Assembly (NCBI GenBank): GCA_003222945.1
Contig: QHXM01000060.1
Coordinates: 1-45,349 of the forward strand
DNA from: Acidobacteriota bacterium
Lineage (GTDB): Bacteria; Acidobacteriota; Blastocatellia; Pyrinomonadales; Pyrinomonadaceae
DNA: 45,349 nt
Reading direction: 5' to 3'
The notes under the pieces are model-generated. The model did no database searches and was not told where the DNA came from. It saw nothing but the letters and a program-made list of their open reading frames with translations. The position numbers were made by a program, and so were the translations under genes. Positions 1 to 45,349 of the stretch are shown here, piece by piece; positions within the stretch are counted from its first letter, which is position 1, and the number at the start of each line of letters is the position of its first letter.

Positions 1-1
1 T

Positions 2-496
2 AAGAATCATCTGATGATTTCAGGCATAGTCGTCGCCGGTATCAATCCTTCTGCAATAAAGACGAATGAGAAGACGGAAGCGGGCGCTCCGCCACAGCAA
101 CCATCAACTGCTGCGGGCGCTGCGACTAAAGCAGAGGGCGAAGATGTAAACGACCCGCAGCCCACCCCTGCCGTGCGTAAATTCAATCGAGGGATGATCG
201 TTCAATACAACTACGTCATCTACGACGCGCAGTTGGATAAAGCCACAAAACTTCCGCAGCTACAAACACAACTACGCATCTTCCGCGAAGGCCGTCCCGT
301 CTTCACAGGACGGGTGCTACCCTTTAACCCTGCTAACCAAACGGACATGAAACGCCTGATCGCAGGCGGAGCTTTACAACTCGGCGCAGAGATGACGCCC
401 GGCGAGTATATTCTTCAGATCGTCGTCACAGACCCGCTCGCCAAAGATAAGTACCGTGTGGCTACGCAGTGGATTGATTTCGAGATAGTGAAATAG
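2..496 (+). CDS. C-terminal part of a VWFA-related acidobacterial protein (5' end outside window)
   Basis: The reading frame is open to the left edge of the window (codons from base 2 run into the methionine at 14), so this is the 3' end of a longer gene and the methionine at 14 is probably internal. The visible ~165 residues hold a low-complexity Ala/Pro/Glu linker (about residues 20-55), then a compact beta-rich module with VRKFNRGMIVQYNYVIYDA, a PQLQTQLRIFREGRPVFTG strand pair and a closing TQWIDFEIVK. From memory this module is the usual C-terminus of acidobacterial VWFA-related domain proteins, which are exported and of unknown function. The von Willebrand domain itself would lie upstream and is not seen. 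The gene is followed within 5 bases by the inverted repeat that leads into selB. Family assignment is inference from the tail only. Confidence 0.6.
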   Translation, partial: KNHLMISGIVVAGINPSAIKTNEKTEAGAPPQQPSTAAGAATKAEGEDVNDPQPTPAVRKFNRGMIVQYNYVIYDAQLDKATKLPQLQTQLRIFREGRPVFTGRVLPFNPANQTDMKRLIAGGALQLGAEMTPGEYILQIVVTDPLAKDKYRVATQWIDFEIVK

Positions 497-500
497 TTGT

Positions 501-561
501 AAGTTTCAAGTTTCAGGTTTCAAGTTAAAAGACTAAACTTAAAACCTGGAACTTGAAACTT
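501..561. repeat. Heptamer-word inverted repeat abutting the selB start codon
   Basis: The arms 501-526 and 536-561 pair at 24 of 26 positions around a 9-base loop. Each arm is a row of degenerate 7-bp words (AAGTTTC, AAGTTTC, AGGTTTC, AAGTTAA on the left). The right arm ends on the base directly before the ATG of selB at 562, so a folded RNA would hold the whole ribosome-binding region in a stem. It is one of six heptamer elements in the window. It could act as a terminator for the upstream gene, as a translational gate for selB, or be a passive selfish repeat. Confidence 0.8.
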
Positions 562-2478
562 ATGAAATCAATTATCGTCGGAACAGCCGGACACATAGAT
601 CATGGAAAGACCGCTTTGGTGCGCGCGCTCACAGGCGTGGATGCGGACCGGCTACCTGAAGAGAAGCGGCGCGGGATTACGATTGATCTCGGCTTTGCTG
701 AGCTTGATCTGGGCGACGTGCGCGTAGGATTCATAGACGTTCCAGGCCACGAGCGTTTCGTCAAGAACATGCTCGCGGGCGCGCACGGGATTGATCTGGT
801 CGCGCTCGTCATAGCCGCAGACGAAGGCGTTATGCCGCAGACGCGCGAGCACTTCGACATCTGCCGACTGCTCGGCGTCAGTCACGGGCTTGTCGTCATC
901 ACGAAGACAGACATGGTGGATGAAGAGTTGCTCCTCCTCGTTCGCGCTGAAGCGGAAGAGTTGGTCGCAGGCTCTACACTTTCAGGCGCTCCCATTTTGA
1001 GCGTGAGCGCGCGAACGGGCGAAGGTGTGGAAGAGTTGAAAGCAGCTTTGCGCGAAACGGCTCTCAAAGTTCCGCCGCGCTCAAGTGAACAGGTCGCGCG
1101 GCTTCCCGTTGACAGAGCTTTCACAATGCGCGGCTTCGGCGCAGTTGTGACCGGGACGCTCGTGGCTGGCAGCGTCGCAGAAGGCGATGAGATGGAACTA
1201 CTGCCTGCGGGTTTGCGCGTTCGCGTGCGCGGGCTTCAGGTGCATGGGCAGAAAGTTGAGCGCGCCCTTGCTGGACAGAGAACTGCAATCAATCTTGGCG
1301 GCATTGATGTTCAGCAGATTGAGCGCGGGCTTGTGCTCGCTCCCGCAGGAAGATTGCTGCCGACGCAGGCTCTGGACGTGCAGGTGGATGTTCTTGAAAG
1401 CGCGCCGCGCCCACTTCGCTCTCGCTCGCGCGTGCGAGTTCACCTGGGCGCAGCAGAAGTTCTGGCGCGCGTGCGCGTGCTCGAAGACTCAGGCGAGATT
1501 GCACAGGGCAAGATGGGCTTCGCCCAGTTGCGGCTTGAGTCGCCGGTCGTTGCCCTTCCTTTTGAGCGTTTCATCATTCGCTCCTATTCGCCGCAAGTAA
1601 CAATAGCGGGCGGTCGCATACTCGATGCCCACGCGGCACGCCATCGCGGGCGCGAGATGGAGCAGACGCGCTCTCGTCTTGAAACTCTTGCGACAGGAGA
1701 TGGAGTTGATGAGTTCGCCGTCTTTGTAGAGATGGCAGGCGAGCGCGCGGTTCGTCGCGCTGAGATTGCGGCGCGAACAGGATGGACGGATGAAGTTCTG
1801 GAAGATGCTGTGCGGCGCGCGAAAGAAGCTGAAAGGGTCGTTGAAGCAGAAGGCGTCTATGTCGCAAAGAGCGTCTTTGATCGCCTTGCGAATGACGCCT
1901 TAGAGGAGATCGCCGCGCACCACAAGCGTGAGCCTCTCGAGCGAGGCATCTCGCGCGAAACCTTGCGCGAGAGACGCTTCACGCACGCCGCGCCCGAAAT
2001 CTTTCGCGCACTTCTGTCACACTTAGAAAGTGTTGGCGCTCTTGTCTCCGACAAAGAGTTTGTGCGCGCGGCTTCTCACACTCTTTCGCTTACGCCTTCG
2101 GACGTAATGCTGCGCTCCGGTCTTGAGAAAGTTTACAGAGAGGCCGCGCTCGAAGCGCCCACGTTTGAAGAAGCAGTAGCGCGTGCAGGCGGCGCGCATC
2201 ATTCACGCGAACACACGCGAAAGATTCTTCAGTTGCTGATTGATGACAGATCGCTGGTAAGAGTCAGCCCTGATCTATTCTTCCATCGCGCTGCTCTGGA
2301 CAGTCTGATTGCTAGTTTGCGCGAGTACGCCGCCGAGCACGAGCCTGAGCGAATGATTGATGTCTCGACTTTCAAAGAGATAGCCGGAATCTCGCGCAAG
2401 TACGCCATCCCGCTTCTTGAATACTTCGACCGCGAGCGAATAACGCGCCGGGCGGGAGATAAGAGAATAATTCTTTAA
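562..2478 (+). CDS. selB: Selenocysteine-specific translation elongation factor SelB
   Basis: SelB is the GTPase that carries selenocysteinyl-tRNA(Sec) to UGA codons marked by a SECIS hairpin. The 638-residue protein begins with an EF-Tu-like G domain: P-loop GHIDHGKT at residues 10-17, switch region [10 protein letters not shown] at 36-45, DVPGH at 59-63 and TKTD at 114-117. Beta-barrel domains II and III follow (a conserved segment is [14 protein letters not shown]). The C-terminal ~270 residues are helical and charged, as expected for the winged-helix repeats that bind SECIS RNA. Length fits the bacterial family. I chose ATG 562 rather than a TTG at 553 because it gives the canonical short N-terminus [16 protein letters not shown]. 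There is no strong Shine-Dalgarno sequence, and the start sits at the foot of a hairpin. The gene implies that selA, selC, selD and selenoproteins exist elsewhere; none is visible here. Confidence 0.96.
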
Positions 2479-2572
2479 GGCAAAAGGAAAAAGGTAAAAG
2501 GTAAAAGTGAAAGACGAAAAACCTGCCCTCTTTCTCTTCGCTTTTGCCTTTTACCTTTTTCCTTTTGCCTTA
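2476..2572. repeat. Heptamer-word inverted repeat starting on the selB stop codon
   Basis: The arms 2476-2507 and 2541-2572 pair at 31 of 32 positions around a 33-base loop. The left arm begins with the TAA stop of selB and reads as 7-bp words (AAGGCAA, AAGGAAA, AAGGTAA, AAGGTAA). The right arm holds the complementary words. The purine strand is extremely A/G rich. A terminator role is possible because the stem directly follows a stop codon, but the sequence after it is not a clean T-run. Confidence 0.85.
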
Positions 2573-2597
2573 CAAACGCTTGCTTTCGCGCGCCCGT

Positions 2598-2612
2598 TGG
2601 AAGTAACATTGC
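2598..2612 (+). promoter_or_regulatory. Weak candidate sigma-54 (-24/-12) promoter
   Basis: TGGAAGTAACATTGC has GG and GC separated by exactly 10 bases, with TGG and TTGC matching the consensus TGGCAC-N5-TTGC, but C and C of the first block are replaced. It lies 140 bases before the small membrane protein gene at 2751. A single chance match of this quality is quite possible. Confidence 0.25.
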
Positions 2613-2750
2613 GTGCGAATAAAGACTAAAAAACCGATCTATTCAAAAGAGGTCGGCCCGACGGTTCTCTTCTGAGCTTTTAAGCGGTAAGCGTTAGCGG
2701 CTTCTCCTAGGCCATTCTACTTAACATTTAACGAACGCCGGAGGTTCAAG

Positions 2751-2972
2751 ATGAAGAGCATGACAGATATTCTGACCTGGGTGATCGGCTTGATTGCGAC
2801 CGGGTTGGCGGTTTACTTCTTCTTTTGGAAATATAAGACGGATGCACATCCTGATGGCGACCCGAAATATTTGTGGATGGCTATTGGATGCACGGTCGTC
2901 GCGTTTCTCTGCGCACTGGTTTTCTTCGTGCGCCGCGTCAACAAGGAAGAAGAGATTCACATAACTCAGTGA
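2751..2972 (+). CDS. Small two-helix membrane protein, function unknown
   Basis: The 73-residue protein has a transmembrane helix at about residues 7-26 and a second at about 42-61. A charged loop (KYKTDAHPDGDPKY) lies between them and a basic-then-acidic tail follows. It starts at an ATG preceded by a clear ribosome-binding site, GGAGG about 8 bases upstream, which makes the small gene credible. I do not recognise a family. Its upstream region holds the end of the selB-distal hairpin and a weak sigma-54-like motif. Downstream it is separated from the next gene by a terminator-like hairpin, so it may be a single-gene unit. Confidence 0.75.
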   Translation: MKSMTDILTWVIGLIATGLAVYFFFWKYKTDAHPDGDPKYLWMAIGCTVVAFLCALVFFVRRVNKEEEIHITQ

Positions 2973-3119
2973 GGTCACTTGGCTGGACCGCTTCGGCGCG
3001 CAGAGCGTGAAGTCAGGCTCAAGCAGAAGAAGCAATTGAATCACGCTCGGGTATGAGCGAGAGGTAGCGCGCGCGCCGGGGTTGTTAGAGAGAGTGAGCC
3101 GAGCGGAAAGATAACTTGA

Positions 3120-3170
3120 CGCCGTTTGCGCCGGTCGCAGTAGCCTGCGCTCGTGCAAACGGCGCTTTTC
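3120..3170 (+). terminator. Terminator-like hairpin with T-rich tail
   Basis: The arms CGCCGTTTGC (3120-3129) and GCAAACGGCG (3155-3164) are perfect complements and are followed by CTTTTCTCT. The loop is long (25 bases) but is itself GC-rich. It probably ends transcription of the small membrane gene, although it lies about 150 bases past its stop codon. The bases between 2973 and 3119 show no gene. Confidence 0.5.
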
Positions 3171-3221
3171 TCTGCTTTCAAAATTTCAAACCTGTAACCG
3201 AAGTGTAGGAGCAATTCTTTG

Positions 3222-3569
3222 ATGATTGTTGATTCAACGCTCATGCTCGCGCAGGAGACAGAATACACTGCGCCCAGCTATTTCAGGATAGTCGTTCTAG
3301 TTCTTCTGGCTCTTGGAATCATCGGCTGGTTGATTGCCGCAGTTTTAGGATTCGCACGCGCGCGCGCTTTCGGCTCTTCAACGCGCTGGTTCGCGCTCTC
3401 CGCAGTCTGCCTGCTTCTTTACAACCTTCATTGGGTATTGGTGAGCGTAAGCTTCATCATAGCCAGCCCTGATGCTGTGCTGGCTATAGGCCAGTTCATA
3501 AACCTCTTTATAGTGCTCGGCGCAGTCTGCGCGATAATGGGCTTCATACGGCTGACGCATCCGCGTTGA
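3222..3569 (+). CDS. Small membrane protein with three predicted helices, function unknown
   Basis: The protein has 115 residues with hydrophobic segments at about residues 24-46, 56-80 and 86-108. A short polar N-terminus precedes them and the protein ends in LTHPR. I set the start at ATG 3222, which follows AGGAG at about 3207-3211. A TTG one codon earlier is also open but less likely. No family is recognised. It lies directly upstream of the glycoside hydrolase gene (34 bases between them) and in the same direction, so the two may be co-transcribed. Nothing in the sequence shows what the protein does. Confidence 0.75.
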   Translation: MIVDSTLMLAQETEYTAPSYFRIVVLVLLALGIIGWLIAAVLGFARARAFGSSTRWFALSAVCLLLYNLHWVLVSVSFIIASPDAVLAIGQFINLFIVLGAVCAIMGFIRLTHPR

Positions 3570-3603
3570 AGACTGGCGCGGCTTCTGTAACTCAAATTTT
3601 CTA

Positions 3604-5406
3604 ATGGGCAGGAAATCGTTTCTCTTTGCCGCGTTCGCAATCTTTGCGGGCGCGGCACTTTTCTTCGCTGCGCGAGCGTGGAAGGCGGAACATGCGCCGC
3701 GCCCCGGTTTTGTCTATACGCGCGGCGCAAGCTTCATGGTTGATGGTCGCGCGTTTCGCTTCACGGGCGCGAACGTTTCAGTGATGTACAAGGATGAAGA
3801 TAGAGAACGTATGCCTGAGACCATGCAGGAGGCCGCGCGCGAAGGATTGAGCGTCGTTCGTGTGTGGGCTTTCGGCGAAGGCGACGAGAATGGAATCGGT
3901 CCTGTCGGAAATGACCGCGCGGACTGGCCGCGCAAGCATCGCTTTCGCCCCGCACCCGACCGTTGGAACGAAGAAGAGTTTGTACATCTGGATAAGGTTA
4001 TAGCCGAAGCCTCGCGCCTTCATCTACGCGTGCAACTCTGTCTGACCAACTGGTGGCGCGACACTGGCGGCATCACGCAGTATCTCTATTGGGCAGGGAT
4101 CAAGGACGCCGCCGACGACCATCAACCCTACGGCATCAACATGGAGCGCGCGATGCTCTTCTACACAAACGACACGACGCGCCGACTTTACCGCGAGCAC
4201 GTCGAGAAGATCGTGACGCGCCGCAACACCGTTACGGGAGTTCTTTATAGAGACGATCCAACGATCATGGGCTACGAGTTGATGAACGAGGCGCAGGCTC
4301 TCACAGGCCGTTGGTCAGAGCGCCGCGCGTGGATTCGTGAGATGAGCGCGTACATCAAATCCCTTGACCCGGACCACCTGGTTGCACCCGGCACATGGGG
4401 CTATCGCACGTCCTGGGAGCGAAGAGAGTGGCTCGAAGATCACCGCATCCACACAGTTGATTACTGCGACGTGCACCTCTACCCGCGCGACGACCTTGAC
4501 AGCTACGTTGATTCACCGCAAGCCTTGAGTGAATTCATAGACAACCGCGCTGCCGCCGCTTTCTCAATCAACAAACCTTTTCTGGTGGGCGAGTTCGGCA
4601 TGGGGCCAGAAGGCTACAAAGGTTTTTCAGAAGTAGAGTGGTATCGAGCCTTTTTCGAGAGCGCGTTGCGTGCTTCAGCAGGCGGCGCAATGTTCTGGAT
4701 AATCACGCCCGACCCGCACAGGGGTTACGGAATCTCTTACACCACTGAGCGCGATGATGAAGTCCGCGCCGAGATTCATAGAGCATCGGAGATGTTCGCA
4801 GCGCACGAGGGAGATAAACCGCCGCAAGACTTGTTAGACTCCGCGCATCATCTGGTCCCGCGACAATTCGCATTCATGCGAGCGCCCAGTGACCCTGCAA
4901 AGCTGCCGGAAATAATCAAGCTGGAAAAGGGGGAAGGTGCTCTCACCTATCGCTTCCACCCGGAGATGGCTGCGAGCGCGCGTTTTGAAAAGCTTGGAGG
5001 CGGCGCGGGCTACATCTGGGGCGCTGGCGTCGGCTACGTCGAATACGTCGTGCCTGTGCGAGAGAAAGCGCATAAAGTTAAAAGCATCATCGTGCGCGCA
5101 CACATTCAACCCGTGCTTCCACAGGACGCGCACCCGCCCGTCACTTCAACGCGCGTCACGCTTCTAATCAATAATGTGGACTGCGGCTCGCGTCTTGTTC
5201 CTGTAGAGAATCCAAAGCAGCAGGTGGTCCAAGTTTGGGAGGTTGATTCTTTTCCGTTGTTGGTGCGTGCGATGGCTGGGCTTCCTCTCAACGTCCGCTT
5301 CGCAGTCAAAGTTGACGCCGACCAACCGTTCGGCCTGAACATCTCGAACTTTAACGAAGGACACGAGCCGCCGGACGCCTGGCCGATTGAGGTTGTAATT
5401 CAGTAG
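3604..5406 (+). CDS. GH5-like (mannanase/cellulase clan) glycoside hydrolase, membrane-anchored or secreted
   Basis: The N-terminal hydrophobic segment (residues 5-24) is a signal anchor or signal peptide. Residues ~35-400 form a clan-A (beta/alpha)8 hydrolase. The general acid/base is probably Glu229 in GYELMNEAQ and the nucleophile Glu330 in FLVGEFGMG, the two glutamates that retaining GH5-type enzymes carry at the ends of strands 4 and 7. Other landmarks are LSVVRVWAFGEGDENG and LCLTNWWRDTGGITQY. The pattern most resembles endo-beta-mannanase-type enzymes, so the substrate may be a beta-mannan or related polymer. Residues ~430-600 form a beta-rich accessory domain of unknown role. There is no clear ribosome-binding site before ATG 3604, so translation may be coupled to the gene 34 bases upstream. 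Exact substrate is not deducible. Confidence 0.8.
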   Translation: MGRKSFLFAAFAIFAGAALFFAARAWKAEHAPRPGFVYTRGASFMVDGRAFRFTGANVSVMYKDEDRERMPETMQEAAREGLSVVRVWAFGEGDENGIGPVGNDRADWPRKHRFRPAPDRWNEEEFVHLDKVIAEASRLHLRVQLCLTNWWRDTGGITQYLYWAGIKDAADDHQPYGINMERAMLFYTNDTTRRLYREHVEKIVTRRNTVTGVLYRDDPTIMGYELMNEAQALTGRWSERRAWIREMSAYIKSLDPDHLVAPGTWGYRTSWERREWLEDHRIHTVDYCDVHLYPRDDLDSYVDSPQALSEFIDNRAAAAFSINKPFLVGEFGMGPEGYKGFSEVEWYRAFFESALRASAGGAMFWIITPDPHRGYGISYTTERDDEVRAEIHRASEMFAAHEGDKPPQDLLDSAHHLVPRQFAFMRAPSDPAKLPEIIKLEKGEGALTYRFHPEMAASARFEKLGGGAGYIWGAGVGYVEYVVPVREKAHKVKSIIVRAHIQPVLPQDAHPPVTSTRVTLLINNVDCGSRLVPVENPKQQVVQVWEVDSFPLLVRAMAGLPLNVRFAVKVDADQPFGLNISNFNEGHEPPDAWPIEVVIQ

Positions 5407-5410
5407 AAGA

Positions 5411-5485
5411 TGTCAGTACCACCTGCGGTAGCGGGTGGGTCTTTGACGCTAAAGCACCCACCCGCTACCGCAGGTGGTACTGACA
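5411..5485. repeat. Perfect 30-bp inverted repeat
   Basis: The arms 5411-5440 and 5456-5485 are exact complements (TGTCAGTACCACCTGCGGTA continuing to GCGGGTGGGT). Four more pairs (CTTT/AAAG) extend towards a 6-base loop after a one-base bulge. It starts five bases after the stop codon of the glycoside hydrolase. It is GC-rich and is not built of 7-bp words, so it belongs to a different repeat class from the heptamer elements. It could terminate transcription, but no T-run follows. Perfect arms of this length suggest a recently placed mobile repeat (MITE or REP-like). Confidence 0.85.
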
Positions 5486-5557
5486 AGCACGTCTTATTGT
5501 AAGGTCGCATTCAACCGCAAGGCGCTTTACACGCCTGTGATAAGGTTTCCTTCGCTT

Positions 5558-5723
5558 TGCAAGCCGTTTTCAAAGGTTTGCAAAGGCTTTTCAAAGCTCT
5601 GTGAAGGCTTTGCAAACCTCTGCAAAGGGCTTGCAAAGGCTTGAAAACGGCTTGCAGAGCTTTGCAAGGGCTTTTCAAGGCTTTGCAAAGGGCTTGCGAT
5701 GCTTTGCAAAGCCTCTTCAAGAT
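5558..5723. repeat. Helically phased array of alternating 11- and 10-bp units
   Basis: About 15 units starting with TGCA, TTCA or variants run without interruption and alternate strictly 11, 10, 11, 10 (for example TGCAAGCCGTT, TTCAAAGGTT, TGCAAAGGCTT, TTCAAAGCTC). The mean is 10.5 bp, one turn of B-DNA, and the full period is 21 bp. Many units contain the palindrome CTTTGCAAAG. The minus strand is open in two frames across the array and reads as 7-residue repeats, which is a trivial result of a 21-bp period without stop words; I see no start signal for it. It ends about 30 bases upstream of an extended -10 promoter. Confidence 0.8.
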
Positions 5724-5751
5724 AAATATTAAGACTCACAGCATGAAAATG

Positions 5752-5760
5752 TGCTAATAT
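5752..5760 (+). promoter_or_regulatory. Extended -10 promoter for the 121-residue protein gene
   Basis: TGCTAATAT matches the extended -10 consensus TGnTATAAT at all but one position of the hexamer's core. No convincing -35 lies 17 bases upstream, which is usual for extended -10 promoters. The gene starts at 5830, so a leader of about 60 bases is implied. Confidence 0.45.
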
Positions 5761-5829
5761 CCCGCCGTTTTCAGGTTCTCAGTCTTTCAATAACCCTTTA
5801 ACTCATATCCAATCTGAGGAGGAACTCTC

Positions 5830-6195
5830 ATGGCTGTACACACCAAGAAGATTAAAGAGCGCGTCACCCGTATGAACAACGCATGGAAGCAGGGCGCTCC
5901 CACTGCCGTCTTCAAAGGCATCAATCAACCGGATTTTCAAGCGGAGATCGAGAGGGCGGCAACAAAGGATCAGGAGATAGCCGACCTTGAAGCGCAAGTC
6001 AAGATAAAGAAAGCAGAGCGCGATGCTCTCTACAGTAAGCTGAACGCCGATTCTATAAAGGTGAGAGACGGCGTCGAAGGCGATGTAAACTTCGGCACGA
6101 ATCATCCGCTTTATGAAGGTATGGGGTTTACTATTGACGACAACCGCAAGTCCGGTTTGACACGAAAGAAAACTCCGTCTGGCACTAAAGGCTAA
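5830..6195 (+). CDS. Conserved-looking hypothetical protein with central coiled coil
   Basis: The 121-residue protein begins basic (MAVHTKKIKERVTRMNNAW). A Glu/Lys-rich helix at about residues 37-73, with heptad-like spacing, suggests a coiled coil. A Gly/Asn-containing segment (EGDVNFGTNHPLYEGMGFTI) and a basic tail follow. It has no signal peptide or membrane segment and is probably cytoplasmic. The ATG is preceded by a strong AGGAGG about 8 bases upstream. The promoter is an extended -10 at 5752, and the phased repeat array lies just above it. I do not recognise a family and assign no function. Confidence 0.8.
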   Translation: MAVHTKKIKERVTRMNNAWKQGAPTAVFKGINQPDFQAEIERAATKDQEIADLEAQVKIKKAERDALYSKLNADSIKVRDGVEGDVNFGTNHPLYEGMGFTIDDNRKSGLTRKKTPSGTKG

Positions 6196-6358
6196 CCTCC
6201 GCAAAGTTCAGTTAGCCGCAAACAGGCGTATAACGTTCAATTCATCTCCCTGTCGGGCGGCAAGTGAGTAGCCGTTTAACTAAAACTATGTGTTGGACTG
6301 ACTATCACTATCTCTTAAGGCTTTTATCGTCAGGGTCTCGAATCCTACGGGAGGCAAC

Positions 6359-7201
6359 ATGATGACGCAGCAATCACGAAATCAGGAACCAGACACGCCG
6401 AGTCGTGAGAAGGAAAATCAACCTTCACTGATTGAGAGAATATTCAAGTTTAAAGCGCTCATAGTCTGTCTGGTTTTGTTAATACTCGGAATTCTTTTGC
6501 TGATAATCGCGTCGCTTCTTCCCGAGCAGGGGCTTCCAGAGCATTTGCTCAGAGATATAGGAATTGTGCTCGTTACGACGGGATTAGTTGTATTCGCAGC
6601 CGACTATATCACTCGCAAAGACTTCCTTGCGATTCTTTCGCAAGAGTTAAATCCTCTAATAGCGGAAACGCGGGCATTTAGACAAAGCACCTTAAATGAA
6701 ATGGAACCCTTAAGAAGAGATGTTTCTTCTCTAACGACAAAGCTGCTGGAGGAAGTCAAGCCATTAAGGCAGGACATCCCCACGCTTAGCACAGCACTTG
6801 ATGACATACGCAAATGCATTTCGCTCGGCGCAACCATGTCTGTACTGGGAATCAAACAAATTCATGACGACCGAAGGGAGAGTAGCCTTCTTGAGCGCCT
6901 CAAACGAGTGAAGGCGGGAAGTGAGATAAAGATTCTGGGCATTGTTGCATCGGAAATTGGCCGTGTTCCGATGCCCAGAGAGAAGATTCAACCCGGTCAA
7001 GTTGAGTTAAGATATTACGACTCGACTCCCCGCTACTTTCTATTCATAACGGACAGCGTGGTAATCGTAGGGTTCTATTTAGGGAGAATACGCGGTGCTG
7101 ACGGACCCCACCTTGAGTTAGATATTAAAGAAAGAGGTATAGCCACAGCGTTCATCGAGCATTTTGATTCGCTCTGGGAGCTAGGGAAGCCTCCACTCTG
7201 A
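6359..7201 (+). CDS. Inner-membrane protein with a soluble C-terminal domain, function unknown
   Basis: The 280-residue protein has a charged cytoplasmic N-terminus (1-30), a strong helix at about 33-55 and a second at about 65-82. A long helical, partly coiled-coil region with two repeats of the kind EPLRRDVSSLTTKLLEEVKP (about 100-150) comes next. The globular C-terminal domain (about 160-280) contains GSEIKILGIVASEIG, RYYDSTPRYFLFITDSVVIVGFY and a final GIATAFIEHFDSLWE. The last domain recalls the fold of phospholipase-D-like or effector-sensor domains in which a strand is followed by a substrate loop, but no HKD motif is present. The start at 6359 is supported by GGGAGG 5-10 bases upstream. 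The gene converges with hemB, 11 bases apart. Confidence 0.75.
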   Translation: MMTQQSRNQEPDTPSREKENQPSLIERIFKFKALIVCLVLLILGILLLIIASLLPEQGLPEHLLRDIGIVLVTTGLVVFAADYITRKDFLAILSQELNPLIAETRAFRQSTLNEMEPLRRDVSSLTTKLLEEVKPLRQDIPTLSTALDDIRKCISLGATMSVLGIKQIHDDRRESSLLERLKRVKAGSEIKILGIVASEIGRVPMPREKIQPGQVELRYYDSTPRYFLFITDSVVIVGFYLGRIRGADGPHLELDIKERGIATAFIEHFDSLWELGKPPL

Positions 7202-7212
7202 ACGAAGCAACC

Positions 7213-8190
7213 TCACGATTGATTGATTGCGCGCACGGCTTCCTGCGCGTAGTAGGTGATTATCATGTCTGCTCCGGCGCGTTTGATGCAGGTCAGGGTT
7301 TCGAGCATGACGCGGCGCTCGTCTATCCAGCCGCGCTCAGCCGCAGCCTTAATCATCGCGTACTCGCCGGAAACGTGATAGGCGGCCATAGGAAGATCGA
7401 AGCGGTCGCGCACCATCTTCAGAATATCAAGGTAGGCAGTCGCAGGCTTGACCATCAGAATATCCGCGCCCTCAGTGTAATCAAGTTCAGCCTCGCGCAT
7501 AGCTTCTCGCGCGTTCGCTGCGTCCATCTGGTAGGCGCGCCGGTCGCCGAATGAGGGAGCGCTGTCTGCCGCCTCACGAAATGGACCGTAGAAGGCGGAG
7601 GCGTATTTCACAGCGTAAGACATAATAGCAATCTGGTCGAAGCCTTCGTTATCAAGAGCCTCGCGGATTGCGCCGACCTGTCCGTCCATCATTGCAGAAG
7701 GCGCAACGATGTCCGCTCCGGCCTGCGCCTGGCTGACGGCTGTGCGCGCAATCAACTCAAGCGACTCGTCATTCAAGACCTCGCCCCGCCGGACCACGCC
7801 GCAATGGCCGTGCGATGTGTACTCGCAGAGACAAGTATCCGCTATGACGAGCATTTCGGGGACAGAGCGTTTCACGGCTCGCGCGGCCTGCTGCACAATG
7901 CCGTCTTCTGCGTAAGCGCCCGACGCAATCTCATCTTTAGCTTCAGGCAGGCCGAAGAGTATGACTGCTCGAAGCCCCAACTCGAAAGCGTTCGAGGCTT
8001 CGCGCATGGCTTCGTCAACTGATAGATTGAAGACGCCCGGCATGGAAGAGACCTCTCGGCGAACACCGGAGCCTGCGCAGACGAAGAGCGGCAATATAAA
8101 GTCTTCGCGCGCGAGCCTTGCTTCACGCACAAGTGATCGCAACGTCTCACTTCGTCTGAGCCGTCTGGGGCGATTTGTTATGTCTGACAT
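7213..8190 (-). CDS. hemB: Delta-aminolevulinic acid dehydratase (porphobilinogen synthase)
   Basis: HemB condenses two molecules of 5-aminolevulinate to porphobilinogen, the second common step of haem and other tetrapyrrole synthesis, in the cytoplasm. The 325 residues match the family length. The zinc-ligand segment [14 protein letters not shown] contains three cysteines, so this is the zinc-dependent type. The two Schiff-base lysines lie in [15 protein letters not shown] and [12 protein letters not shown]. Other family landmarks are the [20 protein letters not shown] start and [12 protein letters not shown] 8190 follows GAGAGG at a suitable distance. The neighbours (a membrane protein and a tRNA) are unrelated, so the gene appears to be transcribed alone. 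Confidence 0.97.
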
Positions 8191-8289
8191 CTTACTAACC
8201 TCTCAATTGCAAATTACGCAGTCAAGCGAATGATACGCACCATCCGCTACGCGCGCAAACCTTTGCAGTATCTTGAAACCGCCATCAAC

Positions 8290-8317
8290 TTGACCTTTCA
8301 ACTCTCACCTTTATAAT
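8290..8317 (+). promoter_or_regulatory. Sigma-70-type promoter of the tRNA-Met gene
   Basis: TTGACC (8290-8295) and a consensus TATAAT (8312-8317) are separated by 16 bases. The expected transcription start, around 8324, is only about 8 bases before the tRNA 5' end, which is typical of tRNA promoters. Confidence 0.75.
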
Positions 8318-8331
8318 TATTCAACACTTGT

Positions 8332-8405
8332 GGCGGGGTAGCTCAGCTGGTTAGAGCGTGGGATTCATAACCCCAAGGTCGCGTGTTCAAGCCACGCCCC
8401 CGCTA
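8332..8405 (+). tRNA. tRNA-Met (anticodon CAT)
   Basis: The 74 bases fold into a full cloverleaf: acceptor GGCGGGG/CCCCGCT with a G-T pair at the first position, D arm GCTC/GAGC, anticodon loop TTCATAA, T arm GCGTG/CACGC with loop TTCAAGC, and discriminator A. The 3' CCA is not encoded (CAC follows). The anticodon stem has one A-C mismatch next to the loop. The acceptor does not show the C1-A72 mismatch of an initiator, so an elongator tRNA-Met is most likely. A lysidine-modified tRNA-Ile with CAT anticodon cannot be excluded by eye. Confidence 0.93.
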
Positions 8406-8469
8406 CACTTTCGAGTAAAACGGATTATGGCCCGATCTTTCATCCGCTATAGCTCGTTTCTTTTTTTGA

Positions 8470-8679
8470 CATAGTTTGCCTTGCGATTTTGAGTGATGCT
8501 CATTCCGATGTTCTTTACGGTGACAGTTTGCGCAGAGTAAACGACATTTAGATCCTTTTGTCTCTGTTTCTGACAAAGTTAATGTGCCTGGCTTTGTTCT
8601 CTTGATACCAACGGCGCATGTATTCACGTTGATATTCACGTCTTTTCTCTTTATCCTTTAATGGCATGGACTGATCCAT
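8470..8679 (-). pseudogene. Decayed HNH-endonuclease-like gene
   Basis: On the minus strand an ORF from ATG 8679 reads a typical N-terminal helix of small HNH proteins (KEKRREYQREYMRRWYQENK, then ARHINFVRNRDKR) and stops at 8548-8550. In another frame, immediately after that stop, the characteristic HNH tail SKCRLLCANCHRKEH appears. The whole middle of the family (first CxxC and the central His) is missing, so the gene has suffered an internal deletion plus frameshift and cannot encode an active nuclease. A longer open frame (8403-8639) joins an unrelated reading to the tail and is not the original protein. The remnant lies directly downstream of a tRNA gene, a common spot for integrated elements. 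No other part of a mobile element is visible between 8406 and 8862. Confidence 0.7.
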
Positions 8680-8822
8680 CTTCTTTGCAATAATTCAAGA
8701 TATTAATCGAGGGCGAGGAATTTTTAACCTGAATGCGTCTTCGGGTGGCAGATATTTTCAAGAGTGAAGAGACAACATCTGTGACTTAATCCAAACTACC
8801 ATTTTGAATATCGAAAATTAAA

Positions 8823-8849
8823 TTGACAGCTTAGAGCCACAGGTATAAA
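8823..8849 (+). promoter_or_regulatory. Possible sigma-70 promoter of the TolB-propeller gene
   Basis: TTGACA (8823-8828) and TATAAA (8844-8849) are separated by 15 bases, slightly short. The implied start would give a leader of only a few bases before ATG 8863. Confidence 0.35.
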
Positions 8850-8862
8850 AGTCAGAGGCGTT

Positions 8863-11088
8863 ATGAGATACCTAAAGATAAAAACTGCGCGCTGGCTTAT
8901 TCTCATATTGATGCTGATTGTTTGCATGAGCGGAATAAACCTCTCGCTCAAATCTTCAGCCAAAGCTTTGCGCTCAATAAACCCTCCAATGCTTGCTCCC
9001 GCATCGTCGCTGACGCCAACTGAGCCGGGCACGAACGGTAAGATCGCTTTCGCAAGTATGCGCGATGGCAACGCGGAGATTTACGTTATGAATGCGGACG
9101 GAAGCCTTCAGGTGAATCTCACAAAAAATCCGGCCAGAGACCTCAATCCCGCATGGTCGCCCGATGGGACGAAGATTGCTTTTGTGAGCGACCGCGACGG
9201 CGACATTCCAGGCAACGTTTACGTGATGAACGCCGACGGCAGTAATGTCACCAGAGTCACCCCGTACAAACAGGCGGAAATCGTTATAGGGCTACCCAAA
9301 GTTATCAACCCGGTCTGGTCGCCTGACGGCTCAAAGCTCCTGTTCGTGATGAGTAATCCCGGAATATCGTCTAGCCTCCTGCTCATCAACGCCGACGGCA
9401 GCGGCGACATAAAGACACTGACTTCCTGCAAGGACGGCGGCGTCCCGGAGTGGTCGCCCGACGGGACAAGAATCGCGTTCACCGCATCTGACTTCAAGTT
9501 TTATTCCCAGCAGGAGCAACTGCTGGACTTCTTATTCGTGATGAATGCGGACGGCAGCGGCAAGACGCGTATCGGCGATTTCTCAAGCAGTTATGTCGAT
9601 CCAAAAGCATGGCCTCCGACCTTCAGCGGGCCTACCTGGTCGCCGGACGGCAGTTGGATAGCCTACTCTTACGACAACAGCGCTTACCCGAATCAGACGC
9701 AGAAGCAGACTGCGGATATAGCGGTCGTTGACTCTGCCGGAGGCGTTTACAGGTTTCTGACAAACACACAGTCTGTGGAGACGCAGCCCGCATGGTCGCC
9801 TGATGGGACGAAGATTACTTTTACAACGAACCGCGATGGGCGTCTTGAGATTTACTTGATGAATGCGGACGGAAGCGGGCAAGTGCGACTGACTAACTCA
9901 AGCGGCGGAAACTTTGATCCGCACTGGCAAACCCTCAATCACACCGGTCAGCTTCCGCCCACAGATAGCGTCATACAGTTTAGCTCCCCGCTCTCTCTTC
10001 TAATCGAGCCTTATTACACGGGCGGCACATATTCGGACCAGCCTCCTCTGACCGTCACACGACTCGGCGACCTTTCGCATGAAGCGACCATTGACTACGC
10101 AACATCGGACACAGCCGGATTGACTCCGTGCGATAAAACGAACACAGGGCTTGCGTCGTCGCGCTGTGATTACGTCGCAACCTCCGGCACACTGCGCTTC
10201 GCTCCGGGCGAAGCTAGTAAGTCCATCAGCGTGCTAATCATCGACGACTCATACGCAGAAGCTGATGAGAACTTCTACGTCACGCTAAGCAATCCTACGG
10301 GCGCAAGGCTCGGAGTGAACCGGACGGCTACGGCTACAATTCCGGCCAACGATATTCCTATACAGGGCGCGCCCGTTGTGCCCAACCCTATTAACGGAAG
10401 CTCATTCTTCGTGCGGCAGCATTATTTTGATTTCCTCAACCGAGAGCCGGACCAGAACGGCTATAACGGGTGGATGAACATCATGAACAACTGCGCGCCG
10501 TCAGGCAAAGACGCGCAGGGAAACTTCTGTGATCGTATAGAAATCTCAGCGGACTTCTTCCGCTCGCCGGAGTTTCAATCTCGCGGCTACTTCATCTATC
10601 GCTTCTACTCGGCAGCCCTGGGAAGAAACCCTAACTACGTGGAGTTCATGCCCGATCTAAGAAGAGTCAGCGGATTCCAGACGGACGCGGAACTGGAGGC
10701 GAGCAAAGTAGCTTTCGTAAACGACTTCGTTTCGCGCGCAGAGTTCAGGCATAAGTACGATGCCCTCACAGACCCTGCGGCTTATGTTGATGCAATCCTA
10801 GCAACTGCCGGAGTGACGTTATCTGAGAGGCAGACGTTCATTGACGACCTTCGCATGGGAAGAAAGAGCAGGGCAGAAGTGTTGCGGGCGATTGCCGAAG
10901 CAGCGGAGGTCTATAACAAATACTACAACACAGCGTTCGTAGTGATGCAGTATTTCGGTTATCTACGCCGCGATCCTGACATTCTTTACCTGAACTGGAT
11001 AGACACTTTGAACAAGACGGGTGATTACCGCACGATGATTAACGGGTTTATGAACTCCACCGAGTATCGCCAACGCTTCGGGCCTTGA
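8863..11088 (+). CDS. Exported TolB-type propeller protein with Calx-beta and DUF4214 domains
   Basis: The 741-residue protein has an N-terminal signal segment (hydrophobic residues ~11-30). A six-bladed TolB/PD40-like propeller spans about residues 60-365, with repeated WSPDGTKIAF-type motifs and YVMNADGS turns. A Calx-beta domain (about 370-510) contains the usual GTLRFAPGEASKSISV and ADENFYVTLSNPTGA signatures. The remaining residues (about 515-741) contain HYFDFLNREPDQNGYNGW and FRSPEFQSRGYFIYRFYSAA, the pattern of DUF4214 modules. This architecture is familiar from acidobacterial surface proteins. Known propellers of this type bind other proteins or ligands; no catalytic site is evident. 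It ends convergently to the acyl-ligase gene. Confidence 0.85.
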   Translation: MRYLKIKTARWLILILMLIVCMSGINLSLKSSAKALRSINPPMLAPASSLTPTEPGTNGKIAFASMRDGNAEIYVMNADGSLQVNLTKNPARDLNPAWSPDGTKIAFVSDRDGDIPGNVYVMNADGSNVTRVTPYKQAEIVIGLPKVINPVWSPDGSKLLFVMSNPGISSSLLLINADGSGDIKTLTSCKDGGVPEWSPDGTRIAFTASDFKFYSQQEQLLDFLFVMNADGSGKTRIGDFSSSYVDPKAWPPTFSGPTWSPDGSWIAYSYDNSAYPNQTQKQTADIAVVDSAGGVYRFLTNTQSVETQPAWSPDGTKITFTTNRDGRLEIYLMNADGSGQVRLTNSSGGNFDPHWQTLNHTGQLPPTDSVIQFSSPLSLLIEPYYTGGTYSDQPPLTVTRLGDLSHEATIDYATSDTAGLTPCDKTNTGLASSRCDYVATSGTLRFAPGEASKSISVLIIDDSYAEADENFYVTLSNPTGARLGVNRTATATIPANDIPIQGAPVVPNPINGSSFFVRQHYFDFLNREPDQNGYNGWMNIMNNCAPSGKDAQGNFCDRIEISADFFRSPEFQSRGYFIYRFYSAALGRNPNYVEFMPDLRRVSGFQTDAELEASKVAFVNDFVSRAEFRHKYDALTDPAAYVDAILATAGVTLSERQTFIDDLRMGRKSRAEVLRAIAEAAEVYNKYYNTAFVVMQYFGYLRRDPDILYLNWIDTLNKTGDYRTMINGFMNSTEYRQRFGP

Positions 11089-11133
11089 TGAACTGCTGGC
11101 TATGACAACGGGAACGAAAGGTTCGCGCTGGAG

Positions 11134-11206
11134 ACGCAAAGAAAAGTTTAAGGCGCTATTAGGAGATACTTCTCTGCGAGCTTTATAGCCCTTTGCGCCT
11201 TTGCGT
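11134..11206. repeat. Imperfect inverted repeat between convergent genes
   Basis: ACGCAAA (11134-11140) and GGCGCTAT (11152-11159) are mirrored by ATAGCC (11185-11190) and TTTGCGT (11200-11206). The right arm contains near-tandem CTTTGCG words. It may be a degenerate relative of the heptamer elements, or a terminator for the two convergent genes. The pairing is clearly weaker than in the other repeats. Confidence 0.35.
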
Positions 11207-11240
11207 GAATTGTTCGTCTTCTTTACCGCATAGGTTACAC

Positions 11241-13763
11241 TCAAAGTTTAACCACACGTCTCTTCATGTCTTCCGTAATCTGCGCAGCCTCTTCTTGCTG
11301 TGAGTATCGGACCGGCTCGCCAATGCTGACAAAGACCTGACCCGGCTCAGCGAAATGCTTGTTGCTCTCTTTCAACTCGAAGAGACCGTCAATCCTCATT
11401 GGAACTACGGGCGCATCCAACTTCAAAGCAAGCAATCCCGTTCCAGCCTTGAACGGACTCATCAATCCATTGTCTGAGCGACGCCCTTCCGGGAAGACCA
11501 GAACGCTGTAGCCTCTGTCCATCATCTCGCCCGCGTATGAGAAGCTGCGACGAAAGCCGCTCTTTTGCGGCAGCGGAAAGACGTTGAAGAAGGTGACGAC
11601 GAGCGCGTACATGATTCTGTAACGAATGCGTGTGAACCAATCAGTCCCTTCCGGTGGGTGAAGCCAACCGCGCAAAATCTCTCCCTCCATAGCAATCGCT
11701 AGACTGTGCCTGAACCTTGCGGGCAGAGCAGCTAAGATAAGAGCATGGTCCACCATCGTTATGTGATTCGAGATGAAGAGCAGCGGCCCGCGCGCGTCAT
11801 CTAAATTCTCGCGCCCTCTGATCTTCAAAGGGCACATCAGGCGTATGAGCGGAAGGACGATTGTGTAGAAGAGTATGAAGCGAATCCATGTAAACGGAAA
11901 ACGATGCGCCCAGCGCGGGAAGGGATATTGCGCGCCCACATCCGAAACTCCTTCACGAATAACTCGCTCAATATCGCCAAGCGTGGTCGCCGCAGTGAAA
12001 CTCGCCTCATCAATTTCAACCTGATAGCGATCCTCCAAAGCACTCAAGAGTTCCACGCGGCCCAGCGAATCGAGCTTGAGGTCGGTCGAAAGGTTAGCGT
12101 TCGGATTGAGATTAGCAGGAGTCTCGCCGCTCACTTCCGAAATGATCTTTGCGAGCGGACTTGCCATGTGTGCTGAATCCGCAGGCTCATTCTTCATGCG
12201 CGCCTTAACCATCTCGGCTAGAAATCCTTTTCTAACTTTCTGCGTCGCGGTGCGCGGGAAATCTTCTTCCGTCCAGATGAACCAGCGGTTCACCTGTTGA
12301 TGCGTGCTCAGCGTTTCATTAGCGCGCTTTACGACCTCGCTCGCATCTATCATCTCATCGCGCAGGATTAGAACTGCCAGAGGCTCCGGCCCGTGCGCTC
12401 CTTCAAAACTGACGACGGCGCTTGCGCGAATCTCAGGCTGGCGATTGAGCGCGACCTCTATGTCTTCCGGGTAAACGTTCATACCAGAGGCCGTGACGAT
12501 CACTTCCTTCTCACGACCTTTGAAGTAGAGATTGCCCGCCTCGTCAATCTCGCCAAGATCGCCCGTGCGAAGCCAGCCTTCGTCGCTTGACTTCGCTTCA
12601 CCCTTCCAATATCCGGGCGAAACGTTTGCGCCGCGCACCAGAATTTCGCCCTTCTCGTCTAGCCGCACTTCCTGTCCGGGCATCACCTTGCCGATTGAGC
12701 CGCGACTCGATTTGAAAGGATGATTGACGCTGATGAGCGACGCGGTCTCGGTCATGCCGTAGCCTTGCAGCACTGCGAAGCCCAAGCGTTGCCAGAACTG
12801 TTCTGTGTCAGCGTTGAGCGTTGCGCCGCCCGAAACGAATGCCCAGAACTTCCAGCCGAAGCGATTGTGAATCTCACGAAAGGTCCACCAGCGGCGCAGG
12901 AAATGTTGATGAGCGGCTGCGGCCAACTTTCTTTGAAAGCTTTCAGCCGTCCCGCGCGCCTCCATCTCTCTTTCAATCTTATCGCGCAAGGTGTCTAAGA
13001 TTCGCGGGACGGCTGAGACTACGGAGATGCGCTCGCGCTTTATCGTTTCAATTATTTGCGACGGGTTCAGGGATTCCTGAAAGAAGACCTCAGCGCCCAG
13101 AAGCTGCGGCACGAACAGCCCCATGAACTGACCGAAGACGTGGCTGAGCGGCAGCAGGGAAAGAAAGCGTAGAGGATGAACGAGCCGCTCCCACTTCAAA
13201 TATTTTTTTATCTCCTCTTCAAGCGGCTCAAGGTTGGCGATGAGGTTCTGGTGCGTGAGGCGCACGCCTCTAGGCTCTGCCGTCGTGCCTGAAGTAAAAA
13301 CGATCTCGACCGTGTCATGCTCGTCAATTTCCGCGATTGGATAAGGATTGGAAGCGTGCTTTGAGACAATCGAACTCAACTCTTCAAATCTGATTTCGGG
13401 CAGATTCAATTGAGATGAGTGTTGATTGCCTGAATCTGAGAGCAATAGCTTTGCTTCAACCTGGCTGTCAACGCGCAGCGCAAATCCCGGCTCGCTCTGC
13501 GCGTCCAAAGGCACGACGATTACGCCGCGCAAAGTACAGCCGAAGAAAGCCGCGACCCACTCGGCGGAGTTTTCGCCCCAGAGAATAACTCGCTCGCCCT
13601 TCGCAACATTGCGCGCTTCCAACTCGCGCGCGAACCTGTAAGCGGTCCGGGCCACTCGCTCGTAAGACCAGCGATTCGTCCTCAGCCCTCGCGTGTGCGC
13701 AAGCCAGGTCTGCTTGCCCCGCTCCCTAAAACTCTCAACGTAACTTGCGACTGTTTTGCGCAT
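11241..13763 (-). CDS. Three-domain acyl-AMP ligase / acyl carrier protein / 1-acylglycerol-phosphate acyltransferase
   Basis: Residues 1-~530 are an AMP-dependent acyl-CoA/acyl-ACP synthetase: FTSGTTAEPRGV (A3 motif), QGYGMTETASLISVNH, WLRTGDLGEID and GREKEVIVTASGMNVYPEDIE. Residues ~540-625 are a carrier domain whose phosphopantetheine serine is Ser566 in LKLDSLGRVELL. Residues ~640-840 are a PlsC-type acyltransferase with His667 and Asp672 in NHITMVDH and FPEGRRSDNG. Together they suggest activation of a free fatty acid, loading on the built-in carrier and transfer to a lysophospholipid, in the manner of E. coli Aas but with the domains in the opposite order and an extra carrier. The enzyme is probably at the inner membrane. 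ATG 13763 lies 15 bases after the PQQ-propeller gene, without a good ribosome-binding site, so the pair is probably an operon. Confidence 0.88.
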   Translation of the reverse strand: MRKTVASYVESFRERGKQTWLAHTRGLRTNRWSYERVARTAYRFARELEARNVAKGERVILWGENSAEWVAAFFGCTLRGVIVVPLDAQSEPGFALRVDSQVEAKLLLSDSGNQHSSQLNLPEIRFEELSSIVSKHASNPYPIAEIDEHDTVEIVFTSGTTAEPRGVRLTHQNLIANLEPLEEEIKKYLKWERLVHPLRFLSLLPLSHVFGQFMGLFVPQLLGAEVFFQESLNPSQIIETIKRERISVVSAVPRILDTLRDKIEREMEARGTAESFQRKLAAAAHQHFLRRWWTFREIHNRFGWKFWAFVSGGATLNADTEQFWQRLGFAVLQGYGMTETASLISVNHPFKSSRGSIGKVMPGQEVRLDEKGEILVRGANVSPGYWKGEAKSSDEGWLRTGDLGEIDEAGNLYFKGREKEVIVTASGMNVYPEDIEVALNRQPEIRASAVVSFEGAHGPEPLAVLILRDEMIDASEVVKRANETLSTHQQVNRWFIWTEEDFPRTATQKVRKGFLAEMVKARMKNEPADSAHMASPLAKIISEVSGETPANLNPNANLSTDLKLDSLGRVELLSALEDRYQVEIDEASFTAATTLGDIERVIREGVSDVGAQYPFPRWAHRFPFTWIRFILFYTIVLPLIRLMCPLKIRGRENLDDARGPLLFISNHITMVDHALILAALPARFRHSLAIAMEGEILRGWLHPPEGTDWFTRIRYRIMYALVVTFFNVFPLPQKSGFRRSFSYAGEMMDRGYSVLVFPEGRRSDNGLMSPFKAGTGLLALKLDAPVVPMRIDGLFELKESNKHFAEPGQVFVSIGEPVRYSQQEEAAQITEDMKRRVVKL

Positions 13764-13778
13764 CAGTTTAAAAGAGAA

Positions 13779-14963
13779 TCAATGCAGCGCGTACAGGTAA
13801 CCGTCATCGCAGCCGAAATAGATTGCGCCGTCGCCGACAGCAGGCGAAGACCTCATCCAGTTTGGAAATCTTTTGAACTTCCACTTCAATCTTCCCGTGC
13901 GTATGTCGAGCGCATAAAAGTATGCGTCAAGGCTTCCGAAGTAGATGAGTCCGCTTGCAACAGAAGGCGAAGAGATAACTTTGCCTCCGGTCTTAAACTT
14001 CCAACGCAGTTGACCTGTCGCTTCGTCCAGAGCGTAAAGGCAGCCGTCATCACTTCCGAAATAGACCGCGCCACCGGCAACAGCAGGAGAAGAACGAATG
14101 CGATCATTCGTTTTGAATCGCCACCTCTCCAGACCTGTCTGAGCGTCCACAGCATAAAAGTTTCCGTCCATGCTTCCAAAATAAACCGATCTCCCGGCGA
14201 CAGCCGGACTGGATAGAACGCGATAGCCCGTCTTGAATCTCCATCTCTCTCGACCCGTTTCCGCGTCCAACGAGTAGAGATGATAATCCCAGCTTCCGAA
14301 ATAGACTGCTCCATTTGCCAGAGCCGGAGAAGATTCAATCAAGCCTCCGGCCTTGAATCTCCACTTCTCAAGTCTCGTAGCAAGATCAACTGCATAGAAA
14401 TTTGTGTCCGCGCTCCCGAAGTAAACTATTCCAGCGCTCGCTGCTGGCGAAGAATAGACCCTGTTGCCTGTCTTGAATCTCCATAGCTCGCTTCCGTTTC
14501 CGGCGTCAACGGCATAGAGATTTCCGTCGTGGCTTCCGACTAAGACTACGCCACCGATGACGGCAGGCGATGAATATACGACATCGCCCGTCTTGAATCT
14601 CCATCTCTCTGTTCCCGTGATCGCATCAACAGCATAGAGGTTGCCGTCATCGCTTCCTACATAGACTATTTTGTCCATGATAGTCGGTGAAGAGAACCAC
14701 GCTTCGATAACGCGCTCAGTTTTGAACTTCCAACGCAGTCCGCGCAGATGCTTAATGCCGCTCGTCTGATAGACGCCCGTGTGTTCTAAGTCGGCTCGAA
14801 ACATTGTGCCGGTCGAGCTTGATTGAAGCGAGGTTGTTGATTCAAACAAAGTTCGAGTGTACGGAGCTTCTGCACTCTGCTCATCTACTGATAAGATGCA
14901 GTGCGAGGCCGATAGCAAGAGAACGCTCATCGGCAACAATTTTATGAGAACGATTCTTTTCAT
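13779..14963 (-). CDS. Exported PQQ-like beta-propeller protein
   Basis: After a signal peptide (residues ~1-25; a cysteine at 22 is not in a proper lipobox) the 394-residue protein is composed almost only of eight near-identical ~40-residue repeats. Each repeat carries SSPAV..G.VYFGS.DGNLYAVDA.TG.ERWRFKT, the PQQ-propeller blade pattern. The repeats are recognisable at DNA level with a spacing of about 120 bases. An eight-bladed propeller, as in quinoprotein dehydrogenases and BamB, is implied. The catalytic residues of dehydrogenases are not present, so a scaffolding or ligand-binding role in the periplasm is more likely. It is transcribed just ahead of the acyl-ligase/acyltransferase gene (15-base gap), which hints at an envelope role. 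High repeat similarity suggests recent internal duplication. Confidence 0.85.
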   Translation of the reverse strand: MKRIVLIKLLPMSVLLLSASHCILSVDEQSAEAPYTRTLFESTTSLQSSSTGTMFRADLEHTGVYQTSGIKHLRGLRWKFKTERVIEAWFSSPTIMDKIVYVGSDDGNLYAVDAITGTERWRFKTGDVVYSSPAVIGGVVLVGSHDGNLYAVDAGNGSELWRFKTGNRVYSSPAASAGIVYFGSADTNFYAVDLATRLEKWRFKAGGLIESSPALANGAVYFGSWDYHLYSLDAETGRERWRFKTGYRVLSSPAVAGRSVYFGSMDGNFYAVDAQTGLERWRFKTNDRIRSSPAVAGGAVYFGSDDGCLYALDEATGQLRWKFKTGGKVISSPSVASGLIYFGSLDAYFYALDIRTGRLKWKFKRFPNWMRSSPAVGDGAIYFGCDDGYLYALH

Positions 14964-15039
14964 GATGGCGCAGAGTCAACGATCTTAAATACGCATCCGG
15001 TTTTTCCATAACCATTCGCGTCCAAATCATATTCTATTT

Positions 15040-16122
15040 ATGACTAACCAAGCGCAGCAAACAATTAAAGAGAGCACATCGTCGGTCGAAGAGATTCGGT
15101 CGCACTTTCCGGCACTTGAGCGCCGTCACGCCGATTACGCAGTCGCTTACTTCGATGGTCCCGGCGGAACACAAGTGCCGCGCGCGGTGGGCGAGGCCGT
15201 TACGGATTATCTATATCATCACAACGCCAACACGCATTGGGCATATCCTACGTCTGAAGAGACTGACTCGATAATCGCCGCTGCACGTGAAACGGTTGCG
15301 GAGTTTCTAAACGCGCACGCGGACGAAGTAGCGTTCGGCGCGAACATGACGACGCTCGCCTTTCATCTGTCGCGTGCGCTCGCGCCCGGATTTAAGACGG
15401 GCGATGAAATTATCATCACGGAACTGGATCACCACGCGAATGTAGCCCCCTGGCGCATCCTTGAAAGAGAGCGCGGCGTTCTTGTTAGAGCCGTCAAACT
15501 ATTGCCTGAGTCTGGTGAACTCGACTGGGATGAATTTTCCAGACTGCTATGCTCTAGAACGAAGCTAGTCGCCATCGGCGCTGCTTCAAACGCGCTCGGA
15601 ACAATCAACGACGTGCGCCGCGCGGCGGAGATGGCGCACGCTGTGCAATCGCTCATATTCGTTGATGCGGTCCACTTCGTGCCCCACGCGCTCACGGACG
15701 TTCGCGCCCTGAACTGCGACTTTCTCTCCTGCTCAGCCTATAAATTTTACGGACCACACATAGGCGTGCTCTTTGGCAAAGAGGATTTGCTGCAAAGGTT
15801 AGATTTTCCAAAGCTGCTGCCTGTGTGGGAAGGACTCTCGGAGATTGAAGGCGTGACACTCTATGGTCCGTCCTTAGATGCGGCGCGAACGCCAACCATC
15901 TCATTTACCGCGCGGGATGTGCCCTCGACAATCGTTGCGCGGGGGCTTGCAGAGCTAGGCGTCTTTGTCTCTCACGGCGATTTCTACGCGGCGACTGTGA
16001 TTGAGCGGCTCGGTTTGTCTGATGAAGGTCTGGTCCGAGCGGGCTGCGCCTGTTACACAACAGCGGAAGAGGTCGAGCGCCTTCTAGCAGGCGTGCGAGC
16101 TATTGCAGACATGAAAGTTTAA
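15040..16122 (+). CDS. Cysteine-desulfurase-like class V aminotransferase with an apparent internal deletion
   Basis: This belongs to the cysteine desulfurase-like family (PLP fold type I, related to CsdA/SufS). Visible landmarks are FDGPGGTQVPRAV near the start, ITELDHHANVAPW, the PLP-binding Lys235 in SCSAYKFYGPHIGVLFG, and FVSHGDFYAATVIERLGL with VRAGCACYTTAEEVERL at the end. The protein is 360 residues, whereas members I recall have around 400 or more. The missing part is sharply localised: KLLP (residues 258-261) passes directly into VWEGLSEIEGVTLYG, skipping the stretch that normally holds the ERxExGTxN motif and the long linker helix. That motif helps bind the PLP phosphate across the dimer, so activity is doubtful. 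The frame stays open, so it is an in-frame deletion or a sequencing/assembly artefact. No strong ribosome-binding site is visible. Confidence 0.82.
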   Translation: MTNQAQQTIKESTSSVEEIRSHFPALERRHADYAVAYFDGPGGTQVPRAVGEAVTDYLYHHNANTHWAYPTSEETDSIIAAARETVAEFLNAHADEVAFGANMTTLAFHLSRALAPGFKTGDEIIITELDHHANVAPWRILERERGVLVRAVKLLPESGELDWDEFSRLLCSRTKLVAIGAASNALGTINDVRRAAEMAHAVQSLIFVDAVHFVPHALTDVRALNCDFLSCSAYKFYGPHIGVLFGKEDLLQRLDFPKLLPVWEGLSEIEGVTLYGPSLDAARTPTISFTARDVPSTIVARGLAELGVFVSHGDFYAATVIERLGLSDEGLVRAGCACYTTAEEVERLLAGVRAIADMKV

Positions 16123-16174
16123 GAAGCTATTTTGAACATTCTGCCCTTGTGCCGAAGTTTCAAATAGCTTCTTA
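16120..16174. terminator. Hairpin between convergent genes
   Basis: TAAGAAGCTATTTTGAAC (16120-16137) and GTTTCAAATAGCTTCTTA (16157-16174) pair almost fully with one shift. The stem starts on the stop codon of the desulfurase-like gene and ends two bases before the stop of the PilZ gene, so it can serve both convergent genes. A/T-rich stem ends favour terminator function in both directions. Confidence 0.65.
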
Positions 16175-16176
16175 GA

Positions 16177-16602
16177 CTAATTGTTCTCAAGCGTGCTCAG
16201 GTATTCAATGAAGAGGTCTTGGTTGCTTACCTTCGTTATCTCTGCGCCTATCAGGTAGCCTTCGCTGAAGACGCTTTCGCCCGAACCCTCTTCGAGTCGT
16301 CTGTAGTGCACAGGGCGCGCAGTTATCTTGATCGCGCCTTTCGGCAGATAGAGTTCAATCTGCATCCTGTTAGACTCGCCCGTCAGGTATCGCTCGTCAA
16401 TATCTGCGATGGGAACGATGAGAGCTAATCCAACCTCGCTTATATCTTTGGTGTGGCCCACCAGATGCAGCTTTCCAGAGTTGCGCGCCGTCGCAGAACT
16501 CTCTTCGGAGAGAACGACCGCGAACAGTAAACGCGCCCTCAGTTGCGCCTTGAAGCGCGGCGAGCGGCGTTGATTGGAATTCTGCTCATTGGAGCGCGGC
16601 AT
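16177..16602 (-). CDS. PilZ-domain protein (predicted c-di-GMP receptor)
   Basis: The 141-residue protein is a single PilZ domain with a short polar start. The two c-di-GMP-binding signatures are present: RxxxR at Arg12-Arg16 (RRSPRF) and DxSxxG at Asp53-Gly58 (KDISEVGLAL). The beta-barrel core follows, with MQIELYLPKGAIKITARPVHY. PilZ proteins sense the second messenger c-di-GMP and alter motility, secretion or polysaccharide export. It starts 3 bases after the stop of the upstream unknown protein (16606-17595), so the two are almost certainly co-transcribed and the unknown protein may be connected with c-di-GMP output. Confidence 0.85.
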   Translation of the reverse strand: MPRSNEQNSNQRRSPRFKAQLRARLLFAVVLSEESSATARNSGKLHLVGHTKDISEVGLALIVPIADIDERYLTGESNRMQIELYLPKGAIKITARPVHYRRLEEGSGESVFSEGYLIGAEITKVSNQDLFIEYLSTLENN

Positions 16603-16605
16603 AAG

Positions 16606-17595
16606 TTACGCGTCGGTTGCCAACATCACAATCGTCAATCCACCATGAGCGCGATTGTCCGAGCCGCTTTGTGTTAGATGAAAAATATAGGCTTCGCCAA
16701 CCTTGGCTCCAGACAGGTCCGCCTCGAAGTTAAAGCGAGTGAATTGTTTGGGACTCATCTGAATTCTTGTCTCAATCTCAGGCCGAAAAGAGGTGCCGAG
16801 AAGAAATCCCAGACAACCGGGCTTCGTGTGGTCAATCACCTCTGCTTCTGGAAAATCTGGAAGGTCAAAATTGAATCCTCGCGGCGGCGCGAGAGCAAGA
16901 CGACGAAAACCTTCAGTCCTTTCAAGTCGCTCCAGCACAACTTTGCGCACGAAATTATCGGGTCTCAGGTCTGCGACTGCGCGCAAAGTGACTGTCTCTT
17001 TCTCTGAAAAATTCAGGTTAATAGTCGAAACCTCAAACCTGAACAGGCCATGCTTGTGCGCCTTCCTGTCGCTGCAAGGAACTATGCAGATGTTGTGCTG
17101 CGCCACATGTCGGTCGTTCGGCACGTGGAAATCATTCGGGTCGGGCGTCAGAGACTGTGGATAGCATCTTGCGATCAGGCATTTGTGCCCTGCGCTTTGC
17201 GGGTCGGTTACAGGCAAGCCTGCGGGCGGCGCCCAATTAATTATCTGAGTTGCACTGGTGCCCTCGGCAGGAAAAGGCGAGCCGATACTCTGTATCAGTG
17301 CGGTGCTCGCGTGCTCGCTCGGCGACATTGCCAAAGAGGGATTGCCAACCCACAGTTCGATAGTAATGCTTTCATCGCCGGGCGTTGTGCAATTACTACT
17401 GGCAGGTTTTCTGTGATAAACCACATTGACGGTGTTATTTTGGCCGGGGTCTGCTTTGTCTGGACCGGAAGTCGGACCTGTAAGCTGTATGTCGGGGCTG
17501 AGCCACCAGACGCTGCTGTTGTGCGTTCCTCCGTCACCTGTGACTGCTTCCATGTAGATGCATGTGTCGGCTGCGAGACCGGGATCGTTTGCCAT
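16606..17595 (-). CDS. Protein of unknown function, beta-rich, paired with a PilZ gene
   Basis: The 329-residue protein has no signal peptide or membrane helix that I can see. The first ~110 residues resemble an immunoglobulin-like beta module (SSVWWLSPDIQLTGP, NTVNVVYHRKP, ITIELWVGNPSLAMSP). A Cys/His-containing middle (HKCLIARCYP, DRHVAQHNICIVPC) is followed by further beta-strand segments and a closing YIFHLTQSGSDNRAHGGLTIVML. The paired cysteines and the DRHVAQHN sequence could bind metal, but this is speculation. ATG 17595 follows AAAGGAG at about 7-8 bases, a good ribosome-binding site. It leads a two-gene unit with the PilZ protein. I do not recognise a family. Confidence 0.75.
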   Translation of the reverse strand: MANDPGLAADTCIYMEAVTGDGGTHNSSVWWLSPDIQLTGPTSGPDKADPGQNNTVNVVYHRKPASSNCTTPGDESITIELWVGNPSLAMSPSEHASTALIQSIGSPFPAEGTSATQIINWAPPAGLPVTDPQSAGHKCLIARCYPQSLTPDPNDFHVPNDRHVAQHNICIVPCSDRKAHKHGLFRFEVSTINLNFSEKETVTLRAVADLRPDNFVRKVVLERLERTEGFRRLALAPPRGFNFDLPDFPEAEVIDHTKPGCLGFLLGTSFRPEIETRIQMSPKQFTRFNFEADLSGAKVGEAYIFHLTQSGSDNRAHGGLTIVMLATDA

Positions 17596-17683
17596 GTCTG
17601 GACTCCTTTCAAGGCGGACTCAAAAACGGTGAGCTTGGAAGATCGCCCAACATTCTAACAGAAAATGGGGCTTGAAGAGAGAA

Positions 17684-17800
17684 TAATGAAAAGCAGAATA
17701 CAGAATTCAGGAGTCAGAATAAAAGAAAATCTGTAAATGCGGTTTCCGCCTTATCCATTCTGAATTCTGAATTCTGTATTCTGACTCCTGCTTTTCATTA
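17684..17800. repeat. Heptamer-word inverted repeat in a divergent intergenic region
   Basis: The arms 17684-17720 and 17757-17800 share an outer 13-bp perfect stem (TAATGAAAAGCAG and complement), then continue as 7-bp words AATACAG, AATTCAG, GAGTCAG. The same words occur in a different order on the right arm, which also has one additional AATTCAG. The order change shows that the arms are built from words, not from one simple inverted duplication. The element lies between divergent genes, so it cannot be a terminator for either. Confidence 0.85.
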
Positions 17801-17861
17801 TGTGGTATAAGAGGAACGTTGTATCGCTTCACCTGTTTGCAATCTGGAAAGGTTTAATCAA

Positions 17862-18692
17862 ATGGCGAAGACTGTAGTTGTGTGCGTTCAGATGGATTGC
17901 ACGATAGGTAATCCAGATTTGAATCGTCGAAGGATCATCGAGCGCATTCGAGAGGCACGGGAGCGCGGCGCACATCTAATAATCTTTTGCGAATGCGCTC
18001 TCACGGGCTATTGCTTCGACTCTCTTGAAGAGGCCGCGCAGTTTGCAGAAGCCTTTGATGGACCTTCGGCGGAAGCTATAGCAAAGGTTTGCGAGGAGAC
18101 AGGCGCGCACGCGGTCGTAGGCTTCATAGAGAAGGATGATAGCAATTATTACAACTCGGCCATGCTTGTCGGACCGAAAGGTTTAATCGGCAGTTATCGT
18201 AAAATCCATCTGCCCTTTCTTGGAGTTGATAGATTCCTTACTCCGGGCAACCGCCCGTTTAATGTCTTCGACCTTCCGTTCGGAAAAATCGGAATCAACA
18301 TCTGCTACGACGCGAGTTTTCCAGAAGCCTCGCGCGTGCTGAAGCTTCTTGGCGCGGAGTTGATTGTTCTGCCCACGAACTGGCCTCCGGGCGCATGGCG
18401 CACGCCCGAGTTTGTCGTCAATACGCGTGCGCAGGAGAACCACATCTACTTTGTGGCCGCGAACCGCGTAGGCCGAGAGCGCGGCTGGCAGTTTATAGGC
18501 AGAAGCAAAGTGGTTGACTGCCTGGGCGACACCGTAGTGGAAGCCGGAAGCGACGGCGAAGAGATTATCGTTGCCGAGCTTGATCTTCTGGAAGCGAATA
18601 ACAATCACATAGTCAACGTCGCGGGCGCGTATGAGATTGATCGTCTAGCGGACCGAAGACCAGAACTTTACAAACCCATATCAGCAAGTTGA
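17862..18692 (+). CDS. Carbon-nitrogen hydrolase (nitrilase superfamily) amidase
   Basis: The 276-residue enzyme shows the catalytic triad of the nitrilase superfamily: Glu44 in FCECALTGY, Lys114 in YRKIHLP and Cys148 in INICYDASFPE. The remaining pattern (NYYNSAMLVGPKG, LPTNWPPGA, TRAQENHIYFVAANRVG) is of the omega-amidase / N-carbamoyl-hydrolase group. It would hydrolyse a C-N bond of a small amide in the cytoplasm; the substrate cannot be told. FCECALTGY instead of the usual FPE is a mild variation. GGAAAGG upstream of ATG 17862 supports the start. The next three genes run in the same direction with short gaps (84, 72 and 38 bases), a possible loose operon. Confidence 0.9.
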   Translation: MAKTVVVCVQMDCTIGNPDLNRRRIIERIREARERGAHLIIFCECALTGYCFDSLEEAAQFAEAFDGPSAEAIAKVCEETGAHAVVGFIEKDDSNYYNSAMLVGPKGLIGSYRKIHLPFLGVDRFLTPGNRPFNVFDLPFGKIGINICYDASFPEASRVLKLLGAELIVLPTNWPPGAWRTPEFVVNTRAQENHIYFVAANRVGRERGWQFIGRSKVVDCLGDTVVEAGSDGEEIIVAELDLLEANNNHIVNVAGAYEIDRLADRRPELYKPISAS

Positions 18693-18776
18693 GTTCTGGA
18701 AGCGTTCTACGTCGGAGTCATGAAAGAGAGCGGCCTTGATTTTATTAATCATCTTTCAGGGAAGGATTGAGCTTCA

Positions 18777-19346
18777 ATGAGCACAAACAGGCCGCTCTTC
18801 ATTCCCGTCATCCTGGGAACAACGCGACAGGGGCGCGCGAGCGAAAATGTCGCAAGGTTTGTCTTTGGAGAATTGGGCAGACACAGCGGAGTCGAAACCG
18901 AACTGATTGACATACGCGACATACCGCTTACAACGACGGACGCTGGCGAAGCGATAAAGGACGCGAAGTTCTCTGCCGCCGTAACGCGTGCAGATGGCCT
19001 TGTGATCGTCGTGCCCGAATACAATCACGGCTATCCGGGGATGCTAAAACACGTGCTGGATACCAACCTGAAGGAGTATGTACACAAGGCCGTAGGCTTA
19101 TGCGGCGTATCTGCCGGAGGCTTTGGCGGCACGCGCGTAATAGAGAATCTGCTGCCCGTCATGCGCGAGCTTGGGCTTGTGACAATCTTCTGGGACGGAA
19201 ACTTTTCCGCCGCGCGCAAGTTATTCGATGCGGAAGGCAAGCTTCTGGATCAAACCTACGTCAATCGCATTGACAAGTTCTTGAAAGAGCTTATCTGGAT
19301 GTCGAAAGTTTTAAGATATGGGCGGGAGAACGTTGAATTGTCGTGA
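18777..19346 (+). CDS. NAD(P)H-dependent FMN reductase family protein
   Basis: The 189-residue protein has a flavodoxin-like fold. VILGTTRQGRASENVA near the N-terminus is the FMN-phosphate loop, VIVVPEYNHGYPGMLKHVLD is the conserved flavin-ring and dimer motif, and GVSAGGFGGTRV is a second flavin loop. Such enzymes reduce FMN or quinones and azo compounds with NAD(P)H in the cytoplasm. ATG 18777 is preceded by GGGAAGG about 10-15 bases upstream. The stop codon lies inside the first 7-bp word of the following hairpin. Confidence 0.9.
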   Translation: MSTNRPLFIPVILGTTRQGRASENVARFVFGELGRHSGVETELIDIRDIPLTTTDAGEAIKDAKFSAAVTRADGLVIVVPEYNHGYPGMLKHVLDTNLKEYVHKAVGLCGVSAGGFGGTRVIENLLPVMRELGLVTIFWDGNFSAARKLFDAEGKLLDQTYVNRIDKFLKELIWMSKVLRYGRENVELS

Positions 19347-19403
19347 ATCGTGAATTGTAAATCGTAAATAGAGGAAAGCGGTTCGACGATTTACGATTCA
19401 CGA
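19341..19403. repeat. Heptamer-word inverted repeat spanning a stop codon
   Basis: The left arm starts at 19341 and reads TCGTGAA, TCGTGAA, TTGTAAA, TCGTAAA. The right arm (19386-19403) is the complement of TCGTGAA, TCGTAAA, TCGT. The arms differ in number of words, so they pair only after bulging out two. The TGA stop of the FMN reductase is in the first word. The element ends about 7 bases before the ribosome-binding site of the next gene. Confidence 0.8.
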
Positions 19404-19418
19404 GCAGAGGGAATTCTG

Positions 19419-19607
19419 ATGAAGACTAACAAGATGATCTGTCCAGATTGCGGCATGGAGATGAATCACCACGCGGAGAAGATTGATTACACGGCATCGC
19501 TCCATGAGTGGAGCGCGACTGATACGCTCTTTGGCGGCATTTTGGAAGAAGTCCACTCGTGCCCTGCGTGCGGAAATATAGAAACTCGCAGGGCAAGCGA
19601 GGTTTAG
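19419..19607 (+). CDS. Small zinc-ribbon-like protein
   Basis: The 62-residue protein has two CxxC pairs, MICPDCGMEMN near the start and CPACGN near the end, spaced as in a treble-clef or zinc-ribbon metal site. HH at residues 17-18 may also take part. The rest is YTASLHEWSATDTLFGGILEEVHS. The ATG is preceded by AGAGGGA at about 8-14 bases. Similar small proteins are often hypothetical; nothing shows the partner or function. It lies between the FMN reductase and the debranching enzyme, in the same direction. Confidence 0.75.
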   Translation: MKTNKMICPDCGMEMNHHAEKIDYTASLHEWSATDTLFGGILEEVHSCPACGNIETRRASEV

Positions 19608-19645
19608 ATTAAAAACGAACTGCGGCTTCGGCCTCTGCTCTTAAG

Positions 19646-21658
19646 ATGATTCAATTCGATCAGGACATTTGCGGAAACCTGGATGCCGCGCTTTCGCGCG
19701 AGTGGTTGGAGACGAACGGGCTTGGAGGCTTCGCCTCTTCAACAATCGCGGGGCTTAACACGCGGCGCTATCACGCGCTCTTAGTCGCCGCCACAAAACC
19801 TCCCGTCGGTCGCATCATTACCCTCTCAAAAATTGAAGAGGCACTGATTATTGACGGGCGGCGTTACGAGTTGTCAGCCAATCAATACAAGGGCATCATT
19901 CAACCGCAAGGCTACAAGTATCAAACGGGCTTTCGACTCGACCCGTTTCCCATCTTCACATACGAGATCGAGGGCATCATTATCGAAAAATCCATCTTCA
20001 TGCCTCACGCCGAAAATACAACTGTCATTCAATACGATTTCAAAGTCCAAAGTCCAAAGTCTAAAGAAGAGGCTGATGAACACGCCTTCATCCCTCATCC
20101 TTCCGCCTTCATCCTTTCGCTTCGTCCTCTCGTAGCCTTTCGTGATTACCATAGCCTTACGCACGAGAACGGCGCGATCAATTCTCGCCTTGAGATTGAG
20201 GACAGACAAGTCACGATTCAGCCTTACGCAGATTTGCCCGCACTCAATTTCGCGCACGCGGGAGGTGAACTGGACACAGCATCCTTCTGGTATCGCAGCT
20301 TCGAGTACAAAGAGGAGCGAGAGCGAGGCTTTGATTTCACAGAAGATTTGTTCAGCCCGTTTGCCCTGAACTTTGATTTGAACGGGCGGACGAGCGTGGG
20401 CGTTATTGCTTCGACTGAGAAGAGAGACGCGAATCAAGCTGATGCTCTCAGGCAAGCGGAGATTGAACGACGACAGAAGGTCATCCATCTTGCTACGAAC
20501 GCAGACGACAAGTTCACGTCTGCACTTGCGGCGGCGGCGGATCAGTTCATAGTCGCACGCTCCGAGAAGAAGACTGTCATCGCTGGCTATCACTGGTTCT
20601 CAGATTGGGGACGCGACACGATGATCGCGCTTCCCGGATTGACGCTCACGACCAATCGCGCCGAAATCGCGCGGAGCATTCTTTCGGAGTTTTCTCTGCA
20701 CGTTGATCGAGGGATGTTGCCGAACCGATTTCCTGATGCGGGCGAAGAGCCGGAATACAACACTGTGGATGCAACGCTCTGGTTCTTCGAGGCCGCCCGC
20801 GCGTATCTGGAACAGACAGGTGATGAAGAGTTCGTGCGCCGCGAGCTTTATAATGTTCTGGTTGACATAATCTACTGGCACGTTAAGGGGACACGCTACA
20901 ACATTCATGCGGACCAGCAGGGGCTTCTATATTCAGGCGAAGAGGGCGTGCAACTGACATGGATGGACGCGAAGGTCGGCGATTGGGTCGTCACGCCCAG
21001 ACGCGGGCTTGCCGTAGAGATTCAGGCTCTCTGGTACAACGCGCTCTCTGTGATGGAAGCTTTGGCCGAGCGTTTTCACGATAGAGAGAGACAGTATCTT
21101 TATGCTCTGAGGGCAGAGAGCGCGCGGCTGGCTTTCAATAAAATCTTCTGGAACGAAGAGGCCGGGTGTCTCTACGATTGCATTGACGGAGAGAAGCGAG
21201 ACGCCTCAATGCGCCCGAACCAAATCTTCGCCGTCAGCCTGAAACATTCAATGCTCTCGGAAGAAAAATCCCGCCGCGTCGTCGAAGCTGTCCAGAGGGA
21301 ATTGCTTACGCCTTACGGTCTGAGAAGCCTGGCATCGAATGACCCGCAGTATCGCGCGCATTACACGGGCGACTCCCTGAGCCGCGATGGAGCTTATCAT
21401 CAGGGAACAGTCTGGGCCTGGCTGATAGGACCTTTCATCACAGCTTATCTGAAGGTGAACAATCGCTCCGCAGAGAGCCGCGAGCAGGCTTTACGATGGC
21501 TTCAAAATTTTAGGAAGCACTTGAGCGAAGCGGGTCTAGGACAGGTCTCGGAAATCTTCGATGCAGATGAACCGCACACGCCGCGCGGTTGCATAGCGCA
21601 GGCATGGAGCGTCGCGGAGATATTGAGAGCGATGAAAGAAATTGACAGCGACCATTAA
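19646..21658 (+). CDS. Amylo-alpha-1,6-glucosidase / glycogen debranching enzyme (GH133-like) with repeat-derived insertion
   Basis: The 670-residue protein has the N-terminal beta-sandwich domain of bacterial debranching enzymes (REWLETNGLGGFASSTIAGL, NTRRYHALLVAA). The (alpha/alpha)6 barrel with YHWFSDWGRDTMIALPGLTL (about 316-333), VDATLWFFEA and YHQGTVWAWLIGPF follows. It hydrolyses alpha-1,6 branch glucose of glycogen in the cytoplasm. Residues ~132-157 (KVQSPKSKEEADEHAFIPHP, then SAFI) look foreign: they are encoded by 7-bp words CAAAGTC (three times) and CATCCTT-type words. They interrupt what should be a continuous strand pair between IQYDF and LSLRPLVAFRDYHSL. The frame is preserved, and the insertion sits on the surface beta domain, so the enzyme may still work. 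ATG 19646 has no clear ribosome-binding site. Confidence 0.93.
   Translation: MIQFDQDICGNLDAALSREWLETNGLGGFASSTIAGLNTRRYHALLVAATKPPVGRIITLSKIEEALIIDGRRYELSANQYKGIIQPQGYKYQTGFRLDPFPIFTYEIEGIIIEKSIFMPHAENTTVIQYDFKVQSPKSKEEADEHAFIPHPSAFILSLRPLVAFRDYHSLTHENGAINSRLEIEDRQVTIQPYADLPALNFAHAGGELDTASFWYRSFEYKEERERGFDFTEDLFSPFALNFDLNGRTSVGVIASTEKRDANQADALRQAEIERRQKVIHLATNADDKFTSALAAAADQFIVARSEKKTVIAGYHWFSDWGRDTMIALPGLTLTTNRAEIARSILSEFSLHVDRGMLPNRFPDAGEEPEYNTVDATLWFFEAARAYLEQTGDEEFVRRELYNVLVDIIYWHVKGTRYNIHADQQGLLYSGEEGVQLTWMDAKVGDWVVTPRRGLAVEIQALWYNALSVMEALAERFHDRERQYLYALRAESARLAFNKIFWNEEAGCLYDCIDGEKRDASMRPNQIFAVSLKHSMLSEEKSRRVVEAVQRELLTPYGLRSLASNDPQYRAHYTGDSLSRDGAYHQGTVWAWLIGPFITAYLKVNNRSAESREQALRWLQNFRKHLSEAGLGQVSEIFDADEPHTPRGCIAQAWSVAEILRAMKEIDSDH
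20041..20123. repeat. Heptamer words inside a coding sequence
   Basis: CAAAGTC occurs three times in exact tandem (20041-20061), followed by TAAAGAA. After a 20-base spacer come CATCCCT, CATCCTT, CCGCCTT, CATCCTT (20089-20116) and TCGCTTC. Unlike the intergenic elements the two halves are not complementary to each other, so this looks like parts of two elements fused. They encode about 25 extra residues of the debranching enzyme. Confidence 0.75.
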
Positions 21659-21703
21659 AATCGTTGGTTGGTTTGCCGCTAACGGGGCCTTAAGGAACTC
21701 AAG

Positions 21704-22273
21704 CTACTCTCTTCCTTCTGTCAATCTCTCAACTTCTAATCGCAACTCTCTAAACAACCGCGCCAAATCCTTCGGCTGATAATGAGCATTAAGCCCGCTC
21801 GGATTCGGCAGAATCCAGATCAATGCATCGCCAATCGTCTCGCTCTGAAGTCCTAACACAGCGCGCGGTCTCTCGAACGCTGTCCTGTAGGCGCTGATGC
21901 CAAGCACTGCAAGAACTATGGGACGATAGCGACGAACCTTTGCGCTCAACGCCCTCGCGCCTTCAATCAACTCCTCTTGCGTTAACTCGTCTGCCGCCGC
22001 TGTAGCTCGCGCGACTATATTGGTTATGCCGTAGCCGCTCTTTAATAGCTCGCGTTCCTCGAAAGGTGAGAGCAGACGCTCTGTGAACCCTCCGTTATAG
22101 AGCGCAGGCCAGAACCTGTTTCCGGGTCGCGCGAAATGATGTCCAGTCGCTCCCGAATAGAGTCCAGGATTGATTCCACAGAAGAGTACGCGAAGGTTGC
22201 GCGCAACAAGGCCGCGCACGGTCTTGCCCTTTGCGGCTATAAGCTCCTCTTTTGTGGGCTTGGCGGTATTCAA
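21704..22273 (-). CDS. mug: G/U mismatch-specific uracil/thymine-DNA glycosylase (Mug family)
   Basis: Mug removes uracil, ethenocytosine and, weakly, thymine opposite G in duplex DNA. The 189 residues hold the family motifs GINPGLYSG (residues 33-41), GHHFARPGNRFWPALY, and the C-terminal LPNPSGLNAHY which inserts into the helix. The general length fits. The start is TTG at 22273, overlapping the TGA of the upstream phosphoesterase gene as TTGA. There is no in-frame ATG before the first motif and no ribosome-binding site, so translation is probably coupled to the upstream gene. Confidence 0.9.
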   Translation of the reverse strand: MNTAKPTKEELIAAKGKTVRGLVARNLRVLFCGINPGLYSGATGHHFARPGNRFWPALYNGGFTERLLSPFEERELLKSGYGITNIVARATAAADELTQEELIEGARALSAKVRRYRPIVLAVLGISAYRTAFERPRAVLGLQSETIGDALIWILPNPSGLNAHYQPKDLARLFRELRLEVERLTEGRE

Positions 22274-24849
22274 TGATTGAAACGTTGGTCGCGCTTGCGA
22301 TCATCGTCCGTGAGATAGCTGGACGGCTCGGTCGGAACATACGGAGTGTAATCTGGTTTCTCCGTGAAGATGCCGAACATGGGCGCGGCCATACGGTCGT
22401 TTACATTCAAAGGATTCAAGCCAAGAAGAATCTCCGCCGTGCGCAACATGCTCAGTTGATCGTAGCGGTCATGCACGACTGCGCCTCGCTTCACGTAAGG
22501 TCCGACGGCCAAAGCAACAGTGCGCGTGGCATCAACGTGGTCCGGTCCGTTCTGCGCATCATCTTCCTCGATTAAAACGAGAGAGTCTCGCCAGATTGCA
22601 CTGTGCGAGATGATCTCAAGGATTCTTGCGAGCGCCGTGTCGTTCTGTGCCACGTACTGGTAAGGGTTCAGAAGCTTCGTGCTAGTCCCGTTCGTGTGAT
22701 CGTTCGGCAGCCAGATGTATTGAAACTCCGCAACCTTTCCTGATTGAAGCTGACGATTGAAGTCATCCTTCCACGCCTGAACGCGGTCAAGATCGGAATA
22801 GTTCAAATCCCACGAATGATAGTTGAAAGGATAATGGTATAGATAGTCTGCGAACTTTCGGCGAAGAGTTGAGTTATCGCGAAGCGCCTGATAGATGCTA
22901 TCGTCGCCAATCAGATAGTTTGAGAACGCGCGCGCAAACTCAGGCTTCTCCAGCAACTGAAGCGCTTTCTCGGGCGTGTCTGCCTGGCCGTAATAAGGAC
23001 CGGCGAAATTGTTGAAGAGCAAGCCGCGATCTCCCTTGTTTGAGAGGAGCATTACCTGTTCATTGAACTTTCGCGCCGTCGCGCTGTCAGGTCCGAAAGT
23101 TTCGTTGATGATGCGGAAAGCGCGCGTGTATAGAAAATAGTTCTCGCCATAGATTCTATAATCCACTTTGTGCGCGTCGAGTTCGTCCCACAGGTACGCG
23201 GGCGATGTCACAGCCGGAAGTGTGCCGAAGGGATAGAAATTGCTCTTGAAGCGGCTTGAGTATGCAGCGTTACCGGCCCATTCGAGAAAGGGACTCGCGT
23301 AACCGCTCGTAGTGAAGCTGTGGCCTAAGACGCTAATCTCTCCGTCGGCATAAAAATTATCAAGCGTGACGAAGCCTTCGCTTATGGCATGATGATTCGG
23401 CGAGACCTTGCGCCCGAAGATTGTCAGATTTGGATCATTGTCTCCGCGCGCCAGATCGCCCAGGACCTGATCGTATGTGCGGTTCTCTTTGATGATGTAG
23501 AAGACGTGGTGTATGGGCAACTTAAAACCTTTGTCGGGACTGAAGAGCGGCGAACCCTCTTCCGCCTGTTTGGTCCACGCCGCTTGATTAGTCTTTATCT
23601 GATCCTTCGGGATGATGGATAGGCTGCCTTTCAAGAGCGTAAGCACATAGTCGTTGCCGCCTTTACCTTGAACCGGATGCGGGCCTTTCGGATTAGGACG
23701 ACGCGCGCGCACGCCCTTCGCGTTCAAAACAAGAAGCTGCTTTTCATTGACCAGAATTTTAGTCGGATACCAGCCAGTAGGAATCAATCCGATCTGCTTC
23801 TTACTGTTCTTATCAAGCACTGCGACCGCATTCGTTCCGGCCAGCGTGACGTAAAGACGATTGCCGTCAACAGCACACGAGGATGGAGCAGCGCCGAAGC
23901 GACTCGCCTGGTTTCGCACACTGATGGTTGATGTAACAGCATCCTTCTTTGTGTCAATGACAGAGAGATCATCGGAATTTGTGTTGACGACATAGAGCCG
24001 CTGGCCGTCCGTGCACATCGCTTGAGGTCGCTCGCCTGTTGCGATTGACTTCAAAGATTTGAACTGCGCGTCCATAACGAGCAAGCGGTTTTCGCCTAAG
24101 ATAGTCAGATAGAACTTGCCCGCTATGAAGCGAACAGAGTAAGGGAAATATCCGACCCTTGCTTCCTGCTCGACCTTGCCTGTCTCAGTGTTAAGTAGGG
24201 CGAGTTTGCCTTCTATGTAATCGCCAGAAGCGTTGTTTGCGACAAGGTAGGCGACAGCTATGTGCTTCGCATCAACCGAAGCGAGACCTCCCGCGTATCC
24301 TGCAACTGCGTACTCGCGCGCGATGTTGAAGTTATGGTCTATGCGATAAACTTTCTGGTCGAAACCGCCGCTGATGTAAAGGTCGCCGTCCGCTCCTACC
24401 TCAGCGCTGGGAAACAGAGATTGAATCTTCAAAGTCTTAACGACCTGACCTGAATTTACATCTACGATAGAGACCTCTTGCGGCTCTTTCGTGTAATAGC
24501 CCGTGTCCAGAATCACTAGACGCCCTGCGAAAGGAACGGCTTCAAACGGCAACCTTCCGACTTCGACCTGCGTGCCCGCCGGAGTGATCTTCCATCCCGT
24601 CGGCAGTGCAACTTCCGCAGAGCGCGCCGATTGAGATTGAGCCTGCGCCTTTGTGACATAGCGCAACGCTTCGTCGTATGAACTCTTTCGAGCGAACTCC
24701 CACAACTCGCGGTTCAAGTCCTCTTCATCTTCCGCCCGGTCCACATCAACTATGCGCGACTTCGAGCGCTCCTGAGCTAGAAGGGTGAATTGAAGGACGG
24801 GAATGATTAATAGAAAACTAAGAGCAAGCGTGAACAGTTTTCGATTCAT
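22270..24849 (-). CDS. Secreted beta-propeller plus phosphoesterase-family protein
   Basis: The 859-residue protein starts with a signal peptide (residues 1-~25, ending LLAQ). A YVTN-type beta-propeller follows (about 90-400; GERPQAMCTDGQRLYVVNTN, DDLSVIDTKKDAVTSTISV). The C-terminal half is the phosphoesterase family of the alkaline-phosphatase/phospholipase C clan: YIIKENRTYDQVLGDLARGD at its start, then LDNFYADGEISVLGH, YHSWDLNYSD, YIWLPNDHTNG and IEEDDAQNGPDHVDATRT, which provide the Asp/His/Asn metal ligands. It is likely to be a periplasmic or extracellular phosphomonoesterase or phosphodiesterase. It overlaps mug by 4 bases. A 7-bp inverted repeat (24897-24903/24915-24921) overlaps a possible TTGACA in its upstream region. 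Confidence 0.85.
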   Translation of the reverse strand: MNRKLFTLALSFLLIIPVLQFTLLAQERSKSRIVDVDRAEDEEDLNRELWEFARKSSYDEALRYVTKAQAQSQSARSAEVALPTGWKITPAGTQVEVGRLPFEAVPFAGRLVILDTGYYTKEPQEVSIVDVNSGQVVKTLKIQSLFPSAEVGADGDLYISGGFDQKVYRIDHNFNIAREYAVAGYAGGLASVDAKHIAVAYLVANNASGDYIEGKLALLNTETGKVEQEARVGYFPYSVRFIAGKFYLTILGENRLLVMDAQFKSLKSIATGERPQAMCTDGQRLYVVNTNSDDLSVIDTKKDAVTSTISVRNQASRFGAAPSSCAVDGNRLYVTLAGTNAVAVLDKNSKKQIGLIPTGWYPTKILVNEKQLLVLNAKGVRARRPNPKGPHPVQGKGGNDYVLTLLKGSLSIIPKDQIKTNQAAWTKQAEEGSPLFSPDKGFKLPIHHVFYIIKENRTYDQVLGDLARGDNDPNLTIFGRKVSPNHHAISEGFVTLDNFYADGEISVLGHSFTTSGYASPFLEWAGNAAYSSRFKSNFYPFGTLPAVTSPAYLWDELDAHKVDYRIYGENYFLYTRAFRIINETFGPDSATARKFNEQVMLLSNKGDRGLLFNNFAGPYYGQADTPEKALQLLEKPEFARAFSNYLIGDDSIYQALRDNSTLRRKFADYLYHYPFNYHSWDLNYSDLDRVQAWKDDFNRQLQSGKVAEFQYIWLPNDHTNGTSTKLLNPYQYVAQNDTALARILEIISHSAIWRDSLVLIEEDDAQNGPDHVDATRTVALAVGPYVKRGAVVHDRYDQLSMLRTAEILLGLNPLNVNDRMAAPMFGIFTEKPDYTPYVPTEPSSYLTDDDRKRDQRFNH

Positions 24850-24939
24850 AGTTTCACACCGAGAAGCAGGGATTTAATTTCTTGACGCACGGACGATGAC
24901 AAGCTATCTGTGAACTTGTCAAGTATTCTCCGAAAGTTA

Positions 24940-25644
24940 TCAGAGTCGTTCGAGAGCCTTCTGCGCTAATTGTTTTGACTTCTTCAGTCGCGTTTCGGCA
25001 TCGTCGGTTCCGCCGATGCTGATTCTTATAAACCTGTCACCTTTCAGAGCGTACAACGCTCCACCAAAGCGGCTCGCGGTCCAGAAAGCTTCGTCGCCAA
25101 TACCTTTGACAGGCTCAGGCGGAGCGCCCTGTTCTTCCTCTTCGCGCTTTTCGCCCTTGTCTTGCTTCTTCTCATCGCGGTCACGTTTTCCTTCGCGCCC
25201 TTCTTCGGCTTTTTCTGCAAAAGTCTTCCGCCAAAACTCTTTCGCGGTCGTCTGGCCTGTCTTCGCCGGATCGGTCTCTGTCACAGCCAGGCTTATGGAC
25301 TTGGCGGAAGTGGGCAGCGCGTAGTAGCACTGTAAGCTAACCAAACCTCCAGATGCCTGCTGGCTCGCTTTCGTCTCCTTCACAGCCTCGCCCTGCACGG
25401 CCTGAACCTCCGCGCTCGTCAGAAGCTGGCAAGGATCAACGCTTCCTTTCGCCACGCCGGGCGAGACGCTCGCAGTCGCGTTTGCATTTACGTTTGCCTG
25501 TCCGGGCGCGGGCGAAACTGTAGCCGTCTGAGCGCTCGTCACGGATTGTTGATTGGCAGAAGATTGCTGATTTGTTGCAGACTCTTTGCAACCACCTATC
25601 AAAACCAGAGAAGAGATTAAAAGTGTAAAGGCACTACGGCGCAT
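24940..25644 (-). CDS. Lipoprotein of unknown function
   Basis: I start the gene at ATG 25644, which follows GGAGGA about 5 bases upstream; it gives a 234-residue protein with the lipobox LIGGC (signal sequence MRRSAFTLLISSLVLIGGCK). The frame is open a further 40 codons, but those codons translate the 7-bp repeat element as MSAFCFLPTAYCFLPS and are not part of the gene. After the lipid-anchored cysteine come a Gln/Ser/Ala-rich linker, a folded part with CQLLTSAEVQAVQGE and LQCYYALP (resembling DUF3558-like lipoproteins), a very charged stretch (about 165-190) and the final GDEAFWTASRFGGALYALKG beta region. The next gene downstream is the phosphoesterase, 90 bases away. Confidence 0.78.
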   Translation of the reverse strand: MRRSAFTLLISSLVLIGGCKESATNQQSSANQQSVTSAQTATVSPAPGQANVNANATASVSPGVAKGSVDPCQLLTSAEVQAVQGEAVKETKASQQASGGLVSLQCYYALPTSAKSISLAVTETDPAKTGQTTAKEFWRKTFAEKAEEGREGKRDRDEKKQDKGEKREEEEQGAPPEPVKGIGDEAFWTASRFGGALYALKGDRFIRISIGGTDDAETRLKKSKQLAQKALERL

Positions 25645-25716
25645 GTAATCCTCCAACATTGGCTGTTTCCGGTCGGCGGATTCTTGCACGGAGACCGCCG
25701 GGGAAGCAAATACGAC

Positions 25717-25823
25717 AGAAGGCAGAAAGCAGTAGGCAGTAGGCAGAAAGCAGAAAGCAGACAAAGCAACAGAGGCTTTTACTGCCTACTGCCTTGTGCC
25801 TTGTGCCTTCTGCCTACTGTTCT
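25717..25823. repeat. Heptamer-word inverted repeat upstream of the lipoprotein gene
   Basis: The left arm (25717-25760) reads AGAAGGC, AGAAAGC, AGTAGGC, AGTAGGC, AGAAAGC, AGAAAGC. The right arm (25781-25823) reads GCCTACT, GCCTTGT, GCCTTGT, GCCTTCT, GCCTACT. The words are related but the arms are not exact complements. It lies between divergent genes (lipoprotein to the left, subtilase to the right), 73 bases outside the lipoprotein start. The rest of the 385-base gap up to 26029 shows no gene. Confidence 0.8.
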
Positions 25824-26029
25824 CAAGAATCCCTCAAGGTTTTCTCAACCCCCCTTCTTAGAATTCAAACTGCTTTCAAGTTTTCCTTTGAAAAACCTGC
25901 GAGAAGAAAGCAGGCGACCAAGTTGAAAAGAGTTCGTTCCTGACAAGGGCGCAAACGGCGAAACGACGCCTGGACGGTCAGGACCAGAGAAAGTGACCCC
26001 TAGCAATACGAATAAGGAGATTCAAGAAC

Positions 26030-29000
26030 ATGATTCGGATACTAAGATTCGTCGCTGTCAGCGCGATAGCTCTCGTCTTATTGAGCGTGCCCTTCTACAT
26101 CTCAAGCGCAGGCACGGGCACAAACACCGTTTCAGTCATCGTACAGTTCAAAGGTGACCCTGCGGCAGTCTATGCGGCTAAGGCGAAGAAGAGCGGATCG
26201 GCTCTATCTAACGATCAGATACGAGCCTACCGCGATCAACTCACCTTGACGCAGAATCAGTTTCTTACTGCGCTCCAGAGCAAGGGAATAAGTTCCCAAC
26301 TCCAAACAATCAACGTCAAGGACACGAACGGCGCGGTCGCTGGCAGCGTGCCTCTTCGCTACACACTCGTCTATAACGGCGTGACTTTGACCGTTCCAGA
26401 ATCCGCCGTCTCAACAATTGCAGGGATGTCGCAGGTGAAGAAAGTTCACTCGAACGGCGTTCTTCATCCAGACCTTGTAAAAAGCGTTGACTACATCGGC
26501 GCGACCAGAGTTTATGGAAAAAATCCGAACGACTTTACGCAGTTCGCAATCAACCCGGACGGCGACGAGGGGCAGGGAATTTACATCGCGGTCATTGACA
26601 CCGGGATCGATTGGACGCACCCGATGTTCGGCGGTGACCCTACGCCTCCGCGTCTTGGCGTTGCGCCAGTCTCTGCATCAGTGCCAACAAACCAGAAGGT
26701 CGTCTATTCGCTTCCGCTCGCTGACATTGTAACGGACGGCTTCGGTCACGGCACGCACGTCGCATCCGAAGCGGCTGGGTATTTGGCGAACGCTCCAGGA
26801 CCGGACGGCGTTCCCGGCACAGCCGACGACATTCCCATTCACGGCGTCGCGCCGCAAGCCAAATTGATGTCCTACAAAGTGTGCAGCGATACGCTCTCGA
26901 CTGTGAGCGAGGCTGGAGTAGCTTTGGGCGGGTGCTTCTCCTCGAACATCATCATGGCGATTGAAGACTCTGTGTCGCCGCAGACGGTTGACTTGCAGCC
27001 GAAGCCCGTTGCGAATGTCATCAACATGAGCCTTGGCGGAGCGGGTGGACCGGACGAACCGACCGCAGTCGCAGCCGACAACGCAACGCTTATGGGCGCA
27101 AGCGTCGTCGCTGCTGCCGGAAATTCTGGACCGGGCGAAGGGACCGTTGGTTCACCTGGCTCAGGCCGTCGCGTCATCTCTCCTGCGGCCAACTCAGACC
27201 CGGCATCGCACGCCAACTGGTCCGCAGAAGTTGTTTCGCCAAACTCTTTCAGTCAATCCAGAACAGGCGCAGTCACGCCCGCAAGCAGCTTCTCAACACA
27301 GCAGGGCTTCGCTCGCCTGAAGCTCTACCCGATGGCAGGAACTCCGGCTCCGCCCGATAGCTCTTTCGCGCAGTATTATGCGCTCGTTGATAACCCGACC
27401 GTGGCGTGGCCTTCGTCCGTGAGCGGTCGCATCGCGCTTATTAAAGATTCCGGCGTAGTGTCTGCGACCTTCTTCGACATCTGCACGCAGGCTGTCAACG
27501 CTGGCGCAGTCGGCGTCCTACTCGATAGCACCGTGACCAGCCCGACTGCCGTCAGGTGCTCAATCCCTGCGGCCAACATCATGGACGCGGACGCACAGGT
27601 TCTCATCCACGGCATGACTTCGGATGGCAGCACGCCAGCGAACGGCGCTCTCTCGCAGTTTCCGGTTCGCATGAACCCGGACTTCGACATCCCGTTCGTA
27701 GGCGACACAGCAATCTTTAGTTCGCGCGGTCCTGTTCAGGGTTACGGACAGGTGAAGCCGGACATCTCCGCTCCGGGCGTGAATATCTTAGGAGCAGTTC
27801 CGCCAGCGAGCGCCATCTCCGCGCTATTCGGCTTCTCAAACGGAGTCAACTACGCGGCCATCAGCGGCACAAGCATGGCAACGCCGCACACGGCTGGTTC
27901 AGTCGCGCTCATCAGACAGGCACACCCGGATTGGACGCCAGACACGATCCGCACCGTTCTAATCAACACAGCAACCAACATGCGCGACTTGAACCGCACG
28001 CCGAAGGCTGACGGCCTAAGCGCAAACGCAGTCAACGAGCAGGGCGGCGGTCTCATTGATGTCGCACATGCGATCAACGCGAAGGCTTTGATGGGCGTCG
28101 CGGGCGATGGTGTAAGCAAGCCTACGATCTTAGGCAGCCATTCATTCGGCGAAGTTCCCGTCACCAACAATCGCTCGACCACGACGCAGTCTGTTACGGT
28201 CACGATTCAAGACATATCGGGTCAGGGCGGGGCATACAATCTTGCAGTTGCCAACAACCGCGACCTGCAACAGAACGGCATCAGCGTTTCGACATCACAG
28301 TCGAGCGTAACAGTCCCAGCCGGAGGCACTGCCTCCTATACGGTCAACGTCACCTTTGACGGCAACGCTATACGCGACCCGAACGTTGCGGAGGCTATTG
28401 TTAGTGGCAACACTGTCTCTTACATACAGAGACCGCTAGAGTTGCAGTGGTACGTCACGGCTCAGCGCGCGGACGGCGGCGAGTCGCTCCGTATGCCTTT
28501 CTACTACAAGCCCGCTCCGTCCGTTCCATCGGCGGCGAATGTGACGAGCACTACGACACCGAACACCGGAACAATCCTGGCCGGAGACAACGACCTGCAA
28601 ACGGTTGCGGGCGTCACCTATCAGGACTTTCCTGTTCAGGCAGACTCGCAAACGCTCAAGCTCAGCGCCGATCTGGATTTCTTCCAGGTCGTCAACGGAA
28701 CGTTCGCAGACCTTGACCTCTACTTGTTAGACCCGGATGGTAACGTCGTAGCCAAATCAACCGCGCCGGGTGGACCGGAGCACGCTGACTATTCAGTCAC
28801 ACGCACGGGCACATACACCTGGCGCGTGACCGGATCATTGAACGCGGCGACTGACTTCACTCTGAACACAGTGAAGACGAGCACAACGGCTATCCCGCCC
28901 GCGCTACAGCAACCGGCAGGCGATTACGTTGATGCTTCAGGCAATCACGTTGACTTCGATGGCAGTTTCAACTTGCAGTGGCAGCCAACGGGTGGCGAGC

Positions 29001-29725
29001 AAGGGTTCGAGGTCGAGCAATCAACAGACAATCAGAACTGGCAGGTTGTAGGCAGCGTCGCGGGCAACACGAACAGCTTTGCAGTGTCTGGTCTGGCGGA
29101 CGCCACGACCTACTACTTCCGCGTCCGCGCTATCTATCCCGGACAGATTGGTAAGTACGTTACGCCGCCGAGCAACGTAATCAGTGTGCTCATCAATCAG
29201 CGCAATCTCGTTGACATCACGAACCAGACTAAGTCTGCGATGTCGAACGTCTCGTTCGCGGGTGGTGTCTTCCAGCTTGACCTGAACTTGACCAACCAGT
29301 CTGGCAACACGTACCTGCCTGTGCTCTCGTTCAACGTCGTCGGCATCCACTCGACATCGAACACCGTTAAGGCAATCAACCCAGACAGCGGCGGCGATGG
29401 AACGAGCACGGCGTCGGCGGCCACGTTCGATTACTCGCATCAACTCGGAGATGAACTGTTCAGTCCGAACGAGACAACGGGCAATCGAACATTAAAATTC
29501 CAGGACAGCGCATCCGAGATGTTCAGCTTCGATGCTCTCGTCACGGCTTACACGGGAACTTCCGGTTCATCAAGCTCTGGCTCGTCTGCTGCGACGCAAA
29601 CCGGTTCGAGCAGCACGAGCGGCGGTCTGACAAGTCCGCTATCGCAGATCAAAGCCGTGATGCGATTCACAGTGAATCCTCTGACCAAGAGTGTTTCGGC
29701 GCAGGTGGTGAGCTTGAAACTCTGA
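26030..29725 (+). CDS. Secreted subtilisin-like serine protease (S8), multidomain
   Basis: The 1231-residue exported enzyme has a signal peptide (about 1-27), an I9-like propeptide region (about 30-145, with VIVQFKGDP), then the S8 domain. The catalytic triad is Asp190 (AVIDTGID), His240 (GHGTHVA) and Ser615 (SGTSMATPHTAG). A long insertion between His and Ser contains a PA-type domain. Beta domains follow (about 690-850), then a pre-peptidase C-terminal-like domain (DLDLYLLDPDGNVVAKST), a fibronectin type III module (about 985-1055) and a final beta domain (1059-1231) with a Ser/Gly/Thr-rich loop. It degrades proteins outside the cell. GGAGA supports ATG 26030. The last domain recurs in the next gene. 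Confidence 0.93.
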   Translation: MIRILRFVAVSAIALVLLSVPFYISSAGTGTNTVSVIVQFKGDPAAVYAAKAKKSGSALSNDQIRAYRDQLTLTQNQFLTALQSKGISSQLQTINVKDTNGAVAGSVPLRYTLVYNGVTLTVPESAVSTIAGMSQVKKVHSNGVLHPDLVKSVDYIGATRVYGKNPNDFTQFAINPDGDEGQGIYIAVIDTGIDWTHPMFGGDPTPPRLGVAPVSASVPTNQKVVYSLPLADIVTDGFGHGTHVASEAAGYLANAPGPDGVPGTADDIPIHGVAPQAKLMSYKVCSDTLSTVSEAGVALGGCFSSNIIMAIEDSVSPQTVDLQPKPVANVINMSLGGAGGPDEPTAVAADNATLMGASVVAAAGNSGPGEGTVGSPGSGRRVISPAANSDPASHANWSAEVVSPNSFSQSRTGAVTPASSFSTQQGFARLKLYPMAGTPAPPDSSFAQYYALVDNPTVAWPSSVSGRIALIKDSGVVSATFFDICTQAVNAGAVGVLLDSTVTSPTAVRCSIPAANIMDADAQVLIHGMTSDGSTPANGALSQFPVRMNPDFDIPFVGDTAIFSSRGPVQGYGQVKPDISAPGVNILGAVPPASAISALFGFSNGVNYAAISGTSMATPHTAGSVALIRQAHPDWTPDTIRTVLINTATNMRDLNRTPKADGLSANAVNEQGGGLIDVAHAINAKALMGVAGDGVSKPTILGSHSFGEVPVTNNRSTTTQSVTVTIQDISGQGGAYNLAVANNRDLQQNGISVSTSQSSVTVPAGGTASYTVNVTFDGNAIRDPNVAEAIVSGNTVSYIQRPLELQWYVTAQRADGGESLRMPFYYKPAPSVPSAANVTSTTTPNTGTILAGDNDLQTVAGVTYQDFPVQADSQTLKLSADLDFFQVVNGTFADLDLYLLDPDGNVVAKSTAPGGPEHADYSVTRTGTYTWRVTGSLNAATDFTLNTVKTSTTAIPPALQQPAGDYVDASGNHVDFDGSFNLQWQPTGGEQGFEVEQSTDNQNWQVVGSVAGNTNSFAVSGLADATTYYFRVRAIYPGQIGKYVTPPSNVISVLINQRNLVDITNQTKSAMSNVSFAGGVFQLDLNLTNQSGNTYLPVLSFNVVGIHSTSNTVKAINPDSGGDGTSTASAATFDYSHQLGDELFSPNETTGNRTLKFQDSASEMFSFDALVTAYTGTSGSSSSGSSAATQTGSSSTSGGLTSPLSQIKAVMRFTVNPLTKSVSAQVVSLKL

Positions 29726-29738
29726 CGCTTTAACTACT

Positions 29739-29782
29739 CGATGAGAGCCAGACAGTAAGTAATGTGTGTCTGGCTCTTATCG
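29739..29782 (+). terminator. Hairpin between two secreted-protein genes
   Basis: CGATGAGAGCCAGACA (29739-29754) and TGTCTGGCTCTTATCG (29767-29782) pair at 15 of 16 positions around a 12-base loop. It lies 13 bases after the subtilase stop codon and probably terminates that transcript; the T-tract is poor. Confidence 0.6.
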
Positions 29783-29867
29783 ATTGTTCACATCGAGCGA
29801 TGAAGGGAATAGTTCGTCAAACCGAAGTTGAATGATTGTCATGAATGAGGCATTGAGGAGGCCAGCG

Positions 29868-32800
29868 ATGAAAGCGAGAGCTAGAAGCTATAATTTTAGA
29901 AGACCGCTGATACTAGGCATTATCTTAGCGATGGCAGCGACGGTTCTGTTCATGCCGCTCGTTCGCACAAGAGCGCAGAACTCTTCCTCTGGAACGATTC
30001 ACGCTACCGACACATCGGCAGTGACCTGGACGGGCGCGTCGCTCACGGCAGGAGCGGCCAATACTGAGTCCACATGTCAGGAGGGCATCAACTGCGACAC
30101 CTACACGCTGAGCGTAGCAGGCACGAAGGACGACTGGGCTGGAAAGCGCGTGCAGGTTCAATTGAACTGGCAGGTCAGCGCAAACGAATACGACATCTAC
30201 GTTCATCAAGGCTCGCTCAGCGGACCACTTGTGACTTCTTCGCTTCAAGGCCCTGGTCTAACAAACCAGGTGGCATTCATTGACGTGTCACAGTGGGGCA
30301 CAGGCACTTTCGTCATACACGTTGCTTACGACACAGCTTTCGCAGCGCCTGCGGACCATTATCAGGGAGCTATCTCGTCGGTCGCAGAGACGCCTACGCC
30401 TCCGCCAACAGCGCCCCAGGATGCAGGTCCGAAGGTCGGCTACCAGAACTTTGAAGCGCCCGGCGTTCTGACAAACGTGACTCAAACAAGCTCAGGCGCA
30501 GCGACCGTCGAATACATGGGACGCGGCGCGGGCGAGCCTTCAATCGGAGCGAACTGGACGACAGGCGTTGTCAACTTCCAATCGGACCTTGAAACTCTCT
30601 TCGTAACATTCAACGACAGTCCGAGCGGAACAACCGCAAGTTGGGTTAATCGTCCCGCACCGACTTCTCAGTTTATAGATTCCGATCCCATTGGTTTCAC
30701 TGATCGCCAGACGGGGCGCGTCTTCGCAGGCGAACTGACACTGGTCTCGCCAACCTGCAAGACATCCTTCTCGGACGATGACGGCAAGACCTGGGTGCCG
30801 ACTAATGGAAGCGGCATTGCGTCGGGCTTTGACCACGAAACAATCGGCGGCGGACCATTTCACGCGCCACTGACCAGACCAACGGGCGTTCCCGGTCTTT
30901 ACCCGAACGCAGTCTATTTCTGCTCGCAGGATTTGGAGACGGCCTTCTGCTCGCGCTCAGATGACGGCGGTGTCACATTCGGACCATCCATTCCGATGTA
31001 CATCTTCACTCAATGCGTAGGCATACACGGGCACGTGAAGGTCGGACCAGATGGCACGGTCTATGTTCCGAACAACAACTGCAACGGCGAAGGCGCTGTC
31101 GTCGTTTCCGAAGATAACGGAACGTCCTGGAGCGTTAACCCTGTTCACAATGCGACGGTTGACACATCGCCAGGCACAGGCGATCCCGCGCTTGCGATTG
31201 ATAATAATGGTCGCGTCTATTTCGGTATGGGAAGCGCAAACTCCTCGGCAGCCGTAGCAACCTCTGACGATCACGGCAAGACATGGAACAACATCTACAA
31301 CGTCAGCGATGTTTACGCTCTGAAGAACGTAAGAGACCCGGCTGCGGTTGCAGGCGACGCCGGACGCGCGGCCATAGCCTTCTACGGCTCGACCACACCG
31401 GGAGTTGGCGAAGGCCCAGATTTTCCTGGCGTCTGGCATCTGTATGTAGCCGAGACGTTTGACGGAGGACAGACTTGGACGACAACGGATGTAACGCCCG
31501 GCGCTCCAATTCAGCGCGGAGGCATCTGGACGCAGGGCGGCGCAAACATCAGCCGCAATCTTCTGGACTTCTTCGACATCACGATTGACAAACAGGGTCG
31601 CGTTCTAATCGGCTACGTCAACGGCTGCGCAGGTGGAGCGTGCGCGCAGGCTGCGCCGAACGCTTCGGGCAACGCTTACTCGGCGGTTGCGACCATAGCT
31701 CGTCAATCCAACGGTCGTCGTCTGATTGCTCGATACGATCCGCCGAATGCTATGAGTGCAACTTCCACGCCTGGAATGCCACTCGTGACCGAGCGCAGAA
31801 TTGATAACGTGGTCCATCTCGGCTGGTCCGAAGCGGACACGGGCAACTCTGCTATTCAAAGCTACAAGATCATGCGCGGCACGACGAGCGGCGGCGAGAC
31901 TCTTCTTGCGACCGTTCCGGGAACGCAGACGACTTATGATGACACGACGGCCACGGACATAAGCAAGACCTACTACTACGAGGTGCTCGCAGTAAACGGC
32001 GTCGGCACATCTGCTGCGAAGAACGAAATCGTCGCGCCTTATGTCGGCGACACTTGCAACGGTGTCATCATTCACCGCAACGATCCGTCGCACCCAGAAG
32101 CTTACGGCGGCACAGTCGTTGCGCCTCCGCTTCCATCACTCTTAATTGATTACGTCGCCGTGGGCGAGCCTACGGGAACGAACAACCTGATGTTCAAGAT
32201 GAAAGTCGGCGACCTGAGTTCTATTCCGCCTAACAGCCGTTGGCGAATAGTATGGGACTCGAAAGAGGCTGAAGGTCAGCAATATTATGTCGGCATGACC
32301 AGCGACGCGAGTGGAGCTACGAGCTTCGAGTACGGCACGCTCGCAGACGCAGGCGTTCCAGCCATTCTCATCGTGAGCGAAACGATGCGCGGAACGCCCG
32401 ACCCGGCGAGCAACTACCAAAAGGACGGCACGATCACCATCTACATGCCGAAGTCTGCCGTCGGCAATCCGCAGCCCGGCGACCTGCTCGGCGCTGTGAA
32501 CGGCAGGACCATAACAGCCGACACTCCTGCGACCAATACGCTTGAGCGTTCGACAGTGTTCGTGGACCACACGTTCGTCAAAGGCCAGGCAGACAATAGC
32601 TATCCGGCTGCGACCTACATGATCGCGGGCAACAACTCTTGCTCGCCACTCATAGAGCAGATGGTCAATCAACTCGTTGGCCTGCAAGCGAGCAATCCAA
32701 CGGCAGCGCCGGGCCTGAGCGGTTACGATCTCAGCATCAAGGACACTTCAGCGCAGACAATTTACACGCCGCTGAGCGCCGAAGTTGCCCAACTGAGTTC

Positions 32801-33176
32801 TACGTCCGGCAAGGTCACGGTTGCGAACGCAGACAACGGACTGAAGGGAGCAGGCGCGTCCTGGGACTACTCTGCGAGCGTTGGCACAGACAACGTGCTC
32901 TCCTCGAATGAAGTTTCAGGCGCACGCACGCTTCGTTTCAACAACCCGAATAATGAACCGTTCTCTGTAACGTTCAACGTCATAGGCAGCCTTGCTCGAA
33001 CCAGCACAAGCGGGTCTGGTGGCACTCAGACGAGCAGTAACAGCAGTAGCACGACGACAAGCACTTCGTCTGGAACAACCAGCGCGCTGCCTACTGGAAC
33101 GATTAAGAGCGCGGTCTTCAAGGTGACTTATAACCCGCTGCTCAATTCTGTGAAGATTGAGTTGGTGAGTTTCTAA
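29868..33176 (+). CDS. Secreted sialidase-like (BNR/Asp-box) propeller protein with fibronectin domain
   Basis: I start at ATG 29868 because GAGGAGG lies 6 bases upstream; it gives 1102 residues with a signal sequence (RPLILGIILAMAATVLF). Two earlier in-frame ATGs lack a ribosome-binding site. A beta module (about 35-180) resembles pre-peptidase C-terminal domains. A sialidase-type propeller follows, with several Asp boxes: SDDDGKTW, RSDDGGVTF, SEDNGTSW, TSDDHGKTW, ETFDGGQTW. Next come a fibronectin type III module (about 635-715), a beta-rich region of ~200 residues and a C-terminal beta domain (949-1102) shared with the subtilase upstream. The Arg triad of true sialidases was not confirmed, so the substrate is open. 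Confidence 0.82.
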   Translation: MKARARSYNFRRPLILGIILAMAATVLFMPLVRTRAQNSSSGTIHATDTSAVTWTGASLTAGAANTESTCQEGINCDTYTLSVAGTKDDWAGKRVQVQLNWQVSANEYDIYVHQGSLSGPLVTSSLQGPGLTNQVAFIDVSQWGTGTFVIHVAYDTAFAAPADHYQGAISSVAETPTPPPTAPQDAGPKVGYQNFEAPGVLTNVTQTSSGAATVEYMGRGAGEPSIGANWTTGVVNFQSDLETLFVTFNDSPSGTTASWVNRPAPTSQFIDSDPIGFTDRQTGRVFAGELTLVSPTCKTSFSDDDGKTWVPTNGSGIASGFDHETIGGGPFHAPLTRPTGVPGLYPNAVYFCSQDLETAFCSRSDDGGVTFGPSIPMYIFTQCVGIHGHVKVGPDGTVYVPNNNCNGEGAVVVSEDNGTSWSVNPVHNATVDTSPGTGDPALAIDNNGRVYFGMGSANSSAAVATSDDHGKTWNNIYNVSDVYALKNVRDPAAVAGDAGRAAIAFYGSTTPGVGEGPDFPGVWHLYVAETFDGGQTWTTTDVTPGAPIQRGGIWTQGGANISRNLLDFFDITIDKQGRVLIGYVNGCAGGACAQAAPNASGNAYSAVATIARQSNGRRLIARYDPPNAMSATSTPGMPLVTERRIDNVVHLGWSEADTGNSAIQSYKIMRGTTSGGETLLATVPGTQTTYDDTTATDISKTYYYEVLAVNGVGTSAAKNEIVAPYVGDTCNGVIIHRNDPSHPEAYGGTVVAPPLPSLLIDYVAVGEPTGTNNLMFKMKVGDLSSIPPNSRWRIVWDSKEAEGQQYYVGMTSDASGATSFEYGTLADAGVPAILIVSETMRGTPDPASNYQKDGTITIYMPKSAVGNPQPGDLLGAVNGRTITADTPATNTLERSTVFVDHTFVKGQADNSYPAATYMIAGNNSCSPLIEQMVNQLVGLQASNPTAAPGLSGYDLSIKDTSAQTIYTPLSAEVAQLSSTSGKVTVANADNGLKGAGASWDYSASVGTDNVLSSNEVSGARTLRFNNPNNEPFSVTFNVIGSLARTSTSGSGGTQTSSNSSSTTTSTSSGTTSALPTGTIKSAVFKVTYNPLLNSVKIELVSF

Positions 33177-33196
33177 CCAGTAGAAGCTGAGCTTCA

Positions 33197-33242
33197 AGAG
33201 AAAGAGCACACGACTCAAGCAAGAGTCGTGTGCTCTTTCTCT
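33197..33242. terminator. Bidirectional terminator-like hairpin
   Basis: Perfect 20-bp arms (33197-33216 and 33223-33242; AGAGAAAGAGCACACGACTC) surround a 6-base loop between two convergent genes. The A/G-rich foot on one side and T/C-rich foot on the other give T-rich 3' ends in both directions. Confidence 0.8.
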
Positions 33243-33258
33243 CTAACATCGGCTCTGT

Positions 33259-35967
33259 TTACTTCACTCGCGGGTCCGGCTTCACTAGAAGCGGCTGCAT
33301 GTAGCTCTTGCCGTCAACCGTAAGCTTTACAGTGTAGTTGCCGGGCAGCACTGTCGGAACACGCGGACCAAAAATGTTGCCGCCACCTCCTGGACGCCCT
33401 GCGCGATCAGGCGGCGGTGTGGGGCGCAAGTCCCAAATCCAGCGATGCATTCCTGCCGTCGTGGAAACAATTTGAGGCGGGCGCACCCAGGATACAGGGA
33501 TGTCAAGAGCATCCGGGTTGACGGGAGGCTGCTTGTCTTCACTCGAATACTTGCGAATGCTTGCGCCCGAAGGATCGAGTATCTCAATCACTACGGAGCC
33601 GGAAGCGGCGGACTTCAAATAGTAATCAATCATCGCGCCATACGGCGGATTGTCCGCTAAGGGTTCGTCGCGCGGCTGCGGGGTTCCGTTCTCGCTCGAT
33701 TGCGGGATGTTGTAAGCATCGGCAGGATGGAAAAGATATGCACGCGCTCTTACAACTTCATCGCTTAATTGGCGAAGCGGCGTGATGTCGTCCAACACCC
33801 AGAAGCCGCGACCGTGCGTGGCTACTATCAAATCGTCATCGTGAATTACCAGATCGCGCACGGACACGGGCGGCAGGTTGAGTTGAAGCGATTGCCAGTG
33901 GTCGCCGTCGTCGAATGAGACGAAGACGCCAAGCTCTGTGCCTGCGAATAGAAGCCCGCGCCGCTCAGGGTCTTCCTTCACAGTCTGCATATAGACGCCC
34001 TTCGGCAATCCAGTAGTAATCTTCTGCCAGGTCTTACCCGCATCGCGCGTGCGATAGATGTACGGCTCGTTGTCTTCAAGACGATGACGATCAACCGCTG
34101 CGTAGGCTTCACCAACATCAAAATGCGAAGCCTCCATCATTGAGACCTTGCTCCACGCAGTCAGTTCCAGCGGCGTGACGTTCTGCCATGTCTTGCCGTC
34201 GTCGTTCGTCAACTGAATGTAGCCGTCGTCAGTTCCAACCCAGAGCAAAGACGCGCGCAAAGGCGATGGCGCGATTGTATAGATGACGCCGCGTCGCTTC
34301 TCTGTGGGCGCGTCTGCGGCAGTCGCTTCATCCAGATTCGGCGGAACGCCAGGGTCTTCGCGCGTGAGGTCTGGACTCAGTTGCGTCCAACTCTCGCCGC
34401 CGTTTGTGGTCCTGAAAAGAAACTGGTCGCTGAAGTAGAGCGCGTGCAGGTCTGCCTGCGAGAAGACGAGCGGGAGCGTCCATGTATGGCGCTGAGGTGT
34501 CGCCGCAGGCAGGTTGCGTTCGGGCGAGACGTTTATGATTTCGCCTGTGACGACATTGCAGCGCGTGACGCGGCCTCCTAAAAGAATTTCCGTGTGAAGC
34601 GGGTCGGGCGCTGTGTAGTCTGATTCGCCGCCAGCGCAGATGGGCGACCAGTCGTGCATGGAGATTTCAGCCAGATTGCTTCGCGTGGGCACACCGATTG
34701 AGCCGCTATCCTGCTGCGCGCCCGTCGCCCAGTAGGGAAAACGATTGTCCGCCGCGACGTGATACATCTCGGCGGTCGGCTGGTTGTACCAACTGCTCCA
34801 GGTCTGCGCGCCGTCTTCTGTGACGATTGCGCCCTGATCGCTTCCAAGAATCATTCGATTCGGATCGTCCGGGTAAATCCATAGTTGATGATAGTCGTCG
34901 CCGCCGGGCGCGCCCTTTATCGCGGTCCAGTTCTTGCCCGCGTTCACAGAGCGATAGAGCGATGTGTTCGAGACGTAAACCGTATCCGCGTTCTTCGGGT
35001 CAACCGCAATCTTGCAGAAGTACCAGCCACGTCCCCAGATGCGTTTATCGTCGGAGATGAGCGTCCACGTCGCGCCCGCATCGTCCGAGCGATAAAGACC
35101 GCCAGCCTTAGCATCAACGATTGCATAGACGCGCAGATGGTTTGTAGGCGATACGGCGATTCCAACGTGACCAAGAGCTTCTGTCGGGATACCGTTGGTT
35201 AACGGTTGCCAGGTGTTTCCGCCATCCGTTGATTTGAATAGGCCGCTGCCCGGTCCATAAGACGGCGGGTAGATGCTCCAGGGCGGACGGCGCGTGTTCC
35301 AAAGCGTCGCGTAGATGATCGAAGAGTTCTGTGGGTCAAACGCTAAATCAATCGCTCCGACGTTCTCGTTCTTGAATAAAACTTTTCCCCAAGTGCGGCC
35401 ACCGTCGCGCGTGCGATAAATTCCGCGATCAGGATTAGCGCCGTAAACGTGGCCGAGCGCTGCGACGAAGACCAGGTTTGGATTCTTAGGGTCAACGATG
35501 ACGCGGCCAATCTGTCGCGTGTTATCGAGACCTATGTGCGTCCAGGTCTTTCCAGCATCCGTTGATTTGTACATGCCGTTGCCGTAAGAGATTTGCGAGC
35601 GCATGTCCGCTTCGCCCGTGCCGACATAGACTATGTTAGGGTCGGACGGCGCGACGCCGATTGCTCCGATTGATGCGATGGGTTGCGAATCGAAGACGGG
35701 CGTCCACGTCCGCCCGGAGTTGATAGTCTTCCAGACGCCTCCGCCGACCGAGCCGAAGTAGAAAACTGTGGGCTGGCCCGGCACGCCGGAGACAGCGTTG
35801 ACACGGCCTCCGCGAAAAGGACCGATCAAACGCCAGCGCAAACCTGAATAGGCGCTCTGTTCAATTCGCGCCTGAGCAAGCGCGACAGGCATGAACGCAC
35901 TAAACGTTACGACAGCAATAACTAGCAACGCTAATAAGCACACAAAGGCTTTCCGAATTCCAGACAT
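33259..35967 (-). CDS. Secreted sortilin/BNR-type beta-propeller protein
   Basis: ATG 35967 follows GGGAGGAG at 6 bases, giving 902 residues; the frame is open 11 codons further but has no start signal there. After a signal peptide (KAFVCLLALLVIAVVTFSAF...ALAQ) the protein has repeated Asp-box motifs, KTINSGRTWTPV, KSTDAGKTWTHI, RTRDGGRTWGKV, KSTDGGNTWQPL, RSDDAGATWTLI, across about 35-740. They form two propellers of the VPS10/sortilin-like, also called glycosyl-hydrolase BNR, type. RWRLIGPFRGGRVNAV at the start is characteristic of a group of large exported bacterial proteins. The final ~160 residues form a beta module (SVVIEILDPSGASIRKYSS, MHRWIWDLRPTPPP). No catalytic residues are recognised; peptide or glycan binding is likely. 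Confidence 0.85.
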   Translation of the reverse strand: MSGIRKAFVCLLALLVIAVVTFSAFMPVALAQARIEQSAYSGLRWRLIGPFRGGRVNAVSGVPGQPTVFYFGSVGGGVWKTINSGRTWTPVFDSQPIASIGAIGVAPSDPNIVYVGTGEADMRSQISYGNGMYKSTDAGKTWTHIGLDNTRQIGRVIVDPKNPNLVFVAALGHVYGANPDRGIYRTRDGGRTWGKVLFKNENVGAIDLAFDPQNSSIIYATLWNTRRPPWSIYPPSYGPGSGLFKSTDGGNTWQPLTNGIPTEALGHVGIAVSPTNHLRVYAIVDAKAGGLYRSDDAGATWTLISDDKRIWGRGWYFCKIAVDPKNADTVYVSNTSLYRSVNAGKNWTAIKGAPGGDDYHQLWIYPDDPNRMILGSDQGAIVTEDGAQTWSSWYNQPTAEMYHVAADNRFPYWATGAQQDSGSIGVPTRSNLAEISMHDWSPICAGGESDYTAPDPLHTEILLGGRVTRCNVVTGEIINVSPERNLPAATPQRHTWTLPLVFSQADLHALYFSDQFLFRTTNGGESWTQLSPDLTREDPGVPPNLDEATAADAPTEKRRGVIYTIAPSPLRASLLWVGTDDGYIQLTNDDGKTWQNVTPLELTAWSKVSMMEASHFDVGEAYAAVDRHRLEDNEPYIYRTRDAGKTWQKITTGLPKGVYMQTVKEDPERRGLLFAGTELGVFVSFDDGDHWQSLQLNLPPVSVRDLVIHDDDLIVATHGRGFWVLDDITPLRQLSDEVVRARAYLFHPADAYNIPQSSENGTPQPRDEPLADNPPYGAMIDYYLKSAASGSVVIEILDPSGASIRKYSSEDKQPPVNPDALDIPVSWVRPPQIVSTTAGMHRWIWDLRPTPPPDRAGRPGGGGNIFGPRVPTVLPGNYTVKLTVDGKSYMQPLLVKPDPRVK

Positions 35968-36083
35968 AGAGTCTCCTCCCTGTTTGGACGAAGGATACAC
36001 TAAACCTGTCGAAGTTCACCAAACTAACTGTTCGCGTCTGTTTTGCTGAGGTGGGAAAGTAATCCGGCTTTGGTGTCCGCAAC

Positions 36084-37466
36084 TCAAATGTCGAGTTGAT
36101 AACGCTCTGCCATTCTGTAAAGCGTCCTGCGATTGATGCCTAGAATTTTCGCTGCGAGTGTTCGATTGCCGCCTGTGACTTCCAGAACGTGTTGCAGGTA
36201 GCGCCGCTCTACCTCATCTATGGTCGGAAGACCGGTGAAGTATGAAGTGAGATCATCTGGTTGCGGGACGGCGCGCTTGCGCTCCATCTCGTAATCGCGC
36301 ACTTTCGACGGCAGATTCTCAAGCGTGATGCGCCCTCCCTGTTGAAACGCGATTGCTCGCTCAATCACGTTCTCAAGCTCTCGCACATTGCCCGGCCACG
36401 AATAACTTTTCAGCACTCTTAACACGCGATCATCAACAATGGGCGCAGCTTGTCCTTCGGGCGTGTGCTTGCGAATGAGATGAGCGACGAGGAGCGGTAT
36501 GTCGTCCCTGCGCTCTCTCAAGGGCGGAACGTGTATGTGTATGACGTTCAGGCGGTAGAGCAGATCACGGCGAAACGCGCCGGAATCGGAAAGATTCTCA
36601 AGGTTGCTGTTGCTCGCAGCGATGATGCGCGCCGCAACCTTTATAGTCGAACTGCTGCCGACGGGCATGACCTCTCGCTCCTGAAGAACGCGCAGCAATT
36701 TAACCTGTAGAGCAGGACTCGTCTCGCTTATCTCATCCAGGAATACTGTGCCGTCGCCCGCCTCCTCGAATATGCCGCGCTTGTTTGCGATTGCTCCCGT
36801 GAAAGAACCTCTGACGTGGCCGAAGAGTTCCGATTCGAGAAGCGTTTCGGTTAAAGCGCCGCAGTTGACGGCGACGAAGGGAGCGCTCGCGCGTTTACTG
36901 TGAGTGTGAATAGCGCGAGCTATCAACTCCTTGCCTGTGCCGCTCTCGCCCGTGATGAGAACGGCTGCGCGCGAGTCCGAAATACGCGCGATTGTTTTGT
37001 AGATTTCGAGCATAGCGTGAGAGCGCCCGACCAGACCGGAGGTGAATTCGTAATCGTTGAGCTTGCTCGATCCGTTTGACTGACCGTGTGCGCGGGCATC
37101 CAGCGCGCGTCGGATGGTCATGACCATCTTGTCTATGTCGAAGGGCTTGCTGATGTAGTCGAACGCACCTTCACGGACAGCGCGAATCGCCGTGTCAATT
37201 GAGCCGAAGGCAGTCATCAGAACAATTGGGGTCAGAGGATGTTCGCGCCTGACGTGGTCTAAGAGATTGAGGCCGTCAAGCTGTGTCTTCATCCTGATGT
37301 CGCTCAAGATTACGTCGGGCGATTGTTTGCCGAGCGAAAGAAGCGCGGCATCTGCGCTCTGCTCAAAGGAGGTTGAGAAGCCCTCGCGCTCGAAGACTTC
37401 GCAGAGCAGTTCGCAGGTTACGGGGTCGTCGTCAACGATCAGTATTTGATGATTCTCAGACGGCAT
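36084..37466 (-). CDS. NtrC-family sigma-54-dependent response regulator
   Basis: The 460-residue protein has a receiver domain (about 6-122; phosphorylated Asp56, acidic pocket Asp12-14), an AAA+ ATPase (Walker A GESGTGKE at 173-180, GTVFLDEI for Walker B) and a Fis-type helix-turn-helix (GNRTLAAKILGINRRTLYRM) at the end. The loop that contacts sigma-54 is GSFTGA at 220-225, with Ser in place of the usual first Ala. It would be phosphorylated by the kinase encoded upstream and activate sigma-54 promoters. Its start overlaps the 3' end of the kinase gene by 11 bases, so the two are translated as a unit. Targets are unknown, but a sigma-54-like promoter occurs upstream of the divergent gene at 39134. 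Confidence 0.95.
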   Translation of the reverse strand: MPSENHQILIVDDDPVTCELLCEVFEREGFSTSFEQSADAALLSLGKQSPDVILSDIRMKTQLDGLNLLDHVRREHPLTPIVLMTAFGSIDTAIRAVREGAFDYISKPFDIDKMVMTIRRALDARAHGQSNGSSKLNDYEFTSGLVGRSHAMLEIYKTIARISDSRAAVLITGESGTGKELIARAIHTHSKRASAPFVAVNCGALTETLLESELFGHVRGSFTGAIANKRGIFEEAGDGTVFLDEISETSPALQVKLLRVLQEREVMPVGSSSTIKVAARIIAASNSNLENLSDSGAFRRDLLYRLNVIHIHVPPLRERRDDIPLLVAHLIRKHTPEGQAAPIVDDRVLRVLKSYSWPGNVRELENVIERAIAFQQGGRITLENLPSKVRDYEMERKRAVPQPDDLTSYFTGLPTIDEVERRYLQHVLEVTGGNRTLAAKILGINRRTLYRMAERYQLDI

Positions 37467-38712
37467 TCGTGGTCACGCTCTCAATCGTGGAAGAAGGTTG
37501 CGCCTCGACAGAGAGAGGGAAGGTGAGATGAAAGGAAGCGCCGCGCTTCTGATCTTTCAGAACCTCTATGCGCCCGTAGTGCGCCGTCATAATCTCGCGC
37601 GCAATGGCTAGACCGAAGCCGCTGCCGGAAGCTTTGCTGGTCCGCATGGGTTCAAAGAGATGATCCAGAATTTCCGGGTCAATGCCAACGCCTGTATCGT
37701 GGAATGTGAGTTCGGCCAGGCCTTTGTTCCTGTTCAAATGAGAGATTATCTCTATGCGTCCCCCTTCGGGCATGGCCTCTACGCTGTTGTTGATGATGTT
37801 CATGAAGACCTGTTGAAGACTGTCGCGGTCAGCTTCGACATCAGGCAGGTCAGTGTCCAGGTTAATAGACGCTGTGATGCCGTGCTTGTCCAGCATTGGA
37901 CTGACGAGCCAGAACATTTCGCGTATAAGTGTATTGAGGTCAGTGGGGCGTAAAGCGAACTCTCTCTTATGCGTTCTCTCAAGAAGGTTCTTGACCGTTG
38001 CTACGATTGAATCGAGCTGCTTGTTGATTATCTTTACGCGGCGGCGTGTGTCGTCGTCCGCCGGATGATTACGCGCCAGAAGTTTCAGATGCCCTGAGAT
38101 TGCATTCAAGGGAGTTCCTATGTCGTGGGCAAGCGAGGCGGCCATCTGGCCCACGGCGGCGAGTCTTTCAGAGCGCGTCAGTCGCTGCTGTGTTTGAAGC
38201 AGAGTGCTGTTTGCAGTTGATAACTCTCTGGTCGCAGCGTCCACCTCCTGACGCAATTCTACATTGAAGCCGCTGATCTGCTTGAGCAAAGCTTCGCGCT
38301 CCTGCTCTCGCTCTCTGATCCTCTCCATCAATTTTTTGCGAGAAGCGTTGAGCCAGCTTATCAGGATTGAGACGGCTGTAAAGACACCCGCTCGTATGAG
38401 GTTTGCGAGCGTGAGTTCAATTTTGTAGAAAGGCGGGACAAAGAAATAGTCCATAGCAAGGAGGGAAAGGAGCGTAGCGAAAAGCCCAGGCCCGAAGCCT
38501 CCATAGAACGCTGCGATCATGATGGCCGCTAAAAAGAGCGCCGAAGCAGCCCTGTCAACCAAAGGCCACAGAAGGTCTGCGAAAAGCGCAGCCACAGCGA
38601 CGAGCACAACGGCTGCCGCGTAATATAGTAATCGCCCGCTCTTACTGTTCAGCGTCATAGGTTCAACCGATGGCTTAATGCCATAATCACTTAACCGCTC
38701 GCTTGTAGGCAT
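37456..38712 (-). CDS. Membrane sensor histidine kinase with KdpD-like (DUF4118) membrane domain
   Basis: The 418-residue kinase has four predicted membrane helices (about 27-122) in a block of the DUF4118 type, with GGFGPGLFATLLSLLAMDYFF. A coiled coil (123-180), a dimerisation domain with phospho-accepting His196 in SLAHDIGTPLNAISGHL, and a HATPase domain (IINNSVEAMPEGG, DTGVGIDPE, GSGFGLAIAREIM) follow. It has no large periplasmic domain, so the signal is probably sensed in the membrane or cytoplasm. ATG 38712 follows AAAGGAG. It forms an operon with the NtrC-type regulator. The next gene is divergent. Confidence 0.94.
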   Translation of the reverse strand: MPTSERLSDYGIKPSVEPMTLNSKSGRLLYYAAAVVLVAVAALFADLLWPLVDRAASALFLAAIMIAAFYGGFGPGLFATLLSLLAMDYFFVPPFYKIELTLANLIRAGVFTAVSILISWLNASRKKLMERIREREQEREALLKQISGFNVELRQEVDAATRELSTANSTLLQTQQRLTRSERLAAVGQMAASLAHDIGTPLNAISGHLKLLARNHPADDDTRRRVKIINKQLDSIVATVKNLLERTHKREFALRPTDLNTLIREMFWLVSPMLDKHGITASINLDTDLPDVEADRDSLQQVFMNIINNSVEAMPEGGRIEIISHLNRNKGLAELTFHDTGVGIDPEILDHLFEPMRTSKASGSGFGLAIAREIMTAHYGRIEVLKDQKRGASFHLTFPLSVEAQPSSTIESVTTNAV

Positions 38713-39133
38713 CTCTTATTCCACTCCTTTGAAGCGCATAAGCAAGAGTCGTCTATGAAACTCTTAATTTCGTCTAATCAGCAGCAGTCTGCATATGGGA
38801 TTTGTTAGCTGCTTGCACTTATCAACCAGTTCTTAAGCCACGCGAATGATAGCAGCGCGCGCCGCGAGCGGAACACCCTTGCCCTCTAAAAAGCAGTCCT
38901 GAATCTCATCCGTGTGAGGCTTTTTTACTCAGGCGGATACAAAAAGCCACAAGTGCCGCTCCGTCCAGTCCGCCACATTCTACAATAATGGAAAGAGAAA
39001 AGCCTCAGACCAAACGACGGCGCTTCTGGCATAAGCTGTGCATTCATCGTTTCTCCGAATTGACTAAAGAGCGCATTCCTGGCTTCTTCCTTGAAAAAAT
39101 TATTTTCTAAGACCAGCCCAGAGGATAAAAGGG
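38713..39133. other. Divergent intergenic region, no convincing gene
   Basis: This 421-base region separates the histidine kinase operon (minus) from the small gene at 39134 (plus). A minus-strand open frame (38925-39191) has no ribosome-binding site, no recognisable protein features and overlaps the small gene, so I do not call it. The region holds a sigma-54-like promoter at 39028 and otherwise shows nothing I can identify. Confidence 0.6.
39028..39043 (+). promoter_or_regulatory. Candidate sigma-54 (-24/-12) promoter
   Basis: TGGCATAAGCTGTGCA matches the consensus TGGCAC-N5-TTGCA at nine of eleven defined positions, with GG and GC exactly 10 bases apart. It reads towards the ribbon-helix-helix-like gene at 39134, with an implied start near 39055 and a leader of about 80 bases. 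It lies in the region divergent from an NtrC-type regulator, which is where a target promoter would be expected. Confidence 0.5.
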
Positions 39134-39385
39134 ATGAGTGTACGAGAACTTGAGTTAGAGAAATCCCAGTGCGTGCCGCGCGCCGAGACAAAGCATATCA
39201 ACGTGCACGTAGGGACAAGCCTGCGTCTTGATGTGTTGATGGAACTAGAGGCGATTGCGCACGAGCATAACTTAAAGCTAGCCAAGCTTGTTCGAGAGTT
39301 AACGCTTCGCGGCCTGGCGGCCTATCGTCGTGACGGGCTTCTGGATGAGCCGGTCGGTGATTTCTGCGAGGCGGTTAAGAGATAG
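39134..39385 (+). CDS. Small ribbon-helix-helix-like protein
   Basis: The 83-residue protein has a beta-strand followed by two helices: KHINVHVGTSLRLDVLMELEAIA and LAKLVRELTLRGLAAYRRDG. This is the order and spacing of ribbon-helix-helix DNA-binding proteins such as CopG/Arc-like antitoxins. No toxin gene lies next to it, so a regulator is more likely than an antitoxin. It starts 90 bases after a candidate sigma-54 promoter and in the opposite direction to a sigma-54 regulator operon. AAAAGGG just before the ATG may serve as a weak ribosome-binding site. The family call rests on pattern only. Confidence 0.6.
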   Translation: MSVRELELEKSQCVPRAETKHINVHVGTSLRLDVLMELEAIAHEHNLKLAKLVRELTLRGLAAYRRDGLLDEPVGDFCEAVKR

Positions 39386-39442
39386 ACTCCAGACTTTCTT
39401 GAGTCGTCGCGGATTTTGAAGTAGAGAGTTGCTTTTAATTTA

Positions 39443-39484
39443 TTGACAGCCTCAATTCGGGCTGCCAGTACGTACCGCCCGAAT
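39443..39484 (+). promoter_or_regulatory. Promoter-proximal inverted repeat upstream of a TonB receptor gene
   Basis: A TTGACA box (39443-39448) is followed 6 bases later by a perfect 8-bp inverted repeat, ATTCGGGC (39455-39462) and GCCCGAAT (39477-39484), spaced 14 bases. The arm-to-arm centre distance, about 22 bases, equals two helical turns. That suits a dimeric repressor binding over a promoter. No convincing -10 is evident. It lies 68-109 bases before the receptor start. Confidence 0.4.
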
Positions 39485-39551
39485 CAGGACTATACGAGCC
39501 TTTGCCCCCAATCAAAGACATAATCAAGTTGATTTTATCAGGAATGCCCCT

Positions 39552-42137
39552 ATGCGTAATCGAAGACGCCTAAGAACTGTAACTCTGTTCTGCGCCGCTG
39601 TCGCGCTCCTCCTCTTCTCAATATCGCAAGTCGCAACCGTGCTTGCAGACTCTACTGCGGGAAGTATCAAAGGAACTGTAAGCGCTACAAATGGAGATGT
39701 GAATGCGCGATCAGTCCTGCTCGCAGGAGCGCGATTGACACTCACCAATCTGGACGTGCCTGATAAGATATTCAAGGCAACTACAGACGAAGCTGGCAAC
39801 TTCATCTTCACGGACCTTCCAGAAGCATCTTACCTTTTGACGGCAGAGGCAACGGGCTTTTCAACCTTCACGAAGGAGATAAAACTCTCGGCTGGCGCAA
39901 CTCTCGATCTAGACATCGTTATGACGGCCACTGTCTCCGAAAGCGTAACGATACGCGACGAGGAAGGCATACTGAGCCGAGGCGAGACTACAACAGCGAA
40001 CACCATTCGCTCAAAGACGCTCGCGGACATGCCTCTTCGCGCGGAGAATTATCAGAGCGCTATGTTGCTCACGCCCGGCGTCGTGCGAGACAAAGACGGA
40101 GGCGATCACCTGAAGGGCGCGCGAGCGGGCCAGAGTGCTTACACCGTGAACGGCGCGGACGTTACCGATCCGGTCACAGGCAATCTGGCTTTCGACATTC
40201 CGCTCGAAGCAGCACAGAGCGTGCAGATTGAAGAGAACCCTTATTCGGCGGAGTTTGGACGATTGACTGGCGGCGCTACGAACCTGGAGACGAAAGGCGG
40301 CGACAATAAATTCAAGGTAAACGCCACGCGCTTTTTCCCGACCTTTCGCAACATCATCGGCGGAAAGCTTGATTCTTTCAGACCGCGCCTGACTTTGAGC
40401 GGTCCAGTCATTAAAGATCGCCTCTTCTTTCTGCAATCGTTTGAATACCGCTTTACGCGCGCTCGCGTGACGAGCCTGCCTGAGCCGCACAACGATACAA
40501 CCTCGGAGAACATCAACTCCTTCACGCAGATTGATCTAAACATTAACAAAGCCAACCGGCTTAAGTTCATCGCAGCCTTCTTTCCCGAAAGAGCACACTT
40601 TCTAGGCTTGAATACTTTCAACCCGCAGGAGGTCACGCCGAATCTGAAAGAGGCGGGCGCGCTCTTTTCACTTTCAGAGCAGATGATCTTTGGTGATGCA
40701 TCGTTTCTTACTTCAAGCCTCAGTTACAGAACCTTAGACGTTGATGTCTTCGCTCAAGGCGCTCAGCCTATGACCGTGCGTCCTGATGGGAACAGCGGCA
40801 ACTATTTCGCGGATTCGAGCCGACAATCAAGAAGGATTCAATGGCAAGAGACATACTTCGCAAGACCCTTAAACTTTGAAGGTCAGCACTCTGTAAAGCT
40901 CGGCGCTGAGTTTAATAAGACTAGCGTGTCTGGACTCTTTCACGACCGCTCGATTCTGATTCGACGCAGCGACAACACCTTAACCGAGCGCATAGACTTT
41001 GCTGGCGACGGGAAGGTCTCGCGCACGACTAACGAAGTCGCCGCCTTCATACAAGACCGCTGGGTAGTTAATAAGAGGCTGACGGTTGATGCTGGCTTTC
41101 GCTTTGACCGCGACAGTATTGCGAAACATGATAACTTTGCGCCGCGTCTTTCCTTCCTTTATCTGCCCTTCAAAGGCGACCGGACCGTTTTGCGCGGAGG
41201 CGTAGGACTCTTCTACGACCGCGTCCCGCTCTCTGTAGGAAATTTCGAGTTCGATACGGACGAGGATGATGCTCTCTTCGCTTCTTCTGCTGATGCAGTC
41301 TCGCGCTCGAAGAGTTTTACGCAGATGCCCCGTCGCATCGTCACTACGTTTGCCGCAGACGGCACGACGATTCTTGACGGTCCGCGACGTTTCAAAAACC
41401 GCGTGGAGAATCTTCAGCAAGACCCGTACAGCATCAGGTGGAATTTGCAACTCGACCGCGAGTTGACGAAGGACTTGACGGCGCGCATAGGCTACATGCA
41501 GCGCTCAACGAAGAACGATCTGATAATTGTGCCGCGCATGGGAAGACTCAACACAGGAAGACTCGTTCTGACTCCTCTGGGTCGTTCTCAGTATAAAGAG
41601 ATACAACTGCTCGCAACCTACTTTAGCCCTCGCGTCGGCAACTGGACCGCCTCTTACACCTGGTCTAAGACGGAAGGCGATCTGAACACGATTGATAATT
41701 TCCTGGGCGACACTCCGGCTCTTGTCATTCAACCGAACGAGTACGCACCACTGCCATTCGACGCGCCCCATCGTTTCTTAGCCTACGGCCAGATAAAGGC
41801 GCGCTTCGGTCTGATAGTTTCTCCTTCGATAGAGATTCGTTCGGGCTTTCCTTTCTCGCTCATCAACGAGCGGCTTGAGTTTGTTGGCGCGAGAGATCGT
41901 GCAGGGCGTTTTCCGACTTACGTTTCGCTGGACCTGCAAGTCACGAAAGATTTCAAAATCCCGGACTTCGTTCCGCGCTTCGGCGGAAAACGCGCACGCA
42001 TTGGCGCAGCGGTCTTCAACCTGACGAACCATTTCAACCCGCGCGATGTCCAGAACAATACGGCGAGCGCACATTTAGGCGAGTTCTACAATAGCCTTGG
42101 CACGAGCGTGCGCGGCAAGTTCGAGATAGACTTCTAA
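39552..42137 (+). CDS. TonB-dependent receptor-like outer-membrane protein with carboxypeptidase-regulatory domain
   Basis: The 861-residue protein has a signal peptide (about 1-32), a carboxypeptidase-regulatory-like beta domain (about 38-130; TTDEAGNFIFTDLPEASYLL) and a plug region (about 150-240; LPEASYLL is followed by the plug motifs YQSAMLLTPGVVR and AYTVNGADVTDP). The rest is a long beta-barrel ending FEIDF, with the aromatic last residue that outer-membrane barrels need for assembly. This is the Oar-like receptor architecture that is abundant in Acidobacteriota. It takes up or binds a large or poorly soluble substrate. No clear TonB box is visible. The next gene is a paralogue, so tandem duplication is likely. 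A possible operator lies upstream. Confidence 0.88.
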   Translation: MRNRRRLRTVTLFCAAVALLLFSISQVATVLADSTAGSIKGTVSATNGDVNARSVLLAGARLTLTNLDVPDKIFKATTDEAGNFIFTDLPEASYLLTAEATGFSTFTKEIKLSAGATLDLDIVMTATVSESVTIRDEEGILSRGETTTANTIRSKTLADMPLRAENYQSAMLLTPGVVRDKDGGDHLKGARAGQSAYTVNGADVTDPVTGNLAFDIPLEAAQSVQIEENPYSAEFGRLTGGATNLETKGGDNKFKVNATRFFPTFRNIIGGKLDSFRPRLTLSGPVIKDRLFFLQSFEYRFTRARVTSLPEPHNDTTSENINSFTQIDLNINKANRLKFIAAFFPERAHFLGLNTFNPQEVTPNLKEAGALFSLSEQMIFGDASFLTSSLSYRTLDVDVFAQGAQPMTVRPDGNSGNYFADSSRQSRRIQWQETYFARPLNFEGQHSVKLGAEFNKTSVSGLFHDRSILIRRSDNTLTERIDFAGDGKVSRTTNEVAAFIQDRWVVNKRLTVDAGFRFDRDSIAKHDNFAPRLSFLYLPFKGDRTVLRGGVGLFYDRVPLSVGNFEFDTDEDDALFASSADAVSRSKSFTQMPRRIVTTFAADGTTILDGPRRFKNRVENLQQDPYSIRWNLQLDRELTKDLTARIGYMQRSTKNDLIIVPRMGRLNTGRLVLTPLGRSQYKEIQLLATYFSPRVGNWTASYTWSKTEGDLNTIDNFLGDTPALVIQPNEYAPLPFDAPHRFLAYGQIKARFGLIVSPSIEIRSGFPFSLINERLEFVGARDRAGRFPTYVSLDLQVTKDFKIPDFVPRFGGKRARIGAAVFNLTNHFNPRDVQNNTASAHLGEFYNSLGTSVRGKFEIDF

Positions 42138-42240
42138 AGGGATTTTGCGCTGAGAGATTTTTAGGATATGTTATAGGTTTGACGGGTTAACCAAAATATA
42201 GACCGTAGCATCGCCGTAAAAGAATCCCAGACTCGTGTTC

Positions 42241-44811
42241 ATGCAGCTTATTGATAAAAAATTTCCGTTCCCTCGTAGCTTGCAATCTTCAAGCTCCGCA
42301 CTCTTTCTCTTCTGCCTGCTTGTAATCTTATTTATCTGCGCTCCCGTCTGCGCACAGCAAACAACAACCACTCCAACTGCCCTGCGCGTAACTGTGACGG
42401 ACGCCGGGCAGCGCGCACTGCCGGGCGCGAGCGTTCAGCTTTTCAGTTCTGCATCTGCGCTCGTAGCGACCGCGACGACAGACGAGCGCGGCGTTGCGGA
42501 TTTCGCAGGCACAATTCCGTCTGCCGCTTACAAGCTTCGCGTCGAGAGCAAAGGCTTTGAGACGCTCACGAAAGAAACGGTCATCATAAAGGAAGGTACG
42601 CTCACAGAGATTGCCGTCACGCTCTCAGTTGCATCTGTAGCAGAGAACGTGACCATCTCAACTACGCCCGATGAAGCGATGACGGTTGAATCAGGAGCGT
42701 CAACGGCGTCGGGCAATCTTCAGCGCAACGCCCTTCAACGCCTGCCGCTCGCAACTGCGCGCGTTGATGAAGCGCTGCCGCTCGTGCCCGGAGTCATTCG
42801 CTCTCCGACGGGTGAGATAAGCATAGCGGGCGCGACCGAACAGCAGAGCGCGCTTCTTGTCAACGGCCTTAACGCTTCTGACCCATCGAGCGGAAACTTT
42901 CGATTGAATCTTCCGATTGATTCAGTCGAATCCGTGCAGGTCTTTCAGCAACCTTACACGGCGGAGTACGGTCAGTTCATAGGCGGCGTCACGAAAGTTG
43001 AAACGAGACGCGGCGGCGATAGCTGGCACGTAGAGTTGAACGATTTTTTCCCGGACCTGCGATTCAAGGGAGGCAAGATCGTTGGCATTGCCGAAGATAC
43101 TCCGCGACTGAACTTCAATGGACCGTTGATAAAAGACAAGCTCTTTCTCTCGCAATCCCTCACCTACACTATTGCGAAGCAGCCCGTTCGCGGACTCTCT
43201 TTTCCTGAGAACGAAACGAAGACGGAATCGCAGAGCTACTTTTCGCAGTTCGATTTGATCTTAAGCCATCGCCACACGCAGGCTTTCACCCTTGGCTATT
43301 TCCCTGAGCGCGACCAGTTCGTCAACCTAGACTTCTTCCGCCCGCAAGGTGTGACGCCAAACTACAGGCAGAAGAATTACGTCTTCACGGCGCGCGACCA
43401 TTTCGAGATTCTTGGTGGGCTGCTTGAATCGTCCTTCTCTTTCAAACGATTCAACGCAAATGTTTGGGGACAAGGAGCGAATGAGCAGACGCTGACGCCG
43501 ACCATAGAGCTTGGCAACTACTTCGCAACGCAAGACAGACATTCGCGCCGCCTTGAGCTATTCGAGGTCTATACATTCCCGACTGAAAAATTTCTGCTCA
43601 TGAGACACGAGATCAAAGTAGGAGTTGATTTCAACAGCGTCACGAGCAGTTTGACTTACGAAGCGCGCCCCGTGAACATCTTACGCGAGGACGGAACGCT
43701 GGCCGAGCGCATTGTCTTTAGAGCGCCGAGGCTGATTGAAGCAGACAACCACGAGTACGTTGGATTCGCGCAGGACCGCTTATTCGTTCGCCCTAACTTA
43801 AGTTTCGATCTTGGCTTGCGCTACGAGGACCAGCGCATCGCCGAGGAGATGAATCTATCGCCGCGCTTTGGCTTCGCCTGGTCTCCGTTTGAAGGCGACC
43901 GGACCGTGCTTCGCGGAGGCATAGGACTCTTCTATGACAAAGTTCCACTGAACCTTCGCAGCTTCGCGCGCTATCCTTCGCGCACTGTGACGCGCTATAG
44001 TGCGGACGGCGTGACGGAGATTGATAGCACGCACTTCTTCAACGTGCTCGTTGACACTGCGCCGGTTGAGCCGCTCGATTTCAGAAGAAGACCTACGACT
44101 GCGGGCTTCGTTCCTGAGAATTTGAGATGGAATATACAGTTGGATCAGATCGTAACGCCCTGGCTTAACCTGCGCGCGAATCTTACAGCGAGCCGGACCA
44201 ATCACATCTACATCGTCAACCCTGAGCTTGATTTCAGAGGGCGCAGCGGCATAGTTCTTCGCTCCGCAGGACAGGCCACCTATCGCGCTCTTGAGTTGAC
44301 CGCGCGCTTTCGTCTTCCGAACAAGGACGAGATATTCGTCTCCTACGTGCGCTCGCGTGCGCGCGGAGACCTGAATGATTTCAACAGCTACTTTGGAGAC
44401 TTCGGTCAGCCCGTCATTCGCGCCAATCAATACTCAAACTCTCCGACAGACGTTCCGAACCGGCTGATCGCGTGGGGCACAATTCATCTGCCGCATCGCG
44501 TCACGGTCTCGCCAATCCTGGAGGCGCGAACAGGGTTTCCTTATTCTGTCGTGGATGCAGAGCAGAACTTCGTGGGCGAGCGCAACTCTGACCGGACGCG
44601 CTTTCCCGCATTCGTCTCGCTCGATGCGGAGTTTGCCAAAGAGTTTCAGGTGACGAAAAAGTACGGCGTGCGATTGTCCTTGCGTGGCTTTAACCTGACG
44701 GACCATTTCAACCCGCGCGACGTTCACGCAAACCTTGCAGACCCGCAGCTCGGTCAGTTCTTCGCGCCCTATCGCCGATTTTTCACCGGCGGCTTCGACA
44801 TACTCTTTTAA
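42241..44811 (+). CDS. Second TonB-dependent receptor-like protein, paralogue of the gene upstream
   Basis: I start at ATG 42241 (856 residues); a GTG two codons earlier is open but less likely. Signal sequence (ALFLFCLLVILFICAPVCAQ), carboxypeptidase-regulatory domain (about 40-125; TTDERGVADFAGTIPSAAYK), plug (LVNGLNASDPSSGNFRLNLP) and a beta-barrel ending GGFDILF are present in the same order as in the preceding gene. Local identity is evident: RPQGVTPNYRQKNY versus NPQEVTPNLKEAG, FEGDRTVLRGGIGLFYDKVPL versus FKGDRTVLRGGVGLFYDRVPL, and FNPRDVHANLADPQLGQF versus FNPRDVQNNTASAHLGEF. The two are about 100 bases apart and probably co-transcribed or duplicated together with their promoters. No ribosome-binding site is clear. 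Confidence 0.87.
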   Translation: MQLIDKKFPFPRSLQSSSSALFLFCLLVILFICAPVCAQQTTTTPTALRVTVTDAGQRALPGASVQLFSSASALVATATTDERGVADFAGTIPSAAYKLRVESKGFETLTKETVIIKEGTLTEIAVTLSVASVAENVTISTTPDEAMTVESGASTASGNLQRNALQRLPLATARVDEALPLVPGVIRSPTGEISIAGATEQQSALLVNGLNASDPSSGNFRLNLPIDSVESVQVFQQPYTAEYGQFIGGVTKVETRRGGDSWHVELNDFFPDLRFKGGKIVGIAEDTPRLNFNGPLIKDKLFLSQSLTYTIAKQPVRGLSFPENETKTESQSYFSQFDLILSHRHTQAFTLGYFPERDQFVNLDFFRPQGVTPNYRQKNYVFTARDHFEILGGLLESSFSFKRFNANVWGQGANEQTLTPTIELGNYFATQDRHSRRLELFEVYTFPTEKFLLMRHEIKVGVDFNSVTSSLTYEARPVNILREDGTLAERIVFRAPRLIEADNHEYVGFAQDRLFVRPNLSFDLGLRYEDQRIAEEMNLSPRFGFAWSPFEGDRTVLRGGIGLFYDKVPLNLRSFARYPSRTVTRYSADGVTEIDSTHFFNVLVDTAPVEPLDFRRRPTTAGFVPENLRWNIQLDQIVTPWLNLRANLTASRTNHIYIVNPELDFRGRSGIVLRSAGQATYRALELTARFRLPNKDEIFVSYVRSRARGDLNDFNSYFGDFGQPVIRANQYSNSPTDVPNRLIAWGTIHLPHRVTVSPILEARTGFPYSVVDAEQNFVGERNSDRTRFPAFVSLDAEFAKEFQVTKKYGVRLSLRGFNLTDHFNPRDVHANLADPQLGQFFAPYRRFFTGGFDILF

Positions 44812-44883
44812 GCTAGGGTTCATACTTAAACTGAGATTCAAGCGAATAAGTGCAACGCTTATGTGTGGTACTATTGCCGCCTG

Positions 44884-45349
44884 ATGAAAGTCGCTCGCTC
44901 AAGGCAAGGTATGGTTGTAGCCGCGCACCCGCTCGCAGCCGAAGCAGGGCGTGAAGCTCTGGCCTACGGCGCGAACGCGGTCGAAGCGGCAATAGCCGTC
45001 TCGTTAACGCTCGGCGTTGTTGAGCCGTTCGCATCCAGCTTGGGCGGCGGCGGATTCATGATGATTGCGCCGAAGGGTAAAGCGGATTCGACGGTTGTCT
45101 TGGACGGACGCGGTAAAATTTCTTCGCTTGCCTCAGAGGAATATATCTACCCGAAAGGTGTGATGCTCCCCTGGGTGCCAAAGACCGGACCAATGTCTGT
45201 AGCTGTGCCCGGTCTGGGGCGAATGCTTGACCTGGCGCTAAAAGAGTATGGCGGTAAAGTTCCTCTCGAAAGACTCGCTCAGCCTGCCATCAATCTTGCG
45301 GCTAACGGTTTCAATGTCGGAGAAGTCTTCGTCTATTGCTCGTCGCTTT
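44884..45349 (+). CDS. ggt: Gamma-glutamyltranspeptidase, 5' part (3' end outside window)
   Basis: The frame is open from ATG 44884 to the right edge (155 codons). It reads GMVVAAHPLAAEAGREALAY, GANAVEAAIAVSLTLGVVEP and SLGGGGFMMIAPKG, then DGRGKISSLASEEYI and GPMSVAVPGLGRMLDLALKE. This is the start of the large subunit of gamma-glutamyltranspeptidase, which cleaves and transfers gamma-glutamyl groups from glutathione and related peptides in the periplasm. The autoprocessing threonine lies beyond the window. An in-frame ATG at 44911 (before VVAAHPLA) follows AAGGCAAGG and may be the true start, in which case the signal peptide typical of the family is missing or lies in an unusual place. Confidence 0.85.
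   Translation, partial: MKVARSRQGMVVAAHPLAAEAGREALAYGANAVEAAIAVSLTLGVVEPFASSLGGGGFMMIAPKGKADSTVVLDGRGKISSLASEEYIYPKGVMLPWVPKTGPMSVAVPGLGRMLDLALKEYGGKVPLERLAQPAINLAANGFNVGEVFVYCSSL

Follow-up and report, generated by a model that had tools for sequence, protein, structure and literature searches.

We find that two adjoining genes in the window (the whole stretch of 45,349 nucleotides analysed here) encode otherwise unrelated exported proteins that end in homologous domains, and that this tail is a real, lineage-specific C-terminal domain, new to Pfam and NCBIfam. Its best explanation, to which we give a probability of roughly one half (0.52), is that it is a lineage-specific accessory Ig-like sandwich that would position co-encoded exoproteases and propellers outside the cell.

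Two adjoining carriers and their tails

The first carrier, identified by open reading frame and domain search, is an exported S8 subtilase of 1231 aa (26030..29725, + strand). It comprises a signal-like segment, an S8 domain with a weak PA-like insert (residues 181-651), a PPC domain (~876-935), an Fn3 domain (979-1038), and the tail (1058-1231; 29201..29722, +). The tail itself consists of an Ig-like core, a disordered Ser/Gly/Thr-rich loop (29564..29632, +; residues 124-146 of the predicted model described below), and a C-terminal hairpin bearing the motif RFTVNPLTKSV (29654..29713, +), with strands at model residues 154-161 and 166-173. Downstream on the same strand, after a gap of 106 bp, lies the second carrier, an exported BNR/Asp-box propeller protein of 1114 aa (29832..33176, +), whose tail occupies 32652..33173 (+). 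The coordinates of both carriers are those of mechanical ORFs.

The initial annotation held that the two tails align throughout, and they are indeed homologous over their full length (residues 1059-1231 of the subtilase, 29204-29722, +; residues 949-1114 of the propeller protein, 32676-33173, +). BLASTP aligns them with 38% identity over 165 columns (E = 4e-16). When the low-complexity loop is left out, their local alignment score is 133, against a mean of 32 for shuffled sequences (SD 6.2, maximum 71 of 2000; z ~16). The limits first proposed for the subtilase domain (1059-1231) stand, but those of the propeller domain (949-1102) do not: Its true end is residue 1114, since the protein is 1114 residues long. 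The closing hairpin described for both proteins is present in the subtilase as VMRFTVNPLTKSV; in the propeller protein the corresponding segment is VFKVTYNPLLNSV, and the pattern common to the two is only T.NPL...SV. A third copy of the tail in the window genome (G000) is found on another subtilase, at G000:C58.

Neither tail has a meaningful family match in Pfam or NCBIfam (in NCBIfam, none at E <= 1), and comparison of PDB sequences with the tail profiles, including profile A2, gave chance matches only. Among open-licence papers, we found no description of the tail domain.

Elsewhere in the window, a Vps10/sortilin-type propeller without the tail (33259-36000, -) is convergent to the tailed pair, and a sigma-54 response regulator and histidine kinase pair (36084-38712, -) adjoins exported-protein genes. 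Tandem paralogous outer-membrane proteins resembling TonB receptors, with carboxypeptidase-regulatory domains, are located at 39552-42137 (+) and 42235-44811 (+).

Predicted fold, carriers, and distribution

An AlphaFold model of a 176-residue construct (29195-29722), made with an alignment of 16 tails, predicts an Ig-like sandwich, the disordered loop, and the closing hairpin (residues 154-173), with a mean pLDDT of 85 and a pTM of 0.78. In the 24 tails measured, the loop is 28-41 residues long and consists of 81% Ser, Gly, Thr, and Ala. Foldseek searches with the tail models return weak generic sandwich similarities, none of them at E <= 0.001. Conservation is not higher in the hairpin than in the core (2.13 and 2.30 bits per column, respectively), and its spread over the sandwich fits a fold rather than a short signal.

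The tail is carried by S8 subtilases, M36 fungalysins, BNR propellers of up to 2684 residues, and a Vps10-like propeller. It is therefore common to unrelated exported modules, as had been proposed from the pair in the window. A restriction to secreted proteins, offered at that stage as a check by profile search, also fits what we see: Every carrier with a complete N-terminus has a hydrophobic signal-like segment, as judged by a hydropathy scan and not by a signal-peptide predictor. Out of 52 matched frames, 46 have a tail match that stops no more than four residues short of the frame's end (44 when two short fragments are left out). Among the six exceptions, L044, L094, and L095 seem to be cut or frameshifted, L101 and L111 end soon after the core, and L047 is an internal relative. 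The L095 case (genome G135) is a subtilase with its tail split over two frames (L095:3228-5642 and 4918-5211), probably frameshifted or decayed.

In the M36 carriers (for example, L041:6701-7573 and L103:37-909), the two halves of the tail are separated by 98-139 residues. The insert sits in the tail loop and aligns at E = 2e-16 to 6e-30 with the S8 carriers' PPC region. A low-confidence model of one M36 tail (pLDDT 65.6, pTM 0.46) shows the core, a disordered linker, a separate jelly roll at the PPC, a second disordered linker, and the hairpin. These proteins thus show that a binding-type domain can occur naturally within the loop of a second one.

Profile A2 matches 31 of the 119 genomes of the family Pyrinomonadaceae, or 30 once G016 is dropped, whose short and internal match we rejected as a tail. 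Tail genomes have one to four copies each. In a sample of the phylum, 12 out of 396 genomes match, nearly all of them Pyrinomonadaceae, together with G048 (from another family of the same class) and weak matches elsewhere. The match in G276 was taken as chance, the host protein being unlike any tail carrier, and a match in contig C106 of the window genome (E = 0.31) was set aside as noise in a phage-tail-like protein; the locus in question (L004; G000:C106) encodes phage-tail-like proteins. A search of genome contigs with profile A1 found nothing, profile A2 varies too much to serve as a scanning pattern, and a search of plasmids for the tail gave no match.

In a tree of 47 tails, those of the M36 carriers form one group (96/94), as do those of the propellers (100/100). 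The S8 tails need two label changes, and the whole tree needs five, compared with a mean of 22 for shuffled labels. Since tails sort by carrier, the tail was joined to a few carrier lineages and then inherited with them, and the strict C-terminal position therefore amounts to no more than a few independent observations. The S8 carrier has nine close matches in 36 relatives, each of them at a locus with a tail.

Relatives of the core occur outside the complete tail form. Propeller proteins in G378 and G014 end in a tail-like core without the loop and hairpin, and core-like domains are found inside other exported proteins at L047 (G007; residues 115-234) and L144 (G076). The initial annotation had regarded hits at internal positions and in cytoplasmic proteins as grounds for giving up its claim; internal hits do exist among distant core relatives, in exported proteins. 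Although distant, such relatives weigh against a signal that works only at a C-terminus.

Gene neighborhood and the role of the tail

In G000, G003, G010, G035, G134, and G141, the gene after the S8 carrier, on the same strand, encodes a tailed propeller. The commonest untailed neighbor of tailed carriers is an S8 subtilase. One such neighbor has an SLH match at its C-terminus (E = 3.6e-6), and the others were called SLH subtilases from their resemblance to the last third of the copy in the window genome. Examples of this neighbor are L033:67-2646 and L046:3046-5739. The SLH subtilase adjoins a tailed protease in 19 fetched loci, some of them from closely related genomes; it is directly upstream in 18 and directly downstream in one (L036). 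It is missing from the locus in the window and present at G000:C58.

When genomes are tallied, 27 have both the tail and the SLH subtilase, three the tail only, five the SLH subtilase only, and 83 neither (P = 2e-18, Fisher's test). The test ignores relatedness and linkage, so this co-occurrence may reflect one gene cluster gained or lost as a unit. The tally uses a cut for the SLH subtilase of about E = 1e-27, which drops weaker paralogues and was set after the list was seen. Tail genomes without an SLH-subtilase match are G010, G139, and G141, and the SLH subtilase is thus no strict requirement. Among the five genomes that have the SLH subtilase but no tail, three are affected by truncation: G004 and G110 have an M36 carrier cut by a contig end, and in G012 the subtilase itself is cut. 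Of the co-occurring transport or protease gene for which the initial annotation proposed a search, we recover the protease, in the form of the SLH subtilase, but see no transport gene that recurs near the carriers.

Because the tail is C-terminal on other secreted proteases too and usually lies beside the SLH subtilase, a role in attachment or binding, as part of a secreted protease set, is more likely for it than one as a new export signal. We suppose that the carriers would be exported by Sec through their N-terminal signal. Outside the cell, the sandwich may serve as a docking or binding platform, so that carriers would be kept at a common place, be it the cell surface, the matrix, or a protein substrate. 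The flexible loop would then lie exposed and could accommodate linkers or a PPC domain that binds substrate; in protease E495, PPC domains are known to bind protein substrates (PMC3327674). In this cluster, the member tethered to the wall would be the SLH subtilase, which may activate or trim the others. It counts against this accessory role that nearly all complete copies end within four residues of the stop, as would also be expected of a C-terminal signal, although the tree points to few independent fusions.

Such a signal is the substance of the alternative that survives best, which we nevertheless consider unlikely: that the tail acts as a signal for outer-membrane export or surface sorting, in the manner of the CTD of the type IX secretion system (T9SS), carriers passing by Sec to the periplasm, where a putative translocon would recognize the hairpin. 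The strict C-terminal position on four unrelated exported modules is in keeping with this, as is the predicted build, in which an Ig-like sandwich and a long loop precede two last strands at the very end. The T9SS signal of RgpB is contained in the last 22 residues, which make up the last two strands (PMC4804311). However, a genome has only one to four possible cargos, about a quarter of one family has any, and the tails stay with their carriers in the tree. The hairpin, moreover, is not found on other proteins. We rejected it as a free-standing signal, since its DNA pattern has 24 matches in the family, of which 22 coincide with known tail loci and two are apparently due to chance (one inside a TonB receptor, the other in a short frame that is not a tail); a reversed control pattern has three. 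The T9SS cargo-tail model (TIGR04183) has no match in G000 and scattered weak matches in six out of 36 genomes, including G010. The SprA_N model matched none of 36 genomes, but control genomes were silent too, so that this negative says nothing for or against a T9SS translocon. The low copy number, the sorting of tails by carrier, a hairpin conserved no better than the core, the internal core relatives, and the failure to find a dedicated transporter leave one of the readings suggested in the initial annotation unsupported, namely a sorting tail of general use, comparable to those of T9SS or PEP-CTERM. A sorting role is possible, but it is not supported.

We find it less probable again that the tail is a C-terminal propeptide, removed at the cell surface during maturation by the SLH subtilase or by the enzyme itself. 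The tight linkage with a subtilase gene and the flexible Ser/Gly/Thr linkers would suit such removal, and protease E495 partly loses its C-terminal PPC domains as it matures (PMC3327674). However, the propeller carriers, which are not proteases, keep the tail, G010, G139, and G141 have tails in the absence of an SLH-subtilase match, and conservation across the sandwich suggests that it functions in the folded state. About as doubtful is a passive folding or stability cap without partner or ligand; the Ig-like fold and its weak similarity to many unrelated sandwiches would be expected of a cap, but the tail is common to unrelated modules whose genes lie together, and a partner gene recurs in their cluster. 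Least probable is that the tail is the recognition signal of a new acidobacterial surface-attachment pathway, in which the sandwich of exported carriers would be recognized outside the cell and the SLH subtilase would sort or process them; a dedicated signal processed in this way is possible but unlikely.

Whatever the role, these results define a new domain family, along with a conserved set of genes for the SLH subtilase, a tailed protease, and tailed propellers, in a soil lineage that is mainly known through metagenomes. Protease export and retention near the cell are poorly known there, and the locus gives this question a name and a testable handle.

Comparison with known systems

The tail shares its fold class with generic bacterial Ig-like domains, such as CARDB (3idu) and a cellulose-binding domain (6qfs) in the Foldseek list, and like Ig-like accessory domains it is, in the predicted model, a two-layer beta-sandwich on exported multidomain proteins. 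In contrast to generic domains of the CARDB, CBM2, or Fn3 type, with which it has no significant sequence or structure match, it is strictly C-terminal and has its own loop and hairpin. The PPC domain (PF04151) is likewise a C-terminal accessory of secreted proteases; the S8 carriers have it, and in the M36 carriers it is nested in the tail loop. The Pfam model does not match the tail itself, however, which is a separate Ig-like domain.

PEP-CTERM and LPXTG tails consist of a short motif, a transmembrane helix, and a basic end. As here, they are C-terminal tails on unrelated exported proteins, but the tail sequences and model point to a folded sandwich without a hydrophobic helix or basic end.

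The T9SS CTD (TIGR04183; RgpB, PMC4804311) resembles the tail: It is an Ig-like sandwich that forms the very C-terminus of proteases and other proteins exported by Sec, and a long loop precedes its last two strands. From the predicted model and hydropathy, the tail too is a C-terminal Ig-like sandwich on putatively Sec-exported cargo. The tail differs in having no sequence match to a T9SS tail model (NCBIfam, E <= 1) or to a solved CTD (profile A2 against PDB sequences), in its length (~170 residues, compared with ~73 in RgpB; PMC4804311), and in its one to four copies per genome. Were the tail a surface-attachment signal, the SLH subtilase would parallel in function the PorU that acts with T9SS tails, the two being of separate origin.
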